64,000 nt of DNA, taken from Opitutaceae bacterium TAV5. Lineage in GTDB: Bacteria > Verrucomicrobiota > Verrucomicrobiia > Opitutales > Opitutaceae. The notes beneath the pieces are model-generated. The model was not told the origin of the DNA and did not search any database. It worked only from the letters and a program-made list of their open reading frames with translations. This document shows positions 1 through 64,000 of this stretch, piece by piece (positions within the stretch are counted from its first letter, which is position 1; each line of letters starts with the position of its first letter). The position numbers were made by a program, and so were the translations under genes. The stretch is from the NCBI GenBank assembly GCA_000242935.3, contig CP007053.1:1674001-1738000 (forward strand), in the 5' to 3' direction.

Positions 1-53
1 CCACGAAACACACGAAATGACACGAAAAGGAGATCGATTTGAGGGCCATCACC

Positions 54-296
54 ATGTGAGATTTTTCCTGGCTCGAACGCCGCTGGCCGGGCACGGGTTA
101 TGAAGACCAGGATGAGGCGCTCGATGGTTTCGTCGAACGTGGCTACGATGCCGTTCGCATCGACGCCTACCCGCATCTCGTCGCCGCCGATCCGCATCGC
201 GAATGGGAAATCCTGCCGGCCTGGAGAAAGGCAAGCCGGAGAAATCCATCGGCTTTCGCCGCATATTATCATCTGATGTTACGCAGATCCCCGTAG
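54..296 (+). pseudogene. Remnant of a cellulase-like (TIM-barrel) glycosidase
   Basis: Reading from 60 the frame gives about 78 codons ending at TAG 294-296. They include DFSWLERRWPG, ERGYDAVRIDAYPHLVAADP and EWEILPAW. From memory this resembles the N-terminus of sugar-binding cellulase-like proteins common in Opitutaceae, which are several hundred residues long. An ATG at 54 is followed at once by TGA, so the frame has no usable start, and the similarity fades after about 230. It is best read as a decayed fragment. The family assignment is from recall and was not searched. Confidence 0.45.
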
Positions 297-598
297 GGGT
301 TTCGCTTGCGAAGCCCGCGAATACCTTGGGGCATCGCCAGTTCGTCCGGCTGGCGCGGGCTACAGAATGCGCAACATCAGTTATCATCACAAGATTTTTA
401 TAATTATTGTGTTAAGAAAATAAGCGAATCGACGGGAGGGAGGAACATATCGAATCCGGAAGCTGTTTCCGGGATCTCTGCAACCCCTGTGTCCACACCT
501 CTGCGGCACGTCCCGGTTTTGCAGCCGCCACACGCTCTCCCCCCGGACTTTCTCCTCGCCCCGCGCCGCCCGCTGCCCGTTACTTTTCCGTTTTTTCC
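297..598. other. Non-coding stretch before truB with a pyrimidine-rich leader
   Basis: No convincing gene is visible. The last part, 582-598, is a pyrimidine-rich leader (acttttccgttttttcc) that abuts the truB ATG in place of a Shine-Dalgarno sequence. A similar leader precedes the purM gene at 58820. Confidence 0.4.
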
Positions 599-1327
599 AT
601 GCTCGTACCGCCCAAAGAACTCGAAGGCGTCCTGCTCATCGACAAGCCCACGGACCACACCTCGCACGACGTCATCGCGCGCCTGCGCGGCATCCTGCAC
701 ATGAAACGCGTCGGCCACGCCGGCACGCTCGACCCGATGGCCACCGGGCTCCTTGTCGTCCTCGTCGGCAAGGCCACCAGCCTTTCGCAGTATCTGATGA
801 GCGCCGACAAGGGGTACACCGGCACCGTCACCCTCGGCAAAACCACCAACACCCAGGACGCCGAAGGCGAGATGCTCGAAACCCGGCCTGTCCCCCCGCT
901 CACCGAGGCGCAGGTCGCCGCTGCCCTGCGCTCCATGCTCGGCGACCAGTATCAGATGCCGCCCATGTTTTCCGCCATCAAGATCGATGGCGTGCCCCTC
1001 TACAAATCCGCCCGCAAGGGCGAGGACATCGAACGCGAGCCGCGCTTCATCCGCGTCAGCCAGTTCGACCTCACCCGCTGGCAATCGCCGGAAATCGACT
1101 TCCGCGTAAAAGTCAGCAAGGGCACCTACGTGCGCACCCTCGCGCACGATCTCGGCGACAAGCTCGGTTGCGGCGGCCACCTTTCCGCCCTGCGCCGCAC
1201 CGCTTGCGGTCCCCTCACGATCGACCGCGCCGTGACGCTGGAGGCGCTGCAAAAAATGTCGCGACCGGAGATCGAAAAAACACTGATCCCCGGCCACCAG
1301 GTCGCCCCCCGTGTGGCAGTGGGGTGA
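599..1327 (+). CDS. truB: tRNA pseudouridine(55) synthase TruB
   Basis: Converts U55 of the tRNA T-loop to pseudouridine in the cytoplasm. The 242-residue protein starts with the family opening GVLLIDKP (10-17) and carries the catalytic block [12 protein letters not shown] (39-50), where D45 is the expected nucleophilic aspartate. [13 protein letters not shown] and the GGHLSALRR segment are also typical. It is shorter than E. coli TruB (about 314 residues) because the C-terminal PUA-like extension is absent, as in many bacteria. ribF follows 17 bases after the stop on the same strand, a common truB-ribF pairing, so co-transcription is likely. The leader lacks a Shine-Dalgarno sequence and is pyrimidine-rich. 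Confidence 0.95.
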
Positions 1328-1344
1328 GGCACCCGATTTCCGAA

Positions 1345-2343
1345 ATGCGCACCTGGACCTCACTCGCCGAAGCCGCCGCCGCACTCGCCGCGCAGCCCGC
1401 GCGCCCGCTGCACCTGGCCATCGGCATGTTCGATGGCGTCCACCTCGGCCACCAGGCCGTGATCGAGGCCGCCGTCCACTCCGCCCGGCGCTGCGGCGGC
1501 ACCTCGGCCGTGCTCACGTTCTGGCCGCACCCGAGCCGCATCTTCCGCCCCGAAGAGCCCGTGCGCATGATCATGACGCCCGCGCTGAAAAACCGGCTCC
1601 TCCTCCAGCTCGGTGTCGACGCCATCATCAGCCAGCCCTTCGACGCCGCCTATGCGCAAACTGCCGCTGCCGAATTTATCCCGCTGCTCCGGCATCACTT
1701 TCCGACCCTGCGCACGATCTACGTCGGTGAAAACTGGCGGTTCGGGCGCGGCCGCGAGGGCGATATCGCGTTTCTCGTCGCCGAGGCCAAAAAACACGGC
1801 CTCGCCGTGTTCAGCGCCGAACGGGTCAATCATAACGGCGAACCGGTCAGCAGCACCCGCATCCGCACGCACCTCGAGGCCGGCGAGATCGAGGACGCCA
1901 ACACCCTGCTCGGCTACAGCTACTTCGCCGAGGGCGTCGTCACGCCGGGCAAGCAGCTCGGCCGCACCATCGGTTTTCCGACGCTCAACGTGGACTGGGA
2001 GCCTGACCTGCGCCCCCGCCTCGGCGTGTACGCCGTGCGCGTCAGCGCCGGTCCGGCATCACCGTTCGCCACGCCGCCGGCCCCGAGTGCTCCGGATGCC
2101 GCCGCCGGCCTGCCTGCCGTGGCCAACTACGGCCTGCGGCCCACGGTGGAAAACGCCACCCGTCCCCGGCTGGAGATTCACGTCCTCGCCGCTACCTGTC
2201 CCTTTCATTCCGGCGATCATGTGACGGTGGAATGGCTGAGTTTCCTGCGTCCCGAGCGCCGTTTCGAAAACCTCCCCGCGCTCGTCGCGCAGATCGCGGT
2301 CGACCGCGAGAATGCAGCGCGGTGGTTTGCCGGGACTGGTTAA
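1345..2343 (+). CDS. ribF: Bifunctional riboflavin kinase / FAD synthetase RibF
   Basis: Phosphorylates riboflavin to FMN and adenylates FMN to FAD. The 332-residue protein has an N-terminal nucleotidyltransferase domain with GMFDGVHLGH (27-36), the HxGH-type ATP site, and the later SSTRIRTHLEAGEIEDAN segment. The C-terminal flavokinase domain shows GRTIGFPTLNV and the usual GxY..V and NYGLRPT blocks. The frame is open upstream to 1168, but the ATG at 1345 gives the normal N-terminus and follows truB closely, so it was chosen. A short Ala/Pro-rich insert (ASPFATPPAPSAPDAAAG) in the flavokinase domain looks like a local expansion. Confidence 0.95.
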   Translation: MRTWTSLAEAAAALAAQPARPLHLAIGMFDGVHLGHQAVIEAAVHSARRCGGTSAVLTFWPHPSRIFRPEEPVRMIMTPALKNRLLLQLGVDAIISQPFDAAYAQTAAAEFIPLLRHHFPTLRTIYVGENWRFGRGREGDIAFLVAEAKKHGLAVFSAERVNHNGEPVSSTRIRTHLEAGEIEDANTLLGYSYFAEGVVTPGKQLGRTIGFPTLNVDWEPDLRPRLGVYAVRVSAGPASPFATPPAPSAPDAAAGLPAVANYGLRPTVENATRPRLEIHVLAATCPFHSGDHVTVEWLSFLRPERRFENLPALVAQIAVDRENAARWFAGTG

Positions 2344-2415
2344 CCCTTCCGTCACCGTCCTCTTTTCTGCTCCGCGATTTGCCAATCCGGACTAATGCGG
2401 ATCGTATTTTCTGCC

Positions 2416-2871
2416 ATGAAAACCAGACTCCTTGCTGTTATCGCCCTTGCCTTGCTTTCTCTCTGCTCCTTGTCCCGCGCCGCCGAAGCCGCCTGGCTCA
2501 CCGATTACCAGGCCGCCGTCAAACAGGCGACCGCGGAAAAGAAAGCCCTGCTGCTCGATTTTACCGGTTCCGACTGGTGCGGCTGGTGCATGCGCCTCGA
2601 CAAGGAAGTCTTTTCACAAAAAGCCTTTGGCGAATACGCCGCGAAGAACCTCGTGCTCGTAAAGCTCGATTTCCCGGCCAAGAAGCCGCAAAGCGCCACC
2701 GAGAAGAAACAGAACGAGGAGCTCGCCAAAAAATATGGCATCGAAAGTTTCCCCACCATCGTCGTGCTCGATGCCGGCGAGAAAAAACTCGGCGAACTCG
2801 GCTACCAGGCCGGCGGCGCCGAGAAATGGGTCGCCTCGCTCGACAAGGTCGTAAAGCAGGCGGCGAACTGA
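2416..2871 (+). CDS. Secreted thioredoxin-fold protein
   Basis: A 151-residue protein with an N-terminal signal peptide (about 1-23, hydrophobic LLAVIALALLSLCSLS, then RAAEAA) and a thioredoxin-like domain with the redox motif C55-G-W-C58 in DWCGWCMRLDKEVF. The cis-proline region FPTIVVLD follows. Proteins of this type (thioredoxin_7 / DUF255-like fold) act in periplasmic disulfide handling, but the exact substrate cannot be told. A possible start at 2395 would add seven residues ahead of the signal peptide; the ATG at 2416 gives a cleaner signal sequence. It follows ribF in the same direction with a 72-base gap. Confidence 0.8.
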   Translation: MKTRLLAVIALALLSLCSLSRAAEAAWLTDYQAAVKQATAEKKALLLDFTGSDWCGWCMRLDKEVFSQKAFGEYAAKNLVLVKLDFPAKKPQSATEKKQNEELAKKYGIESFPTIVVLDAGEKKLGELGYQAGGAEKWVASLDKVVKQAAN

Positions 2872-2904
2872 GTTTTACCGCAACGGGAGACGCGGGTCGG
2901 CCGC

Positions 2905-3073
2905 CAACGTGGCGCGGGGCGTCCCGCCCGCAGACGGCGAAGCCGCCGGATCGCGTGGCACGGGCTTCCAGCCCGTGTTCTGCGGGCGTCCCGCCCGCAT
3001 CCGTTGCCTCTCCGCGTAGCGGCATGCCTCCGTGCATGCCATCTGCGGGCGAGACGCCCGCGCCACACGTCCG
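2905..3073. repeat. GC-rich intergenic hairpin repeat cluster (GTGGCACGGGC family)
   Basis: A run of short self-complementary units such as ggcacgggcttccagcccgtg and gcgggcgtcccgcccgc, bounded by GTGGCGCGGGGC and GCGCCACACG. The same word family recurs at 15826-15850, 17701-17807 and 62500-62650. Translation of these repeats creates false ORFs on both strands. Confidence 0.75.
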
Positions 3074-3114
3074 GATCATGAGTCCGGAGGCCCGGTATTC
3101 GGGAGGTGTGCGCC

Positions 3115-4398
3115 TCACTCCCGCACCTGGCCGTCGCCGGTGAGCAGGTATTTGTAGCTGCACAGTTCGGGCAAGCCCATGGGGCCGCGCGCGTGCAGGC
3201 GGTCGGTCGAGATGCCGATCTCGGCGCCGAAACCGAACTCGAAGCCGTCCGTGAACCGCGTGCTCGCGTTCCAGTACACCGTGGCGCTGTCCACCCCGGC
3301 GAGGAATCGCTGGGCGGCCAGTTCGTCGGTCGTGAGGATCGCGTCGCTGTGCGCGGAACTGTCGCGGTTGATCGTGGCGATGGCCTCCTCCAGTGAATCG
3401 ACCACGCGGACGGCCATGATCAGGTCCATGAATTCCGCCGTGTAGTCCGCCGGAGCGGCCAGGGTGTGCGCGAGGCCGGCGCGGGCGAGGATCGTGGCGG
3501 CGCGTTCGTCCGCGCGCAGTTGCACGCCGCGGGCGAGGAGCGCGGCGGCGAGCCGCGGCAGGTGTTCGCCGGCGGTGTCGGCATGGACGAGAAGCTGTTC
3601 GGCGGCGTTGCACACGCCGGGGCGTTGCGTCTTGGCGTTGACGAGAATTTTTTCCGCCTGCGCGAGGTCGGCCGACTTGTCCACGTAGATGAAACACACG
3701 CCGGTGTAATGCTTGATGACGGGGATGGTGCTGTGCTCCGCCACGAAACGGATGAGGGATTCGCCGCCGCGGGGGATGATGCAGTGGATCAGCGTGTCGA
3801 GCTTGAGGAGGGTGTTGAGCGCGGCGCGGTCGGTCGTCGGCACGAGTTGCACGGCGTCGGCGGGGAGCCCGGCTGCGGCCAGCGCCTCCCGGATGAGCGC
3901 GGCAAAGGCGGTGTTGGTATGGAAAATCTCCTTGCCGCCGCGCAGGATGGAGGCGTTGCCCGACTTGAGGCAGAGGATGGCGCAGTCGATGGTGACATTG
4001 GGCCGCGCCTCGTAAATGATGCCGATCACGCCGATGGGCACGCGGACCTTGCGGATGCGCAGGCCGTTGGGACGCGTGCGGTCGTCGAGCACTTCGCCCA
4101 CGGGATCGGGCAACGCGGCGACCTGGCGGACGGATTCGGCGAGGTGTTCGAGCCGGGCCGGCGTAAGCGTGAGCCGGTCGATCTGCGCCCTGGCGAGGCC
4201 GTGGCGCTCGGCGGCGGCGAGGTCTTTCGCGTTGGCGGCGAACAGGGCCTCGGCGGACGCGGGGAGTTCGAGGAGCCGGGCGAGTTCGAGGAGTGCGGCG
4301 TTTTTCTGCTCCGTCGGCACGGTCGCCAGCACGAGCGAGGCCGCGCGGGCGCGGCGGGCAAGGTCGGTGACGAGCGTGGCGAGGTCGGCGGATGACAT
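3115..4398 (-). CDS. proA: Gamma-glutamyl phosphate reductase ProA
   Basis: Second step of proline synthesis: NADPH-dependent reduction of gamma-glutamyl phosphate to glutamate semialdehyde. The 427-residue length matches the family. Visible motifs are PIGVIGIIYEARPNVT, the catalytic cysteine C263 in PGVCNAAEQLLVH, and the C-terminal signature RFTDGFEFGFGAEIGIST. The frame is open to 4716, but MSSADLATLVTDLARRARAAS at 4398 is the normal N-terminus and the upstream part reads as the methyltransferase region on the same strand. The adjoining 4461-5348 gene is also on the minus strand and upstream, 62 bases away, so the two may be co-transcribed. Confidence 0.95.
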   Translation of the reverse strand: MSSADLATLVTDLARRARAASLVLATVPTEQKNAALLELARLLELPASAEALFAANAKDLAAAERHGLARAQIDRLTLTPARLEHLAESVRQVAALPDPVGEVLDDRTRPNGLRIRKVRVPIGVIGIIYEARPNVTIDCAILCLKSGNASILRGGKEIFHTNTAFAALIREALAAAGLPADAVQLVPTTDRAALNTLLKLDTLIHCIIPRGGESLIRFVAEHSTIPVIKHYTGVCFIYVDKSADLAQAEKILVNAKTQRPGVCNAAEQLLVHADTAGEHLPRLAAALLARGVQLRADERAATILARAGLAHTLAAPADYTAEFMDLIMAVRVVDSLEEAIATINRDSSAHSDAILTTDELAAQRFLAGVDSATVYWNASTRFTDGFEFGFGAEIGISTDRLHARGPMGLPELCSYKYLLTGDGQVRE

Positions 4399-4460
4399 GG
4401 CGAAAAGGAAAGAGGATGGCCCTTCGCCGGGCTTTCCGCAATGGAGTTTTCGCAGGCCCG

Positions 4461-5348
4461 TCAGTGTCCCCCGCCCCGCTGCCGGACCGCCTCGAAGAGC
4501 GTGATGATCGTGGCCATCGCCACGTTGAGCGAATCCGCCTGGCCGGCCATGGGGATGCGCACCCGCTCCTCGGCCTCGGCCAGCCAGTAGTCGCTGAGCC
4601 CGTACTGTTCGCTGCCCATCACAATCGCCAGCGGGCCGCGCAGGTCGGCCCCGGTATGCAACACCGTCGCCGAGGGCGTCGTCGCCACGGCGCGGATGCC
4701 GCGCGCCCGCAGCCATTCGCGCACCGGCCGGCTCTCGGCCACGATCACGGGAACGGAGAACAGCACGCCGGTCGAGGCGCGCACGACGTTGGGATTAAAA
4801 AGATCCGTCACCGGATCGCACACGATGAGCGCATCCACCCCGGCCGCATCGGCGCTGCGCAGGATCGTGCCAAGGTTGCCCGGCTTCTCGATGGCCTCGA
4901 CCACGAGCAGGAACGGTGCACGCTCCGGGATGCGCCCCACCCCTGCCCCGGCTGCGCCGGCCGCACCCGCCGTGCCGGCCGGAGTCCGCGCCGCTTCCAG
5001 CCAGCCGGCCAGATCGTCCAGCGAGTGCCGCCACTGCGGGGCCACGGCGAGCAGGCCGTCGGGACGCTCGCGGTAGGCCACCTTGGCGAAAGCCTCGCGC
5101 GAGAGCTCGATCGCCGTCGCGCCCGCCGCCTGCGCCTGCGCGATGAGCGCGGGCTCGTTTTCGCCCAGAAACCAGTCGGGCGCGAAATACAGCTCGTTGA
5201 TCCGCACGTTCTTCTCCAGCGCCCGGCGGATCTGCCGATAACCCTCCACGAGAAACACCCCCGCCTCGTCGCGCGGACGCCGGTCGCGCAGCTTCACAAG
5301 CTGCTTGATGCGCGGATTCTGGAGGCTGGTGATTTTTTCGACAGGCAT
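4461..5348 (-). CDS. TrmH/SpoU-family RNA 2'-O-methyltransferase
   Basis: A 295-residue SAM-dependent ribose methyltransferase of the SPOUT fold. The N-terminal substrate-binding domain (KITSLQNPRIKQLVKLRDRRPRDE, then FLVEGYRQIRRALE) is followed by the knot domain with VVEAIEKPGNLGTILRSADAAGVDA, LAIVMGSEQYGLS and IPMAGQADSLNVAMATII, the three classic SpoU motifs. It probably methylates rRNA or tRNA; the site cannot be predicted. The start MPVEKITS at 5348 was chosen because the upstream open frame (to 5414) lacks family similarity. An Ala/Gly-rich linker (AGTAGAAGAAGAG) joins the two domains. Confidence 0.9.
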   Translation of the reverse strand: MPVEKITSLQNPRIKQLVKLRDRRPRDEAGVFLVEGYRQIRRALEKNVRINELYFAPDWFLGENEPALIAQAQAAGATAIELSREAFAKVAYRERPDGLLAVAPQWRHSLDDLAGWLEAARTPAGTAGAAGAAGAGVGRIPERAPFLLVVEAIEKPGNLGTILRSADAAGVDALIVCDPVTDLFNPNVVRASTGVLFSVPVIVAESRPVREWLRARGIRAVATTPSATVLHTGADLRGPLAIVMGSEQYGLSDYWLAEAEERVRIPMAGQADSLNVAMATIITLFEAVRQRGGGH

Positions 5349-5524
5349 CTGAAAGGCCGGCCACCCAATATCCCGGGCCGCCGGGCGGCAACCGAAGAAT
5401 GGTCGTCCGCCCATTTGCCGCTTGAATCCCCGGCTTCCGCCGTATGCGCTTTGCCGCGAAGTGTCACGGCTGCCGCCGATTTTTCATTCCTCTTGACGAC
5501 AGATGATTAAATCAACGCCGACCG

Positions 5525-5812
5525 ATGCCTGAAACCAGTCTTTTGCAATATCCGGCCAAGCTCCCTTTACCCTCAGTGACCAAACCAACCACCACCGACG
5601 AACAAGCCTTTCTCGACGAGCTCGACAAGAAGCTCTGGAACGCCGCCGACCGCCTGCGCTCCAACCTCGACGCCGCCGTTTACAAGCACGCCGTCCTCGG
5701 CCTCATCTTTCTCAAATACGTCTCCGACGCCTTCGACCTCCGCCGCGAGGAACTGGCACCTGCCGCGCTGCCCATCCACACCTTTGGCTCAATTAACTTA
5801 TGGCACGACTAA
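5525..5812 (+). pseudogene. Truncated type I restriction-modification methyltransferase HsdM (N-terminus only)
   Basis: The 95-residue frame contains ELDKKLWNAADRLRSNLDAA and YKHAVLGLIFLKYVSDAFD, the hallmark start of HsdM (HsdM_N helical domain). Normal HsdM is around 500 residues with an NPPF methyltransferase motif; here homology stops after RREEL (about 5757), and the frame ends in unrelated sequence overlapping the start of the McrB-like gene. The remains of an hsdR 3' end lie 5 kb downstream at 10876, so the middle of a type I locus has been lost or replaced. Confidence 0.8.
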
Positions 5813-8394
5813 CCAAAAGCCGGAATTTTGAACGGGTCATCAATGCAGCCCAGCAGTGGATCCAAAACTGCCTTATTGGCGACAACTCGGTTTTCTCGAG
5901 TGGGCCGCTTTGGACGCCAGAAAACATAGCGGAAGTCCACAACGCCTTTGTCGACCACCCTGACGAAGGGGGAGATGACTTCTCCACCAAGTTGAAAGGG
6001 CAGATGGAGCCCGCGTCTCCTTCAGCGAAACGACTGATGGCGGAGATGGTGTGGTTGCTTCTGCTTTTTCCATCGAATATAAAAGCTTCAACGAAGCGCA
6101 AGCAAGTCGGCGAGATGTGGTCAATGTCAGGCGAAAAATTGGGTGAAGGTCAGTTGCTACTCGGTGACGACGTCCTTGCGGGGATCGGCTCTGGAGGTCC
6201 CGGCTTCAATAATCATCGCTGGCGGGAAATGGTTTTCCTGATCTCGCTAGTCGGTGACTTGAAGAAACGACCTGCGGACGAGCGACAGAAGCTGATGTCG
6301 GATTATGAGGCATTCATCGATTGGATCTCTCAGGTTCCGCAAGATGGACACCGGCAACTTCGGCATATGTTGAGGTATTTTTGCTTCCCGGATCGTGTTG
6401 AGCGGATATCTTCAAACCGTGAGCGCTGGGCGGTACTTGACGGATTTGGAGTTGCAGCGGAAAATGAAACAAAAAACTGGAGCGACCGCCAGCTTGACGA
6501 TGCGTTACTGACATTACGCCGAAAACTTGAGGCAGAGCATCCAGGCGAAATACTTGACTTCTATGATTCCCCGCTGCGAGAACGGTGGAAATCCGAGGAT
6601 GATGCGCCAGTTCGCCTACTGGCAGTATTTGTCGCGAAAGCGAGCCAAGCAAACCTAAGCCATGGCCTAAAAAACGGGATCTGGGGCTTCAAATCTCATG
6701 CAAAACCCGAAGACTTTGAGAAGCTAAAGCCTGGAGACATCATTATTTTAGGTGCGGGATATTCGGGAGGAAGCCCCCGCACCCCTTTTGAGGAGTGGAA
6801 AGGCCAGAAGCTATCGCAGTTGAGATACGCACGCATAGCCGGACCGCCGTTTCAGAGTGTGGAGATCGAATGGCCCGATGAGCCTAATCTTGGCGAAAGT
6901 GACCGATACCAGTGGCGAATCAAGTTTGATCCGGAAAGTGTAAAGACACTTGCCAACGTTATGTTGAATGACGACACCATACTCAGCCCTGAACTCTCCA
7001 ACAGTCTTCGTAAGTCTGGAAGTGCAAGCGGAAAAGGTTATATCCTGCCCGGATCAAAATTTCCCATATTAGAGACTGAAGATAATTCATTGTCACATGA
7101 GGCGATGGACGAAACGCCACATCGAATAGTCGCGTTTGATGATGCCGCTGTCCACGCCGGCTATACTGCTGTCGAGTCTGCTCACTTTCACACTGAAAAG
7201 GAGCTTTTCGATCGCTTCGTAACATCGCTTGTTACCAAGCCATTTTTGATTCTGACAGGCAACTCTGGAACAGGAAAAACCAAGTTAGCCGAACTTTTTG
7301 TTCAGTGGCTTTGTCAAGGTGTTACGAGTCAGTTCGTCATTGTCCCCGTTGGTGCTGATTGGACCGACAATCGAAACGTCCTCGGCTTTGTGAATCACCT
7401 GCGCACGACAAGCCCGATAGAGGCCGGGACCGACATGACATTGCCGATTTACCAGACGACCAGAATTCTCGACCTTCTTCTGGATGCAGGCCGAAGGGAA
7501 AACGAAGGGAAGCCTTTCTTCCTGATCCTCGACGAAATGAACCTCTCGCACGTGGAACGCTATTTTGCGGATTTCCTTAGCACGATGGAGTCGAAGGAAA
7601 GCCGGCTTTTGCTTCATCGTGAAGGGCGTTCGCTCCCGCGTAAGCCAGATGGGCCATGCGACGTGCCTGAGGCATTGATGCTGCCCCGAAATGTCTTCGT
7701 CATCGGCACGGTGAACGTCGATGAAACGACCTACATGTTCAGTCCAAAGGTCCTCGACCGCGCGAATGTCATCGAGTTTCGAGTGGGCACGGATGCACCT
7801 GCCGAGTTTCTGAAATCGGGCGGACGGAGCATTGGTGAAGTTGCTCACGCATCGACAGGACTAGCTGAAGGTTTTCTCGAGTTGTCGCTCCGCGCACGAA
7901 GCGTAAGAGGCGCGCCTTTGCTGCTTGTTGCCGATCCTGATGCTCCACCTGCCGACGCGGAAGAAGGCATTGAGAAATGCCACGCTGCAATTACCGATCT
8001 TTTCATGCTGATGCAGAAGCGGCACCAGGAGTTCGCCTTCCGCACGATGGCGGAGGTCCTTCGTTTCCTGGCAGTGGATTATGAACTCAAGCCCGCGGCA
8101 GAGGTGTGGAATTGGAAGGGTGCAATGGATGCACAGATTCTTCAGAAAATTCTGCCCAAGCTGCATGGATCCAAACGCAAAATTGGCGCTTTAATAGCGG
8201 CACTCGCGACATACTGCGAGCACGCCAACCGCACAGACGCGGAGGTACTACTGATGGCCGAAACCAAGGCTGAGGCCTATCTGGCGGCCCAAGACAAGAG
8301 AGAGAAATCTCCGATGTTCAAAGAGAGCTACGTCAAGCTGTGCGAGATGATGGAGGCTGTCAGGCGTGACCAGTTTGTGAGCTTCATCCAGTAA
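5800..8394 (+). CDS. McrB-like AAA+ NTPase of a type IV-like restriction module
   Basis: An 864-residue protein. The N-terminal ~450 residues have no motif I recognise and may form a DNA-recognition part. The C-terminal half is an AAA+ domain of the McrB class: Walker A GNSGTGKT at 487-494, Walker B FFLILDE at 573-579 followed by MNLSHVERYF, and the sensor-like block VIGTVNVDET at 634-643 in place of the McrB IGTMN motif. McrB proteins use GTP or ATP to translocate DNA and activate a partner nuclease; the partner is the gene starting 3 bases downstream. Base composition is clearly lower in GC than the flanks and codon use differs, indicating transfer. The gene begins inside the truncated hsdM frame. 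Confidence 0.85.
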   Translation: MARLTKSRNFERVINAAQQWIQNCLIGDNSVFSSGPLWTPENIAEVHNAFVDHPDEGGDDFSTKLKGQMEPASPSAKRLMAEMVWLLLLFPSNIKASTKRKQVGEMWSMSGEKLGEGQLLLGDDVLAGIGSGGPGFNNHRWREMVFLISLVGDLKKRPADERQKLMSDYEAFIDWISQVPQDGHRQLRHMLRYFCFPDRVERISSNRERWAVLDGFGVAAENETKNWSDRQLDDALLTLRRKLEAEHPGEILDFYDSPLRERWKSEDDAPVRLLAVFVAKASQANLSHGLKNGIWGFKSHAKPEDFEKLKPGDIIILGAGYSGGSPRTPFEEWKGQKLSQLRYARIAGPPFQSVEIEWPDEPNLGESDRYQWRIKFDPESVKTLANVMLNDDTILSPELSNSLRKSGSASGKGYILPGSKFPILETEDNSLSHEAMDETPHRIVAFDDAAVHAGYTAVESAHFHTEKELFDRFVTSLVTKPFLILTGNSGTGKTKLAELFVQWLCQGVTSQFVIVPVGADWTDNRNVLGFVNHLRTTSPIEAGTDMTLPIYQTTRILDLLLDAGRRENEGKPFFLILDEMNLSHVERYFADFLSTMESKESRLLLHREGRSLPRKPDGPCDVPEALMLPRNVFVIGTVNVDETTYMFSPKVLDRANVIEFRVGTDAPAEFLKSGGRSIGEVAHASTGLAEGFLELSLRARSVRGAPLLLVADPDAPPADAEEGIEKCHAAITDLFMLMQKRHQEFAFRTMAEVLRFLAVDYELKPAAEVWNWKGAMDAQILQKILPKLHGSKRKIGALIAALATYCEHANRTDAEVLLMAETKAEAYLAAQDKREKSPMFKESYVKLCEMMEAVRRDQFVSFIQ

Positions 8395-8397
8395 ATC

Positions 8398-10869
8398 GTG
8401 GACTCGTTATTCTGTGAATCGCTTCTGATTCCTCTCGGCGGGGATCTTTCTCTACTCTTGGAGGAGGAGACAGCGTCGCAATCTGCGTCGGGTGGGAAAT
8501 TCGAGGCGCTTCCCGGCTTGCCAAGGGGATGGCAGGGCATCGCCAGTAAGCGTCGACTCGACGCAGCAACGCCCGCAGGTCGTCCGCCGATTCTTTTCGA
8601 TCCTGCTGCCACCGAGCGAGGCCTTCACAACCTACGCATCTTTGAGCTGCGTGCTTATGCATGGGAACTCCGCCGCACGGGGGATGATGCTCACCCGCCC
8701 GTGGCAGTGACCTCGAGCTTGGAACGCTCGGTTGATCGGGAATTGTGGTGCGCACGTGGCAATTACGGCCGATTCCGGTTCGTCAATTATCTGGGTTCTG
8801 CCTGGATAGAAGCGGTAGTGGCTGGGCACCCCCCGCTCCGCATCTCCTTCGAGGTTGCTTCACCGAAGCTCGCTTATGAGCAGGAATACCGGTCGATGAT
8901 TGAAACCATCGGCGAGGAGTGCCAGCAACTGCTTTTAGAATGGGGAACCCCAGCCTCATTGAACCTCGCAACTGATCCGGAGAAACAGACTCAGACATTG
9001 CTCGAACAGTTTCTTTTCCTTCGCCATGTGCTCGGACCCGATAAGCTCGATCTGTATCTCGAAACTATCGCGCGCCGATCACACTCGCGATTGAAGCGGG
9101 AACTCGAATGGGAACCTTTTGGCACCGCCGACCCGGCGTTTATGGCCGCTGACTCACTCCGTCGAGGTCGCGACTGGCAACGCCTCGGCGACCGCCTTGT
9201 CCCTGCTGGGATGCAAACCGAACGGAAATTCGAATCGGCCGATACACCGCCAAACCGGTTCGTGAAGTTTGCGCTCCTTGGGTTTCGCGAGCTTTGCGAT
9301 TCAGTGTTGCAGGCTAAGCGGAACGGGAAACAAGCTTTTGCGCCAGAAGACTCCGTCTCTCTCGAGGCGACTTCGATGCTGCGGTCACTTGACGCACTGC
9401 TGGCACAGCCGCTGTTCGATGATGTCGGCGAATTACGAAGAATCCCGTTTGAGAGTACGACTCTCCAACGCCACGAAGGTTACCGCGAGATCCTGCTCGC
9501 GTGGCTCATGCTCGATGCCGCGGCCCAATTGGATTGGCCGGGTCGTGAGGACGCCTACGATGGCACGACCCGTGATGTCGCCACACTCTACGAATATTGG
9601 TTATACTTCCTGTTGGTTCGGGCTTTTCGCGACAGGCTCGGAATGGTTTCCGAACAAGACCCGCTCGCCAAAATTGACGGCGCCCTGCCGTTTTGCTGCC
9701 GTGCAGACGACGGGCGGCTGGTAATCAATCTTCGTCAAAGCGAGGCGTCGTTCTCGCGGTTCCGCTGGGAAAAAGACGGTCGCACGCTCCGAGTGCATTT
9801 TTTCTACAACCGGTCGTTTGGCCGAAAAGGTATTGGCGAGCGCGGAAGTTACAGCAAAACGTTCCGCCCCGATTACACCCTCGTGATCATTCCCGAGGAA
9901 TTCGATCAACCGGACTGGAGTGCGGCAGAATGTGCTGCTGAAAAAGCAGGTCGGATAGCATATCTCCACTTCGATGCAAAATATCGTGGCGAGAATCTGC
10001 CCGGGCTTTTCGGTGAAGCAGAAAATGAGGACGACGAACCTGAAGACCGTCCCTCACGAGCAAAAGGGACGGTGAAGCGTGTAGATCTCTACAAAATGCA
10101 CACCTACAACGAAGCGATCAGGCGCACGGTCGGCTCTTACGTGCTTTATCCCGGGCTCCCACCACAACGGAAAGAAGCTGCGCGCTACGAACGCTACCAC
10201 GAAGTCGTTCCGGGTATTGGTGCCTTTGCGGTGCGTCCGGCGAAGCAGGGCGAGACACCGGCTGGTCTTGGAAGTGTCTGCGAATTTATTCGTGAGATTC
10301 TCACACATCAGCTCGACCGGTTCACGCAGAGCTATCGGATCACCACTGCAACCGAGGATATCATTCGCGAAGAGCCGTTAAGATACCTGCGAGCGGACGC
10401 GGCAGAGGAAACCCTTTCACTTCCAAGTGCCACCGCAATTCTCGGTTACATGAGGAAGGCGGATGTCAGCAAATTCGCCAAAGGGAGATTCTTCTATTGC
10501 CGAGCTAGCGACGAAAACGGTCATCCGTTATCGCTCGATCTTTCTACCGCTCAAGGGGCCGTTCTCATTGGTTGGTCAGGTCCACTCACCGGACCCTTTG
10601 TCACTGTCGGCTGGATGGCGCGAGTGATCTCCTGCCGACTGGTGAGCAGGGACATTGTCATCCGGGAGACAACTCTGGAGCCGTCCAGCGGCTCAGTTCA
10701 CTACCTCATTTTCAAGCTGGCGGATGTTTCGAAATTGAGCCCAAGAGATGTCAGTGGCCTTGTATGTGCTGCGAACACGATCGGCGACGGTGGGAGGTTT
10801 CGGACGTTTGAGGCAAAATTATCTGAAGTCTGGCAATCGCCGTCGACTATTAACGCGTTGGTGGGGTGA
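8398..10869 (+). CDS. DUF2357-type PD-(D/E)XK nuclease, McrC-like partner
   Basis: An 823-residue protein starting at GTG 8398, directly after the stop of the McrB-like gene, so translation is probably coupled. The central region (about 60-300) resembles DUF2357 proteins (for example ERKFESADTPPNRFVKFAL). The nuclease core is visible as P491-D492 in FRPDYTLVII, then D526-A-K528 in HFDAKYR, then DLYKMHTYNEAIR, a PD-(D/E)XK arrangement with the following QxxxY-type helix. DUF2357 nucleases commonly pair with McrB-like ATPases in modification-dependent restriction. The C-terminal ~150 residues are of unknown role. Low-GC composition matches its partner, so the pair forms one transferred unit. 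Confidence 0.8.
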   Translation: MDSLFCESLLIPLGGDLSLLLEEETASQSASGGKFEALPGLPRGWQGIASKRRLDAATPAGRPPILFDPAATERGLHNLRIFELRAYAWELRRTGDDAHPPVAVTSSLERSVDRELWCARGNYGRFRFVNYLGSAWIEAVVAGHPPLRISFEVASPKLAYEQEYRSMIETIGEECQQLLLEWGTPASLNLATDPEKQTQTLLEQFLFLRHVLGPDKLDLYLETIARRSHSRLKRELEWEPFGTADPAFMAADSLRRGRDWQRLGDRLVPAGMQTERKFESADTPPNRFVKFALLGFRELCDSVLQAKRNGKQAFAPEDSVSLEATSMLRSLDALLAQPLFDDVGELRRIPFESTTLQRHEGYREILLAWLMLDAAAQLDWPGREDAYDGTTRDVATLYEYWLYFLLVRAFRDRLGMVSEQDPLAKIDGALPFCCRADDGRLVINLRQSEASFSRFRWEKDGRTLRVHFFYNRSFGRKGIGERGSYSKTFRPDYTLVIIPEEFDQPDWSAAECAAEKAGRIAYLHFDAKYRGENLPGLFGEAENEDDEPEDRPSRAKGTVKRVDLYKMHTYNEAIRRTVGSYVLYPGLPPQRKEAARYERYHEVVPGIGAFAVRPAKQGETPAGLGSVCEFIREILTHQLDRFTQSYRITTATEDIIREEPLRYLRADAAEETLSLPSATAILGYMRKADVSKFAKGRFFYCRASDENGHPLSLDLSTAQGAVLIGWSGPLTGPFVTVGWMARVISCRLVSRDIVIRETTLEPSSGSVHYLIFKLADVSKLSPRDVSGLVCAANTIGDGGRFRTFEAKLSEVWQSPSTINALVG

Positions 10870-10875
10870 GGTCAG

Positions 10876-11129
10876 CCCAGCCACCAAGCCGAGGAGTTCC
10901 TCAACGTCCTCCGCGCCAAACTCGACGCCTGCCGCAGCCTCTTCAAGCAGGGCGGCGGCTTCGACTATTCCGCTTACAAAAAGCCCTGCTCGTCCTTGCC
11001 GCGAACCATATCCTCGGCCTGCCTGACAGCAAAAAACGTTTCCTCGATCTCGTAACCGCCATCACCCGCGCCTTCGCCCTCTGCGGCACGCTCGCCGAAG
11101 CGGAGGTCTGCGCAGGATACTTTCCGTGA
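10876..11129 (+). pseudogene. 3' remnant of type I restriction subunit hsdR, frameshifted
   Basis: One frame reads HQAEEFLNVLRAKLDACRSL, then FKQGGGFDYSAYK; after an A-run near 10977-10981 the similarity continues in a second frame as ALLVLAANHILGLPDSKKRF, then LDLVTAITRAFALCGTLAEAE. Together these match the C-terminal domain of HsdR restriction subunits as I recall it. The A-run has five bases; a sixth would restore the frame. No start and no helicase domain remain, so it is a broken remnant of the locus that begins with hsdM at 5525. Confidence 0.7.
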
Positions 11130-11244
11130 AGCTGTCTCCGCATAGCGGCGCCGCCAGCCCTCCCCCCCCTCCTGCCGCCACCTTTTCCGTTCATTGTCCC
11201 GGTTTCCCGCTCCCCGATAAAAACCGCTTCGTTTCCTGCATTTT

Positions 11245-12543
11245 GTGTGTTTCGTGTGTGCCGTGGGCAGAAAGAAAAAACTCAACGACCAACCGTTCGC
11301 TTATCACGCCGAGATCGAGCTGGAGATCGCCACGCTGACCAATCTCGGCGTCGGACTCGGCCGCGTGCCGCTGGCGCCCGCCGCCGACGGCGGCGAACAG
11401 AAATGGGTCGTCATGGTCCCCTTCGCCCTGCCCGGCGAACGCGTGCGGGCGCGCGTCTTCCGCAACCACAAGAACTACTCCGAAGCCGACCTGCTCGACG
11501 TCCTGACGCCCTCGCCCGAACGCGTCGCCACGCCCCCCTGCCCCGTCTTCGGACGCTGCGGCGGCTGCCAGTACCAGAATCTCGACTACGACGCCCAGCT
11601 CCGCTGGAAACGCCGCCAGGTCGCCGAACTCCTCCGCCACATGGCCGGCATCGAGGCCGAGGTCTCGTCCGTCATCGGCTCGCCGCGCCAGTACGGCTAC
11701 CGTTCAAAAATCACCCCGCACTTCAACCTCCCGCGCGACCGTGGCGACCCCGCCGCCGCCGCGACGCTCCCCGTCGGCTTCCTCCGCCAGGGCACGCGCT
11801 TCGACATCCTCGATGTGCCTCGCTGCGAAATCGCCACCGAGGCGATCAACGCCCGCCTCCCTGAAGTCCGCGCCGCCACCCGCGCGAAGGTCGCCGCCGG
11901 CGACTACCAACGCGGCGCCACGCTCCTGCTGCGCGACGCCTCCGGCGCCGTCACCACCCGCTACGACGACATCGTCACCGAAACCGTCGGCGACCTGCGC
12001 CTGCGGTTTCTCGCCCGCGATTTTTTCCAGAACAACCCCTTCATCCTGCCCGCTTTCACCGGCTACGTCCGCGAACAGGCTGCGGCGGGCGGCGCGCGCT
12101 TTCTGGTCGATGCCTATTGCGGCAGCGGCCTCTTCGCCCTCACCGCCGCCTCCGCCTTCGAACGCGTGGCCGGCATCGAGATCAGCGAGAGCAGCATCGC
12201 CTTTGCCCGGCAAAATGCGGAGCTCAACCGCATTCAAAACGCAACCTTCCAGGCCGGCGACGCCTCGGCGATCTTCGCCGGCCTCGCCTTCCCGGCCGCC
12301 GGCACCGCCGTCATCATCGACCCGCCGCGCAAGGGCTGCGACGAACCGTTCCTGCAACAACTTTTCGGATACGGCCCGCGCGCCGTCGTTTACGTGAGCT
12401 GTGATCCGGCCACCCAGATGCGCGACCTGCGCCACTTCCTCGCCGCCGGCTACGAACTGACGGCCGTGCAACCCTTTGACCTGTTCCCGCAAACCCGCCA
12501 CCTCGAATGTGTCATTACCCTCCGGCGGGGCCGGAGGGAGTAG
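11245..12543 (+). CDS. RlmD/TrmA-family RNA m5U methyltransferase
   Basis: A SAM-dependent methyltransferase of up to 432 residues that forms 5-methyluridine in 23S rRNA or tRNA. An N-terminal TRAM-like domain is followed by a 4Fe-4S cysteine set C99, C105, C108 (CPVFGRCGGCQYQ) and a later cysteine in LDVPRCEIA. The Rossmann domain shows FLVDAYCGSGLFAL and IIDPPRKGCDEPF, and C386 in VVYVSCDPATQMRDL is the expected catalytic nucleophile. The exact target (U747, U1939 or U54) cannot be assigned. GTG codons at 11245, 11254 and 11263 are all possible starts; the first two lie in a TGTGTTTCGTGTGTG string seen in intergenic DNA, so 11263 may be genuine. Confidence 0.88.
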   Translation: MCFVCAVGRKKKLNDQPFAYHAEIELEIATLTNLGVGLGRVPLAPAADGGEQKWVVMVPFALPGERVRARVFRNHKNYSEADLLDVLTPSPERVATPPCPVFGRCGGCQYQNLDYDAQLRWKRRQVAELLRHMAGIEAEVSSVIGSPRQYGYRSKITPHFNLPRDRGDPAAAATLPVGFLRQGTRFDILDVPRCEIATEAINARLPEVRAATRAKVAAGDYQRGATLLLRDASGAVTTRYDDIVTETVGDLRLRFLARDFFQNNPFILPAFTGYVREQAAAGGARFLVDAYCGSGLFALTAASAFERVAGIEISESSIAFARQNAELNRIQNATFQAGDASAIFAGLAFPAAGTAVIIDPPRKGCDEPFLQQLFGYGPRAVVYVSCDPATQMRDLRHFLAAGYELTAVQPFDLFPQTRHLECVITLRRGRRE

Positions 12544-12681
12544 TTGGGAATTGGAAGTTGGAAATGGGTGCCCCGGCAGCCGGAGGTTTCCACCCCGGAC
12601 ATCCCTCACCCGCCAATTACCAACTGCCAACTTCGAACTGCGAACTACCAATTCCCAACTCCGAACTTCCAATTCCCAACT
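12542..12681. repeat. Word-repeat element with 18-bp inverted arms
   Basis: Left arm 12542-12559 (agttgggaattggaagtt) is perfectly complementary to right arm 12664-12681. Between and beside them short words such as AACTNCCAA and AACTGCGAACT recur in tandem. The element fills the whole gap between the methyltransferase stop and the zincin start and contains no gene. Confidence 0.75.
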
Positions 12682-12697
12682 TCAAACTCCCACCTCC

Positions 12698-13072
12698 ATG
12701 ACCCTCGCCCGGCTCGTCCAGACCGCCGAACACATTGTTGTTTCCACCCGCCGGAAACTCCCCGCCGACATCGCCCGGCTCGCCGAACGCGTGACCGTCC
12801 ACTTCGATGCGCTGCCCGACGAGGACATGCTGCGCGAGGAAGGTTTCGAGCCCGACATCCTCGGCCTCTTCAGCGGCACCGCCTATAACGAGGAGCTCTC
12901 GCAGGATCAGCCGATGCCTCCGCAGATTTTTCTGTATCTGGAAAACCTGTGGGATTTCGCCGAAGGCGACCCGGAAATCTTCCGCGACGAGGTGCGCCTC
13001 ACCTACCTGCACGAACTCGGCCACTACCTCGGCTGGGACGAAGACGACCTCGCCGCCCGCGGCCTCGACTGA
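12698..13072 (+). CDS. Minimal zincin (metallopeptidase family, DUF1025-like)
   Basis: A 124-residue protein ending with HELGHYLGWDEDDLAARGLD. H105-E106 and H109 form the HExxH zinc site, with a following aspartate/glutamate as third ligand, typical of small 'metallopeptidase family' proteins. No signal peptide or membrane segment is seen, so it is probably cytoplasmic. Its substrate is unknown. The ATG at 12698 was chosen because the upstream part of the frame is the word-repeat element. Confidence 0.82.
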   Translation: MTLARLVQTAEHIVVSTRRKLPADIARLAERVTVHFDALPDEDMLREEGFEPDILGLFSGTAYNEELSQDQPMPPQIFLYLENLWDFAEGDPEIFRDEVRLTYLHELGHYLGWDEDDLAARGLD

Positions 13073-13326
13073 TTCCGGTTCACGTTCAAGCCGGAGCTGT
13101 TTGCAGAACGTGTTTTGCACCGATACCCGAATACCCGGCGGCCGGGGGATGTCGGGCATCAGCTTGTAGTGAAACATGGATACTGTCGGATATCGGGCCA
13201 AGTAGCCCGATAGGCAGCATCTCAGAACTCACAAAGGTAAAACAGCCGACGGCTAGATGTGACGGCTAGATGTTCCTCAGTTTCAAAGTGTAATGTGCTG
13301 CCACCGCCATTAATGGCTGTGGTGAC

Positions 13327-14019
13327 TTACCATTCCAGCGTTTTGCCTTGGTAATTAAGGAAAGCGATGCCTCGCTGGTTAAAACGGGTCATCAGCATTT
13401 CTGTTACGCCGCGTGTGCTGGTTTCGACATCCAGTAGCGCATCAGGACCACCCATTTCAGTACGTACCCAACCGGGCGCTACCGCCGTCAATGACCAGGG
13501 TGCTTGGGGGTTTTCTGCGATGAAGCTGCGCAGTGACTGATTCAGCGCCGATTTACTGGAACGATAAGGTTCCCAACCACCCTGAGTATTCGCCGCAATA
13601 CTTGCTAGTTCCGATGACATAACGGCGACCACACCATCGGCTCGGACCTTCGGTGACAGGATGCGCACGGCAGACATTGCACCAGCGACATTGGTACGCA
13701 TTACCGTCAGCACCCGCTGAGCGAAAGATTCATCAGGAGAACCCACCGTACCGGCGTTCACCATCAGCAGATCCAGCGTTTTTCCCGCCAGGCGAGAATG
13801 TAATGCCTCAAGCGACTCATCGCTGTTCATGTCCAGCGTTTCGATAGACAAACGCGGATCACGAACGGCGAGCTGGCGCAGCTCAGGACGGGTTGACCCC
13901 TCACGTTCAGTAGCAATGACTTGCCAGTCACGTTCCAGAAAGCGTTCAGTTAACCCCAGCCCCAGGCCACGACTGGCCCCAATAATTAATGCAGCAGGTT
14001 GATTTGCCGACGTACTCAT
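13327..14019 (-). CDS. Short-chain dehydrogenase/reductase, enterobacterial-like
   Basis: A 230-residue SDR with the NAD(P) motif GASRGLG (13-19), the NAG segment in LLMVNAGTVG, and the catalytic tetrad region with serine in VMSSELAS and YRSSK (Y and K, catalytic). APGWVRTEMGGPDALLD is the usual post-catalytic loop. The substrate is unknown. Its base composition and codon use are much less GC-biased than neighbouring genes, and the protein reads like SDRs of Enterobacterales, so horizontal acquisition is likely. It stands alone on the minus strand between genes on the plus strand, followed upstream by an inverted-repeat element at 14088. Confidence 0.85.
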   Translation of the reverse strand: MSTSANQPAALIIGASRGLGLGLTERFLERDWQVIATEREGSTRPELRQLAVRDPRLSIETLDMNSDESLEALHSRLAGKTLDLLMVNAGTVGSPDESFAQRVLTVMRTNVAGAMSAVRILSPKVRADGVVAVMSSELASIAANTQGGWEPYRSSKSALNQSLRSFIAENPQAPWSLTAVAPGWVRTEMGGPDALLDVETSTRGVTEMLMTRFNQRGIAFLNYQGKTLEW

Positions 14020-14087
14020 AAAATCTCCGGTTGTTCAGAAAAATGTTTTTTAATCAATGTGCTCAATACGGCTAAAGGAAATGAAAA

Positions 14088-14240
14088 TTGAACAGAAGGG
14101 AACGGAGGGAACGAAGATTCGCTGGAGGCTGGCAGGCGGGTTGAGCGAAAGAACCATTTTCCATTTTGGAAAAAATTCCGGATACGGGACGGGTTACAGG
14201 AACCGGGACATCTTCGTTCCCTTCGTTATCTTCTGTTCAA
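14088..14240. repeat. Inverted-repeat element, TTGAACAGAAGG family, copy 1
   Basis: Left arm 14088-14118 begins TTGAACAGAAGGGAACGGAG; right arm 14210-14240 is its near-complement and ends CTTCTGTTCAA. The arms are 31 bases with a few mismatches around a 91-base core. A second element with the same arms lies at 18660-18802, and lone arms occur at 31741-31759 and 45654-45664. It has no coding capacity. The remaining sequence to 14394 holds nothing recognisable. Confidence 0.8.
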
Positions 14241-14394
14241 AAACCAGGTTCCATAACACTCCAATGCCGGGTTGTTAGCACAGAACCGACCGCCCTGCGA
14301 CAAACCCGACCGCCCCCTGCCTTCGCCCTTGTTCAGCCCCGCCTCATCCGCAACCTCGCCCGCACACACTCACCGCACCCGTTCATCTCCATCC

Positions 14395-15819
14395 ATGAAA
14401 ATCGACAACACCCTCACCCCGGCCAAACTCCTCAAGAAGACCGATCGCGTGTTCGATCTCGCCGGCCGGAAGATCGACCTCATCAACAAAACCTGGGACT
14501 CCGCCAACGGCACCCCCGTCTTCACCGTCCGCGGCAAATACACCTCGCGCGGCTGGACCGAGTGGACGCAGGGTTTCCAGTTCGGCATGGCGTTTCTCCA
14601 GTACGACGCCACCGGCGACGAGAAGTACCTGAAACTCGGCCGCGAAAAAACCCTCCGCTACATGGCCTCGCACGTCTCGCACGTCGGCGTGCATGACCAC
14701 GGCTTCAACAACGTCTCCACCTACGGCAACCTCCGCCGCCTCATGCTCGAGGGGCAGATTCCCTTCAACCAGGACGAACTCAACTACGCCGAACTCGCGC
14801 TTAAAGTCTCCGGCGCCGTCCAGGCCGCCCGCTACGCCACCACCAACCAGACCGCCCCCTGGTCCCCCGTCGTCGGCAAGGGCCGCGCCCCCGTCGGTGT
14901 CGTGCCCTCCGGATACATCTACTCGTTCAACGGCCCGCAGTCGCTCTTCGCCGACACGATCCGCTCCATGCGCGCGCTCGTCGTCGCCCACCAGCTCGGC
15001 CACGTGCTCATGGGCGAAGGCGACAAGCCGATCAACCTCCTCCACCGCGCCATCGAACACGCCGCCACCACCGCCCGCTTCAACGTGTTCTACGGCCAGG
15101 GCCGCGACAGCTACGACGTGCGCGGACGCGTCGCCCACGAATCCATTTTCAATCGCAACGACGGCCAGTTCCGCTGCTCCTCCACGCAGCAGGGCTACTC
15201 CGCCTTCACCACCTGGACGCGCGGCGCCGCCTGGATCATCTGCGGTTATCCGGAACAGCTCGAATTCCTCGACACGATCAAGGGCAGCGAACTCGACGCC
15301 GTCGGCGGACGCCGCGCCGTGACCGACCTCTTTGTCGAGACCGCCCGCGCCACCGCCGACTACTACATCGACGGCTACTCCGCCAGGGATGGCATTCCTT
15401 ACTGGGACAGTTGCGCGCTCAACACGCACAAACTCGGCGACTTCACCGCCAAACCCGCCGATCCCTTCAACCCGTGGGAACCGGTGGACAGCTCCGCCGC
15501 CGCCATTGCCGCGCAGGGTTTCATCCGCCTCGGCTTCTGGCTCCAGTCGAAAGGCGACAAGGCCGCCGGCAAACGCTACGTGCAGGCCGGCCTCACCGTG
15601 GCGAACACGCTCTTCGGCGACGCCTACCTCTCCACCGATCCGAAGCACCAGGGTCTGCTTCTGCACAGCGTCTATCACCGCCCCAACGGCTGGGATCACG
15701 TGCCGAAGGGCCAAAAAGTCCCCTGTGGCGAATCCTCGATGTGGGGCGACTACCACGCGATGGAGCTCGCGCTCCTGATCAAGCGTATCGCCGAAGGCGG
15801 CTACCTGACGTTCTTCTGA
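14395..15819 (+). CDS. GH88-like unsaturated glucuronyl hydrolase
   Basis: A 474-residue (alpha/alpha)6-barrel protein. It resembles GH88 enzymes that remove the unsaturated uronic acid left at chain ends by polysaccharide lyases. Evidence is VGVHDHGFNNVSTYGNLRRL (98-117), where D101 sits in the position of the catalytic aspartate, the C-terminal-half TTWTRGAAWIICGYPEQLEF block, and the overall length. No signal peptide is seen, so it probably acts on imported oligosaccharides in the cytoplasm. The frame is open to 14272, but residues before MKIDNTLTP are not family-like. GH105 is the main alternative. Confidence 0.7.
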   Translation: MKIDNTLTPAKLLKKTDRVFDLAGRKIDLINKTWDSANGTPVFTVRGKYTSRGWTEWTQGFQFGMAFLQYDATGDEKYLKLGREKTLRYMASHVSHVGVHDHGFNNVSTYGNLRRLMLEGQIPFNQDELNYAELALKVSGAVQAARYATTNQTAPWSPVVGKGRAPVGVVPSGYIYSFNGPQSLFADTIRSMRALVVAHQLGHVLMGEGDKPINLLHRAIEHAATTARFNVFYGQGRDSYDVRGRVAHESIFNRNDGQFRCSSTQQGYSAFTTWTRGAAWIICGYPEQLEFLDTIKGSELDAVGGRRAVTDLFVETARATADYYIDGYSARDGIPYWDSCALNTHKLGDFTAKPADPFNPWEPVDSSAAAIAAQGFIRLGFWLQSKGDKAAGKRYVQAGLTVANTLFGDAYLSTDPKHQGLLLHSVYHRPNGWDHVPKGQKVPCGESSMWGDYHAMELALLIKRIAEGGYLTFF

Positions 15820-15825
15820 CCCAAT

Positions 15826-15960
15826 CCGTGGCGCGGGCGTCCCGCCCATGATTCAGAGGCCAGAGGCCAGAAGTCAGACTCCGGCCGCTATGGCCGCTGG
15901 TTGTCTGTCCTCTGGCCTCTGTCCTCCGGCTTCTGGCCTCTGTCCCCCGGCCTCAGCCGG
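15826..15960. repeat. Mixed intergenic repeats: CGGGCGTCCCGCCC hairpin plus CTGGCCTCTG words
   Basis: Starts with a copy of the GTGGCGCGGGC hairpin family and continues with repeated words (ggccagaggccagaagtc, then ctggcctctgtcctccggc) that are partly inverted copies of each other. It fills the convergent gap between the GH88-like gene and the spermidine synthase-like gene and may serve as a bidirectional terminator. Confidence 0.6.
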
Positions 15961-15963
15961 TCG

Positions 15964-17604
15964 CTACGGTCGCCGGGCGATCATGCCGAGGGCGAGCCGG
16001 CGGCGGAGTTCCGCGCGGTTGGCCGCGTCGTGATAATCCACCGGATTGTAATCGTCGGTGAGCACGATTCCCTGTCGTTTGTTTCCGAATACGTGAACGG
16101 CACCCAGGGCCGCGAGGGCCCGGGTGCGCAGGTGCGGAGGGGCGTCCGCAAAATCGGGCCGGCGCAGGGGACGGGCGTCGGGGGTGTCCGTGGCCACCAC
16201 AAAAATGCCGCTGCTGCCGCCGCCGGCACGGTCGGGATGGACGCGTACGGTGGCGAAGACTGCCGCGAGGGTCAGGTCGAGGGAGTCGATCGAAAAATCG
16301 CGCCCGGGCCAGAACGAGCCAAAGGTGTTGATCACCAGCGTGCCGCCGGGCTTGAGGCGGGCTTTCATGGCCGCGAGGGCCTCGCGCGTCATGAGGTGCG
16401 AGGGCGGGGATTCGCCGAGAAAGGCATCGAGGATGATCGTGTCGTAGAGCCGGCCGGGGGTGGCGATGAAACGGCGCCCGTCGCCGATGTGGACGCGCAC
16501 GGCCGCAGGGTCGAAGCCGAAATACTCCCGGGCCAGCGGGAGAACGGCGGGATTGATCTCGACGACATCCACGCCGGCGCCTTCGCGGGCAAACTGCATC
16601 GGCACGATCCCCACGCCCATGCCGATACAGAGCACGTCGCTGACGGGTTGCGGCGTATAGGCGCGGGCAAGACCGTGAAGCATATAGGTAAAGAGCGCGT
16701 CGCTGCGATCCGTCGCGGGATCATGGCTGTTCTGGACCAGGAGGTCGTTGAGGTAGTAGCGCACGCCGGTTTCCCGGTCATCCACCACCTCCATGAGGCC
16801 GAAATTGGAATTGGCGCGAAAAATTTCCGCAAAACGCGAAGGGTGCACGAGCGTGGCATAGGCGGAGCCCCACACGCCTGCGCCTGCGGTGGCGAGCGTG
16901 AGGAGAGCCGCGCCGGCGATGTGCCGTCGCCGCCAGACGGCGAAGTAGCCGAGAGCCAGGAGCGAAAGCGCGCCGGCCGTGCCACACATGATGCCCGAAT
17001 TGGGAAAAAACGGCACCAGCAGGTAGCCTACGGCGATCGTGCCGGCCACGCTGCCGAGGGTGCTGATGGCGGAAAGCCGGCCCACGCTGATGCCCACGTT
17101 GTCCAGCGACACGGTGAGCAGGCGCACGAGGAACGGCGGCACCATGCCCAGCAGAAGCAGGGGCGGAAAAAACAGAAAGGCGGATGCGAGCAGCGATCCC
17201 GGCGCGAGAGCGAGGCGCAGGCAGGCGAGCGCCACCGGCCTGCAGGCCAGCACGGTGAACGCCAGCAACAGCGCGGCCAGCAGGATGGCGGCAAACATGC
17301 ACGACGGACGCGGAGCACGATCCGCAAACCAGCCGCCGAGCGCATAGCCGGCGGCCAACGCCACGAGCGTCACGCCGATCTGGGCGGTCCAGACAAAATG
17401 CGAGGTGCCGATATAGGGAGCGAGCATCCGGGCTCCCAGTATTTCCACGATCATGACGGACGCGCCGGTGACGCAGGCGGTGAGGAGCAGGTAGGCGTGC
17501 AACCCGCGATTCAGGGCTCCGGTGCCGGCCGCAGCGGAGGCCGGCTGGCGCTGGTTTTGGGCAAAGGTGGACCGATGACGGTTTTTTTGGGTGCGGCCGG
17601 ACAT
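15964..17604 (-). CDS. Membrane-fused spermidine synthase-like protein
   Basis: A 546-residue protein with two parts. Residues about 25-250 hold six to eight hydrophobic segments (for example AYLLLTACVTGASVMIVEIL and FFPPLLLLGMVPPFLVRLL), like the transporter-type N-terminus of fused 'MFS/spermidine synthase' proteins. The C-terminal part is a Rossmann aminopropyltransferase domain with VLCIGMGVGIVPMQF, VDVVEINP, IGDGRRF, YDTIILDAFLG and LKPGGTLVINTFG. The substrate is uncertain; such fusions need not make spermidine. Start MSGRTQKN at 17604 was chosen because the upstream open frame runs into a hairpin repeat at 17701. Confidence 0.85.
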   Translation of the reverse strand: MSGRTQKNRHRSTFAQNQRQPASAAAGTGALNRGLHAYLLLTACVTGASVMIVEILGARMLAPYIGTSHFVWTAQIGVTLVALAAGYALGGWFADRAPRPSCMFAAILLAALLLAFTVLACRPVALACLRLALAPGSLLASAFLFFPPLLLLGMVPPFLVRLLTVSLDNVGISVGRLSAISTLGSVAGTIAVGYLLVPFFPNSGIMCGTAGALSLLALGYFAVWRRRHIAGAALLTLATAGAGVWGSAYATLVHPSRFAEIFRANSNFGLMEVVDDRETGVRYYLNDLLVQNSHDPATDRSDALFTYMLHGLARAYTPQPVSDVLCIGMGVGIVPMQFAREGAGVDVVEINPAVLPLAREYFGFDPAAVRVHIGDGRRFIATPGRLYDTIILDAFLGESPPSHLMTREALAAMKARLKPGGTLVINTFGSFWPGRDFSIDSLDLTLAAVFATVRVHPDRAGGGSSGIFVVATDTPDARPLRRPDFADAPPHLRTRALAALGAVHVFGNKRQGIVLTDDYNPVDYHDAANRAELRRRLALGMIARRP

Positions 17605-17700
17605 TCCGGCAAAAAATCCGGATTTCCGCCCGTTTGCCAGCCCGCAGGTCCGCGGACGATGAAAATGGCGGTATCCATAACAGAAGTTACGCAGGCGGCG

Positions 17701-17807
17701 GGTGGCACGGGCATCCTGCCCGTGATTCCGGATGCGGAGCATGGGCATCCTCGCCCATGTGCCGGGATGCACTTCGCGCCGTCCACCGGCAGGATGCCCG
17801 TGCCACC
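17701..17807. repeat. GC-rich hairpin repeat with 20-bp perfect arms
   Basis: Left arm 17701-17720 (ggtggcacgggcatcctgcc) pairs perfectly with right arm 17788-17807. The loop holds a further partial hairpin around atgggcatcctcgcccat. It belongs to the GTGGCACGGGC family and lies between two divergent genes. Confidence 0.85.
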
Positions 17808-17886
17808 TCGCCGCGTCTGCGGAGCAGCAGATCCATCAACGCGGGATTTGCCTGCCGGAAAAAACCAGGGCAGACTCGGCAGTGTT

Positions 17887-18663
17887 ATGCGAAGCGCCCT
17901 CCTGTTTCTCTCGCTCGTTTGTGTAGGTGGCCCTCTGCCCGCCATCGCGCAAGCAGCCTCGGCGATCACGCTGCCCGCGCCGCAAAAAACCGGCGGGGCG
18001 CCGTTGATGGACACGCTGGCCAGGCGAGCCACGTCGCGGGCGTTCGACGCGGACGCGCCCGACCTGACGCCACAACAACTCTCCGACCTGCTCTGGGCGG
18101 CATTCGGCATCAACCGGCCCGACGGCAAACGCACGGCGCCCTCCGCGCTCAATGTTCAGGAGGTCGATATCTATGTGCTGCTGCGCCAGGGAGCCTTTGT
18201 TTACAATGCCCGAAAACACGCTCTGCTCCCGGTCGGGGGCAGCGGGAGCCCCCCCGGCAACAGCGATGAAAGCAGCTCCGGGAAACCGGAGACCGGTCCG
18301 CCGGATCTTCGCGCGCTGGGCGGCACGCAGGCGTTTGTGGAGCGGGCGGCCCTGACCCTGGTTTACGTGACGGATTTCTCGCGCATGGGCCGCATGGGCG
18401 AGGGGCTCCCGGCGGCGGAGGCGACGGCGCTGCGGCGCGAGACGGCGGCATTCTGCGTCGGCGCGGTCGCGCAAAACGCGTCGCTCTACTGCGCGTCCGA
18501 GGGTCTGATCACCGGCGTGCGCATGTCCTTCGACCGGGCGAAACTCGGCGCGGCGCTCGGCCTGCGCAGCAACCAGTGGATCTCGCTCGCGCAATCGGTG
18601 GGACAGATAAAAAATCGTAATTGCCCGCCGGGAAAAAAAGAGGATCCAGAAATTCATTTTTGA
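17887..18663 (+). CDS. Secreted SagB-type nitroreductase-family protein
   Basis: A 258-residue protein with a signal peptide (about 1-24, LLFLSLVCVGGPLPAIAQA) and an FMN-dependent nitroreductase fold of the SagB type: RRATSRAFDADAPDLTPQQL, SDLLWAAFGINRPDGKRTAPSALN, and the C-terminal NASLYCASEGLITGVRMSFD segment. Proteins of this kind are often annotated as SagB/ThcOx-type oxidoreductases; the substrate is unknown. The ORF is open far upstream, but ATG 17887 is the first start giving a signal peptide. The stop codon lies within the arm of the element at 18660, and the last residues (NCPPGKKEDPEIHF) look off-family, so the natural C-terminus may have been altered by that element. Confidence 0.8.
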   Translation: MRSALLFLSLVCVGGPLPAIAQAASAITLPAPQKTGGAPLMDTLARRATSRAFDADAPDLTPQQLSDLLWAAFGINRPDGKRTAPSALNVQEVDIYVLLRQGAFVYNARKHALLPVGGSGSPPGNSDESSSGKPETGPPDLRALGGTQAFVERAALTLVYVTDFSRMGRMGEGLPAAEATALRRETAAFCVGAVAQNASLYCASEGLITGVRMSFDRAKLGAALGLRSNQWISLAQSVGQIKNRNCPPGKKEDPEIHF

Positions 18664-18802
18664 ACAGAAGGAAACAAAGGGAACGAAGGGAAAACAAAGA
18701 AGGTCATGAGTTATAACTTATTTATTTTAATTTAGTTAAAGTGGGGAGTCTGCTACCCTCTACCTTGGTTGCTCTTCGTTCTCTTCGTTGCCTTCTGTTC
18801 AA
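18660..18802. repeat. Inverted-repeat element, TTGAACAGAAGG family, copy 2
   Basis: Left arm 18660-18690 begins TTGAACAGAAGGAAACAAAG and right arm 18771-18802 is its imperfect complement, around an AT-rich core with TTATTTTAATTTAG. Size (143 bp) and arms match the element at 14088-14240. It supplies the stop codon of the preceding nitroreductase gene. The rest of the gap to 18913 shows nothing further. Confidence 0.8.
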
Positions 18803-18913
18803 TTTTTAGAATCTCCCAAGACCATTTCCCCCAAGCCTCGACAGGCCAATCCCCTGAAAAAGCGCGCCCGGGAGCGGCTTGCGGTCCGTCTTCTCCGGAC
18901 CACGTTTGGAGCC

Positions 18914-20014
18914 ATGACCGCGCCCGCCCGACATGCCTGCTCTGCCATCCCCGGGCGCGGCACCCCGCTCGCCCCGCCCAACCGCTTCGAACGCCTGCAC
19001 CTCGAACCGGACCCCGACGCGGACTCCTGCCCCGAAGACGAGGCTCCCTTGCCCCGCACACAGTTCTACGACGACTCCAGCGAATCGATCCTCAACCCGG
19101 TCGACAGCCCGGACGTGCCGATAAGCATGGGCCTCAATCCCTATCGCGGCTGCGAGCATGGCTGCGCCTACTGTTTCGCCCGCCCCACGCACGATTACCT
19201 CGGCTGGAACGCCGGCCTCGCTTTCGAAACCCGGATCATGGTCAAGCGCCGCGCCCCCGACCTGCTCCGCGCCGCGCTCTCCACTTCCCGGTGGAGCCCC
19301 CGGACGATCTCGATGAGCGGCGTGACCGATTGCTATCAGCCTGCCGAGCGCCGCTTTCGCATCACGCGCGGCTGTCTCGAGGTGCTGGCGGAATTTCGCA
19401 ATCCCGTCACGATCATCACCAAGAACGCCCTGATCACCCGCGACCTCGACGTGCTGGCCAGCCTCGCCCGCCACCGCTGCGTCATGGTTTACCTCAGCGT
19501 GACGACGCTCGACGCCACGCTCGCCGGCAAGCTCGAACCCCGCGCCGCCCGTCCCGAACATCGCCTGCGCACGATCCGCGCGCTCGCCGACGCCGGCGTG
19601 CCCGTCGGCGTGATGGCCGCACCGGTCATCCCCGGCCTTACCGATACGGAACTGCCCGCCATCCTCGCCGCCGCGGCCGACGCGGGCGCCTGCACGGCCG
19701 GCTACACCCTCCTGCGCCTGCCCTACGCCGTGAAGGACGTGTTCCTGCAATGGCTCGACGACCACGCGCCCGAAAAGAAGGCCCGCATCCTCTCCCGTCT
19801 CGAATCCCTGCGCGGCGGCCGGCTCAACTCCTCCGCGTGGGGCGACCGCATGCAGGGGCAGGGAGTATTCGCCCAACAATTACGCGACCTGTTTCACATC
19901 ACCGCCCGCCGGGCGGGTCTCGATGGCGGCGGCCCGGAGTTGACGACCGAACATTTCCGGCGCCCCGGCGGCGTGCAACTGGAGCTGTTCCCGCGCGAAT
20001 CCGCCGGCGCCTGA
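18914..20014 (+). CDS. Radical SAM protein, PA0069 family
   Basis: A 366-residue radical SAM enzyme. The iron-sulfur motif CEHGCAYC (CxxxCxxC) lies in MGLNPYRGCEHGCAYCFARP, followed by HDYLGWNAG, a pattern typical of the PA0069/SplB-like family. The TIM-barrel segments VTIITKNALITRDLDVL and VPVGVMAAPVIPGLTD are conserved. The reaction is unknown for this family. The frame is open to 18788, but that part overlaps the right arm of the 18660 element; ATG 18914 was chosen. Confidence 0.88.
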   Translation: MTAPARHACSAIPGRGTPLAPPNRFERLHLEPDPDADSCPEDEAPLPRTQFYDDSSESILNPVDSPDVPISMGLNPYRGCEHGCAYCFARPTHDYLGWNAGLAFETRIMVKRRAPDLLRAALSTSRWSPRTISMSGVTDCYQPAERRFRITRGCLEVLAEFRNPVTIITKNALITRDLDVLASLARHRCVMVYLSVTTLDATLAGKLEPRAARPEHRLRTIRALADAGVPVGVMAAPVIPGLTDTELPAILAAAADAGACTAGYTLLRLPYAVKDVFLQWLDDHAPEKKARILSRLESLRGGRLNSSAWGDRMQGQGVFAQQLRDLFHITARRAGLDGGGPELTTEHFRRPGGVQLELFPRESAGA

Positions 20015-20052
20015 CGCCCCCTCCCCCCCTTCTGCGCCCGCCCCCCTGCCCT

Positions 20053-20136
20053 GCATTTCCCGACCGATTCTCTTCCTGAAAATCAGCAAACAACGGCCTG
20101 ACCCCATTCGCCTGCCCCGACCCCATTCGCCTGCCC
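20053..20136 (+). repeat. Dispersed repeat E, copy 1
   Basis: Begins gcatttcccgaccgattctc, continues through a shared AAAATCAGCAAACAACGGCC block, and ends with two tandem units of ccccattcgcctgcc. Near-identical copies lie at 26335-26463 and 28351-28448, a partial inverted copy at 28269-28295, and a diverged copy at 30051-30119. Confidence 0.85.
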
Positions 20137-20198
20137 CTGTCGGATTGTGCCACTGCATGCGTCGAAGGATGCATCCTTTGGACTGCTCCGACAGGTTT

Positions 20199-22622
20199 TC
20201 AGTTTTTTGACCGGGACTGGAACCAGTCGGCGGCATCCGCCATGGCCTGGCGCCATTCGGTGGAGTCTCCAAGGAAATAGAGCCGGGTATCGAAGGCGGG
20301 GATTGACGTGGTGAACGTCTCCACCTGGTGGGCAATGAGCTCGCCCGTGATGGCGTCAACGACATCGGATCTCCGGCGTAACCGGAATGTTCGTTCACCC
20401 GCAATCGCCACGTGACAGGACAGGAAGCTCTTGCTGGCGGATACGATTTCACTTGTATCCGTAAATAAATGGCATCCGGCTTCGCGCGCCATGTCGCGCA
20501 GCAACTCGGCGGGGAGCACCAGTACGCCGGACCAGTATTCGGTTGTCCCGGTCGCGTGGCGGCGGGTGCGAACGAGTCCGGCGGCTCCGTCGGGAAAACG
20601 GGCCAGGACGTCGACGGACGACGCCGACGGCGGGGCGATGGCAGTGAAGCGCATGGGATAGGCGGGTATCGGATGCGTGAAGAAAGATACAGAACGGGCT
20701 CTGGCATCCACGCGTGTCTCCGGGCGGCGGACATAGCCGAATTTTTGTCCGGGCTCCCAGGATGGGAATGCACGCCAGCCTTGTTCTGACAGGCGAAGTT
20801 CGTAGGGAAATGCCCGGCCGGTCGTGAGCTCCACGCTATGACCGAGGAGGCTGTTCATGTGGCGAGTGTCCAGTTCCTGGCCACCGGCGGCTCCGGATCC
20901 GGCATCGGGATTAAAAATACCCGGTGCGAACATCCAGAGAAGAGTACGGCCGGGGCGGCGCAAACGGAGGTCGATCAAACGGCGGCGGGCGTTGTCGAGG
21001 GCAAAGGTGTTGAGCAGAATGACCAGTTTGTAGCGGGGGGACGGATCGGCCAGAAGGTCATCGAGACCGATGAAATCAACGGGGGCGCCGATGCGTGATA
21101 TTTCCTGGACGCGGAAACCTTCAAGGAGGGCGGGAAAGGGGCCGGCGGCGGGATCGGAGATGGCCGCGCTGTGGGAGGGAGCGGAGTGGAGGAGACTTTT
21201 GAAGTCGGCGACGACGGCGATGTCGGCATCGGAATCGCGTGGAAATCGCAACGCGGCCCGGCCCGTGATTTGCATGCGCGCAAAGAGGTCGAGGATGGGT
21301 GGATGGTTGAAGTAGGTGGACTCGATGGGATACCACCAGCCATTGATGCCGTGGCAGAGAACTTCGGCGAATTCACGTTTTAACATGCCAAGCGACTGGA
21401 AGAGATCGGGCGGTGCGATGCGCGGGTGGCTGCCGGTCCAGGGATCGGCAAAGCATGTCTTGGTATCGGCTTCGCGAAACCAGAGTTTGCCGTGGCGTTT
21501 CATGCTTTCGGTGGTGAAACGGTCGAGGGTGGCGTCGCCGGGGCCGCAGTATTTGTATTGCGGAGGACCGGCGAGGAAATCGATGTCCGGAGAGTGAAGA
21601 AGTTCATCGCCGAAGGTGTGGCCGCTGGCGAGGTACATGGTGGTGAGGAGGTATCCGTTGAAGCCGCCGACAAGCCGGCCGCCGGCAGAGGCGCTTTTGG
21701 CGGCGCGGGCGAAGTGGAGGAGGCTGTCGGTCATGGCGCGGTTGCAGGCCTCGTAGTAATCCATGACACGGCGCTGGGTGCGGGGATTGTAAAACATGCC
21801 AGACTCCATGCGGCGCCGTTCGGCGGGAGACGGGGGCATGGCGGTGTCGAGCGTCACATGGGGATCGGCCCAAACGAGGCGGAGGGTGGCGTCATCGGGA
21901 TATTTGTTACGGAGGAGGTGACGGAAGGCGGCGAGCATCGGAGCGGAGTAGTCGATGTCGAGCGTGGGCGAGTCGAATTTCTGCGGCCCCCAGTAGTTCC
22001 ATTCACCGGTGGCACCGCCACCGATCATGTATCCAATTATTCGCGACGCATGGGGCCCGGTTTCGACATGGCGCACGAGGCGGCTGATGGCAGCGGCAAT
22101 CTGTTCGCGCCATACCGTGGAGGCCAGGCTGGGGTAACGGGTGGGGACGGGGGGACGGCCGGCGATGGGCAGGCGGCCGAGAAAATGGTCCGGACGGCCG
22201 TCGTCGAACCGGATCAGTTCGTCGGGATATTTTTCGAGAAAACCGGCCGGGACTCCGGTGTTGAAACGAAGGACGATGTAGGCGTCGGGCGCGATCCCGA
22301 CTATACGGCCGATGCGCTCTTCCAGGATTTGCAGGGCGCGGGAGGAGTCACCCTCCAGGCCGATGAGAGGAACCTGCTCCTGGTAAAGTCGAAAGTTGTT
22401 TCCGGAGAACTCGGCGAGCTGCTCAAACGAGGCCCGGCAGCGGCTGATCATCATGGCTCCGCAGGGTTGTCCGTCAAGGACGAGGGTCGGAACTCCGCCG
22501 ACGGTTTCCAGCCGGGCCACGCCGGGTGTGCCGGATTGGGGAGAGACGCCTTTCACGGCTTCGGATGCAGTGATGCCAACGGGGACGAGTGCCGCAAACG
22601 TGGCTGCGAGCAAATGGCGCAT
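20199..22622 (-). CDS. Secreted GH42-like beta-galactosidase-type glycosidase
   Basis: An 807-residue protein with a signal peptide (MRHLLAATFAALVPVGITASEA) and a TIM barrel of clan GH-A appearance. GGGATGEWNYWG contains the probable acid/base glutamate, and LWFREADTKT the probable nucleophile. A later section (YKLVILLNTFALDNARRRLI, then LLWMFAPG) looks like the GATase-like middle domain of GH42 proteins. It probably releases galactose or a related sugar from plant or host polysaccharide. An alternative ATG at 22667 adds 15 residues before the signal peptide. It is divergent from the AraC regulator at 22754, which likely controls it. Exact substrate unknown. Confidence 0.75.
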   Translation of the reverse strand: MRHLLAATFAALVPVGITASEAVKGVSPQSGTPGVARLETVGGVPTLVLDGQPCGAMMISRCRASFEQLAEFSGNNFRLYQEQVPLIGLEGDSSRALQILEERIGRIVGIAPDAYIVLRFNTGVPAGFLEKYPDELIRFDDGRPDHFLGRLPIAGRPPVPTRYPSLASTVWREQIAAAISRLVRHVETGPHASRIIGYMIGGGATGEWNYWGPQKFDSPTLDIDYSAPMLAAFRHLLRNKYPDDATLRLVWADPHVTLDTAMPPSPAERRRMESGMFYNPRTQRRVMDYYEACNRAMTDSLLHFARAAKSASAGGRLVGGFNGYLLTTMYLASGHTFGDELLHSPDIDFLAGPPQYKYCGPGDATLDRFTTESMKRHGKLWFREADTKTCFADPWTGSHPRIAPPDLFQSLGMLKREFAEVLCHGINGWWYPIESTYFNHPPILDLFARMQITGRAALRFPRDSDADIAVVADFKSLLHSAPSHSAAISDPAAGPFPALLEGFRVQEISRIGAPVDFIGLDDLLADPSPRYKLVILLNTFALDNARRRLIDLRLRRPGRTLLWMFAPGIFNPDAGSGAAGGQELDTRHMNSLLGHSVELTTGRAFPYELRLSEQGWRAFPSWEPGQKFGYVRRPETRVDARARSVSFFTHPIPAYPMRFTAIAPPSASSVDVLARFPDGAAGLVRTRRHATGTTEYWSGVLVLPAELLRDMAREAGCHLFTDTSEIVSASKSFLSCHVAIAGERTFRLRRRSDVVDAITGELIAHQVETFTTSIPAFDTRLYFLGDSTEWRQAMADAADWFQSRSKN

Positions 22623-22753
22623 GAGGGGCGGATTGAAAAACCATGACCGGAGGGGGGCAGGATGCATGGTGCTGAATCTCGGCCTCCGGAGTTTCGGGGG
22701 ACAATGGTCAATAGTTTGGACTCAAACTCAAAACTTTGCTTTAAAGATCATCC

Positions 22754-23659
22754 ATGGGAAACACGACCGGAAACGGGAAACGGCTTCTGCTGACGCCGGG
22801 AGCGTGGGAAGAATGCCACATACGGGTGGTGCGGATTTATCAGGGGATGCCGTTGCTTGACGGGCGTAACATGGAGTGTTCGCCGGAGCATCTTACCGCG
22901 TGGCTCCTGCACGCAGGAAGTGTCGTGGTGGGGACGGCGCGTGCGTCGTTTCGGGCGGTGGCGGGCGACTGGCTGTTTTTGCCCAACGGGTATCGAAAGC
23001 AGCGTTTTTCCAGGGATGCGGATCTGACGTCGTTGATGTTCCGGTTGTGCTGGCAGGATGGGCGGCCGTTGATCGATCTGCGACCGGGGCTGCTGGTGCG
23101 CGGCGAAGAGGCGTCGGGAATGGACAAGACATTGCCGGCGCTGGCGCGGTTGCTCGCTCCGTTGCCGGACCGGGCCTGGTTCAGGCGAGGCGGGGGATGC
23201 GATTTCGAGGTGTTCCTGACGACGAAGAACTGGTTTTCAGGCTGGCTGGCGGAAGCATTCAGGGTGTGGCGCGCGCGGATGCCCGACCTGGAAGCAGCGC
23301 ATCCGGCGGATCCGCGGGTGGACGCAGCGCGCCGATGGATTGAAGCCCGGTCGATGGAGGAGGAGGTGGATATGCGCGAGGCCGCGAAAGTGGCAGGGGT
23401 GAGTTTCGTCCACCTGAACCGGCTTTTCATGAGGCATCACCACCAGACGGCACATGAGTTTCTTCGGTATCTGAGAATTCGTTACGCGAGGAGGCGGTTG
23501 CTGGATCCGGCGATACAGATCAAGGCCGTGGCGCACGAAATGGGGTTCCGGGATCTGTCAACATTTTCGATCTGGTTCCGTCGCGCGGAACAGATTTCAC
23601 CGCGCGAGTATCGCCGACGGCTGGGGTGGGGTTCGCCGAGGGGCGGTGAGGCGGCGTGA
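22754..23659 (+). CDS. AraC-family transcriptional regulator
   Basis: A 301-residue regulator. The N-terminal half is a cupin-like effector domain (RVVRIYQGMPLLDGRNMECS, ASFRAVAGDWLFLPNGYRKQ). The C-terminal two-helix-turn-helix domain runs from about 195: MREAAKVAGVSFVHLNRLFM and IKAVAHEMGFRDLSTFSIWF, then ISPREYRRRLG. It is divergent from the GH42-like gene with a 131-base shared promoter region, the usual arrangement for a sugar-responsive activator of a catabolic gene. Confidence 0.9.
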   Translation: MGNTTGNGKRLLLTPGAWEECHIRVVRIYQGMPLLDGRNMECSPEHLTAWLLHAGSVVVGTARASFRAVAGDWLFLPNGYRKQRFSRDADLTSLMFRLCWQDGRPLIDLRPGLLVRGEEASGMDKTLPALARLLAPLPDRAWFRRGGGCDFEVFLTTKNWFSGWLAEAFRVWRARMPDLEAAHPADPRVDAARRWIEARSMEEEVDMREAAKVAGVSFVHLNRLFMRHHHQTAHEFLRYLRIRYARRRLLDPAIQIKAVAHEMGFRDLSTFSIWFRRAEQISPREYRRRLGWGSPRGGEAA

Positions 23660-23675
23660 GAGCACGACCATCGTA

Positions 23676-24344
23676 TCACTGTTCCCGGTACCAACGGGGG
23701 TCGGTTTCGGGAATGAGGTCCTTGATGTTGGAGACGTGGCCATCGACAAAGAGGTAGTTGGCGGAGTTGCCGGGATGGCGCAACGATGTGATGTTGATGT
23801 CGGGCCGGAAGATATCGCTGTTGATGTCCATTTCCACGACAAGAAAGGTGCGGGCAGGTTCGGGGACGGCCTGGTGATAGTCCCAGGTTTTGGCGCCGGC
23901 AGCGAAGGCCTTGTCGATGCTGGCGTTGTAGCCATAGGGATTTTTGCGCCCGTCGCCGCCGGGGAGAGGGTTGTAGGTGTGATCGGGGCAAAGGAGCACG
24001 CCGTCGGAGCCGGGCCTGGGAGCGCTGCCCATGGTGTGGATGCCCAGGTAGGGACCGAGGATGAAGCGCCAGGAAGGGGTGGCGGGGCTGGAGGAGTAGC
24101 GGGGGGGAAATCTGCCTTTGTTCTCCCCGGCATAGGCGGTGAGGCCGATCCCGACCTGGCGGAGGTTGGATACGCATTGCGCGGAGCGCGCGCGCTGGCG
24201 GATGGTGCCGGTCACCGGGATGATGAGGGCGGCGAGAATCCCGATGATGGCGATGACGGTCAGCAGTTCGACCAGCGTGAAGGCGCTCCGGAGCATGCGG
24301 GGGCGAGCGGAGGATGGCGGGGGGAAAGCGAGCGAGGTTGTCAT
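23676..24344 (-). CDS. Pseudopilin with prepilin cleavage site and H-X10-DG tail
   Basis: A 222-residue protein with a class III prepilin signal, SAFTLVELLTVIAIIGILAA, after a 20-residue leader, and a C-terminal segment HPGNSANYLFVDGHV that matches the prepilin-associated H-X9-DG motif except that ten residues separate H and DG. Such proteins are processed by prepilin peptidase and are thought to be type II secretion-like minor pilins. Its ATG (24344-24342) overlaps the stop of the PEP-CTERM gene by 4 bases (ATGA), so the two are translationally coupled. The 56 codons open upstream belong to that gene's other frame. Confidence 0.85.
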   Translation of the reverse strand: MTTSLAFPPPSSARPRMLRSAFTLVELLTVIAIIGILAALIIPVTGTIRQRARSAQCVSNLRQVGIGLTAYAGENKGRFPPRYSSSPATPSWRFILGPYLGIHTMGSAPRPGSDGVLLCPDHTYNPLPGGDGRKNPYGYNASIDKAFAAGAKTWDYHQAVPEPARTFLVVEMDINSDIFRPDINITSLRHPGNSANYLFVDGHVSNIKDLIPETDPRWYREQ

Positions 24345-25993
24345 TTGTGTGTACGACGGGACCGAATGAAGAGGCCGATGGTCAAGGTGCCAAGCGCAAG
24401 GAACAGGGTCGCGGTGCACGGTTCGGGGATGCTGGTCCGGGTGAGGATGAGGTCGATGGCTCCTGAATTGTTGACGAATTGTCCGGCCCAGCCGGCGTTG
24501 CGGATCGTCCATCCGCTAACGTCGGTGTCGGCGGTGAGCCCGGTAACGATGCCGGTGTAAAGGCCGGCCTGCGCGCCGAGGTCGGTGACGAGAAAGGACT
24601 GGCCGGCGTCGAACAGCCATACGCCCCCCTGACGGGCAAGCGTGGAATGTTCGCCAGCCTCTCCGAGCGCGAGGGCGATGATGGAGCCGGAGGCGAGGGT
24701 GAGATCGCTGTCGATGGCCAAGGTTTCACCGGGACTGCCTGTACCGGCTATCAGGATACCGTTTTGCTGAACGTGGACGGCACGGTTGATAAGGCCACTG
24801 CCGCCGAGGCGGGCGTCGGCCGCGACGGTGATCGCCGCGCCGGCGGAAGCGAAAGCGGCGTTTATGAGAAGCACGCCTTCGCTGACGGTGGTGGCGCCGG
24901 CATAGGTGCTGCCTGTACCGGTGAAAATGACGGTGCCTGCGCCGGTTTTGGTGACGGCATCGGTGGCTCCGGTGGTGGTGCCGGTGAGGAGATTGCCCGA
25001 AAAGGTAACGGTGCCTCCGGCGACGGCCATGAGGTGCAGGGCCCGACCGGCTGCACCCGCGTCGCCAAGGGTGATGTCACCGGAAAAGACGGAGGCGTCG
25101 GCGGTGTTGCCTCCGAGCGTCACGCGACCTGCGCCGGTCGTGCTTTTGATCTGGATGGTGCGGCCAATCTCATGGGCACCGTCGACAAGGAGAGCGGAGT
25201 CCCGGACGCCGGTGGGGTTGCCGAGTTCAACGGCGCGCGTGGATTGGCCGAGCGCTCCGGCGGCGTTGTCGGGGGCATTGCTTTTGACGACAAGGGTGCC
25301 TTCGCGCACGGAGACCTGTCGGCTGAAGGTGTTGTTGCCGGAAAGCGTGGCGATGCCGGTAAAGCCGGCATCAAGAACGATCGCACCGGTGGTCGCACCG
25401 TTGCCGCTGATGACCCCGGAGAGGTTTACGTTGCCTGCGCCGGCGAGAACGATGCGGTTGCTGGAAAGCGCAATGTTGCCGGTGATATCCAGGGTACCGG
25501 CCTGGGCGTTGATGTAGTGGGAGCTGTTGGCAGCGGTAGCGCCGAGGATGAGGTTGGCCTGGATTGTTTGCGTGGCCGTGGTGTCATTGAAAATCGCAGC
25601 ACCGGTTCCTGATGCGGTTGACTGGAGCGTGATCGACGCACCGGTTGCGGCGGCAAGAGTAATCGCGGGAGTGGCGTCGGCGCCGGTGAATGAAAGCCTG
25701 TTGATGCTCCAGGGCACATCCACGCGGGCGCTGGCAGATGAGGCGGGCGTGGTGGCATCGAAACGAATGTCGGCAGTGCCGTCGTTGGCCGGGGTGAGGT
25801 TGCCTTCCCAGTTGGCGGATGTGGACCAGTCGCTGTTGCCACCGGCGCCTGTCCATGTCCGGGCAGAAGCGCAGGGTGCCACTACGAGGGGGGCGATGAT
25901 GCTGGCCAGGACGAAGAGACCGGAAACTGCGATACTGGCGGAGTGTCGCGAGGAGGGCATCGGGATTTGGGAAGACCGGTGGATGGTGTTCAT
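24341..25993 (-). CDS. PEP-CTERM beta-strand repeat surface protein
   Basis: A 550-residue secreted protein: signal peptide (SIAVSGLFVLASIIAPLVVA), then a WTGAGGNSDWSTSANWEGN opening and autotransporter-associated beta-strand repeats such as KTGAGTVIFTGTGSTYAGAT and VSEGVLLINAAFASAGAA. The C-terminus SIPEPCTATLFLALGTLTIG followed by RSRRTHK is a PEP-CTERM sorting signal (exosortase substrate). It likely ends up on the cell surface or in extracellular matrix. Start chosen at ATG 25993; a TTG at 26032 is possible. It precedes and overlaps the pseudopilin. Confidence 0.85.
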   Translation of the reverse strand: MNTIHRSSQIPMPSSRHSASIAVSGLFVLASIIAPLVVAPCASARTWTGAGGNSDWSTSANWEGNLTPANDGTADIRFDATTPASSASARVDVPWSINRLSFTGADATPAITLAAATGASITLQSTASGTGAAIFNDTTATQTIQANLILGATAANSSHYINAQAGTLDITGNIALSSNRIVLAGAGNVNLSGVISGNGATTGAIVLDAGFTGIATLSGNNTFSRQVSVREGTLVVKSNAPDNAAGALGQSTRAVELGNPTGVRDSALLVDGAHEIGRTIQIKSTTGAGRVTLGGNTADASVFSGDITLGDAGAAGRALHLMAVAGGTVTFSGNLLTGTTTGATDAVTKTGAGTVIFTGTGSTYAGATTVSEGVLLINAAFASAGAAITVAADARLGGSGLINRAVHVQQNGILIAGTGSPGETLAIDSDLTLASGSIIALALGEAGEHSTLARQGGVWLFDAGQSFLVTDLGAQAGLYTGIVTGLTADTDVSGWTIRNAGWAGQFVNNSGAIDLILTRTSIPEPCTATLFLALGTLTIGLFIRSRRTHK

Positions 25994-26334
25994 GGGCGGT
26001 TTGTATGAGGTGATTTCCGCGCCTCCGTCCAAATGTCAGTCGCCGGGGAAACAGGTTAATCGGGGAGGCTGGAGTCAGGAGCTCAATTTGCCTGCAAGAA
26101 CACAGGTAACAACACGAATGGATTTACGTTCCGAAACAAAACTTTGATTTTAATAACATGCGGCGATAGTCCGTTCATTCTCCTTCGCCATGCTTTCCGG
26201 TTGTTACGACCACCCGGTCCAAATGGACGGGGCCAGATCATTGCAGGGTGATTTCAAGGAAAACCGCATGGGGTAGGAAAACGCATGGGGTCAGAATCAA
26301 CAAATTCATTATCATACTGTTACATTTCCAGCGG
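25994..26334. other. Intergenic region upstream of the PEP-CTERM gene
   Basis: It should contain the promoter of the leftward PEP-CTERM/pilin pair, but no clear box is visible. From about 26279 the short words catggggtcagaa and aaattcattat begin; the second also precedes repeat copy 3 at 28331. No gene was found. Confidence 0.4.
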
Positions 26335-26463
26335 GGGACGCGACGAGGCGAAGCTCGCTCGACATTTCCTGACCGATTCTCTTCCTGAAAATCAGCAAAC
26401 AACGGCCTGACCCCATTCGCCTGCCCGACCCCATTCGCCTGCCCCGACCCCGTTCGCCTGTCC
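26335..26463 (+). repeat. Dispersed repeat E, copy 2
   Basis: Contains gacgaggcgaagctcgctcg, the catttcctgaccgattctct block and three tandem units of gacccc(a/g)ttcgcctg. One frame reads DEAKLARHFLTDSLPENQQT followed by TA and a TGA stop, and copy 3 keeps the same frame with one substitution, which hints that the repeat is the tail of an old coding sequence. It lies on the left side of the transferred transporter segment. Confidence 0.85.
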
Positions 26464-26651
26464 CTCGAAAACTTTCGGCCCGTGGCCCCAAACCAGGGGA
26501 TCGGCATGCAGAGTTAGAGTGCTATTTCTGGTCTTTTCTCATCAGTATGTTGGATATCAGGACTTTATGCGACGCATACGATCGCGCCGCAGGGGAGTAG
26601 GTAATGGCCTCCCCCACGGTCCGTTCTCAGGACAGCGTCGCATTTACCAGG
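26464..26651. other. Gap between repeat E and the transporter gene
   Basis: 188 bases of moderate GC with no gene. It probably belongs to the imported segment, as its composition is closer to the transporter gene than to the host. Confidence 0.35.
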
Positions 26652-28106
26652 TCAATACAACCCCAACACCCGCCACCAGGCCAGGCCCACCCCCATAAAA
26701 ATCACCTGATTGATTACGCTGATGACAAATCCGGTTCGCCACCAGACGTTGGTGGGCACGTACCCGGCGCCGAACAGGATCGGGCCGCGCGCGTGGGTAT
26801 ATTGGGTCAGCGAGCAGTAGAAGCTGCTGGTAAAGGCCAGCATAAAGGCCATTGGTACCGCCGGGATGCCCAACTGAAGGCCGACTGCCAGGAATACCGC
26901 ATACAGTGCGGCGATCTGCGCGTTGCCGCTGGCGAAAAAGTAATGGGTGTACATATAGGCGGCGTTTAGCAGCAGCAGCACCCATATCCAATGGGTGCCG
27001 GCCATCAAGTGGCCGATATTCGAGCCGATGACATTGCCGAACCAGGTGGTGAAGCCCAGGTCTTTCAGTTTGTTGGCCATCATCAGCAACGCGGCGAACC
27101 ACACCAGGGTGTCCCAGGCGCCCTTTTCGCTTTTGATATCTTCCCAGGTCAATACGCCGGTCAGCAATAAGAACGACAGGCCGACAAACGATGCGGTGGT
27201 GGGATCGACGCCCAGGAATGAGCCAAAAATCCACAGCACCAGCAGCAGCAATACCGTGACCACCATCAGCCACTCCGATGTGCTCAGCGGACCCATTTTC
27301 GTCAGTTCGGCGTCGGCGAACTTAGGCGCGTCCGGGGTCTTTTTTATCTCCGGTCGCACCAGGAAATAAACACAGGGCGGCACCACGATAAGCGACACCA
27401 GGCAGGGAAGCAGCGCGGCGAGAAACCATCCGAACCAGGAGAGGTGGACGCCGACGTCGGCCGCCAGCTTCACCGCCAACAGGTTGCCGGTATAGGCGGT
27501 CATAAACAGCGCGGAGGTAATATCATTGACGTTGCCGATACAGACAATCAGGAAGGTGCCGATTTTACTGCGGGAAGCGTTATCGGGATGGGAATCAAAG
27601 CTGCGCGCCAGGGAATCGGCGATAGGGTAAATCACCCCGCCGCAGCGCGCGGTATTGCTCGGCATCGCCGGCGCCAGCAGCAAATCGGCGAACGCCAGGC
27701 CATACACCAGGCCGAGGGTGCGCTTTCCCAGCAGCCGGATCAGCATCAGCGCCAGCCGGCGCCCAAGGCCGGTTTTGATAAAACCGCGCGCTATCATAAA
27801 GGCCACGACGATAAGCCAAATCAGCGAACTGTTAAGTTCGCTGAGCGCGGTGACAATGGCGCCGTCGGCGGTCTTGTCACCGGCGGCATAGGTCAACGCA
27901 AAAATCGTGATGCTGATAATGCCTATGGCGCCAATGGGCAAGATGTTAGCCACAATGGCGATAATGGTGGCGACGAATATTACCGCTGAATGCCAGGCAT
28001 GAATACTTAGCCCGGTGGGCGGGCCAAGCCGCCACAGCACCAAGCCAACCGTCAAAATAACCAGCAGCGGCAGCCAGCTCAGACCATAGGATGTTTTGAT
28101 TTTCAC
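26652..28106 (-). CDS. DASS-family anion symporter/antiporter (CitT/TtdT-like), enterobacterial-like
   Basis: A 484-residue inner-membrane protein with about 12 hydrophobic segments. Family blocks include AIVANILPIGAIGIISITIF, APAMPSNTARCGGVIYPIAD (the conserved SNT substrate/sodium loop) and the C-terminal LTQYTHARGPILFGAGYVPT. Members exchange or co-transport dicarboxylates or tricarboxylates such as succinate, tartrate or citrate. Length, wording and composition match Enterobacterales homologues and are unlike flanking genes. An enterobacterial intergenic repeat follows at 28141 and copies of local repeat E bracket the segment, so it looks horizontally acquired or, less likely, an assembly artefact. 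Confidence 0.9.
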   Translation of the reverse strand: MKIKTSYGLSWLPLLVILTVGLVLWRLGPPTGLSIHAWHSAVIFVATIIAIVANILPIGAIGIISITIFALTYAAGDKTADGAIVTALSELNSSLIWLIVVAFMIARGFIKTGLGRRLALMLIRLLGKRTLGLVYGLAFADLLLAPAMPSNTARCGGVIYPIADSLARSFDSHPDNASRSKIGTFLIVCIGNVNDITSALFMTAYTGNLLAVKLAADVGVHLSWFGWFLAALLPCLVSLIVVPPCVYFLVRPEIKKTPDAPKFADAELTKMGPLSTSEWLMVVTVLLLLVLWIFGSFLGVDPTTASFVGLSFLLLTGVLTWEDIKSEKGAWDTLVWFAALLMMANKLKDLGFTTWFGNVIGSNIGHLMAGTHWIWVLLLLNAAYMYTHYFFASGNAQIAALYAVFLAVGLQLGIPAVPMAFMLAFTSSFYCSLTQYTHARGPILFGAGYVPTNVWWRTGFVISVINQVIFMGVGLAWWRVLGLY

Positions 28107-28140
28107 CGGACCATTCCTTTGGTTAACGTTAGGGCTATGT

Positions 28141-28236
28141 CCCCGTCATACTTCACGTTGAAGGTGCATTGGCAATACTCGGCTCATTCATGAGCCTCGC
28201 CCCTTTGGGGCCGCTGCAACTCGAATTATTTAGGGT
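28141..28236. repeat. Enterobacterial-type intergenic repeat
   Basis: Runs from ccccgtcatacttcacgttg to ctgcaactcgaattatttag. Both ends match, from memory, a palindromic intergenic repeat abundant in Serratia, Yersinia, Sodalis and relatives, which pairs a GTCATACTTCAAG-type left end with CTGCAACTCGAATTATTT. Its presence just upstream of the transporter start indicates that the segment was copied from an enterobacterial genome with its flank. Confidence 0.6.
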
Positions 28237-28268
28237 AGCCGATCCAGAGGGTCAGAAGCCGATCCAGA

Positions 28269-28448
28269 GGGTCAGGCCGTTGTTTGTTGATTTTTGAGTA
28301 GTTTGATGTGTCAGGTGATAGAACCTATCAATTCATTATAAGACTTTTACGTTCCCAACGGGGACATGATGAGGCGAAGTTCGCTCGACATTTCCTGACC
28401 GATTCTCTTCCTGAAAATCAGCAAACAACGGCCTGACCCCGTTCGCCT
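28269..28448. repeat. Dispersed repeat E, copy 3 with an inverted partial copy
   Basis: 28269-28295 (gggtcaggccgttgtttgtt...) is the reverse complement of part of the forward copy at 28351-28448, so the pair forms an inverted repeat of about 180 bases. Nearby gatccagagggtcag is repeated in tandem (28240s and 28261). The forward copy replaces the 3' end of the MarR gene. Confidence 0.85.
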
Positions 28449-28813
28449 CTGTCGGGCGTGAGCCGGATGGAAATCTGGCGCCGGTCGAGAGGGTCGCGCT
28501 CGCGGCTGACCAGCCCCGACATCTCGAGCCGGGAGAGAGCTTCGGTGACCGTGGGCGGCCACATGGAAGCGAGGCTGGCGATACGCGTCGGATTCAGCGG
28601 CTGCCTGTCGCCATGCGCCGCCAGCACGGCCAGCAGCCTGAAGCCGCACTCGGTCAGTTGCTGGCGCAAGAGGCAATGCCGGAGAAAGGAGCGGATTTTC
28701 TGGGCAGAGACGAGCAGCGCGAGCAACGAGCGGCAGCGAAGTTTGCCGGCCCCCGAGCGCGCGGGGAGATGTTGGCCAAGGGCTTGCTGGAACGGATCGG
28801 TGGCAGGAATCAT
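28418..28813 (-). pseudogene. MarR-family regulator truncated by repeat E
   Basis: A 131-residue frame starting at ATG 28813. It contains the winged-helix of MarR proteins: LNPTRIASLASMWPPTVTEA, LSRLEMSGLVSRERDPLDRR and QISIRLTPDRGE. After RGE the last residues (ERGQAVVC) and the stop are encoded by repeat E, so the C-terminal dimerisation helix is missing. Intact MarR proteins are usually 140-160 residues. It is divergent from the LysR gene at 28971. It may still fold but probably dimerises poorly; no target is obvious. Confidence 0.65.
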
Positions 28814-28970
28814 GGCAGAATCCGGAGTCGGTTGCGGATGTGAGTGAAAAGACGGTGTGCGCCGGTGAGACGGCTCGTTGGTGGCAGGCCCGCAGATTAT
28901 CATCGAACCCGTCCGGACGGAATTACTTTGATCCTTGCATCTTGTTCGGTTCTTCCGAACAGATGAGAAA

Positions 28971-29951
28971 ATGGAATTGCGACATCTCCGGTACTTCATC
29001 GCGGTGGCCGAGGAGCTGAATTTCCGCCGGGCGGCCGACAGGCTTCACGTCTCGCCTCCGACGCTCAGCGAACAGATCAGGGATCTGGAAGACGCCCTCG
29101 GTTCCCGCCTGCTGGAGCGCGACACCGCGCGCGTGCGACTCACCGGCCCGGGAGAAGTGGCGCTGGAAAGAGCGCGACGGGTGCTTGAAGCGACGGAGTC
29201 GCTGACGACGGCCACTCGCGAGGCGGCCGGGGGCAAACGCGGGGTGCTGCGTATCGGCAACACCTCGAAAATAGGTCACATGTTCCTGCCCGCCTGCCTG
29301 AACCTGTTTCGGGAAAAATATCCGGAGGTCGAGATTGTCCTGGCCGAAACCGGCATGGCCGAGCAGGAAATCTCGCGAAACAACGGCAACATCCAGCTCG
29401 CGTTCAGGATCACCAAGGGGACGGACGAACTGACCATGCCGGGGATACGGCAACTGGTCGTGTACCGCCAGCCCCTGGGCATGATCTCGAACTCGAGCCA
29501 CCGGCTGGCCCGATGCCGGCGGGTCTCGCTCGACGATGTGTTCGGCGAACGGCTGCTTGCGATCGAGCTACCGGGAAACCCAAGCCATGCGAAATCCCTC
29601 ACGGAAATTTTCCACGCCCGCGGATTCCGGAAATTTTCCATGCAAAAAGTGAACAGTTACGAGGCGTTCATCGCCCTGATCGCCGGCGGTCAGGGCGTAT
29701 CCCTGGTCCCCAAAGGCACTCATCGGATTGCCTCGCACAATCTGGCGTGGAGGCCGCTCAGGGAAGATGGGGACGATCTGGTCACGCGCATGGCCGCCAT
29801 CTGGCACGAGAAGGAGAATTCCCCGCTCGTCGCCAATTTCATATCTGTCATAAAGGATTGGATGCATGATCAGAATGTCCGGTCGGACAGACGCCGCAAG
29901 CGGACCGGACGGGCAGGCACAAACAGACAAGGTCGGGTTGTTGTTCGCTGA
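28971..29951 (+). CDS. LysR-family transcriptional regulator
   Basis: A 326-residue regulator with the N-terminal HTH MELRHLRYFIAVAEELNFRR, AADRLHVSPPTLSEQIRDLE and a LysR substrate-binding domain (GVLRIGNTSKIGHMFLPACL, then MISNSSHRLA, ALIAGGQGVSLVPKGTHR). The C-terminal tail (RSDRRRKRTGRAGTNRQGR) is basic and off-family. ATG 28971 gives the canonical MELRHLRYF start. No obvious target operon: the divergent neighbour is the broken MarR gene. Confidence 0.9.
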   Translation: MELRHLRYFIAVAEELNFRRAADRLHVSPPTLSEQIRDLEDALGSRLLERDTARVRLTGPGEVALERARRVLEATESLTTATREAAGGKRGVLRIGNTSKIGHMFLPACLNLFREKYPEVEIVLAETGMAEQEISRNNGNIQLAFRITKGTDELTMPGIRQLVVYRQPLGMISNSSHRLARCRRVSLDDVFGERLLAIELPGNPSHAKSLTEIFHARGFRKFSMQKVNSYEAFIALIAGGQGVSLVPKGTHRIASHNLAWRPLREDGDDLVTRMAAIWHEKENSPLVANFISVIKDWMHDQNVRSDRRRKRTGRAGTNRQGRVVVR

Positions 29952-30050
29952 TTGCGGGGCGGTTCCATTCGCCGAGTGGACAAGTTGATCAATCCGGAAT
30001 CAGCCTGTCGTATTACCGGGGGAGACGGATCAGGCCAACCCGGATCAGAT

Positions 30051-30119
30051 CCCCGGTCCAGATCTCCCTCCCGAAAATCAACCGGCAACGGCCTGGCCTC
30101 CCCGTCCGCTTGTCCCCGG
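30051..30119 (+). repeat. Dispersed repeat E, diverged copy 4
   Basis: Contains cccgaaaatcaaccggcaac and ggcctggcctccccgtccgc, a diverged version of the AAAATCAGCAAACAACGGCC-TGACCCCATTCGCC block. It lies directly after the LysR gene and touches the phosphoesterase stop. Confidence 0.5.
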
Positions 30120-31670
30120 TCATGGCTCCGGTTCGGCCACGCGTACCTCGCGCGTGGCGGTGAAGGTCCGCCCCGCCGGATCGATGGCGCGGACTTCCAA
30201 CGCATGCACGCCCGCCGGGAGATCGGCGGGCAGGTAGCCTCTCCACAGGTGATGGCAGATCACCGGATCGGGCAGGCGCGGCTCGGCCGGGACGGCCGGC
30301 GTCTCGTTCTGCGCGAGAAAAAGCTGCGCGTAGGCGGGGTCCCACGCGAGCACGCGGAGCAGCGGCCGCCAGTCCCGCCCGCCTGCCCGCGCTTCGACCG
30401 TCCATCCGTCGTGCCCGTTAAAGACGTTGGCGTAAAACGAGACATAACCGGCGCCCCGCCGGGCCACGGCGGGCGCGTGCAGGCCGATCTGGCTCTCCGC
30501 CGGCCGGCGCGCCGGGCGGTAGTCGGCGCGCACCTCGACGCCGTCGAACGTCAGCTCGGCGTAGCCGGGCGGGGTGCCGTCCCACATCGTGGCCAGCGGC
30601 AGGCCCCCGGCATCGAGCGGCCCCGTCCAGAAAGAGCCGCCGGCGGCGGCCACGTTGTATTCATGGAGTGGATTCGCACCCTTCCATCCGTCGGCCGGAC
30701 CGTAGAACACGTGCCGCTGGTAATGGGTGTGCCCCGAAAGCCACAAATGGTGCGGGCGGTCTTCCAGCAGCGCAAAGAGCCGGGCGCGGTCGGCGGAGCG
30801 AAACGTTTCGGACCGGGACGGGTCCGGATAAAACCAGGGGATGTGCATCATCAGCACGACGAGTTCGTCGCGCGGGGTGGCGCGCAGCAGGTTTTCGAGG
30901 AAGAGAAACTGATCCTCGCGCAGGCCGCCGATGACGCGGGGGCCGCCTTGCGGACGGACGTTGTCGAGCGCGACAAAGAGCGCGCGCCCGTAGTGGAAGG
31001 CGTAGGTCGCCGGCCCGTACGTCGCCTCGAAGGTCCGGGTCGAGGCGCGCCCGGCATCGCCGGCACCGGGGTCGAGATCGTGGTTGCCGTTGATGTTGTA
31101 CCAGGGAATGCCCACGCGGCCCATGACCTCGTTGACCGGCCCGAAAAGCTCGGGGCGGTCGTTGACGATGTCGCCCAGCGTCACGCCGAAGGCAAAGTCC
31201 CGCGCGCCCTCCAGCCCGGCCACGAGCGAGCGCGCCAGGTAATCGACCTGCCGGAGCGAATCGACCTGCGGATCGGCGAAAACGAGCGCGCGGAAGGCGT
31301 CGGGTTCCTCGCGGCGCGTGAGCGGGAAATCGATCCCGCCGTCGGCGGCGGCCGCGCGACGGTGGAAGCGGGGCAGGTTGCGGGCATCGACGGGCGGACG
31401 CCAGTGGCGAGGCTTGATGACAAAAACCGTCGCCTCGGCGCCGGCGGCGGCCGGCTCCACGGTCAGTTCGTAGCGTCCGTCGTCGCCCGTGAGCGCGACC
31501 GTCACGCCGTCGGATACGCCCACGCCGGCCAGTCCGGGTTCGCCGGCGTCGCGCAGGCCGTTGGCGTTGCGATCGTCGAACACCACGCCGCCGACCCGGA
31601 ACGACGCCGCGCCGGCCGGCGCAGCCAGGCAGCACAACGCGAGAAACCCGGGCCAGCATGACGGAAGCAT
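30120..31670 (-). CDS. Secreted calcineurin-like metallophosphoesterase
   Basis: A 516-residue secreted protein. After a signal peptide (MLPSCWPGFLALCCLAAPAG) an SdrD-B/MetallophosN-like beta domain follows (VGGVVFDDRNANGLRDAGEP). The metallophosphoesterase core shows FADPQVD, GDIVNDRP, NINGNHDLD, MMHIPWF and SGHTHYQRH, covering the metal ligands. A C-terminal beta-rich MetallophosC-like domain ends the protein. Phosphate-ester substrate unknown; extracytoplasmic. ATG 31712 would add 14 residues before the signal peptide, so 31670 was preferred. Confidence 0.88.
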   Translation of the reverse strand: MLPSCWPGFLALCCLAAPAGAASFRVGGVVFDDRNANGLRDAGEPGLAGVGVSDGVTVALTGDDGRYELTVEPAAAGAEATVFVIKPRHWRPPVDARNLPRFHRRAAAADGGIDFPLTRREEPDAFRALVFADPQVDSLRQVDYLARSLVAGLEGARDFAFGVTLGDIVNDRPELFGPVNEVMGRVGIPWYNINGNHDLDPGAGDAGRASTRTFEATYGPATYAFHYGRALFVALDNVRPQGGPRVIGGLREDQFLFLENLLRATPRDELVVLMMHIPWFYPDPSRSETFRSADRARLFALLEDRPHHLWLSGHTHYQRHVFYGPADGWKGANPLHEYNVAAAGGSFWTGPLDAGGLPLATMWDGTPPGYAELTFDGVEVRADYRPARRPAESQIGLHAPAVARRGAGYVSFYANVFNGHDGWTVEARAGGRDWRPLLRVLAWDPAYAQLFLAQNETPAVPAEPRLPDPVICHHLWRGYLPADLPAGVHALEVRAIDPAGRTFTATREVRVAEPEP

Positions 31671-31814
31671 GGCCGGGAAGAAGCACATCCCGGGCCGGTC
31701 AATTCGAGGCAATCACAGGGGGGCTGGAACCGGAACATCCTCTCGTTATCTTCTGTTCAATGCTCCGGTTTTGGCTCTGCCCGACCCGTGGTTTCACGTG
31801 CGGTCTGTCTGAGG

Positions 31815-32786
31815 TTATTCGTCGGTCACGCGTTCCGTGCTGCGGAGGTAGCGCACGTATTCGGAATCGGCGCCGAGCATGAGCGTGGTTTTCTCCCCCA
31901 GCGAGCGGCTGTAGCTTTCCAGGGTGCGGAAGAACGCAAAAAACTCCGGGTCCGTGCTGAAGGCTTCATTGTAAATGCGCGTGGCCTCGGCGTCGGCTTC
32001 GCCGCGGATCAGTTCGCCCCGGCGTTGCGCCTCGGAGCGCACCTGCGCGAGCAGGCGCTGGGTGTCGCCATCGATCTCGGCGGCACGGCCCTGGCCTTCG
32101 GAGCGGAATTGTTCCGCGATGCGCTGGCGCTCGGCGATCATGCGCTCGAACACCCGCTGCTGCACCGCCTCGACGTAGTCCACACGCTTGATGCGGATGT
32201 CGACCAGCTCAATGCCATATTCCGGCACCAGCTCCTGCGCTTTTTTGAGAATGGAGCGCACGATCTCCTCACGACCGGTGGACACCTTTTGCAGGAGAGT
32301 CTCCTCGTCGTCCTTGCCGGCCTGGGCGCGCTTGAGATCCTCCTTGGAAACCTCCCAGTCCCTGGACCGGACAATCTCGATGAGGTCGCTGGAGGAGATG
32401 TGGTCGCGCACGACAGAGTCGAGAATGTCGTTGAGCCGCATCGTCGCGCCGTGCTCGTTTTGCACGCGTTGCAGGAAGAGCAGCGGGTCGGCAATGCGCC
32501 AGCGGGCGGTGGTGTCCACGGAGATGAACTGTTCGCCGCGGGTCGGGATCTGGTTGGGATCGCCGCGCCAGGAGATCAGGCGCTTGTCGAAGCGGCGCAC
32601 TTCCTGGACGAAGGGTTTCTTGAAATAGAGGCCGGGCCGGGTGACCGGGTCGCCCACGGGGGCGCCGAGTTGCACGACGATGGCCTGCTCGGATTCGTCG
32701 AGGGTGTAAACCGAGGCAAAGAGGACGATGACGGCGAGGAGCGCGACAAGCCCGAGTGGAATGAGCAAGGTGGTGGTGCGGTTCAT
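31815..32786 (-). CDS. hflC: Membrane protease modulator HflC
   Basis: A 323-residue SPFH/stomatin-family protein with one N-terminal membrane anchor (LLIPLGLVALLAVIVLFASV), an SPFH domain (VYTLDESEQAIVVQLG, RPGLYFKKPFVQEV) and a long coiled coil (RVFERMIAERQRIAEQFRSE). HflC pairs with HflK around the FtsH protease in the inner membrane. Its ATG overlaps the hflK stop by 4 bases, so the two subunits are translationally coupled. Confidence 0.93.
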   Translation of the reverse strand: MNRTTTLLIPLGLVALLAVIVLFASVYTLDESEQAIVVQLGAPVGDPVTRPGLYFKKPFVQEVRRFDKRLISWRGDPNQIPTRGEQFISVDTTARWRIADPLLFLQRVQNEHGATMRLNDILDSVVRDHISSSDLIEIVRSRDWEVSKEDLKRAQAGKDDEETLLQKVSTGREEIVRSILKKAQELVPEYGIELVDIRIKRVDYVEAVQQRVFERMIAERQRIAEQFRSEGQGRAAEIDGDTQRLLAQVRSEAQRRGELIRGEADAEATRIYNEAFSTDPEFFAFFRTLESYSRSLGEKTTLMLGADSEYVRYLRSTERVTDE

Positions 32787-33814
32787 CGTTTGGAGGCGGC
32801 GGGCTGGACGGGTCGGGGGAGGGCGGTCTCGCGAGTGAGGTTGAGCAGGGGTACGGGCGGCGTGTGGCCTTCCTGCATGATGTAGATCTGGCCGGCGCGA
32901 GGCAGGACGTTGTCGATCATTTCGAGATAGAGCCGGCGGCGGGTGATGTCCGGCGCCTGTTTGTATTCGGCGAGGATGGAGGTGAAGCGGCCGGCTTCGC
33001 CGCGGGCGCGGTTGACGCGCTCGGCCCGGTAGCCCTCGGCTTCGGCGATGATCTGGCGGGCTTCGCCCTCGGCGCGCGGGATGACCTGGTTGCGGCGTTT
33101 CTCCGCCTCGCTGATCAGGCGTTCGCGCTCCTGCTCGGCCTGGTTGACCTCGTTGAAGGCGGGCTTGACGAGCTCGGGCGGGGTGACGTCCTGCAACTCG
33201 ATCGTGGTGATCTGCACGCCGATATCGAAGCTGTCGAGGAGCGCCTGCAATTCGACGCGGGCGGCGGCGGAGACCTGGACGCGTTTTTCGGTGAGCACGT
33301 CGCTGCCGAGGCTGTTGCCCACGATGCGGCGCATGACGGCTTCGGAGTTGTCGCGCAGGGTGGCGCGGGGATCGCGGGCGCGGTGGAGGAACTTGTCGGC
33401 ATCGCTGATGCGGTACTGGACGACCCACTCGACATCGATGACCTTGAGGTCGCCGGTGAGCATGAGCGACTCGACGCGATGCACTTGGTCCTTGCGATAG
33501 TGGGTGCGGGCGTCGGTGCCGACCGAGCGGAAGCCGAACTCCTCCTTGAGGACGCGGGCGGTCGGGACGGGTTGGACGCGGTCGATGCCGAAGGGGAGCT
33601 TGAAGTGAATGCCCGGCTGGTTGATCGCGATGACGCGGCCGAAGCGTTTGACGACCGCTTCCTCCTCGGGCTGCACGATGTAGTAGCCGGTGAGTCCGGC
33701 GACCAGCAGGACGAGGATGACAGGAACGATGAAGAGTCGTCGTCCGTATCTTTGCACGAAGTCGAGCAGCGGATTGTCGCTGCCCTCCGAGGCCGGGTAA
33801 GGTCGGTTTGCCAT
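32783..33814 (-). CDS. hflK: FtsH-modulator subunit HflK
   Basis: A 343-residue SPFH protein: membrane anchor (LFIVPVILVLLVAGLTGYYI), SPFH domain (QPEEEAVVKRFGRVIAINQP, GIHFKLPFGIDRV), and an Ala/Glu-rich coiled coil (QERERLISEAEKRRNQV). It forms the HflKC cage with the downstream hflC product. The frame runs open to 34039, but MANRPYPASEG at 33814 is the natural start. It lacks the glycine-rich N-terminus of E. coli HflK, as is common outside Proteobacteria. Confidence 0.93.
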   Translation of the reverse strand: MANRPYPASEGSDNPLLDFVQRYGRRLFIVPVILVLLVAGLTGYYIVQPEEEAVVKRFGRVIAINQPGIHFKLPFGIDRVQPVPTARVLKEEFGFRSVGTDARTHYRKDQVHRVESLMLTGDLKVIDVEWVVQYRISDADKFLHRARDPRATLRDNSEAVMRRIVGNSLGSDVLTEKRVQVSAAARVELQALLDSFDIGVQITTIELQDVTPPELVKPAFNEVNQAEQERERLISEAEKRRNQVIPRAEGEARQIIAEAEGYRAERVNRARGEAGRFTSILAEYKQAPDITRRRLYLEMIDNVLPRAGQIYIMQEGHTPPVPLLNLTRETALPRPVQPAASKR

Positions 33815-34144
33815 CAAATGAATATTTCCTGAGCAGAAGGTTAACGTGTGGAACGGAAGCGCACCTTCGGGCAAGCGCGCCGCCCCTCCAAGCTTAACCG
33901 GCCCGGATCCGGACGATTTTTTCGAGCGGGCTCCCGGGGACAGGCCGGAATGCGGATGCGTCTGGATTGAATCCTGGCCGGCCATTGGCAGGAAGCGCCT
34001 CCGGGGCAGCGAAGCCTGTGTTCTCCCGATCTTGCACACGGGTCTCCAGGATCGCCCGGTTTTGCATTCGGGTTTTTTGGCCGTGGCAAGCTGGCGGATT
34101 GAGTTGCAGGACTATCCCAAACCGGACTGCCTGTCACTTTACAC
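33815..34144. other. Divergent intergenic region between hflK and fic
   Basis: 330 bases that should hold promoters for both genes. A half-copy of the cagaagg word lies at 33833. No repeat, RNA or small ORF could be supported. Confidence 0.4.
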
Positions 34145-35284
34145 ATGAGCACTGAAGACCCAGTATCCAGTCAACCCTGCCGGCCTGATCGCCTGCCGCT
34201 GGAAAAGCTCGACTGGGGAGAACTGGTCGGCCCGCTGGGCAAAGCCAATCGTGCCATCGCTCATTACGATGGCGTACTCCGCAATGTGCCCAATCCTGCG
34301 GTGCTACTCTCTCCGCTTACAGCCAACGAAGCAGTGCTGTCCTCAAAAATTGAAGGGACACAGGCCACCTTGCAGGAAGTATTGGAATTCGAAAGCGGTG
34401 AAGAAACCAAAGAACCGGCGCTGCGAGCCGATATTTTCGAGATCATCAACTACCGCAAGGCACTCCATGCTGCCCGTGAATTTCTGAAAGAAAAACCACT
34501 CCATCTGGGCACGTTGCTCAAGGCTCATGGCATCCTCCTGGACAGTGTGCGAGGCCACAACAAGGCCCGAGGGCAATTCCGCACGATACAGAACTGGATC
34601 GGCCGCCAAGGCACCCATCTCGGGCAGGCCCGTTTCATTCCACCCAGCCCGATGGATCTCGCCGATGCGCTCACCAACTTTGAAAATTATCTTCATTATG
34701 AGGAGCGTGATCCCATAGCCCAGCTTGGCATCATCCATGCCCAGTTCGAAATCTTGCATCCTTTTCTTGATGGTAATGGCCGCGTCGGCCGCATGCTTGT
34801 ACCCCTGTTCCTCTTCGAGAAGAAGGTGCTGGGCAGTCCCATGTTTTACCTCAGCTCCTACCTGGAAGCACGTCGGCAAGACTATTGTGACCGCCTGCTT
34901 GGCATCACTGCCCGAGGAGACTGGAATGGCTGGCTGCTGTTTTTTCTGGAAGCAGTGCGAGCCCAGGCCGAAGCCAATGCCCGGCAAGCCAGAGATATCC
35001 TGGCTCTGTACGATCGCCTGCTGGCCAGATTGCCTTCCCTGACTCACAGTCAGTTTTCCGCGGCGGCGCTCGATGCCGTCTTCATGGCCCCCGTCTTCCG
35101 ACAGGCAGATTTTGTCACGCGCTCCCGCATTCCGAAGGCTTCAGCCGCTCGCATTGTGGGCATTTTGCTCGAAAATGGCATCCTGGAGACGCTTCGCCCC
35201 GGAGCCGGACGCCGTTCCGCTATCCTGCGTTTTCCCGAGTTGCTGAATATCGTGAACCGCCAGCAGTTTGACTCCGTAGGCTGA
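34145..35284 (+). CDS. Fic-domain AMPylase with N-terminal inhibitory helix (class II)
   Basis: A 379-residue Fic protein. The active-site motif HPFLDGNGR starts at H205. The N-terminal inhibitory motif [S/T]xxxE[G/N] is present as S66-S-K-I-E70-G71, placing it in class II, where the glutamate blocks ATP binding until relieved. A C-terminal winged-helix (SRIPKASAARIVGILLENGI) follows, as in stand-alone bacterial Fic proteins. It transfers AMP or another nucleotide to a protein target, unknown here. Composition is less GC-rich than the neighbours. Tandem GTCTCA hairpins lie directly after the stop. Confidence 0.92.
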   Translation: MSTEDPVSSQPCRPDRLPLEKLDWGELVGPLGKANRAIAHYDGVLRNVPNPAVLLSPLTANEAVLSSKIEGTQATLQEVLEFESGEETKEPALRADIFEIINYRKALHAAREFLKEKPLHLGTLLKAHGILLDSVRGHNKARGQFRTIQNWIGRQGTHLGQARFIPPSPMDLADALTNFENYLHYEERDPIAQLGIIHAQFEILHPFLDGNGRVGRMLVPLFLFEKKVLGSPMFYLSSYLEARRQDYCDRLLGITARGDWNGWLLFFLEAVRAQAEANARQARDILALYDRLLARLPSLTHSQFSAAALDAVFMAPVFRQADFVTRSRIPKASAARIVGILLENGILETLRPGAGRRSAILRFPELLNIVNRQQFDSVG

Positions 35285-35290
35285 GTTTGC

Positions 35291-35381
35291 GTCTCATCCG
35301 TGAGTCGTTCCTGTTTTTGTGTCTCAAAAATACAGATCCATGAGACACAAACTAAAAACGTCTCACTGGTGAGACGTTTTT
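35291..35381. terminator. Tandem GTCTCA hairpins after fic
   Basis: Two stem-loops: 35316-35326/35341-35351 (tttgtgtctca with its complement, 14-base spacer), then a 13-bp perfect palindrome 35354-35381 with A-run and T-run flanks, as in an intrinsic bidirectional terminator. The hexamer GTCTCA or its complement occurs five times within 90 bases (first at 35291), which is more than a terminator needs and could also be a protein-binding array. Confidence 0.7.
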
Positions 35382-35698
35382 CCTGCTTTGGATCAAAAAT
35401 CGCTCTTTTGGATCCAATTGGAGCATTCGCAAAAGTTACTCCTTTATTTCTGGCAGGTTACGATCACTTGTCGGCGCAAAGTCATGCACAGGCAGCTCAC
35501 ATCCCTGCATGCAATTGCATTTTTCATTACCCTCCTGCCTGTTCCTGGACTGGCGAGCTGGAGACGGTTGCCCTGCTGGCTGGTGGTGAAAACCTGGGAG
35601 GGGAAATCAGATTTTTCAAAAATCAACGAATACAGCCTGACTCCTTACGACTTTCTCCATAGCGACCGGATTTCCAGCTCTCGCCGATGGCGGATGAA
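35382..35698. other. Intergenic region between fic and the PQQ dehydrogenase
   Basis: Contains a short inverted pair ttggatc...ggatccaa around 35388-35418. No gene is supported; the short ORFs here have no family features. Confidence 0.4.
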
Positions 35699-37219
35699 TC
35701 ACTCGGCAGGCAGGAGGCGGACGATGCGGCCGGGGACGCGGGGGAGCTCCAGCGAAATGTAAAGCTCGCCGGCAGGTCCCGTCGCAATATCCCGGATACG
35801 GCCGAGGTTCTTGAACACCAGCTCCTCGTGCACGATCTTGTCACCCCGGATTTCGTACCGGTGGAGTTCCTGCTGCGCGAGCGAGCCGAGGAAGAGGTTG
35901 CCTTTCCACATCGGGAAGGCGTCGCCGGTGTAGAAGTGGATCGGGCTCACGGCGATGGAGGGCGTCCAGTATTTCACAGGCTGCTCCATGCCCTCCTTCG
36001 CGGTGAGCGGGGAAACGGGCGTGCCGTCGTAATTGACTCCATAGGTGATGACAGGCCAGCCGTAGTTGGCTCCGCGGCGGACGTAGTTGAGTTCGTCGCC
36101 GCCGCGCGGGCCGTGCTCGGTGGACCAGAGGCCGCCGTCGGCCGGATTGCGGGCGAGGCCCTGCGGGTTGCGGTGTCCGTAGCTCCAGATGGAGGGGTAG
36201 GCTCCGGGTGTGTGCACGAAAGGATTGTCGGGCGGCACGCGGCCGTCGTGCCAGGTCCGGTGCACTTTGCCGTTGGGAAGCGCGAGGTCCTGGGCCTGCC
36301 CGGTCGCGCCGTGCTCGCCCACGGTAAAGAACATGTAGTCTCCCTCGAAGACGATGCGGCTGCCGAAATTCACGCTGCGGTCGGTGTAGCTGGAGCGGGG
36401 CGCGGCGAAGACGGGTTCCTCGTCCGTCCAGCGTCCGTCGCGGATGCGGCCGCGCACGATTTTGGTCATGCCGGTGTCGTTGTCGCCGGGGTCGCTCAGG
36501 GTGAGGTAGATCCAGCCGTTGTGCGCATAATCGGGATGCGGGACCACGGCCATGAGTCCGCCTTCGTCGCGCACCCAGACGCGCGGGATGCCGGTGATTT
36601 CCACGGGACTGGCGGTGGCGGCGGTGGCTCCGGGCGGGAGCTGGTAGAGCTTGCCGGTGCGCTCGGTGAAGAGCAGGCGTCCGTCGGGCAGGAAGGCGAT
36701 GCCCCACGGGACGTCGCGGCCCTCGGCGACGGATTCGAAGCGCCACGCGTGACGCTCGCTGTGCTGCACGCCCTCCGGGAGGGCGGACGCCCGCTGCGGC
36801 ACGGGATCGACGGAGCGGCGGGCCGTCTCGCGGATGAGCACGACGAGGCCGAGAACCTCGGCCTCGTTGAGCGTGGCCGCGAAACCCGGCATGCCGGAGC
36901 GGGGCAGCCCGTCGCGGATGACGGCGGCGATCGCGGCGTCGTCGCTGCCGTCCACGTATTTCCAGTGATCATCGAGGAGGGAATCGGTCTTGTTGCCCCG
37001 GAGGTCCTCGCCGTGACAGTTGGCGCAGAGCTGCGCGTAGAGCCGGGTAACGTCGCGGCCTTTGGAAAGGGTGAAGGGGGGAATCGTGTCCGGCGGCGTG
37101 GCATCGGCCCGGACTGCGGGCAACAGGGCGGCGCAAAAAAACAGAAAAGGCAGGGCGATAACGGACGCGAGGAGGCGGCGCCGGGCTGGCGGGATCGTCA
37201 TGGTCGGTTGAATCATCAC
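35699..37219 (-). CDS. Cytochrome c / PQQ-dependent sugar dehydrogenase fusion
   Basis: A 506-residue secreted protein. After a signal peptide (ASVIALPFLFFCAALLPAVRA) a cytochrome c domain carries the heme motif C65-A-N-C68-H69 and a probable axial Met in RSGMPGF. The second domain is a six-bladed propeller of the soluble glucose/aldose dehydrogenase type (VPWGIAFLPDGRLLFTERTG, GYGHRNPQGLARNP, STEHGPRGGDELNYV). It probably oxidises a sugar in the periplasm and passes electrons through its own heme. ATGs at 37216 and 37201 are alternative starts. Confidence 0.88.
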   Translation of the reverse strand: MMIQPTMTIPPARRRLLASVIALPFLFFCAALLPAVRADATPPDTIPPFTLSKGRDVTRLYAQLCANCHGEDLRGNKTDSLLDDHWKYVDGSDDAAIAAVIRDGLPRSGMPGFAATLNEAEVLGLVVLIRETARRSVDPVPQRASALPEGVQHSERHAWRFESVAEGRDVPWGIAFLPDGRLLFTERTGKLYQLPPGATAATASPVEITGIPRVWVRDEGGLMAVVPHPDYAHNGWIYLTLSDPGDNDTGMTKIVRGRIRDGRWTDEEPVFAAPRSSYTDRSVNFGSRIVFEGDYMFFTVGEHGATGQAQDLALPNGKVHRTWHDGRVPPDNPFVHTPGAYPSIWSYGHRNPQGLARNPADGGLWSTEHGPRGGDELNYVRRGANYGWPVITYGVNYDGTPVSPLTAKEGMEQPVKYWTPSIAVSPIHFYTGDAFPMWKGNLFLGSLAQQELHRYEIRGDKIVHEELVFKNLGRIRDIATGPAGELYISLELPRVPGRIVRLLPAE

Positions 37220-37352
37220 GGGTCAGGTGAAAGTCCACGCTTAACCGGGTTGCCCGAAATCGCCAGCAGGCGGGGGAGTTTGCCGCCGCCGGTCGGGCCG
37301 GCGGCACAGGGGGGCGGGGGGGGCGAAAAATCCCCGGCCTTGTGCTCATATC

Positions 37353-38021
37353 TCACGGCGACCCGAAGCCGTGGCGGCGGGCGTTGGCCACCAGATCGGC
37401 CACGTTGGTGGCGCCCAGTTTCCCCATGATGTTCGCGCGGTGAAAATCCACCGTGCGCTGGCTCAGCCCGATCAGTTCGCCGATCTCCCGGCTCGTTCGC
37501 CCGGCCAGCACATGCATCAGCACCTCCTGCTCGCGCCGCGACAGGATCTTGCCCACCGCCTCCGCCTTCGCTCCCTCGCGCGCCAGCGTCTCGCCGAATC
37601 GCGCCGAATAAAACCTCCGCCCGTCCGCCACCGCATCGAGCGCCTCGGCCAGCAATTCCGGCTCCGCATCCTTTTCGACATAGCCTTCCACGCCGCTCTC
37701 GCGCACCCGCGTCAGCGCCAGCGGATCGACCAGCGACGACAGCACCAGCGCCCGCACCTGCGGCCTCGACTGCCGCGCCGCCCGCACGAACTCGAGGCCG
37801 TCCATGCCCGTCAGATGCAGATCCACCAGCAGGACATCCGGCCGCGTCGAGGCGACCAGTGGCACCGCCTCCTCGCCCGATCCGGCCGCGCCCGCCAGTT
37901 CGAACCGCGGACGGCCCGCCAGCCATTTGACGAGGAACGCGCGAAACATCGTCAGATCCTCGACGACAAGCACGCGCACCCGGCGCGGGGCTCCGGAAGC
38001 GGAAAGAGGTCCCGCCGTCAT
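37353..38021 (-). CDS. NarL/LuxR-type response regulator
   Basis: A 222-residue regulator. The receiver domain has the acidic pair ED (21-22), phospho-acceptor D67 in DVLLVDLHLTGMDG, and K in VEKDA. The C-terminal LuxR HTH (about 158-222) reads LSRREQEVLMHVLAGRTSRE, IGELIGLSQRTVDFHRANIM. Its ATG overlaps the stop of the sensor kinase by 4 bases (ATGA), so they form one two-component system. The regulated genes are unknown. Confidence 0.93.
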   Translation of the reverse strand: MTAGPLSASGAPRRVRVLVVEDLTMFRAFLVKWLAGRPRFELAGAAGSGEEAVPLVASTRPDVLLVDLHLTGMDGLEFVRAARQSRPQVRALVLSSLVDPLALTRVRESGVEGYVEKDAEPELLAEALDAVADGRRFYSARFGETLAREGAKAEAVGKILSRREQEVLMHVLAGRTSREIGELIGLSQRTVDFHRANIMGKLGATNVADLVANARRHGFGSP

Positions 38022-40015
38022 GCTCCGTCCTCCGTTTTCGCCGCCGGCAGCGTGAAGTCGAACCGGGTGCCCTCCCCCGCCCCTGTCTTCACTTCGAGGC
38101 GGATGCCGAGGGCCCGGCCGATCTCCACGCACAACCGCAGCCCCAGTCCGCCCTCCGCCAGCCCGCTGCCGGGCGTGTCGCCGGACAACCGCGCCGCCAC
38201 GGCGGGCGGCAGCCCCGGACCGTCGTCGGCCACGGTCAGCCGCACACCGCCGGCCACGGACGCCGCGCTTACTTCCACGCGGGCCCGCGCGAAACGCAGG
38301 GCGTTGGACACCAGGTTGCGCACAAGCGTCTGCGCCAGCACCAGATCGGTGGTCACGCACAAATCCGCCGGCACGGCGACCGCCACCGCGATCCCGCGTT
38401 GCACGGCCACCGGTCGCAGCAAGGCAACCACCGGCCCCACGAAAGCCTCCGCCGGATACCGGCCCGGATGGATCGTGCCCGCGCGCAGGCGCGCCCACAA
38501 CACCAGGTCTTCGATGAGCAGCAGCACCCGCCGGCCGGCCTGCGCCGCCTCGTATGCAAAATCAGGATACACGGACGGCGCCACCGCGGCCTGCTCCGCG
38601 CTCTGCGTCAATGCCGTGAGCGGACCGCGCAGATCGTGGCCGATCACCGCGATCATCCGGTCCTTGTCCTGACCGGCCTCCCGCAACTCGCGCGTGCGCT
38701 CGCGCACCTCCACCTCGAGTTCGTCGGCATAAGCCTCCTGGATGGCGCGCCGCTGTTCCGTTTCCTCCACGAGCTGTTCCTGGGCCTCGGTCCTCTCACG
38801 CTGGATGCGCGCGAAGCGGTCGGCCACCGCCAGCGACAGCAGCAGCATCTCCAGCGCCGAGCCCGCGAGCAGTCCCATGACCGCCCGCTTCTGCGTGTCC
38901 GCCTCCAGCCAGGACACCGCGGCGGGCAGCGCGCCCGCGAACAGGAACCCGAACGCCAGCACAAAATACCGCGCCTGCCCCGCGCCCGCCCGCCACGCCG
39001 CCACCGCGATGACCAGCAGGCAGGCATGCACGGCCACGACCGCCGGCACCGTCCAGTGCAGCCAGCCCGTGCCCTGCATCCAGGGAAAAGCCAGCCCGCC
39101 CAGCAGGAGCACGGCCAGCGCGCCCTGCAGCCAGCGGGTGATTGTCTCCGCCACCGGCACGCGCCGCTTCAGTTCGAGGAACATCCGCGCAAACTGCAGC
39201 AGGAACAGGCCGCTCGCCGCCAGCGCCACCGTCGCGATCACCTCGGTCCACGGCGACCCCGCGCCGACGCCCAGGAGCCCGAACCCGCCGTTCGCTACAA
39301 AGTTGAACGTCGCCACCGATCCCAGATAACCCGCGTAACACCCCGTATCCGGAAACCGCAGCCGCAGCCACAGGACGGCGTTGTAAAACAGCAGCGCGGC
39401 CAGCCCGCCGTAATAGATCCCCTCCGCCAGCACATCGCGCACCAGCGCGGCCGTGAACGCCCCTTCCTCCGGCCACCACACCGCGCGCAGCCACACCGCA
39501 AAAAAATCCTCCGCCCGCAGATAAACCGTCCGCTCTCCCCGCGCCGGCACCTCGACCGCGAAGGCGGCCATGCGGCCCCACCGCGGCTTCTCCCGCGACG
39601 CAAGCCCCTCGCCCGACACCTCGTGCCGCCATCCGCCGCCGGCCTCCTCCCGTTCCCAGAGCTCCACGCGGTCCGAAAAATACTCCGAATCCGCCAGCAC
39701 GCCGCGCGCCGGCTGCGGCCCGGGATTGCGCAACGTCACGCGCACCCACACCGCATCGCCGCGCCCGGCGTGGATGTAGCCCCGGCCCGGCCATGCGCTC
39801 CACGCGCTCGCGGGCGCCGCCGCCGCCTCGTCGATCGACAGCCGCCGCCCCGCATCGGGCAGCGTCTCCACGGTCGAGCCGGTGGCCGCGTCCGGCAGCC
39901 TCCGCATCCCCGCATGGTTGCCCGCCAGCCCGAACATCAGGCCGCCCACAGCCAGCGCCGCCAAGCCCAGCACCCCCGCGAGGGGCAGCCAGGAGAGGAT
40001 CGACGCGGGTTTCAT
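38018..40015 (-). CDS. 7TMR-DISM-type sensor histidine kinase
   Basis: A 665-residue membrane kinase. An extracytoplasmic 7TMR-DISM ligand domain (about 45-190, GYIHAGRGDAVWVRVTLRNP) follows an N-terminal anchor; seven hydrophobic helices span about 195-390; a coiled coil then leads to a HisKA domain with H460 in MIAVIGHDLRGPLTAL and an HATPase domain with NLVSNALRFA (N box), VADDGPGLP and EGGLGLRLC. It senses an unknown, possibly carbohydrate, ligand and phosphorylates the overlapping response regulator. Start MKPASILSW at 40015 precedes the first membrane helix. Confidence 0.92.
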   Translation of the reverse strand: MKPASILSWLPLAGVLGLAALAVGGLMFGLAGNHAGMRRLPDAATGSTVETLPDAGRRLSIDEAAAAPASAWSAWPGRGYIHAGRGDAVWVRVTLRNPGPQPARGVLADSEYFSDRVELWEREEAGGGWRHEVSGEGLASREKPRWGRMAAFAVEVPARGERTVYLRAEDFFAVWLRAVWWPEEGAFTAALVRDVLAEGIYYGGLAALLFYNAVLWLRLRFPDTGCYAGYLGSVATFNFVANGGFGLLGVGAGSPWTEVIATVALAASGLFLLQFARMFLELKRRVPVAETITRWLQGALAVLLLGGLAFPWMQGTGWLHWTVPAVVAVHACLLVIAVAAWRAGAGQARYFVLAFGFLFAGALPAAVSWLEADTQKRAVMGLLAGSALEMLLLSLAVADRFARIQRERTEAQEQLVEETEQRRAIQEAYADELEVEVRERTRELREAGQDKDRMIAVIGHDLRGPLTALTQSAEQAAVAPSVYPDFAYEAAQAGRRVLLLIEDLVLWARLRAGTIHPGRYPAEAFVGPVVALLRPVAVQRGIAVAVAVPADLCVTTDLVLAQTLVRNLVSNALRFARARVEVSAASVAGGVRLTVADDGPGLPPAVAARLSGDTPGSGLAEGGLGLRLCVEIGRALGIRLEVKTGAGEGTRFDFTLPAAKTEDGA

Positions 40016-40134
40016 GCCCCCACGCTCCACCGCCCCCGGCCCCCCGCGCAAGCTCCCTGTTTCCGCCAAACCCGGTATAAATGACAGGTTTCACCGGTTG
40101 CCGGATGCGGACGCGGAAACGCCATTCTTGTGCC

Positions 40135-43100
40135 ATGCCCGCACCCATGAACTCCTCTCCGACCCCCGCCTCGCCTTTTTCCGGACCAAAATCCTGCGCC
40201 GGCCGGCCGGCGGGAAATACCTTCCCCGGTCTCCTCCCGTGCCTGCCCCGGCTGGCCGCCGGGCTCCTGCTCGCCATCTCCGCCTCTGCCTCCGGCGACG
40301 TGATCCACTGGACAGGCGGCGACGGCACGTGGGACACCACGGAGCTGGCCTGGACCCCCGACCCCGCCCTCTCCCCGCCCTTCCAGACATGGAGCAACCC
40401 GGCCTTCGACACCGCCGTGTTTTCCGGCCCGGCCGGCACGGTCACGCTCGGCGAAGCCATCTCCGCAGGATCGCTCACGTTCGCCACCGATGGCTACACG
40501 ATCACGGGCAACACGCTCACGCTCGCCGGTATCGGCTCCGTCGATACCGGTGACGGCACGCAGACCCTGGCCTCCATCCTCGCCGGAGCCGCCACCAGCT
40601 TCACGAAAACCGGCTCGGGCACCCTCATCCTCACCGCTGCCAATACCTGGACCGGCGCCACCCTCGTCAACGGAGGTACTCTCGCCGTGAGCGGCAGCGG
40701 AGCCTCCATCGGCGTGGCGGGCGCGTCGGCCTCGACCCTGAGCGTCGGCTCGACGGCCGACAGCTCGCTCACCATCGAGAACGGCGCGGTGGTCCAAAAC
40801 ACCACCGCCACGCTCGGCGGCGCCTCCGGCACGACCGGCAGCGTCACCGTCGATGGCGCGGGCTCCGCCTGGAACATCACCCATACGAGCGGCACCACCC
40901 TGTCCATCGCCTCCGGCGGCAGCGGCTCCCTCACCGTCTCCAACGGCGGCGCGGTCACGCTCGCCCGCCCTGCCGTGTTCGCACCGGCGGCGGGCCGGAC
41001 GGCGGACTTTCTCGTGACCGGCGCCAGCTCCACCTTCACGACGACCAGCACCCTGAATTTCGGCAACGGCGCCGCCGCGGGCGCGACGACGGCCACCATC
41101 AGCGCCGGCGGAAAAGTGAACAGCAGTTCCGGCAACATCGGCGCCAGCAGCGGGCTCGGCACCGCCAACGTCACCATCACCGGCGCGGGATCGAGCTGGA
41201 CCACCACGAACGTGGTCGCCGTGGATGGCACCGGATCGCTCTCGATCCTGGACGGCGGCACGATGACCGTCGGCAACCTGTTCGGCATCGGCGGCAACAC
41301 GGGCACGACCAGCCGGGTGACCGTCGGCGGCGATTCCGCCACCCTCAACGTCACCAGCGCCGCGATCGTCGTCGGTGATTCCGGGCGCGGCACCCTCGAA
41401 ATCAACGACGGCGGCACGGTCAACGCCGGTTTCACTCTCCGCATTGGCAACGACGACGCCGCAGTGGGCATCGTGAATCAAAACGGCGGCACGGTCACGG
41501 TCACGCGCTACATCCACTTCTTCAAGGGCACGGCGGAATATCATCTGCTCGGCGGCACGCTTGTCGTCGGCGACGCCTTCGGCGCGGGCATCGTCACGCC
41601 CTCGGCGGCCAGCTACCTCTTCGAACTCGGCGGCGGCACGCTGCAGGTGCTCGGCAACAACCGGAGCAGCCTCACCGTCTATGCCGATATCACCTTGAAG
41701 GCCGGCACGACCAGCACGCTCTCCACCCCTGGCGGCGCCGGCCAGATCATGTACATGGAGGGTGTGATCCGCGGCCCGGGCGGTCTGATCAAAACCGGCC
41801 CGGGGGCGCTCTATCTCGACGGGATAAACTCCTTTACCGGCGGCCTCACCATCGCGGAGGGCATCGTCAATCCCCTGCCCGGCAGCCTCGGCGCCGGCTC
41901 CCTCGGTTTTTCGGGCAACTCCACCCTGCAAATCGACTATACGGACACCGCCTTTGCCGGCAACGTTGCCATCGACCCGGGCGTCACCGGCACAATCGAG
42001 GTCGCCAACGGACGCACCCTCACGCTTTCAGGCGCCATCACCGGCTCCGGCGCCCTTCGCAAGACCTCCTCCGGCACCCTTGCCCTTGCCGGCGTCAACG
42101 ACTTCACCGGCGGCCTCACCGTCAGCGGCGGCGTGCTCCGCTTCTCCGGTCTCGCCAGCCTCGGTTCCGGCCCGCTCACGCTCTCCGGCGGCGAACTGCG
42201 CTGGGACGCCAACAATACCGCCGACGTTACCGCCGGCGGCCGCGTGCTCGCCATCGGTTCCGGCGGTTCCACCTTCAATACCAACGGCAACGACGTCACC
42301 CTTTCCGGCGACATCACCGGTACCGGAGCCTTCGCCAAATCCGGCGCCGGCACCCTCACCCTCTCCGGCAACAACACCTGGGCCGGAGCCACCACGACCC
42401 TCAATGCCGGCACGCTCGTCCTCGCCAGCGCCGCCGCGCTTCCCTCCACCGGAACGCTCGTCCTCAATGGCGGCACGCTGACCAGCACCACCGCGCGCAC
42501 CCTCGGCAACACCGTCACCCTCTCCGCCAATTCCACCCTCGGCGGCGCAGCGGACCTCACCTTCAACGGCAACCTCACGAACTCCGGCGGCAACCGGACC
42601 CTGACCATCAACAACGCAGGCCTGACCACGTTCGGCACGATCAACCTCTCGGAGAACAACACCGGACGCACGCTCACGCTTGCCGGCACGGGCGACATCC
42701 TCGTCACTGGCGCGATCCGAAACCGGGACGGCGCCAATACGACCGCCAGCAATCTCGTGAAATCCGGCGCCGGCACGCTCACCCTCTCCGGCGCGAACAC
42801 CTGGACCGGCTCCACCTCCGTCAACGCCGGCACGCTCCTCGTCAACGGCTCCCTCGCCAGCACCGCCGTGACCGTCGCCGACGGCGCCACCCTCGGCGGC
42901 AGCGGCAGTATCGGCGGTTTGACTACGATCCGGTCCGGCGCGCACCTCGCCCCCGGCAACAGCCCCGGCACGCTCACCTTCACCGCCGGCCTCGCTCTCC
43001 AGTCCGGCGCGATCCTCGACTTCGAGCTCGGCGACGACCGCGACCTGATTCGCATCTCCGGCGGCATCCTCTCCGGCCCCGGCAGCGGCACAATCACCCT

Positions 43101-43380
43101 CAACCTCGCCGACGCCGGCGGACTCATCGCGGGCACCTGGACCCTCTTCGATTTTTCCGGCGCCACTCTCGCCGATTTCGATGTCTCCGGTTTCGTCTTC
43201 GGCAGCACCCCCGCCGGATACGACTATGCCCTCGCCCTCAGTGGCAGCGCCCTCCGGCTCACCGTCACCGCCATCCCCGAGCCCGCCGCCGTCGCCGCCC
43301 TCCTCGCCACCGCCACGCTTGCCCTCGCCGTCGTGCGTCGCCGCAAGAGTCACCTGCCCCAGGCTCGGGTCGGGGCCTAG
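40135..43380 (+). CDS. Large PEP-CTERM autotransporter-repeat protein
   Basis: A 1081-residue secreted protein made mostly of autotransporter-associated beta-strand repeats (KTGSGTLILTAANTWTGATL, KSGAGTLTLSGNNTWAGATT, KSGAGTLTLSGANTWTGSTS) and GGTxxVGN-type units in the first half. It ends with AIPEPAAVAALLATATLALA plus RRRKSHL, a PEP-CTERM exosortase signal. It probably forms a long beta-helix on the surface. The start is uncertain: ATG at 40081, 40135 and 40147 are in frame, and 40135 gives the shortest basic leader before the hydrophobic segment LPRLAAGLLLAISASASG. It overlaps the convergent SDR gene by 4 bases at the stop codons. Confidence 0.85.
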   Translation: MPAPMNSSPTPASPFSGPKSCAGRPAGNTFPGLLPCLPRLAAGLLLAISASASGDVIHWTGGDGTWDTTELAWTPDPALSPPFQTWSNPAFDTAVFSGPAGTVTLGEAISAGSLTFATDGYTITGNTLTLAGIGSVDTGDGTQTLASILAGAATSFTKTGSGTLILTAANTWTGATLVNGGTLAVSGSGASIGVAGASASTLSVGSTADSSLTIENGAVVQNTTATLGGASGTTGSVTVDGAGSAWNITHTSGTTLSIASGGSGSLTVSNGGAVTLARPAVFAPAAGRTADFLVTGASSTFTTTSTLNFGNGAAAGATTATISAGGKVNSSSGNIGASSGLGTANVTITGAGSSWTTTNVVAVDGTGSLSILDGGTMTVGNLFGIGGNTGTTSRVTVGGDSATLNVTSAAIVVGDSGRGTLEINDGGTVNAGFTLRIGNDDAAVGIVNQNGGTVTVTRYIHFFKGTAEYHLLGGTLVVGDAFGAGIVTPSAASYLFELGGGTLQVLGNNRSSLTVYADITLKAGTTSTLSTPGGAGQIMYMEGVIRGPGGLIKTGPGALYLDGINSFTGGLTIAEGIVNPLPGSLGAGSLGFSGNSTLQIDYTDTAFAGNVAIDPGVTGTIEVANGRTLTLSGAITGSGALRKTSSGTLALAGVNDFTGGLTVSGGVLRFSGLASLGSGPLTLSGGELRWDANNTADVTAGGRVLAIGSGGSTFNTNGNDVTLSGDITGTGAFAKSGAGTLTLSGNNTWAGATTTLNAGTLVLASAAALPSTGTLVLNGGTLTSTTARTLGNTVTLSANSTLGGAADLTFNGNLTNSGGNRTLTINNAGLTTFGTINLSENNTGRTLTLAGTGDILVTGAIRNRDGANTTASNLVKSGAGTLTLSGANTWTGSTSVNAGTLLVNGSLASTAVTVADGATLGGSGSIGGLTTIRSGAHLAPGNSPGTLTFTAGLALQSGAILDFELGDDRDLIRISGGILSGPGSGTITLNLADAGGLIAGTWTLFDFSGATLADFDVSGFVFGSTPAGYDYALALSGSALRLTVTAIPEPAAVAALLATATLALAVVRRRKSHLPQARVGA

Positions 43381-44327
43381 TCTGCGGTTTTCCCGGCTGT
43401 TTCGCCGGGCCGGCGATCCGGCGCAGCCGGCGGCGGCAGGCCCCAGCGTTTCACATCCGGCAGGCCGGCGTAGAGCACGCGGTGATACAGCCGGCGCGGC
43501 AGCCAGCGGCGCAGGTAATCGAAGATCAGCGCATCCGGCGTGGCCCGCACGCGCAGCCGCGGGTGGCGGGCGCGGATCGTGCGCACGGTCGCCGCCGCCA
43601 CGTGATCGGGCGTGGCCCAGGTGCGGCGCATGAGGCGGGCGATCATGCCCGACATGGCGTCATAATGACGATGATACGGATCGGCCGGATCCTCCTGCGC
43701 CCGCCGGCTTGCGCGGGTATAACGCGTATGCGTGAAGGAATCCGAATGGATGAATCCCGGCTCCACCAGCGAGACGCCGATGCCCCAGGGCCGCGCCTCG
43801 TACCAGAGCGCCTCGCACGCGCCCTCGATGGCGAACTTCGACGCGCTGTAGGCTGCCATCGTCGGCATCGCCATCATGCCGCCCACGCTCGACACCGTGA
43901 GGATGCGGCCCCGGCGGCGCTCGCGCATGCCGGGCAGCACGCGCCGGATCAGGTCGAGCGGCCCGCGAAAATTCACCGCCATCACGTCATCGAAGTCGGC
44001 ATCCGCGATGTGCTCGACCACCGCCCGCGTGGCGATGCCGGCGTTGTTGACCAGGATTTCCACCCCGCCCCAGCACGCCTCCACCGCGGCGACCGCAGCG
44101 GCGCGGCTCGCGGGGCTGGCCACGTCGAGCGCCAGCAGGCGAATGCGCGGGCTCTCCACGATGCCGGCCGCGGCGAAGCGTTCCAGAGAGCTCGTCCGGG
44201 CCGTGAGCGCGAGCCGGTAACGCGTTTCCCGGATCAACCGCCTTGCCAGCGCCAGCCCCAGACCGGTGCTCGCTCCGGTCACGAGCAAAACTGCATCGTC
44301 AGGCAGGGGTTCGCCGCAGGGTCTCAT
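43377..44327 (-). CDS. Short-chain dehydrogenase/reductase
   Basis: A 316-residue SDR with TGASTGLG as the cofactor motif, NNAGIA, the catalytic serine in VSSVGG and YSASK (Y/K). The C-terminal ~70 residues are Arg-rich and resemble those of membrane-associated SDRs. Substrate unknown. GC-rich composition matches the host, unlike the SDR at 13327. Confidence 0.87.
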   Translation of the reverse strand: MRPCGEPLPDDAVLLVTGASTGLGLALARRLIRETRYRLALTARTSSLERFAAAGIVESPRIRLLALDVASPASRAAAVAAVEACWGGVEILVNNAGIATRAVVEHIADADFDDVMAVNFRGPLDLIRRVLPGMRERRRGRILTVSSVGGMMAMPTMAAYSASKFAIEGACEALWYEARPWGIGVSLVEPGFIHSDSFTHTRYTRASRRAQEDPADPYHRHYDAMSGMIARLMRRTWATPDHVAAATVRTIRARHPRLRVRATPDALIFDYLRRWLPRRLYHRVLYAGLPDVKRWGLPPPAAPDRRPGETAGKTAD

Positions 44328-44384
44328 GGCAGGGAAGTATAGGCGAAAGTCGCGGCCGGGCAAGGGCACCGCGTCCGGCAAGGC

Positions 44385-45575
44385 TCACGCGGGCCGTTGC
44401 AGATGGTCCCACGCGGCCTGCGCATCGAGGCGTTCCGGATCGCGGGGGCGCACGAAAGGGAGTTCGCCGAGGCCGTCGCAATCGCGGTGCGCGCCGGTGA
44501 ACAACGGCCAGATGCCGAAACCGAGGGCGCGCGGTTTCGCGGGGCGGGCGCCGCTGCTGCCGCCGGCGGCAGCCGGGGCTCCCGCGGCCCCCGGGGGGGG
44601 GCCGGCATGCCATGCAAACGCCAGTTCGAGCACCGCGCGCGCGCCGACAGCGGTTTCGAGCGCGGACGAAAAGACCACATCCTCGCGCGCGACGCCGGCG
44701 GCGGCGAGCTGCGCGAGCACACCGGCGGGATCGCCGAGGAGCGCGGGTTTGATCACCCAGATGCCGGGCCAGCCGAGCGAGAGCCAGCGGGCGGCGTCCG
44801 TCGCGCCGACGAGGGATTCGTCGAGCGCGAGCGGCGTGGGGTAATCGCCGGCGAGGCCGAGGAGGAGATCGTCGGCTCCGCGCGCGGCCGGGGAGACGGG
44901 TTGCTCGATGAATTCGACAGGGCGGTCGGCGGCGCGTTCGAGCCAGCGCCCGGCGGTGCGGTGATCCCACGCGCCGTTGGCGTCGAGACGCAGACGGGCG
45001 CCGTCGGGGAGAGCAGCGATCACGTCGTCGAGGAGGGCGAGTTCGTCGGCGGCATCCCCGGCGCCGACTTTCCACTTGAAGGTGCGGAAACCGAGCTCCG
45101 CTTTCGGCGCGATTTGCGTCAGCGCGAGGCGCCCCGCCGGAAGCAGGGCGGCGACGGGGAGAGCGGACGGGGCCGGATGCGGAACGGAGAGCGGAGACGC
45201 GGAAGCGGGTTCGGTGAGGCCGCACGCCGCATTCCGCACTCCGCATTTTGCGCGGGCGGAGTGGAGGGCGAAGTGCGTGCAGGCGTAGCGGGCAGGAAGG
45301 GCGTCGAGCGTTGCGTCGTTCACCCGGTCGCCGAGTTCGCGCAGCAGGGCTTCGGCTTCGTCCACGGTTTCCGTTCCGAACCAGGGGATCGGCGCGATTT
45401 CGCCGAAACCGGTACGCGGCCGGCTGCCGGGATCATCCGCATGGCCGGCGGGCGGCTCACTCATGTCGGTCAACCGGACAAGCAGCCCTTCGCGTTCGCT
45501 CCACAGGCCATGCGCGGTGCGCAGCGGCACACGAAAGGGAAGGCGGTAACGGCTGTATTCGAGTTTCAGTGACAT
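44385..45575 (-). CDS. menC: o-Succinylbenzoate synthase-like enolase-superfamily enzyme
   Basis: A 396-residue enzyme of the enolase superfamily, muconate-lactonising/OSBS type, for menaquinone synthesis. Catalytic landmarks are K167 and K169 (FKWKVG), metal ligands D198 (RLDANGAW), E224 (EFIEQP) and D252 (LALDES), and K276 (WVIKP). Residues about 106-136 (AKCGVRNAACGLTEPASASP...) are encoded by a GC-word repeat (ccgcattccgcactccgcat) and have no place in the family; a second low-complexity loop (PPPGAAGAPAAAGGSSGARP) lies near 360. The specific function could also be a racemase or epimerase, so the symbol is tentative. Confidence 0.8.
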   Translation of the reverse strand: MSLKLEYSRYRLPFRVPLRTAHGLWSEREGLLVRLTDMSEPPAGHADDPGSRPRTGFGEIAPIPWFGTETVDEAEALLRELGDRVNDATLDALPARYACTHFALHSARAKCGVRNAACGLTEPASASPLSVPHPAPSALPVAALLPAGRLALTQIAPKAELGFRTFKWKVGAGDAADELALLDDVIAALPDGARLRLDANGAWDHRTAGRWLERAADRPVEFIEQPVSPAARGADDLLLGLAGDYPTPLALDESLVGATDAARWLSLGWPGIWVIKPALLGDPAGVLAQLAAAGVAREDVVFSSALETAVGARAVLELAFAWHAGPPPGAAGAPAAAGGSSGARPAKPRALGFGIWPLFTGAHRDCDGLGELPFVRPRDPERLDAQAAWDHLQRPA

Positions 45576-45666
45576 CGGGAAAAACGGCTTTATGCAACCC
45601 CTCCGTTCATGCTCATGGTCGCGGGTTGGCCAGGCCGCAACCGACAGAATTTGAACAGAAGACCGG

Positions 45667-46902
45667 TCACGATCCGGGCGGGAGATCCGCGTTGCGGTTC
45701 GACATGACCGGGATCGGCGGGAGGGCGCGGCTTTCGGGAAAACAGATGCGGCTCACCGCTTCGTCGAAGTCCTGTGCGCCGCGGATGATGTCGATTTCCA
45801 GCCGCAGGTAGTAGATCGGCACGGCGCAGGGCAGATCCTCCGGGATGCGCACGGCATCCTTTTCCGTGGTGATGATGCAGCCGACCTTCAATTCGAGGGC
45901 CTTGACAAAGAGAGACACAAAATCCTCCGGACTGAACCGGTAGTGGTCGAGGAAACGTCGGGTGAACTCGATCTTCGCACCGAGGTCGCGGAGGAATTTT
46001 TCAAAACTTTCCGGTACGGCGATGCCGCTGAACGCCCCGACGCGGCGGTCGCGCAGCCACGAGAGCGGGTGGCGTTCGTCGCTGCCGAGGCGTTGCAGGT
46101 ACTGCGGGCGGTGGGCGCATTCGATGATTTCGGCGTCGGGGTTGTGGGTGTTGATGAGGTCCTCGAGTTCGGGATCGCGCTGGCCGTTGGACTTGGTGAG
46201 GAAGACGTAACTGGCGCGTTTCAGGTGTTTGATCGGTTCGCGCAGGATGCCGCGAGGCAGGAGGTGGCCGTTGCCGAAAGGGTTCGTCTTGTCGACGAGA
46301 AGGAGGTTGAGCCGGCCCTTGAGCGGCAGGTACTGGAAACCGTCGTCGAGGATGAGAGTGTCGCATCCGAATTTTTTGATGGCCCAGGCGCCGGCCTTGA
46401 CGCGGTTTTTGTCCACGAGGACGACGACGCCGGGGAGGTTGCGGGCGAGCATGTAGGGCTCGTCGCCGGCCTGCAGGCTGTCGAGGAGCACCTGTTGTCC
46501 GTCGCTGACAATGCGCGGCGGGGGCTCGGAGGTGTGGGTGATCCAGTACCAGGCTTTTTTCCAGAGCGGGGGGGCCTTGCTTTTGTAGCCGCGCGAGAGG
46601 ATGGCGACGCGACGGCCGCGGTCGCGGAGGGCGCGGGCGAATTTTTCCACGACGGGCGTCTTGCCGGTGCCGCCGACGGTGAGATTGCCCACGACGACGA
46701 CGAGGCAGCCGAGCGGCTGGTCATGGAAGATCCGCTTGCGGTACAGCCAGTAACGCATCTGGACGATGCCGCTGAACAGGTACGAGAGCGTCTGGAGAAA
46801 CGCAGCGTAGAGGGCGGCGCCCACGCCCGAGCGCCGTCCGAAGATCACGTCGATCGTGAACTGCTCGAAGGCGGTGGCTTTGCGTGTGATCCAGGAGGGC
46901 AT
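45667..46902 (-). CDS. lpxK: Tetraacyldisaccharide 4'-kinase LpxK
   Basis: Phosphorylates the lipid A precursor at the inner membrane. The 411-residue protein has an N-terminal membrane-associated helix ([20 protein letters not shown]), P-loop [12 protein letters not shown] (72-83), ILSRGYKSK, the DDGFQ motif in [14 protein letters not shown] and the C-terminal TTEKDAVR signature. Its presence shows the organism makes lipid A. It is longer than E. coli LpxK (328 residues) owing to inserts in the N-terminal part. Confidence 0.95.
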
Positions 46903-47040
46903 CGAACGACAGGACTAATCCGGTGTGTGAATGTGGCAACATTTGCCGCAGGGTCGGGGCAAGATCGATGGCCGCGAAAGGGAGTGATGTCAGTGCCCTC
47001 CTCCCCCCCCGCAGTCTGCCTTTCTGCGGCGAAGCCGCCC

Positions 47041-47104
47041 TGGAGTGCGGCAGTCCTCTGCCGCTTTCCACTCCAAAAAAGCGGCAGAGGACTGCCGCAC
47101 TCCA
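47041..47104. repeat. Perfect 26-bp inverted repeat (intergenic hairpin)
   Basis: Left arm 47041-47066 (tggagtgcggcagtcctctg...) is fully complementary to right arm 47079-47104, with a 12-base loop. The gap from 46903 to 47253 contains no gene; the rest of it holds this hairpin's GC-rich flanks and the palindrome at 47191. Confidence 0.9.
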
Positions 47105-47190
47105 AGGCTGGCTTCGCCAGCGGCTGACATCGCTTTGAGTCGCCCCCGAACCCGGGATCGCCAGGGTTTCGCAGGCATTCCCGGATTTTT

Positions 47191-47200
47191 ATACATGTAG
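47191..47200. promoter_or_regulatory. Candidate LacI operator upstream of the pectate-lyase-like gene
   Basis: ATACATGTAG contains an 8-base palindrome TACATGTA and matches CTACATGTAG at 53300 in nine of ten positions. Its centre lies 58 bases upstream of the ATG at 47254. Inference from the shared motif. Confidence 0.45.
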
Positions 47201-47253
47201 AATCATGGCGGCATTGCGAGGGGGCCGGAGGTGGTGTTTTTTGCGGCACTCTC

Positions 47254-48906
47254 ATGTTTCCCCTGTGCTTTCGCTGTTTCTTCCTGCTGCCGCTTGCCGG
47301 CTGCTTCGCGCCTCACGCGGTTTCTGCGGCTGAAGTCATGCCCTGGCGCTCCTCGCTTTATCCGGATGACTGGACGCCGGCGTGGCGCGATGCGGAGGGG
47401 CGGTTTCTCCACGATTTTTCCTACGCCGGCTATCGCCACGGCGAGGCCCCGTTGCCGGAACGAACGGACAACATCATCGACGCGACGCAGCCTCCGTATG
47501 AGGCGGATGCCTCCGGGGTGAACGATGCCACGGCGGCGATCCAGGCTGCGCTCGACGCGGCGGGGCGAAACGGCGGCGGCGGCGTGGTGTTCCTGCCGGC
47601 GGGCACGTACCGCGTGGCCCCGCCGGAAGGGGCCACGGCGGCGCTGCGCATCCGGGATTCGCATGTGATGCTGCGCGGAGCAGGCGCGGGGCGGACGTTC
47701 GTTTTCAACGACACGACGGCGATGCGCGGCAAGCGCGTCATCGAAGTGGCACCGCGCACGGCGGCGTCGTGGGCGGCGGAGGGGAAGGTGGTGGCGGGCG
47801 CGCCGCTCACGGCCGACCTGCCGGAGCCGTCGCTGCGTGTGCCGGTGGCGGATGTGTCGGGGTTCGCGGTCGGCGAGCCGGTCGTCGTGCGCAACGACCT
47901 GACGGAGCATTTTATCGGGCTGGTGGAGATGGACGGCCGCCACGGCGGGAAATGGACGCCGGCGCAATCGCCCAACCGCACGCTGGCGTATTACCGGCGT
48001 ATTCTGGAGATAAATACGGAGGCGGGCGCGCTCGTGCTGGACGTGCCGGTGCGCGGATGGCTGTTCACGGCGGACAATGCCCGCGTTGTGCGAGTGTCCG
48101 ACGCGATGCTGACGGAGGTCGGGGTGGAGGATCTTTCCATCGGCATGCGGCAGCATCCGGGCGAAGGGCTTGCGGAGAACGACTGGCAGAGGGAGGGCAC
48201 GGTCGGTTACGACGCGCACGGATCGGTGGCGTTGCAGGTTTCGTTTGTCGGGAACGGGTGGATACGCCGCGTAAATTCGTGGTCGCCGCCGGGCAACGAT
48301 CCGTCGGTGCACGTGCTTTCCAACGGGATCAGGCTGTGGCGTTCGCGACTGGTAACGGTGGCGGAGTGCGACTGGCGTTTCCCGCAATACCGGGGCGGCG
48401 GCGGCAACGGCTACCTCTACACGCACAACGGGCAGGACAACCTGATCCGCGACTGCCGGGCAGAGGGAGCGCGGCACAATTACGATTTCGGGACGATGAT
48501 CGCCAGCGGCAACGTGATCCTGGACTGCGTGGCGAAGGACGGGGAACTGGCGTCGGATTTCCACATGTTTCTCTCGCTCGCCAACCTGCTCGACAACGTG
48601 ACGTGCGACGGCGATTCGCTGGAGGCGCGGGCGTTCCGGCCGTGGGGCGGGAATCCGGTGCACGGGGTGACGACGACGCAGTCGGTTTTCTGGCGGAGCA
48701 ACGGGCTGCGTTATCCGCCGAAGCGGCCGATGCTGGTGCAGTCGCACCAGGTGGGCGAAGGTTACGTGATCGGCACGCGCGGCCCGGCGGCGCGGGTGGA
48801 TTCGAGCGATTTTGTGGAGGGCGAGGGAAAGGGCGACGGGCTCACGCCCCGCTCGCTTTACCTCGACCAGCTGGGCAGGCGGCTGAAGGACCGAGCCGGG
48901 CGATAA
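47254..48906 (+). CDS. Secreted pectate-lyase-fold (right-handed beta-helix) protein
   Basis: A 550-residue secreted protein with a signal peptide (CFRCFFLLPLAGCFAPHAVSA) followed by a Pectate_lyase_3-type start (ASGVNDATAAIQAALDAAGR, NGGGGVVFLPAGTYRV) and a parallel beta-helix (LRIRDSHVMLRGAGAGRTFV, NGYLYTHNGQDNLIRDCRAE). It probably binds or cleaves a polysaccharide. Catalytic residues could not be assigned. A LacI-operator-like palindrome lies in its promoter region, linking it to the cassettes downstream. Confidence 0.8.
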   Translation: MFPLCFRCFFLLPLAGCFAPHAVSAAEVMPWRSSLYPDDWTPAWRDAEGRFLHDFSYAGYRHGEAPLPERTDNIIDATQPPYEADASGVNDATAAIQAALDAAGRNGGGGVVFLPAGTYRVAPPEGATAALRIRDSHVMLRGAGAGRTFVFNDTTAMRGKRVIEVAPRTAASWAAEGKVVAGAPLTADLPEPSLRVPVADVSGFAVGEPVVVRNDLTEHFIGLVEMDGRHGGKWTPAQSPNRTLAYYRRILEINTEAGALVLDVPVRGWLFTADNARVVRVSDAMLTEVGVEDLSIGMRQHPGEGLAENDWQREGTVGYDAHGSVALQVSFVGNGWIRRVNSWSPPGNDPSVHVLSNGIRLWRSRLVTVAECDWRFPQYRGGGGNGYLYTHNGQDNLIRDCRAEGARHNYDFGTMIASGNVILDCVAKDGELASDFHMFLSLANLLDNVTCDGDSLEARAFRPWGGNPVHGVTTTQSVFWRSNGLRYPPKRPMLVQSHQVGEGYVIGTRGPAARVDSSDFVEGEGKGDGLTPRSLYLDQLGRRLKDRAGR

Positions 48907-48938
48907 CGACAGTAGATGACAAGCCTGAAGCGAGGGCG

Positions 48939-49256
48939 TTATGTCCAGTGTCGCGTTTGTTCACGAAGCAGGCGCTCCCTGATTTTCGCGGGATTCTGGC
49001 GGCAGTCCAGAATCGCATGGACGAGAACGGTATTGTCCTCGATCGTGTAATAAATGGCGTAGGGGAAACGTCGTGAAAGCATCCAGTGGAACCCGCCAAA
49101 CTTCTTCGGATGAATTCCCGCGTGGTGTTCGAGTGTATCAACGTCCGCGTAGAGCGAATCCAGAAAATACTGCCCCACTCCGCATTCCTGTTTTTCGTAA
49201 AAGGCAAACCCGTCCAGAAGATCGAATCGGGCGTTGTCGAAGATGCGGATTTTCAC
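48939..49256 (-). CDS. RelE/ParE-type toxin
   Basis: A 105-residue toxin-like protein beginning at GTG 49256 (VKIRIFDNARFDLLDGFAFY) and containing FGGFHWMLSRRFPYAIYYTI and VHAILDCRQNP, the pattern of RelE/ParE toxins. The longer frame to 49295 runs through the antitoxin. GTG overlaps the antitoxin stop by 4 bases, so the antitoxin is first in the operon and coupled to the toxin. Target (ribosome-dependent mRNA cleavage or gyrase) not resolvable. Confidence 0.85.
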   Translation of the reverse strand: MKIRIFDNARFDLLDGFAFYEKQECGVGQYFLDSLYADVDTLEHHAGIHPKKFGGFHWMLSRRFPYAIYYTIEDNTVLVHAILDCRQNPAKIRERLLREQTRHWT

Positions 49257-49471
49257 GCAACACGGGCCTTGATTTGTCGTTTGGCCGTCTCCCAATCCGT
49301 GAAGCCAACCTCGCCCGACTGGGCCAGTCGCCTGCGTTCTTCAAGGATTTGACCGTGCCAGTCCGGCGGAGAATATTCCCGCTCTGTTTTGGAAATATCC
49401 GCCCAAATCTCCTCCATGGCATTGATCTTCTCGGGAAGGGTCATTTCCGCCAATGGCAGTGTGAGTTTCAT
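49253..49471 (-). CDS. Antitoxin, addiction-module component (TIGR02574-like)
   Basis: A 72-residue protein: MKLTLPLAEMTLPEKINAME, EEIWADISKTEREYSPPDWH and WETAKRQIKAR fit the small helical antitoxin family paired with RelE/ParE toxins. It directly precedes and overlaps the toxin gene. Confidence 0.85.
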   Translation of the reverse strand: MKLTLPLAEMTLPEKINAMEEIWADISKTEREYSPPDWHGQILEERRRLAQSGEVGFTDWETAKRQIKARVA

Positions 49472-49528
49472 GGGTTCAACAATGGTGGAGGCAGGGAGCG
49501 CGTCAAGGTAGGCGTGGCTTTCCGTCCT

Positions 49529-50551
49529 TCAGCCTTTATTTTTGAGCGTCTTGCCCGGATGCCACACGCCTTCCACGAGTGTGCGGATGGGGGTTTCGGG
49601 GATGCCGCGTTCGTTGCGGTGCACCATGTCGACGAGGAGGTCGACAGCCTTGCGGCCGATAAGATGATCGTTCTGGTGGATGCCCGAAGTGGTGTCATCG
49701 GCTTCGCCGACGTTGAGGCTGGCGAAACCGACATCTTCGGGCACGCGCAGTCCGGTAGCCCGGAGATGCCTGAGGTTGCCGGTATAGGAAATGACAACGT
49801 CGGGCCGGTAGCTGCGGACCCATTCCCGGATACCGAGCTCCTCCTCGCTGTTGACCACGAGCGGGAGGCAGGCGAGCGAGGGATGCAGCCAGCGGGAGAG
49901 GAGCATGCCGCTGACCCAGTTGTGGCCGACTTTCTCATCCCAGTTGCGGTCGACGTACATGCCGGGGCGGCGGTAGCCGAGCTGCCAGAGTTCTTCGAGG
50001 AGGAGGTTGATGGAGTGCGCGTGGTGGTTGGCCACGACGTGCATGCGGGGAGGATGCAGGCTGTAACCGAGCGAGAGGGCGGAAAACCCGGTGTAGTCGA
50101 AATCGAGCCACATGCGGGAGCGCGGCTGGGGGGCGAGAAGGAGGGCCTGGATGCCGCGTGCGCGCAGGATGCGGCGGGTCTTTTCCGGAGTCATGTCGCG
50201 TTCGTGCAGCCAGAATTCCTCGATGAGGTAACCGAGTTCGGCAGCGCGTTCGTGGGCGCCGCTGCGGTATTTGCGGAATTCGGGGATATCCAGCATCCTG
50301 TCGCGTTCGGGCCAGTTGTTGAGCCACGCGATGGTGGCCTGGTAGTGCGGACGGCGGCTGGTGTGACGGTAGGCATGCAGGGCGGCGAGCATGGGGTCGG
50401 GACGGTAACCCATGTCGGCGGCGAGAGCCTGCAGCCGCTGGCGGGTGCGAAGGTTGAGCCGCGGGCTGTCGCGCAGGGCGAGGGCGACCGTCGTGAAATG
50501 CACGCCGGCCCGGGCGGCAATGTCCCGGATGGTGACGCGGGTCGTGGACAT
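49529..50551 (-). CDS. LacI-family regulator, cassette copy A
   Basis: A 340-residue regulator. N-terminal HTH TIRDIAARAGVHFTTVALAL with hinge helix RQRLQALAADMGYRPDPM; periplasmic-binding-like effector domain (IEEFWLHERDMTPEKTRRIL, GYRRPGMYVDRNWDEKVGHN, ASLNVGEADDTTSGIHQNDH). It closely resembles the regulator of copy B throughout, including HRNERGIPETPIRTLVEGVW. Start at 50551; the frame to 50668 belongs to the PEP gene. It is downstream of the PEP-CTERM and deacetylase genes on the same strand, suggesting autoregulation through the palindrome at 53300. Confidence 0.92.
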   Translation of the reverse strand: MSTTRVTIRDIAARAGVHFTTVALALRDSPRLNLRTRQRLQALAADMGYRPDPMLAALHAYRHTSRRPHYQATIAWLNNWPERDRMLDIPEFRKYRSGAHERAAELGYLIEEFWLHERDMTPEKTRRILRARGIQALLLAPQPRSRMWLDFDYTGFSALSLGYSLHPPRMHVVANHHAHSINLLLEELWQLGYRRPGMYVDRNWDEKVGHNWVSGMLLSRWLHPSLACLPLVVNSEEELGIREWVRSYRPDVVISYTGNLRHLRATGLRVPEDVGFASLNVGEADDTTSGIHQNDHLIGRKAVDLLVDMVHRNERGIPETPIRTLVEGVWHPGKTLKNKG

Positions 50552-50664
50552 GGGGCTGGTGGCAACGACTCCAGCCGGACGCCTGCGCGGTGGCAATGCC
50601 GGAAGCGGTTCCGGCACGATGTCGCCCCGGTCTGTTGCCGGGGCGGATTCAGGATGGCGGAAAC

Positions 50665-51735
50665 TCATGCGGAACGGCGGCGGCAGACGCGGCGGCGGAG
50701 AAGCGCGCCGGCGAGCAGCATGGCCGCTCCGGCGAACGCGGCGGTGGCGCCGGGTTCGGGGACGGCGGCAAACGAGAGTGCGCCGGTGGCGGTATCGTAG
50801 CTCCAGTTGCCGGCCGTGTAGTGGTTGGAACTGTCGAGCGTGATGCCGCTGCCGACCACCGAGCCGGTGAGGGACAGGGAGAAGCCGCTTCCGTAAACGA
50901 GGTCGCCGAAGGTGCCGGCGACGAGAGTCCAGGCGGTGTCGCCGGTGAACGGAACGTCGCCGACGGCGACGTTGAAGACGCCGTCAAACCGCACGTCGCC
51001 GGTGGTGTTACCGGTGACCTGGTTGCCCTTGGCGAGGTCGAAGAGGAGGGAGCCGGTGCCGGCGAGCGTGAAGTTGCCGCTGGTGAGCGTGGTGCCGCCG
51101 GTGTAGGTGTTGGCATTGGCCAGCGTGAGCGTGCCGGTGCCGGCATGGGTGACGGCGGTGAAATTGGCGCCGTTGTTTCTGATGGTGCCGTTCGTTCCGT
51201 TGATGTTGATATCGCCTGCTCCGGTGAAGTTCAGGGTGCCTGTGCTGCTCGTGGTGATCTGGGTCTGGATATTCAGCGATGCGCCACTACCCACGATGAT
51301 GTTGTTGGTAGCTTGTGAAAAACGTATGAATCCGAATGCCTGGTTTGTGCCGATCAAGGTGAGGCTTTTGGTGGCGTTTGCCATGTCGATGCCATCGGCA
51401 CCGATGGTATGCGTTGAGTTGTTGCTGATCGTAATGCGGATGTCGTTGGCAGGGTTTTCCAGACGGAGGCCGCGTGCGGTTCTATTACCGGAGGTCCAGG
51501 TGAACGTCGAGTTCGTCTGAAGCGTATCGTCGAAAACGAGCACGTCACTGCTGGTACCAGTAATGACAGCAGTGCCATCCGTCCAGGCTCCGGCGGCACC
51601 GAGATCGGTGGTGTTGTCGGCCTTGACAAGTTCTGCGGCGGACGAAGTTACCGCAGGGACGAACAGGAGCGCCGCACCGAGCAGGATCGGCGAGAACGCA
51701 CGGATGGCGGGGTGGCTGGAGGTTTTGGTTTTCAT
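50665..51735 (-). CDS. PEP-CTERM beta-strand protein, cassette copy A
   Basis: A 356-residue secreted protein with signal peptide (FSPILLGAALLFVPAVTSSA), a short autotransporter-repeat-like middle (ANANTYTGGTTLTSGNFTLA, GTGSLLFDLAKGNQVTGNTT), and the sorting signal AVPEPGATAAFAGAAMLLAG followed by LLRRRVCRRR. Its C-terminal half is very similar to that of copy B (TAGNWSYDTATGALSFAAVP vs TAGNWSYDISSGALSYAAVP). It probably forms part of a surface or matrix structure. Confidence 0.85.
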   Translation of the reverse strand: MKTKTSSHPAIRAFSPILLGAALLFVPAVTSSAAELVKADNTTDLGAAGAWTDGTAVITGTSSDVLVFDDTLQTNSTFTWTSGNRTARGLRLENPANDIRITISNNSTHTIGADGIDMANATKSLTLIGTNQAFGFIRFSQATNNIIVGSGASLNIQTQITTSSTGTLNFTGAGDININGTNGTIRNNGANFTAVTHAGTGTLTLANANTYTGGTTLTSGNFTLAGTGSLLFDLAKGNQVTGNTTGDVRFDGVFNVAVGDVPFTGDTAWTLVAGTFGDLVYGSGFSLSLTGSVVGSGITLDSSNHYTAGNWSYDTATGALSFAAVPEPGATAAFAGAAMLLAGALLRRRVCRRRSA

Positions 51736-51823
51736 GATTGTTGGATGCTTGAGGTCTGGATTTTGTTTTTTGCGTTTCGACTCTGGTTGTGTATCGGGAA
51801 AACGGTTGCAGATATCGGGGGAA

Positions 51824-53251
51824 TCACTTGCCGCCGACCTGCCGGGCGGGTTTGCCGCCGAGGCTTTGGGCGTATTCGAGCGGGGTCATGAAGACGGCGT
51901 TTTGTTCGACGAGGAAATCGATGATCTTTTCGAACTCCCTGAAGCGTTCGCCGGCCCAGTGGGTGGGATGGCCTTGCAGGACAAAATACTCGCGGTCGGG
52001 GTTCTTGGCGTAGCCGACGACGAGCCGGTTGAAAGCGGGCTGGCCGACGGCAGCTTCAAGGTTCACGGCCCAGACGCGGTCAAGGATGGTGACCTTGCCG
52101 GCGGCGGCGAGGTCACGTCCGGAAGCGTCGACGGGCGAGGGATAGAGCCAGACTTTCATGTCGGGATCCTTGGCCATGACCTGCGCGGTAACCCCGTCCT
52201 GGGAACCGGTACCGACGCCGCCGCCGGGACCGAAAGCGGCGAAGGGGAAGCCGAGTTTTTCCTTCGCCAGCGTTTGCGAGCGTTCGAAGCGGGACCACTG
52301 TTCGTCAAAGGGCCGTCCCTTGAATTCGTTCCATTTCTTTCCGGCGTCGTCGGTCCATACCTGGTGGTCCCAGCCATGGAACCAGAACTCGATGAGGCCG
52401 GAGTCGCGGCGCTCCCTGATCCAGCCGGTGTATTCGGGCGTGGCCTCGGCGAGGGTTTCGCAGATGATGCCGATGGAGGATTTGATGGAGCGGTTTTTCA
52501 GGTAATCGGCGACGCGAGTCCAGGAGTGATGGACCTTGCCGTTGGTCTGACGGAGATCGTCGAGCTTGAGGATGATGACGGGCGGGGCCTTGCGCGGGGG
52601 GATTTCGGCGGGCGGCGCCTCGGCGGCCCGGCGGGCATTGTAGCGGGCGATGGCCGAAGACGAGGCGGCTTTCATGGCCTCGACGGTTTCGAGCGGAGCG
52701 GTGCCGGGAGGAATCCCTTCGAGCACAAAGTCGTCAAAGTCGACCACACCGGTGGCCGAGCTCCACGAGTGGATCCAGACGGAGACGGCCGTGGCGCCGG
52801 GCGGCACGGTGGTGGTGAGGGTGTAGGGGTGCCAGCCGTCGTCCTGCTTTTTGACAAGAACGCTGGCGAGGCCGTCGCCTTTTTTCCCGGGGATGCGAAC
52901 GGGTTTGCCGGCTTCGTTGGTGGGCCAGAAGCAGACGACGAGAAAGTTGCCGTCGGCCCTGGCCTGGAAGGTGAGAGTGAGTTCCTGGCCGGGGGTGACA
53001 GGGTAGCGGCTGCTGTGGAAATCGGAGCCGTTGACGGTATCGTTGTCGGCGATACGGAGGCCGAGTTTGCCGGTGCGGGCGGCTTCGGGAAGGGCCGACG
53101 CCATGGTGTCCCGGGGCAACCAGCCGTCGAGGCCGTCTTCGAAACCGGGGTTGGCGGGGATCGGGCCGGCCGCGAAAGCAGGCAAGGCTGCCGCGACGGC
53201 GGCGAGCGCGAACAGGGTTTTATGGGAAAACGCGCGGAGTGCGGGGTGCAT
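51824..53251 (-). CDS. Secreted polysaccharide-deacetylase-like enzyme, cassette copy A
   Basis: A 475-residue secreted protein. Signal peptide 1-27, then a jelly-roll carbohydrate-binding domain (PANPGFEDGLDGWLPRDTMA), then a NodB-like domain: LKLDDLRQ supplies the Asp pair, FWFHGWDHQVW the H-xxx-H metal site, and FAAFGPGGGVG the arginine-loop region. Such enzymes remove acetyl groups from chitin, peptidoglycan or xylan. It has the same length as copy B and agrees with it at most positions. It is divergent from the copy A pilin across the palindrome at 53300. Confidence 0.85.
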   Translation of the reverse strand: MHPALRAFSHKTLFALAAVAAALPAFAAGPIPANPGFEDGLDGWLPRDTMASALPEAARTGKLGLRIADNDTVNGSDFHSSRYPVTPGQELTLTFQARADGNFLVVCFWPTNEAGKPVRIPGKKGDGLASVLVKKQDDGWHPYTLTTTVPPGATAVSVWIHSWSSATGVVDFDDFVLEGIPPGTAPLETVEAMKAASSSAIARYNARRAAEAPPAEIPPRKAPPVIILKLDDLRQTNGKVHHSWTRVADYLKNRSIKSSIGIICETLAEATPEYTGWIRERRDSGLIEFWFHGWDHQVWTDDAGKKWNEFKGRPFDEQWSRFERSQTLAKEKLGFPFAAFGPGGGVGTGSQDGVTAQVMAKDPDMKVWLYPSPVDASGRDLAAAGKVTILDRVWAVNLEAAVGQPAFNRLVVGYAKNPDREYFVLQGHPTHWAGERFREFEKIIDFLVEQNAVFMTPLEYAQSLGGKPARQVGGK

Positions 53252-53299
53252 GGCAACAACCTGCGATGAAGGGAGGCGAGCGGCGAGTCCGTCGAAATA

Positions 53300-53309
53300 C
53301 TACATGTAG
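53300..53309. promoter_or_regulatory. Candidate LacI operator between divergent cassette A genes
   Basis: CTACATGTAG, a perfect 10-base palindrome, centred about 53 bases from both the deacetylase ATG (53251) and the pilin ATG (53358). A further half-site (CTTGTAG) follows at 53322. Inferred to bind the LacI regulators of these cassettes. Confidence 0.55.
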
Positions 53310-53357
53310 AAAAACGGACTGCTTGTAGGTGATGCGGCGATACGCGAGAGTGGCAGC

Positions 53358-54065
53358 ATGAAACCCGCACCCCGTCTTTCTGTCCCGATTCCCGTCCGCC
53401 GTGCGCGCGGCTTCACGCTGGTCGAGTTGCTGACCGTGATCGTCATCATCGGCGTGCTGGCCGCGATCATCATCCCGGTCGCGGGCAAGGTCCGGCGTTC
53501 GGCCCGCGCGGTCGAGTGTGTATCGAATCTCCGCTACACGCTTGCCGCGTTCAATCTCTACGCGGCGGACAACAACGGCTACTTCCCGGCGGTGGCGAAA
53601 CCGTCCGGCAGCTCCACCTTCAATTTCGGTTCGCAGCTCATGAACAGGGAAGGCGCGTGGCAGGTTGAAATCAGCCCTTACTGGAGCCGGAAACTTTCGG
53701 GCAACATCCAGGCCGAAAGAAATGATCAGGAGCGGTACGCCTTCTGCCCGGATTTTGTGGTGACGGACGAAAATGTCGTCACGCGCGGCCACGGCATGAA
53801 CGACATTCTCACCGCGCAGGGGCAGGTGAATGCGGTGGACAACAAGATGTCGAATCCCGCCTACCATTGCCGGACAAAGGCTCTGGGCATCACCGATCCG
53901 TCGAGGACGATTCTCGTGGGCGACAGCGACAAGCTCCTGTTCAGCCCGGCCGAGGTCAACGCCCGTCACAACAACCGGCTCAATTGCGGGTTTGTCGACG
54001 GGCACGTCACGGCCTTGACGTGGGTCGAGGCGAAGGCTGTCCGGGATGCCGTGAAAAACCGGTAG
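53358..54065 (+). CDS. Pseudopilin, cassette copy A (inverted)
   Basis: A 235-residue protein with prepilin signal RGFTLVELLTVIVIIGVLAA after a basic leader, and HNNRLNCGFVDGHV near the C-terminus, an exact H-X9-DG spacing. The middle (SNLRYTLAAFNLYAADNNGY) is typical of verrucomicrobial and planctomycetal type II-like pseudopilins. It is on the plus strand, opposite to its cassette partners, and ends 20 bases from the LacI stop of copy B. Inversion around the shared operator would explain the arrangement. Confidence 0.85.
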   Translation: MKPAPRLSVPIPVRRARGFTLVELLTVIVIIGVLAAIIIPVAGKVRRSARAVECVSNLRYTLAAFNLYAADNNGYFPAVAKPSGSSTFNFGSQLMNREGAWQVEISPYWSRKLSGNIQAERNDQERYAFCPDFVVTDENVVTRGHGMNDILTAQGQVNAVDNKMSNPAYHCRTKALGITDPSRTILVGDSDKLLFSPAEVNARHNNRLNCGFVDGHVTALTWVEAKAVRDAVKNR

Positions 54066-54085
54066 GCCCGGCCAAAACCGGATCG

Positions 54086-55225
54086 TCAATCCGCGCGCCG
54101 GGGTTTCGGAGCATTCGGGGAGAGGCGGGCAGAGGGTGATCCGCCCCGTGAGGGATTCCGGTTTGCGTGAGTTGCCGTTTGTCGGCCCGCGGGCGACGCT
54201 CCCGGCTTGCGCAGCGTTTTGCCCGGACACCAGACGCCTTCGACGAGGGTGCGCACGGGGATTTCGGGGATGCCGCGTTCGTTGCGGTGCACCATGTCCA
54301 CGAGCAGGTCGATGGCCTTGCGTCCGATGAACCGGTCGTTCTGCCGGATGCCGGAGATATGGGTATCGGTTTCCCCGACGTTGAGGCTGGCAAAGCCGAT
54401 GTCTTCGGGGATGCGCAGCCCGGTGCCCTGAAGGTAAACGAAGTTGTTGCTGAAGGTGATGACGACGTCGGGACGGTGCTTTTTTATCCAGGCGGCCATC
54501 GCGGAGGTGTTTCTCCCGGCGTTGTCGATGACGAGCGGGAGGCGCGCCAGCGTGGGGTGCAGCCAGCGCGAAAGCATCATGCCGCTGATCCAGTTGTAAC
54601 CGACTTTTTCGTCCCAGTTGCGACTTATGTACATGCCGGGGCGGCGGTAGCCGAGTGACCAGAGTTTTTCGAGGAGGAGGTTGACGGAATGCGCCTGGTG
54701 ATTGGTCACAACGTGAAGGAGCGGGGGCTGAAGGGTGTATCCGAAGGCGATGGCGGAAAAGTCGGTGTAGTCGAATTCCAGCCACGTGCGGGGTCGCGGC
54801 TGGGGGGCGACCAGAAGGGCCTGGATGCCGCGGGCGCGGAGAATGGCGCGGAGTTTGGCGGGGGAAGTCGCCGGATCGTGCGTCCAGAATTCCTCGACGA
54901 GGTAACCGAGTTCGGCGGCACGTTCCTCGGCGCCGCGCCGGTATTCATGGAATTCGGGGATTTTGAGCAGGTCGTCGCGTTGGGGCCAGTTGTTGATCCA
55001 GGCGATGGTGGCCTGGTAATGGGGGTTGCGCCGGGTGCGTTTGTGGGCCTGGAGGGCGGAGAGCATGGGGTCGGGGCGGTAACCCATGTCGCGGGCGAGT
55101 TTCTTGATGCGGGCGCGGGTGTCGATATTGAGCTGGGGGCTGTCGCGCAGGGCAAGGGACACGGTAGTGAAGTGGAGTCCGGCGCGGGCGGCGATGTCGC
55201 GGATGGTGATGCGCGTGGAGGCCAT
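54086..55225 (-). CDS. LacI-family regulator, cassette copy B
   Basis: A 379-residue regulator with HTH TIRDIAARAGLHFTTVSLAL and IKKLARDMGYRPDPM, and the same effector-domain blocks as copy A (SLGYRRPGMYISRNWDEKVG, ASLNVGETDTHISGIRQNDR). A basic tail of about 35 residues (GASPAGRQTATHANRNPSRG) extends past the end of copy A. It is the last gene of a leftward four-gene operon and probably represses it. Confidence 0.92.
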   Translation of the reverse strand: MASTRITIRDIAARAGLHFTTVSLALRDSPQLNIDTRARIKKLARDMGYRPDPMLSALQAHKRTRRNPHYQATIAWINNWPQRDDLLKIPEFHEYRRGAEERAAELGYLVEEFWTHDPATSPAKLRAILRARGIQALLVAPQPRPRTWLEFDYTDFSAIAFGYTLQPPLLHVVTNHQAHSVNLLLEKLWSLGYRRPGMYISRNWDEKVGYNWISGMMLSRWLHPTLARLPLVIDNAGRNTSAMAAWIKKHRPDVVITFSNNFVYLQGTGLRIPEDIGFASLNVGETDTHISGIRQNDRFIGRKAIDLLVDMVHRNERGIPEIPVRTLVEGVWCPGKTLRKPGASPAGRQTATHANRNPSRGGSPSARLSPNAPKPRRAD

Positions 55226-55349
55226 GATGGGTCGGAAGGTCGGAGACGAGTCCGCCCGAACGCGGATGCTTCGGCAATGCCCGAGTCGGCTCCGGCATGA
55301 TGGTTTTCCCGGCATGCTGACGATCCGGGTCTGCCCGGGAAGACGGGGA

Positions 55350-56396
55350 CTACCGGGAATAGCGGCCAGGCCGATGGCGCAGAAGCGCGACGGCAAGCAG
55401 CATGCCCGCGGCGGCCAGCGCGGCGGTGATTCCCGGTTCAGGGACGGCCGCATACGAGAGCGCGCCGGAGGAGATGTCGTAACTCCAGTTGCCGGCAGTA
55501 TAGTTGTTGGTGCTGTCCAGCGTGATGCCACTGCCAACAATGCTACCGCCGAGGAAAAGGGAGAAGGTGCTCCCGTAATCGAGGTTACTGAAGGTGCCGG
55601 CAACGAGCGTCCAGGCGGTGTCTTCGGTCAACGCGATATCGCTGACGGAGACGTTGAAGGTGCCATCGAAGCGCACTTCTCCGGTGGAGTCGCCGGTGAT
55701 CCGGTTGCCTTTCGCAAGGTCGAAGAAGAGAGAGCCCGTACCGGCGAGCGTGAAGTTGCCACCGGAGAGCGTGGTGCCACCGGTGTAGGTATTGGCTCCG
55801 GTCAGGGTGAGGGAGCCGGTGTCGTCGTGGATGAGCCGGGTTGTCCGGATAGAATCGCTGTCCCGGACAGTAGCCAGGATGACGGCTCCGGCACCGGTTA
55901 CCCGGAGACTTCCACCATTTGTATGATACACCTCGACCGGTGCGTTGACGGTGAGGGTGCGACCGGCTGCAACGGTGAGGGTCGATTGGGCTCCGTAGAA
56001 GCGGAGCCGGCCCGATGAAGCGACATTGATCGTCAGATTGCGGACAGCCGAGGAAAGGTCGATGAAACCGCCATCGGTGGCAGAGCCGTTGACTCCGAGT
56101 GAAAGGGTGGAGTTGCCGACCGAGAGGGTGATGTCATTGGCCGGGTCCAGAAGGCGCAGCCCTCGCGCGGTGGTACCGCCCGAATTGAATGAGGAGACAG
56201 AGCTGAGGGTGTCGTTGAAGATGATGGTATCGGCGTTGGTCGGTGTGGCGCCGGCAACGGTGTAACTGCCGGCCGTACCGAGTGCAGTCGTGTTGTTGGC
56301 CTTGATGAGGTCGGCGGCAGGCAAGTTCGCCGCAGACGCAAACACGACGGCAGCAAATGCGATGGCATGGAGGAGGATGGACGGTTGGTGTTTCAT
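55350..56396 (-). CDS. PEP-CTERM beta-strand protein, cassette copy B
   Basis: A 348-residue secreted protein with signal peptide (LLHAIAFAAVVFASAANLPA), repeat-like section (GANTYTGGTTLSGGNFTLAG), and sorting signal AVPEPGITAALAAAGMLLAV plus LLRHRPGRYSR. Paralogous to the protein at 50665; the N-terminal half has diverged more than the C-terminal half. Confidence 0.85.
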   Translation of the reverse strand: MKHQPSILLHAIAFAAVVFASAANLPAADLIKANNTTALGTAGSYTVAGATPTNADTIIFNDTLSSVSSFNSGGTTARGLRLLDPANDITLSVGNSTLSLGVNGSATDGGFIDLSSAVRNLTINVASSGRLRFYGAQSTLTVAAGRTLTVNAPVEVYHTNGGSLRVTGAGAVILATVRDSDSIRTTRLIHDDTGSLTLTGANTYTGGTTLSGGNFTLAGTGSLFFDLAKGNRITGDSTGEVRFDGTFNVSVSDIALTEDTAWTLVAGTFSNLDYGSTFSLFLGGSIVGSGITLDSTNNYTAGNWSYDISSGALSYAAVPEPGITAALAAAGMLLAVALLRHRPGRYSR

Positions 56397-56440
56397 GATG
56401 TGGATGTTATTTCCGGATGGTGTGTGTATCCATAACGGGA

Positions 56441-57868
56441 TTACTTTCCTCCGCTGACTTGCCGGGCGGGTTTGCCGCCGAGGCTTTGGGCGTATTCGAG
56501 CGGGGTCATGAAGACGGCCTTTTGTTCGACGAGGAAATCGATGATCTTTTCGAACTCCTTGAACCGGTCGCCGCCCCAGTGGGTGGGATGGCCCTGCAAT
56601 ACGAAATACTCGCGGTCGGGATTTTTGGCGTAGCCGGCGAGGAAGCGGTTGTAGTGGGGCTGACCGACAGCGCCTTCGAGGTTCACGGCCCAGACACGGT
56701 CGAGGACGGTGATCTTGCCGGCGGCGGCGATTTCGCGGCCCATGGCATCGATGGGCGAGGGATAGAGCCAGACTTTCATGTCGGGGTCTTCCGTCATGGC
56801 GCGGGCGGTGGCGGCATCCTGATGTCCGCCGCTGCCTCCGCCGCCGGGACCGAATGTGGTGAAGGCAAAACCGAGCTTTTCCCTGGCGAGCTCCTGGCTG
56901 CGGGCGAAGCGACGGAGTTGTTCGTCAAAGGGGCGGCCGGAAAACTCGCTGCGTTTCTTGCCGGCGTCGTCGGTCCACACCTTGTGGTCCCAGCCGTGAA
57001 ACCAGAATTCGATGAGGCCGGAGTCGCGGCGTGCCTTGATCCAGCCGGCGTATTCGGGCGTGGCCTCGGCGAGGGTTTCGGCGATGATGCCGATGGAGGA
57101 TTTGATGTCGCGGGCCTTGAGGTAGTCGGCCACGCGTGTCCAGGAGGCGTGCACCTTGCCGCCGGTCTGGCGGAGATCGTCGAGCTTGAGGAGGATGACG
57201 GGCGGGGTCTTGCGCGGGGGGATTTCGGCGGGCGGGGCATCGGCGGCGGCGCGGGCGGCGGCCCTGGCAATGGCCGCCCCGGAGGCGGCCTTCATGGCTT
57301 CGGGCGTGTCGAGCGGAGCGGTGCCGGGAGGGATGCCTTCGATGTTGAAATCGTCGAAGTCGGCGACGCCGGTGCTGCCGCTCCAGGAATGGACCCAGAT
57401 GGAAACGGCGGCGGCGCCCTCCGGCAGGGTGGCGGTGAGCGTGTAGGGCTTCCAGCCCCCGTCGCCTTTTTTCACAAAAACCTTGGGGAGGCCGTCACCC
57501 CGGATCGCGGGATCGCGCACGGGCCGTCCGGCGTCGTTGGTCGGCCAGAAATAGACGGCCAGAAAATCGGCGTCGGCGCGGGCCTGGAAAGTGAGCGTGA
57601 GCTGCTGGCCCGGTTGCACGGGATAACGGCTGCTGAACAGCGAAGAGCCGTTGATGGTGTCGTTGTCAGTGACACGCAGACCGAGTTTTCCGGAAAAGGC
57701 GGCTTCGGGAACCACCTGCGACATGGTTTCGTTGGGGCGCCAGGCGTGAAGTCCCTCCTCGAAACCGGGATTGGCGGGGATGGGGGCCTCTTCGGCCGCT
57801 GCCGCGAAGGACGCGGCAACGGCCAGGGCGAATGCGGGGAGAAGCAGCAGAGAGGGGAGGGTTTTCAT
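56441..57868 (-). CDS. Secreted polysaccharide-deacetylase-like enzyme, cassette copy B
   Basis: A 475-residue paralogue of the enzyme at 51824 with the same domains: signal peptide (LPSLLLLPAFALAVAASFAA), PANPGFEEGLHAWRPNETMS binding domain, LKLDDLRQ, FWFHGWDHKVW and FGPGGGGSG. The catalytic-site residues are preserved in both copies. It starts 8 bases after the pilin stop and precedes the PEP-CTERM gene by 44 bases, so the operon order is pilin, deacetylase, PEP-CTERM, LacI. Confidence 0.85.
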   Translation of the reverse strand: MKTLPSLLLLPAFALAVAASFAAAAEEAPIPANPGFEEGLHAWRPNETMSQVVPEAAFSGKLGLRVTDNDTINGSSLFSSRYPVQPGQQLTLTFQARADADFLAVYFWPTNDAGRPVRDPAIRGDGLPKVFVKKGDGGWKPYTLTATLPEGAAAVSIWVHSWSGSTGVADFDDFNIEGIPPGTAPLDTPEAMKAASGAAIARAAARAAADAPPAEIPPRKTPPVILLKLDDLRQTGGKVHASWTRVADYLKARDIKSSIGIIAETLAEATPEYAGWIKARRDSGLIEFWFHGWDHKVWTDDAGKKRSEFSGRPFDEQLRRFARSQELAREKLGFAFTTFGPGGGGSGGHQDAATARAMTEDPDMKVWLYPSPIDAMGREIAAAGKITVLDRVWAVNLEGAVGQPHYNRFLAGYAKNPDREYFVLQGHPTHWGGDRFKEFEKIIDFLVEQKAVFMTPLEYAQSLGGKPARQVSGGK

Positions 57869-57876
57869 TGTCCGGA

Positions 57877-58611
57877 TTATTTGCCGGCCTTGACGATCCT
57901 GAGTGCGTCGTCGAGGGAGAGGAGGCGGACGTGGCCGTCAACGAACAGGTAATTGGCTTTGCCGCTGTGGCGCACGGGGTCGCCGGAGGTGTAGCGGCCG
58001 GTTTCGGCATTCGGGGTCATGTTGGCCCAGATGCCGTGGTGGTATTCGTCGGAGTCGGCGAGGAGGATGGTGTGGGAGGGGTTTTTGATTTCGCCGGTTT
58101 TGACGCGCCAGGAGCCGTTCTTGATGGCGCCGGAGCCGGAATCGTCGCGGTTGGAGAGGTCTCCGTTCATGCCGGTGAATTCGCCGATGGCGCAGATGAC
58201 GAAGGTGGGGTTGGGGTTGCTGGTGCCGGTCCTGCCGCCAGTAGCATCTACCACGTCGATGGCGGTGTAGGGCTTGATTTCCTTTGTCCAGCGTCCGCCG
58301 AGGGGGTTGACGCGGGGATCGCCGGCGGCGTCCGTGTTGTAGCCCGCCGCCGGGTAAAAGTCGCGGTTTTCGGCGGCGTAGAGGGGAAAGGCGGTGCTGA
58401 TGTTGCGGAGGTTGGCGGCGCAACGCGCCTGCCGCGCCGTGGCGCGGACGCGGTTGGCGGCGGGGAGAAGAAGGGCGGCGAGAATGCCGATGATGACGAT
58501 CACCGCCAGCAGTTCGACGAGCGTAAACCCTCCCCGGCTGTGCGGGCGCGGTTTGCGCCACCGGGAACCGGGGGCAAAGGTGGAAGATATCTGTCCGGGC
58601 ATGGGGTGCAT
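57877..58611 (-). CDS. Pseudopilin, cassette copy B
   Basis: A 244-residue protein with prepilin signal GGFTLVELLAVIVIIGILAA after a long basic leader and HSGKANYLFVDGHV at the C-terminus (H-X9-DG). Start at ATG 58611 or 58602. It is the first gene of the copy B operon, with a 16-base palindrome centred 54 bases upstream. Confidence 0.85.
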   Translation of the reverse strand: MHPMPGQISSTFAPGSRWRKPRPHSRGGFTLVELLAVIVIIGILAALLLPAANRVRATARQARCAANLRNISTAFPLYAAENRDFYPAAGYNTDAAGDPRVNPLGGRWTKEIKPYTAIDVVDATGGRTGTSNPNPTFVICAIGEFTGMNGDLSNRDDSGSGAIKNGSWRVKTGEIKNPSHTILLADSDEYHHGIWANMTPNAETGRYTSGDPVRHSGKANYLFVDGHVRLLSLDDALRIVKAGK

Positions 58612-58657
58612 GGGCGCGAAAAAGCGCGATCGGTGGTGAAAGGGCAACGATGCTGAA

Positions 58658-58673
58658 TCTCTACTTGTAGAGA
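58658..58673. promoter_or_regulatory. Candidate LacI operator of cassette B
   Basis: TCTCTACTTGTAGAGA: seven-base arms around TT. The core CTACTTGTAG matches the CTACNNGTAG pattern of the palindrome at 53300, at the same distance from the pilin start. Confidence 0.6.
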
Positions 58674-58819
58674 TGCCGGTGTGAAGACCGGAAGGAGAAC
58701 CGGCCAATGACAGGGAAAAGAAGAAGCTCGCCCCGGCGGGCGCCGGCCGGAGAGAGTGAATCTTTTACTGTTTCCGTCCATTTCCCTTCCCGTCACCTTT
58801 TCCGCTTTTTCCGAAAACC

Positions 58820-59926
58820 ATGTCGCTCAGCTACGAATCCTCCGGCGTCAACTATGACCAGCTCGACGCGTTCAAGCGCGCCTGCCAGAAGGCCGCCCGC
58901 GCCACCGCGCCCCTTCTCGCCGCGCACGGCTACGCCGAGCCCGAAAAAACCCGAGGCGAGAGCGCCTACCTGATCGAGGCCGCCGACCATTACCTCGCCC
59001 ACGTCGAGGAAGGGCTCGGCACCAAAAACCTCGTAGCCGACGCCGTGTACGCGCAGACGGGCCAGTGCTTTTACCGCGAGGTGGCCATCGACACGGTGGC
59101 CACCATCGTCAACGACCTCGTCACTTGCGGCGCGCTGCCGATCTCCATCGCCATGCACGCGGCCGTGGGCGCGTCGGAGTGGTTTGCCGACGCGACGCGC
59201 ATGGAGGCGCTTGTCGAAGGCTGGGCCGAGGGGTGCCGCCAGGCCGGCGGCGTCTGGGGCGGCGGGGAAACACCCACGCTGCGCGGTATCGTCAACCCGG
59301 ATACGATCGTCCTCGCCGGCTCCGCCATCGGCAGGATTTTCCCGAAGACGCTCCGCATCACCGGCGGCGTGCGCGATGGCGACGCGATCATCTTTCTCGC
59401 CTCCTCCGGCGTGCAGACCAACGGCCTGACGCTTTGCCGGAAAATCGCCGAAAAACTCCCGCAGGGCTACCGGACGCCGATCGGCCACGGCGACCCGCGC
59501 ACCTATGGCGAGGCGTTGCTCGCGCCCTCGGTCATTTACGTGGCCTTCGTGCGCGAGTGCCAGCAGCGCGGCATCCCGCTCAATTATGTGGCCCACGTCA
59601 CCGGCCACGGCTGGCGCAAGCTGATGCGCCTCGACGAACCCTTCGTTTACGAAATCACCCGGCCGGGCGAAGAGCCGCCGCTGTTCCGCTTCCTGCGCGA
59701 GGCGGGTCCGATCGATTTGCGCGAGGCGTATGCGACTTTCAACCAGGGCGTGGGTTTTGCCGCCTGGGTCGCCCCGGAAAACGTCGACGCCACCCTCGCC
59801 GCCGCGAAGGCGGGCGGTTACACGGCCTGGCAGGCAGGCCACGTGCGCAAGGACGGCGACCGCAAGGCCGTGGTCATCCCCTCGCTCGGGCTGGAATACG
59901 ACGGGGGCACGCTGCAACTGCGCTGA
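58820..59926 (+). CDS. purM: Phosphoribosylformylglycinamidine cyclo-ligase (AIR synthase, PurM)
   Basis: Fifth step of purine synthesis (FGAM to AIR, ATP-dependent). The 368-residue protein starts with YESSGVNYDQLDAFKRA and contains GLGTKNLVADAVY, AIDTVATIVNDLVTCGALPI, GGGETPTLRGIV and HVTGHGWRKLMRLD, the PurM/AIRS blocks. Somewhat divergent from the E. coli form. A pyrimidine-rich leader (caccttttccgctttttcc, 58794-58812) precedes the ATG instead of a Shine-Dalgarno sequence. Confidence 0.85.
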   Translation: MSLSYESSGVNYDQLDAFKRACQKAARATAPLLAAHGYAEPEKTRGESAYLIEAADHYLAHVEEGLGTKNLVADAVYAQTGQCFYREVAIDTVATIVNDLVTCGALPISIAMHAAVGASEWFADATRMEALVEGWAEGCRQAGGVWGGGETPTLRGIVNPDTIVLAGSAIGRIFPKTLRITGGVRDGDAIIFLASSGVQTNGLTLCRKIAEKLPQGYRTPIGHGDPRTYGEALLAPSVIYVAFVRECQQRGIPLNYVAHVTGHGWRKLMRLDEPFVYEITRPGEEPPLFRFLREAGPIDLREAYATFNQGVGFAAWVAPENVDATLAAAKAGGYTAWQAGHVRKDGDRKAVVIPSLGLEYDGGTLQLR

Positions 59927-59929
59927 ACA

Positions 59930-60024
59930 GAAGGGAGCGGCGGCATTCCTGCCGCTGTGGACGACGCTCCGCGTCGCCCCGGTTACCTGTATCAGGCAGC
60001 GGCAGGAATGCCGCCGCTCCCTTC
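59930..60024. repeat. Perfect 28-bp inverted repeat downstream of purM
   Basis: Left arm 59930-59957 (gaagggagcggcggcattcc...) pairs perfectly with 59997-60024; the loop holds a smaller gacgctccgcgtc hairpin. The right arm covers the ATG at 60008. Confidence 0.9.
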
Positions 60025-60934
60025 AGCCTTTTCCCTCGTGCCCTGGATCGTCGCCAGTCTGCTCTCCGCCTTTTTCCTCGGGTGTTACGATCTGAGCATC
60101 AAACATTCCGTGCGCGACAACGCCGTGCTCGCGGTGCTGTTTCTGGCCAACGTGTGCAGCGCCGGCGTGTGGGCGGCGCTCATGGCGGCCGACGCCGCGC
60201 TGCCGCAAACGCTGCCGGGTATCCTGCACGTGGATACGCTTTCGCCGGTTCAGCATCTGCAACTCCTGCTGAAATCGTTCATCGTCGCCTGCTCGTGGGT
60301 GTGCAGCTATTTCGCCGTAAAGCACCTGCCGGTGTCGCTGGCCGCGCCGATCCGCGCCACCGGGCCGATGTGGACCCTGTTCGGCGCGCTGCTCGTGCTC
60401 GGCGAGCGGCCGTCATGGCTGGAGGGGCTGGGCGTGGTCATCACGCTGGCCTCGTTTCTCGGGCTTTCGCTGGCGGGGGCAAAGGAGGGCGTGGATTTCC
60501 GCCGCAACAAATGGATCTGGTTTCTCGTCGGCGGCACGCTGCTCGGCGCGGTGAGCGGGCTCTATGACAAATTTTTGCTCGGCCGCGCCGGCTTCACGAC
60601 AGCGACGGTGCAGTGCTGGTTTTCGATTTATCTCGCGATCCTGTTCCTGCCGCTGGCCGCGGGCTGGAAATTCCGGCTCTGGCCGCGCAACGCGTTTCAC
60701 TGGCGCTGGAGCATCGTGGCCGTCTCGCTGTTTCTGCTGGTGGCGGATTTTCTCTATTTCGGCGCGTTGCGCGAAGAGGAAGCGCTGGTCTCCGTCGTTT
60801 CGAGCCTGCGCCGGGGCAGCGTCCTCGTGGCGTTCGCGGGCGGCCTGTTCCTCTTCGGCGAAAAAAACGGCTGGCAGAAATTTCCCGCTGTCCTCGGCGT
60901 GCTCATTGGAATCATTCTAACGGTCGCCGGCTGA
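60008..60934 (+). CDS. DMT/EamA-type transporter
   Basis: A protein of about 300 residues with ten hydrophobic segments in two EamA-like halves (IVASLLSAFFLGCYDLSIKH; IRATGPMWTLFGALLVLGER; WFLVGGTLLGAVSGLYDKFL; VSSLRRGSVLVAFAGGLFLF). Likely an inner-membrane drug/metabolite exporter or importer of unknown substrate. The ATG at 60008 lies inside a 28-bp hairpin arm; a GTG at 60038 (VPWIVASLLSAFF) may be the original start. Confidence 0.85.
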   Translation: MPPLPSAFSLVPWIVASLLSAFFLGCYDLSIKHSVRDNAVLAVLFLANVCSAGVWAALMAADAALPQTLPGILHVDTLSPVQHLQLLLKSFIVACSWVCSYFAVKHLPVSLAAPIRATGPMWTLFGALLVLGERPSWLEGLGVVITLASFLGLSLAGAKEGVDFRRNKWIWFLVGGTLLGAVSGLYDKFLLGRAGFTTATVQCWFSIYLAILFLPLAAGWKFRLWPRNAFHWRWSIVAVSLFLLVADFLYFGALREEEALVSVVSSLRRGSVLVAFAGGLFLFGEKNGWQKFPAVLGVLIGIILTVAG

Positions 60935-60990
60935 ATTTACGGGTTATCATCCTCGTAATGAGCGGGTTTCAGACTGGACATATTAAAAAT

Positions 60991-61035
60991 ATTTGACGAA
61001 AGGGCGCAAAAACTGTGCATTTCTTGCCGTCAAAT
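60991..61035. promoter_or_regulatory. Inverted repeat ATTTGACG...CGTCAAAT upstream of the sigma gene
   Basis: Eight-base arms at 60991-60998 and 61028-61035. TTGACG inside the left arm could also serve as a -35 box. The region 60935-61220 is the only promoter space for the sigma factor gene. Role not proven. Confidence 0.4.
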
Positions 61036-61220
61036 GGAACAAATAACGCGTAGACGAAACCAACCGTTCATGACAATCGCCGTTCATCCTCCCTCGTTCC
61101 GCAAATGTTGACCGACATGGAACGCTTCCCGCTACAGCCTGTCATCCACTTCCCGATTCATGCCGGAAGACGACGGCCGGCTTCTTCACCACTACCACGA
61201 TTCTCCCTCCACCTGATACT

Positions 61221-62369
61221 ATGTCACTCTCCACACTCTCAGCCCGTACGTCTTCCCCCTCCGATACCGACGAATCCGTAGCCGGCGGCACCGCTGCCGG
61301 TCGTCCCGAGATCGCACCGCCCTCCTTTCTCGAAAAGGCGGCCGACGCGCCCTCCGAAGCCGCTCCTCTGGAGCGCAGCAACCTTCAGCTTTATTTGCAG
61401 GAGATCGGCAAGACGCCGCTCCTGACGCCCGACGAGGAAGTCACGCTCGCCCGTCGCATCCGCCGCGGAGACAAGGCCGCCCGCGATCACATGATCTCGG
61501 CCAACCTGCGTCTCGTGGTGAAGATCGCGATGGATTACAAGGACTTCGGCCTCCCGCTCCTCGACCTGATCAGCGAGGGCAACATCGGCCTGGTGAAGGC
61601 CGTGGAGCGTTTCGATCCCCGCAAGGGCGGCAAGCTCTCCACCTACGCCGCATGGTGGATCAAGCAGTCGATCAAGCGCGCCCTCGCCAACCAGTCCAAG
61701 ACCATCCGCCTGCCTGTCCATCTGGTCGACAAGATCGCCCGGATGCGCCGCACGGCGATGGCCCTGACGGAACAGCTCGGCCGCGAGCCGACGGACGAAG
61801 AGATCGCGATGGAGCTCCAGATCCCGACCAGCAAGGTCGCGCATCTGAAATCCGTCAGCGTGCGTCCGGCCTCGCTCGACGCGCCCGTCGGCGAAGATGG
61901 CGACTCCTCGACGTTCGGCGAACTGGTGGGCGACGAAAACGCCGTCAGCCCGTTCGACAGCCTCAAGGAGCGCAGCCGCAACGCCGACCTGAAGGCCATG
62001 GTCGATTCGCTCGATCCGCGCGAGGCGGAGATCATCCGTTACCGGTTCGGCCTCGATGGCCGCGACGAGCTCACGCTCGAGGAGGTCGGCCAGAAATTCA
62101 AGGTCACGCGCGAGCGCGTCCGCCAGTTGCAGAACCTCGCGCTCTCCAAGATGCGCAAGGCGATCAGCCGCCACGAGGCCCAGCGCAGCGTGGAGGAACT
62201 GGAAGAGGAGGAACGCCTCCGCAAGCGCCACGAGGTCATCCGGGAATTCATCGAGTCGCGTTCCGTGAATCCGTTCGAGGAGAGCGGCAGCACGCGGGCC
62301 GCGACGCGAGGCACTCGCCCGGTCGCCACCGTCGCCACCGGTTCTTCCCGCCGCCCCGCCCGACGCTGA
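61221..62369 (+). CDS. rpoD: Principal RNA polymerase sigma factor (RpoD/SigA)
   Basis: A 382-residue sigma-70 protein. Region 1.2 (NLQLYLQEIGKTPLLTPDEE), region 2 (ANLRLVVKIAMDYKDFGLPL, LDLISEGNIGLVKAVERFDP, KLSTYAAWWIKQSIKRALAN), region 3 and region 4 (YRFGLDGRDELTLEEVGQKF, KVTRERVRQLQNLALSKMRK) are complete. Region 1.1 is replaced by a short acidic/Ala-rich leader and an Arg/Thr-rich tail (SGSTRAATRGTRPVATVATG) follows region 4. It directs RNA polymerase to housekeeping promoters. A strong intrinsic terminator follows. Confidence 0.93.
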   Translation: MSLSTLSARTSSPSDTDESVAGGTAAGRPEIAPPSFLEKAADAPSEAAPLERSNLQLYLQEIGKTPLLTPDEEVTLARRIRRGDKAARDHMISANLRLVVKIAMDYKDFGLPLLDLISEGNIGLVKAVERFDPRKGGKLSTYAAWWIKQSIKRALANQSKTIRLPVHLVDKIARMRRTAMALTEQLGREPTDEEIAMELQIPTSKVAHLKSVSVRPASLDAPVGEDGDSSTFGELVGDENAVSPFDSLKERSRNADLKAMVDSLDPREAEIIRYRFGLDGRDELTLEEVGQKFKVTRERVRQLQNLALSKMRKAISRHEAQRSVEELEEEERLRKRHEVIREFIESRSVNPFEESGSTRAATRGTRPVATVATGSSRRPARR

Positions 62370-62432
62370 GCCTTCCGGTTTTCGCAGCCGGCGAGGTTTG
62401 CGAAGGCCACTCTACCACTTCACAAAAACGAC

Positions 62433-62464
62433 AAAAAGACCGCCGGTGACGGCGGTCTTTTTTT
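62433..62464 (+). terminator. Intrinsic terminator of the sigma factor gene
   Basis: GACCGCCG-GTGA-CGGCGGTC stem followed by a T-run and preceded by an A-run, 63 bases after the stop. Works in either orientation by sequence. Confidence 0.95.
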
Positions 62465-62499
62465 CGGGCGCTGTTCACTCCGGTCACAGCACAGGCCAG

Positions 62500-62650
62500 C
62501 CGCAAGTGGCATGGGCTTCCAGCCCATGAGCGTTGCCTCTCCGCGTGGCCACGGGCTTTTTTTCTGCCAAGCGCCCGTGGGATCGGGAGCCCATGGCCAG
62601 GATGGCCATGCCACGCAAAACCCACGGGCGGGAAGCCCGTGCCACGGCTG
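62500..62650. repeat. GC-rich hairpin repeat cluster (GTGGCACGGGC family)
   Basis: Alternating units such as tggcatgggcttccagccca, gcgcccgtgggatcgggagc and gggcgggaagcccgtgccac, several complementary to each other. Same family as 2905-3073 and 17701-17807. Confidence 0.8.
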
Positions 62651-62667
62651 GACCGTTCACGTCGCTC

Positions 62668-63573
62668 TCAGCCCGCGACGTCGTCCCACTCGGCGAGGCT
62701 TTTGACGCTCCACGCCTTGTCGGTGCGTTTGGCGAGGCCGGCAAGGACGCCGGCCATGCCGAGTTCGATGAACTCCGTGGCGCCGGCGGCGACGGCCGAG
62801 CGCATGCAGTCTTCCCAGAGCACGGATGAGACCACCTGCTTCACCAGCGCCTCGCGGATGGCCGCGGGGTCGGAGACCGCCTGGCCGGTGGTGTTGGTGA
62901 GGACGACGAGTTGCGGGGCGTTGAAGGTGACGCCTTGCAGAAATTCGGCGAACTGCGCCCGGGCCGGCTCCATCAGGCGGCTGTGGTAGGCGCCGGCGAC
63001 GTTGAGCGGGATCACCCGCTTGAGGCCGCGTTCCTTCGCGGCGGCGACGGCGGCGTCCACTTTGGTTTTCTCGCCGGAAACGATGATCTGGCCGGGGGCG
63101 TTGAAATTGGCGGCCTCGATGTCGAAGTCGCGGCACAGGTCGGCGACGGTGGAGCGTTCCTCGCCGACGACGGCAGCCATGCCGCCGACGGTCGCCTCGC
63201 AGGCCATCTGCATGAGCCGGCCGCGCTCGGCCACGACACGCAGGCCGGTGGCGAAATCGAACACGCCGGCCGCCGTCAGGGCCGTGATTTCGCCGAGGCT
63301 GAGGCCAAGGGCGATCTTCACGTCACCGAGCTTGCCCTGTTCCTTGAGGATGGCATGGAGCGCCATGCCGTGGACGAAGAGCGCCGGCTGGCAGGCCTTG
63401 GTCTGGGTGAGCTCGGCGTCGGGGCCTTCGAAAGAAAGTCCGGCGATGTCCCAGCCGAGGACGGCGTTGGCCTCGGCGTAGATCGAACGCGCGACGGCGG
63501 AGTTGTCATAGAGGGATTTGCCCATGCCCACTTTCTGGGCGCCCTGACCGGCAAAGAGGAGTGCTGTAGCCAT
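62668..63573 (-). CDS. fabD: Malonyl-CoA:ACP transacylase FabD
   Basis: Loads malonyl onto acyl carrier protein for fatty-acid synthesis. The 301-residue protein has FAGQGAQKVGMG (7-18), the catalytic serine S92 in GLSLGE (leucine replaces the common histidine before it), the basic Q/H region and H197 in GAYHSRLM as the second catalytic residue. Start MATALLFAGQ at 63573; the longer frame to 63690 lacks similarity. Confidence 0.93.
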   Translation of the reverse strand: MATALLFAGQGAQKVGMGKSLYDNSAVARSIYAEANAVLGWDIAGLSFEGPDAELTQTKACQPALFVHGMALHAILKEQGKLGDVKIALGLSLGEITALTAAGVFDFATGLRVVAERGRLMQMACEATVGGMAAVVGEERSTVADLCRDFDIEAANFNAPGQIIVSGEKTKVDAAVAAAKERGLKRVIPLNVAGAYHSRLMEPARAQFAEFLQGVTFNAPQLVVLTNTTGQAVSDPAAIREALVKQVVSSVLWEDCMRSAVAAGATEFIELGMAGVLAGLAKRTDKAWSVKSLAEWDDVAG

Positions 63574-63696
63574 ATGGATTGAAGGGAATGACGGAATGGA
63601 AGGAAACGGTGAAGCGAAACGGGCCGGTTTGCTGAAACAAGCCCGAAAATCGGCAACACCGGACGGCCAGCGCGCCTGTCCAAGGCTCAAGAACCA

Positions 63697-63893
63697 CTAT
63701 TCATTTTAAACCACTAATGGACACTGATGGACACTAATCCGAACCGGTTTTGCTAATGGCCGGAACAGAAGGGAGACCGCTAAAGGACGCTGACGGACGC
63801 TAAACCAGGCATTCCCGATTGTATGGTTTTAGCGTCCTTTAGCGGTTTATTCATGGTTCGGGATTAGTGTCCATCAGTGTCCATTAGTGGTTA
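63697..63893. repeat. Nested inverted repeat
   Basis: Outer arms 63709-63740 and 63861-63892 are 32 bases and perfectly complementary (ccactaatggacactgatgg...). Inside, 63777-63791 pairs with 63831-63845 (ccgctaaaggacgct). The arms themselves contain a GGACACT-GATGGACACTAA tandem, and the inner arms repeat the same pattern as GGACGCTGACGGACGCTAA. A cggaacagaaggga word of the TTGAACAGAAGG family lies between left outer and inner arms. No coding capacity. Confidence 0.92.
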
Positions 63894-63936
63894 GCTTTCA
63901 GGTTCTTTCAGACGTTACCCTGATTTCCCGTTCGCC

Positions 63937-64000
63937 TCACGGAATCCGTTTTCCGTCACCCGCCGGGGAGGGCGCGTAATCCACGATTTCCCACGTGCTG
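63937..64000 (-). CDS. Possible C-terminal end of a gene running off the right edge
   Basis: The minus strand reads STWEIVDYAPSPAGDGKRIP and stops at TGA 63939-63937. It looks like a natural protein end but only 20 codons are visible, and an overlapping frame is open too. Family unknown. Confidence 0.3.
   Translation of the reverse strand, partial: STWEIVDYAPSPAGDGKRIP

Follow-up and report, generated by a model that had tools for sequence, protein, structure and literature searches.

A probable sugar-inducible polysaccharide-processing cassette with dedicated surface proteins, present in two duplicated copies in Opitutaceae bacterium TAV5

In Bacteroidota, Sus-type polysaccharide utilisation loci bring a regulator, surface proteins and carbohydrate enzymes together in one inducible locus. 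For Verruconatronum alginivorum, a bacterium of the order Opitutales, the accessible parts of a 2026 report (PMC13274419) name a pseudopilin, encoded outside the two clusters of that organism, as one of 17 genes with raised expression on alginate, and describe a pulG-like pseudopilin gene (pgaptmp_000050) within the alginate cluster; 67 homologues are reported from the genome. Among the matches listed from open-licence PMC text, no title or abstract opening described a cassette of LacI, PEP-CTERM and pilin genes, and the terms asked on this question were absent from the available text of PMC8857213 and PMC10880615.

Here we analysed a window of 64,000 nucleotides (the whole stretch of DNA under study) from Opitutaceae bacterium TAV5, a termite-gut fibre degrader. 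As an earlier note on this DNA had described, two neighbouring blocks in the window each encode a LacI-family regulator, a PEP-CTERM protein, a deacetylase and a pilin-like protein. In our judgement these are probably two duplicates of a polysaccharide-processing cassette that is inducible by sugar and has dedicated surface proteins. This reading is built on features found at the sequence level: the gene set, a predicted operator, its near-fixed spacing to the pilins, conservation in relatives and a predicted esterase fold.

Gene content and duplication history of the two blocks

Copy A comprises, on the minus strand, the LacI-family regulator lacA (49529-50551), the PEP-CTERM gene pepA (50665-51735) and the deacetylase gene dacA (51824-53251), followed by a divergent prepilin-like gene, pilA, on the plus strand (53358-54065). 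Operator A, CTACATGTAG (53300-53309), lies between dacA and pilA, 48 nt from the start codon of each. In copy B all four genes are on the minus strand: lacB (54086-55225), pepB (55350-56396), dacB (56441-57868) and pilB (57877-58611), the last being the first gene of the unit and ending 8 nt before dacB. Operator B, CTACTTGTAG (58661-58670), was found 49 nt upstream of the pilB start, which was set at the ATG at this distance. Thus the same operator does occur in both copies and between divergent arms in copy A, as had been noticed before. A pectate-lyase-like protein (PL; PF12708, Pfam E=4e-11) is encoded on the plus strand at 47254-48906.

Both regulators carry helix-turn-helix and periplasmic-binding-like domains (PF00356 and PF13377), with the helices HFTTVALALRDS in lacA and HFTTVSLALRDS in lacB. 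Each PEP-CTERM protein has one PATR beta-strand repeat, which scored over the cut-off of TIGR02601, and a tail of the PEP/membrane/arginine type (VPEP in copy A, then a hydrophobic stretch and Arg); the TIGR02595 scores (15.2 bits for pepA and 14.3 bits for pepB) were both just under the cut-off of 16. Genome-wide, TAV5 holds four exosortase matches (PF09721) and at least 73 PEP-CTERM tails, counted among the best 150 of 314 candidates scored.

For the deacetylases, the profile search gave DUF2334 (PF10096) and a sub-threshold CBM_4_9, with no match to the CE4 family profile. In Foldseek, the AlphaFold model of dacA (pLDDT 88.7) matched CBM16 modules (target-normalised TM 0.71-0.78) and the CE4 esterases 2c71, 7ax7 and 7fbw (target TM 0.68-0.71); the top row by E-value was a viral turret chain with a TM of 0.33-0.38. 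Moreover D231, D232, H292, H296 and H428 were invariant in an alignment of 23 sequences, positions which we take to be the metal-binding Asp-His-His and catalytic Asp of the CE4 / NodB type. The enzyme thus resembles CE4 acetylxylan esterases (2c71, 7ax7) in its predicted fold and conserved Asp/His positions, but differs from them in matching DUF2334 and in bearing an N-terminal CBM16-like module. Judged by their domains, the deacetylase and PL proteins are putative carbohydrate enzymes.

Both prepilin-like proteins scored over the cut-off of TIGR02532; under TIGR04294 (cut-off 19), pilB was over (29.7 bits) and pilA under (17.8 bits). The prepilin N-terminus with its conserved Glu (GFTLVELL) is present, E33 being invariant in 20 sequences, and at the C-terminal H-X9-DG domain H215, D225 and G226 were invariant in the alignment. 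The GspG profile gave 35.5 and 38.7 bits for the two pilins, well under its cut-off of 88.85. In a fold search with the pilB model (pLDDT 78) no solved fold matched the pilin head, the search returning a 60-column pilin match at E=0.24. The genome has at least 150 prepilin-like genes (among the best 150 of 287 candidates scored) and seven secretin matches.

Between the two copies, the LacI proteins are identical at 237/340 residues (70%; DNA 81%), the deacetylases at 347/461 (75%; DNA 82%), the PEP-CTERM proteins at 182/318 (57%) and the pilins at 85/213. Identity of the PEP-CTERM pair, compared by identity alone, differed by part (73/177 in the N part, 116/161 in the C part); trees were built for lacI, deacetylase and pilin. 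Since lacA and lacB (97/93) as well as dacA and dacB (98/97) each formed a supported sister pair against relatives, these copies are true duplicates, and their DNA identity of 81% (lacI) and 82% (deacetylase) rules out a recent duplication.

On the other hand, the pilins belong to two lineages. In a tree whose bootstrap was not fully settled, pilA clustered with pilins of two other loci, L207 and L066_3 (97/93), and pilB with pilins linked to the deacetylase in Cerasicoccus and UBA4506 (98/80); this tree also took in pilins from nine of 20 drawn LacI-free pilin windows, whose neighbourhoods entered no count. A tree forcing pilA and pilB together was rejected (p-AU 1.1e-5, a test chosen after the tree had been seen). 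Because pilA and pilB are not sisters, the tandem duplication claimed by the earlier note holds for lacI and the deacetylase and fails for the pilin, and the idea that the copy A pilin is an inverted copy of the same pilin is ruled out by the tree and the AU test. The block is a three-gene duplication plus two pilin lineages, copy A holding another, divergently placed pilin.

A predicted operator and its LacI helix

The perfect short inverted repeat CTACNNGTAG stands 48-49 nt upstream of dacA, pilA and pilB. In the window, CTACNTGTAG gave three strand matches (two sites) against 0.04 expected in shuffles, and in the 7.4 Mb TAV5 genome CTACNNGTAG occurred at eight sites, compared with 246 for the backwards control; two of the eight are in this window and one lies elsewhere, 49 nt before another pilin. 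The genome-wide site search found no exact CTACNNGTAG near the TAV5 PL gene (47254-48906). In relatives (Opitutaceae, Cerasicoccus, UBA4506 and Spartobacteria) the site precedes a pilin, deacetylase, PEP-CTERM, pectate-lyase-like gene or lacI. Measured to the best-fitting start, its distance was 48-50 nt at 10/10 pilins with a close upstream site and 47-48 nt at three deacetylases, and varied elsewhere: 51-60 nt at PLs, 18-105 nt, depending on the start chosen, at the majority of PEP genes, and for the deacetylase of locus L214 62 and 25 nt. A palindromic predicted operator before its target genes is thus conserved, as in a LacI-type local regulon. Being common to enzyme and surface genes, this operator argues for their co-regulation, suggesting that the surface proteins may be switched on together with the enzymes.

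Furthermore, CTACNNGTAG was present in the locus for 12 of the 14 rows with the LacI helix HFTTV-LAL and for none of the nine other rows (Fisher p=7e-5, the rows being related and some coming from one locus). Exceptions ran both ways: no exact site accompanies the helix at L190 and L212, and sites occur at L214 and L216 in the absence of an HFTTV-LAL LacI. Outside the helix table, TAV5_3066641 has the helix HFTTA and no CTACNNGTAG near it.

Beyond this one site, palindromes gave no significant genome-wide signal at position -53 before the pilin and PEP genes of TAV5 (in the ranking of offsets, 53 came second for pilins, with 2.3 sd, and was unremarkable for PEP genes). Exact palindromes with 5-nt arms were common to 5/91 gene pairs within a locus versus 3/8036 between loci, a weak signal in which all five within-locus pairs come from three loci (L081, L105 and L106).

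The cassette in relatives and across genomes

Co-occurrence of the four families elsewhere, on which the earlier note had staked its proposal, was observed: all four were present in 11 of 42 deacetylase loci (including L184, where the pilin and PEP genes are part of an adjacent LacI unit), the set being incomplete in the other 31. Genes in the loci compared were called by a GC3/ORF script and regular expressions, and the locus and neighbourhood counts scanned all ORFs. A PL was present in 12/42 and a 2-hydroxyacid dehydrogenase in 15/42 deacetylase loci, and the TAV5 PL (47254-48906) has 57-67% amino-acid identity to seven cassette PLs of relatives. The cassette is therefore wider than the earlier note had it, taking in the pectate-lyase-like gene and, elsewhere, the 2-hydroxyacid dehydrogenase. 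Pilin and deacetylase genes are next to each other in several loci, among them two of Planctomycetota (L188 and L191) in which no PEP-CTERM gene was called.

In TAV5 itself, the combination of LacI, PEP-CTERM and pilin recurs again and again, and carbohydrate enzymes of various kinds lie close by. The genome has about 140 LacI genes (142 places, fragment second halves left out, from the best 150 of 185 candidates scored). Twenty-two of 149 pilins (plasmid pilin left out) lie within 500 bp of a LacI gene, against 5.3 expected, and 36 of the 44 LacI-pilin pairs within 1.5 kb are divergent. For PEP-CTERM genes (HMM matches alone) the excess within 2 kb of LacI was marginal, 14/73 versus 6.4 expected, since shuffles reach 14. 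Within 4.5 kb, 66 of the 71 sampled LacI places (every second of 142; three windows without a called LacI kept in the denominator) had a PEP-CTERM or pilin gene and 48 had both, the values for random TAV5 positions being 50% and 32% (34 positions in 17 windows). The neighbour set (A4) covered 93 of 147 eligible neighbours.

Both partners were also present in 10/12 LacI windows of TAV2, hand-picked from 93 LacI places; eight of 27 were hand-picked in genome G041, one window of which (L252) is itself a deacetylase cassette. In the other genomes of the order (one LacI window from each of 20 genomes, taken from the 42 others that had a match; three of the 20 are of the same family), either partner was found in 6/20 windows and both in 0/20. 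Thus the LacI-PEP-pilin plan is lineage-limited, strong in TAV2 and weak across the order.

Proposed mechanism, alternatives and known systems

The cassette could work as follows: i) a LacI-family protein with the HFTTV recognition helix would repress via the palindrome CTACNNGTAG ~48 nt before the genes; ii) an oligosaccharide from the target polysaccharide would relieve this repression; iii) the CBM16+CE4-like enzyme, taken as secreted, would, by its domains, de-esterify the glycan; iv) the pectate-lyase-like beta-helix protein, again by its domains, would cut it; v) one of the exosortases of the genome would sort the PEP-CTERM beta-strand protein, which would stay at the surface; vi) the prepilin would be processed and join a type II secretion / type IV pilus-like filament from shared machinery, where it may either aid enzyme export or bind the glycan chain. 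As the earlier note proposed, the cassette may be a surface machine for specific polysaccharides.

The last step invites another reading, to which we give appreciable though less than even weight: the pilin, rather than forming a fibre that binds glycan, may be a pseudopilin dedicated to export of the cassette enzymes via a shared type II secretion system. GspG was the best profile (35.5 and 38.7 bits), secretins are present in the genome, pilB ends 8 nt before dacB, and the V. alginivorum authors, in the text accessible, suggest T2SS export of two alginases (PMC13274419); however, those GspG scores are far under 88.85, and at least 150 different prepilins in one genome are more than one export filament should need. 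Alternatively, the pilin and PEP-CTERM proteins might be general surface or biofilm/attachment proteins in a LacI-regulated locus, serving adhesion to plant fibre and not uptake or secretion. We hold this rather unlikely, since in relatives one operator precedes enzyme and surface genes alike and the pilin adjoins the deacetylase in several loci, including L188 and L191, where no PEP-CTERM gene was called, even though PEP-CTERM genes and exosortases are elsewhere tied to floc/biofilm formation in the available parts of PMC9850573 and PMC12188702 and the pilin head matched no fold hinting at carbohydrate binding.

The regulatory part of the model can be questioned as well. CTACNNGTAG might be some other fixed 5' element (a promoter core or mRNA hairpin) common by descent and not a LacI operator, which would suit its near-constant distance to pilin start codons and its perfect short inverted repeat, but an element that precedes genes not homologous to one another (pilin, esterase, PL, PEP), tracks one LacI helix type (12/14 rows vs 0/9) and is as rare as eight sites in the TAV5 genome improbably has such an origin. 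TAV5 is also dense in pilin, PEP-CTERM and LacI genes (of 34 random positions, 50% had either partner no more than 4.5 kb away), and the blocks could have come from chance neighbourhood plus duplication; the recurrence of this gene set, operator included, in other families, and the divergence of 36/44 LacI-pilin pairs within 1.5 kb, make this a very improbable account.

Taken as a sugar-inducible polysaccharide-processing cassette, the locus would bear on plant-fibre handling by non-Sus-type means in a termite-gut degrader. Its CTACNNGTAG units hint at the purpose of the pilin-like proteins, and a named operator, a regulator type and a conserved cassette make the role of the pilin and PEP-CTERM families testable. 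More broadly, and tentatively, TAV5, TAV2 and relatives may hold more than 100 LacI units, each a substrate-specific pilin and exosortase-sorted protein for one shared filament/sorting machine, a swappable glycan-handling device replacing SusCD. Such a one-switch/one-pilin/one-PEP-CTERM scheme, if true, would account for the size of the pilin-like and PEP-CTERM families in these bacteria.

Like Sus-type loci, the cassette joins a regulator, surface proteins and carbohydrate enzymes, but it has pilin and PEP-CTERM proteins, with LacI instead of SusR or hybrid two-component regulators, and no SusC or SusD family match was found among the cassette proteins scanned (sets of eight and ten proteins). 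With the V. alginivorum alginate cluster it has in common the order Opitutales and a pseudopilin gene in a polysaccharide cluster; on the other hand, that cluster has other enzymes, the accessible text describes no operator, and the terms PEP-CTERM and LacI are absent from the main text of the report as available (PMC13274419). The dextran-binding pili-like fibres of Planctomycetes (PMC5394234; review PMC12078418), as partly available, share the idea of pilin-type fibres taking hold of a polysaccharide ahead of its uptake, and belong to the PVC superphylum, but the accessible 2017 text (PMC5394234) lacks the terms pilin and prepilin, and a link to LacI or PEP-CTERM is absent from what is accessible of both. 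Finally, the sorting-tail proteins and exosortases of TAV5 are those of the PEP-CTERM/exosortase system (PMC1569441); the title of that report says exopolysaccharide, whereas the TAV5 genes lie beside a LacI switch and enzymes of degradation.

Two blocks with pilins of separate lineages

Opitutaceae bacterium TAV5, whose host is the termite Reticulitermes flavipes, carries a chromosome and a plasmid (PMC4358385). Its genome (G000) totals 7,417,673 bp, the chromosome contig C1 7,317,842 bp, and the window is G000:C1:1674001-1738000. The two neighbouring LacI / PEP-CTERM / deacetylase / pilin blocks described in the earlier note were present: identity between copies A and B was 237/340 residues for LacI, 347/461 for the deacetylase, 182/318 for the PEP-CTERM protein and 85/213 for the pilin. 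Since lacA and lacB were sisters in the tree (support 97/93), as were the deacetylase genes dacA and dacB (98/97), these genes, together with the PEP-CTERM pair (judged by identity alone), appear to have been duplicated in tandem long ago. The PEP-CTERM pair (50665-51735 and 55350-56396) was uneven, with 73/177 residues identical (41%) in the first 194 and 116/161 (72%) beyond, as if the outer part of the duplicated proteins were diversifying.

On the other hand, pilA clustered with pilins from CSMAG_1313 and from a second cassette in the relative G041 (97/93), and pilB with those of Cerasicoccus and UBA4506 (98/80), bootstrap support for these groups being not fully settled. Forcing pilA and pilB together was rejected (p-AU 1.1e-5, 18 rows, in a test picked after the tree). 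Thus the tree and the AU test ruled out an inverted pilB copy as the copy A pilin, and the inversion proposed earlier was wrong: copy A holds another pilin, divergent from dacA. The pilB product was modeled as a long helix with a small head (pLDDT 78), and a fold search found no solved relative of the head.

A putative LacI operator and the genes it precedes

Operator A (CTACATGTAG, 53300-53309), a putative LacI-binding palindrome, lies 48 nt from the dacA start codon on one side and 48 nt from the pilA start on the other, while operator B (CTACTTGTAG, 58661-58670) is 49 nt away from the ATG taken as the pilB start. The shared operator, including a site between the divergent arms of copy A, therefore stands as the earlier note had it, and conservation of this putative operator supports the proposed co-regulation. 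In the whole TAV5 genome, CTACNNGTAG occurred at 8 sites versus 246 for the backwards control (~30 times rarer), although this scarcity perhaps reflects just the low frequency of CTA/TAG-rich words here. A third site (G000:C1:1098438-1098447; 6439 in fetched locus L158) lies far from the cassette and 49 nt upstream of an isolated H-X9-DG prepilin at 1098569, which is possibly a trans member of a LacA/LacB regulon; no LacI was found within 4 kb of it, the nearest among the matches listed being near 1104122. Two of the remaining five sites were inspected (2900457 and 6236160), and both were at gene ends.

Across 716 kb of relatives' loci from the deacetylase search (below), the exact palindrome occurred 21 times; these copies fell in 10 loci, and an HFTTV LacI was present in eight of the 10. 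In relatives the palindrome preceded the pilin, pectate-lyase-like (PL), PEP-CTERM and deacetylase genes in Rariglobus (L181) and G041 (L066); the pilin gene, the PEP-CTERM gene and the deacetylase region in RX2 (L178); the PL, PEP-CTERM, LacI and pilin genes in CSMAG_1313 (L207); the pilin in C. maritimus (L179) and UBA4506 (L182); a gene encoding 503 aa, itself upstream of the pilin, in C. frondis (L180); and LacI only in L184 and L185. Spacing to the best-fitting start was 48-50 nt at all 10 pilins with a close upstream site (two of which begin with GTG), 47-48 nt at three deacetylase genes (dacA and those of G041 and Rariglobus; 62 and 25 nt at that of L214), 51-60 nt at PL genes, 48 nt at one PEP-CTERM gene and 18-105 nt at others depending on start choice, and 12 or 63 and 9 or 96 nt at LacI genes; such constancy was favored because starts were picked among several candidates. 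LacI proteins with the HFTTV-LAL recognition helix had a site in the same locus for 12/14 rows (exceptions L190 and L212), versus 0/9 with other helices (HYSTV, HYSSV, DISTV, HISTV, HRTTV, HYTTV and HFTTVARAL; Fisher p=7e-5, the rows being related and some from one locus). L214 and L216 have the site, with an HFTTV-LAL LacI absent from the locus.

Deacetylase loci in relatives and predicted enzymes

Among 42 loci from a deacetylase profile search (families by our own annotation, many on MAG contigs cut short), 19 had a called pilin, 16 a LacI, 15 each a PEP-CTERM protein and a 2-hydroxyacid dehydrogenase, and 12 a PL. In 19 the deacetylase was the sole family called. The four-family co-occurrence was thus found elsewhere, in 11 of the 42 (L178-L182, L184, L205, L207, L211, L213 and L214), with L184 counted although its pilin and PEP-CTERM genes belong to an adjoining LacI unit, a divergent LacI / PEP-CTERM / pilin set (L184:971-4384, Spartobacteria LR76). 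A pilin gene also sits beside the deacetylase gene in two Planctomycetota contigs (L188, L191) and one from Lentisphaerae (L187), with neither PEP-CTERM nor LacI called there, suggesting that the pilin-esterase link may predate the LacI plan.

In the deacetylase model (pLDDT 88.7) the N-terminus resembles CBM16 (PDB profile E=1e-9; Foldseek) and the C-terminus a CE4 esterase (Foldseek); one match, the CE4 domain 7ax7, comes from a metagenome of the termite hindgut, and the top row by E-value was a viral turret chain at low TM (0.33-0.38). The PL protein (47254-48906) matched PF12708 and, by sequence, also mannuronan epimerases over ~70 residues. A small ORF (48939-49295) resembles ParE weakly, scoring 18.5 bits against a cut-off of 23. 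Cassette-flanking genes in relatives include GH38, glucuronyl-esterase-like and CE2 esterase genes. What the sequence itself shows is the gene set, the putative operator, their conservation and the predicted esterase fold; we guess the substrate to be a plant polymer with uronates and ester groups.

A repeated LacI / PEP-CTERM / pilin plan

The cassette pair exemplifies a plan that recurs in the genome and for which no earlier description was found in the literature (titles, abstract openings and open-licence PMC). In TAV5 this LacI subfamily numbers about 140 genes, alongside at least 150 prepilins and at least 73 PEP-CTERM tails. Pilins lay within 500 bp of LacI in 22/149 cases versus 5.3 expected (highest of 50 shuffles, 10), and 36 of 44 LacI-pilin pairs up to 1.5 kb apart were divergent. 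In a systematic sample of 71 TAV5 LacI windows, PEP-CTERM or pilin was within three genes in 52 and both in 32 (versus 31% and 13% of 77 background genes), and within 4.5 kb in 66 and 48 (versus 50% and 32% of 34 background positions). Both partners were present in 10/12 TAV2 windows (either in 11) and 4/8 G041 windows (either in 7; one of the eight is itself a deacetylase cassette), versus both in none and either in six of 20 other genomes of the order (three in the same family). The plan is therefore real, but limited to this lineage and a scatter of relatives. Neighbor proteins (93 of 147 eligible) include heparinase II/III, PL-like, GH39, GH113, GH10, GH42, GH36, alginate lyase, SASA esterase, and MFS and ABC permeases, in families of one to four members each from the first 25 of 94 families, as raw counts.

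Elsewhere in the window, 22754-26032 has a PEP-CTERM (PATR) gene and, after it on the same - strand, an H-X9-DG prepilin gene, beside an AraC-type regulator (+ strand): the same pair with another regulator class. At 40081-43380 the encoded PEP-CTERM protein is 1099 aa long and contains five PATR stretches. About 2.6 kb beyond the window end, an exosortase gene (G000:C1:1740568-1741320) sits beside a PEP-CTERM tail at 1741500.

Under the mechanism we propose, LacI would repress the cassette and sugar would induce it, its enzymes would act outside the cell, the PEP-CTERM protein would be retained by exosortase (four in the genome), and the pilin would join a T2SS/T4P-like filament (seven secretin matches in the genome), perhaps for enzyme export, glycan capture or cell attachment. 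In known systems, PMC13274419 places a pseudopilin among 17 genes over-expressed on alginate in V. alginivorum, whose alginate cluster includes a pulG-like pseudopilin gene with 67 homologues; other reports describe planctomycete fibres that bind dextran (PMC5394234) and propose pilin 'fishing rods' (PMC12078418).
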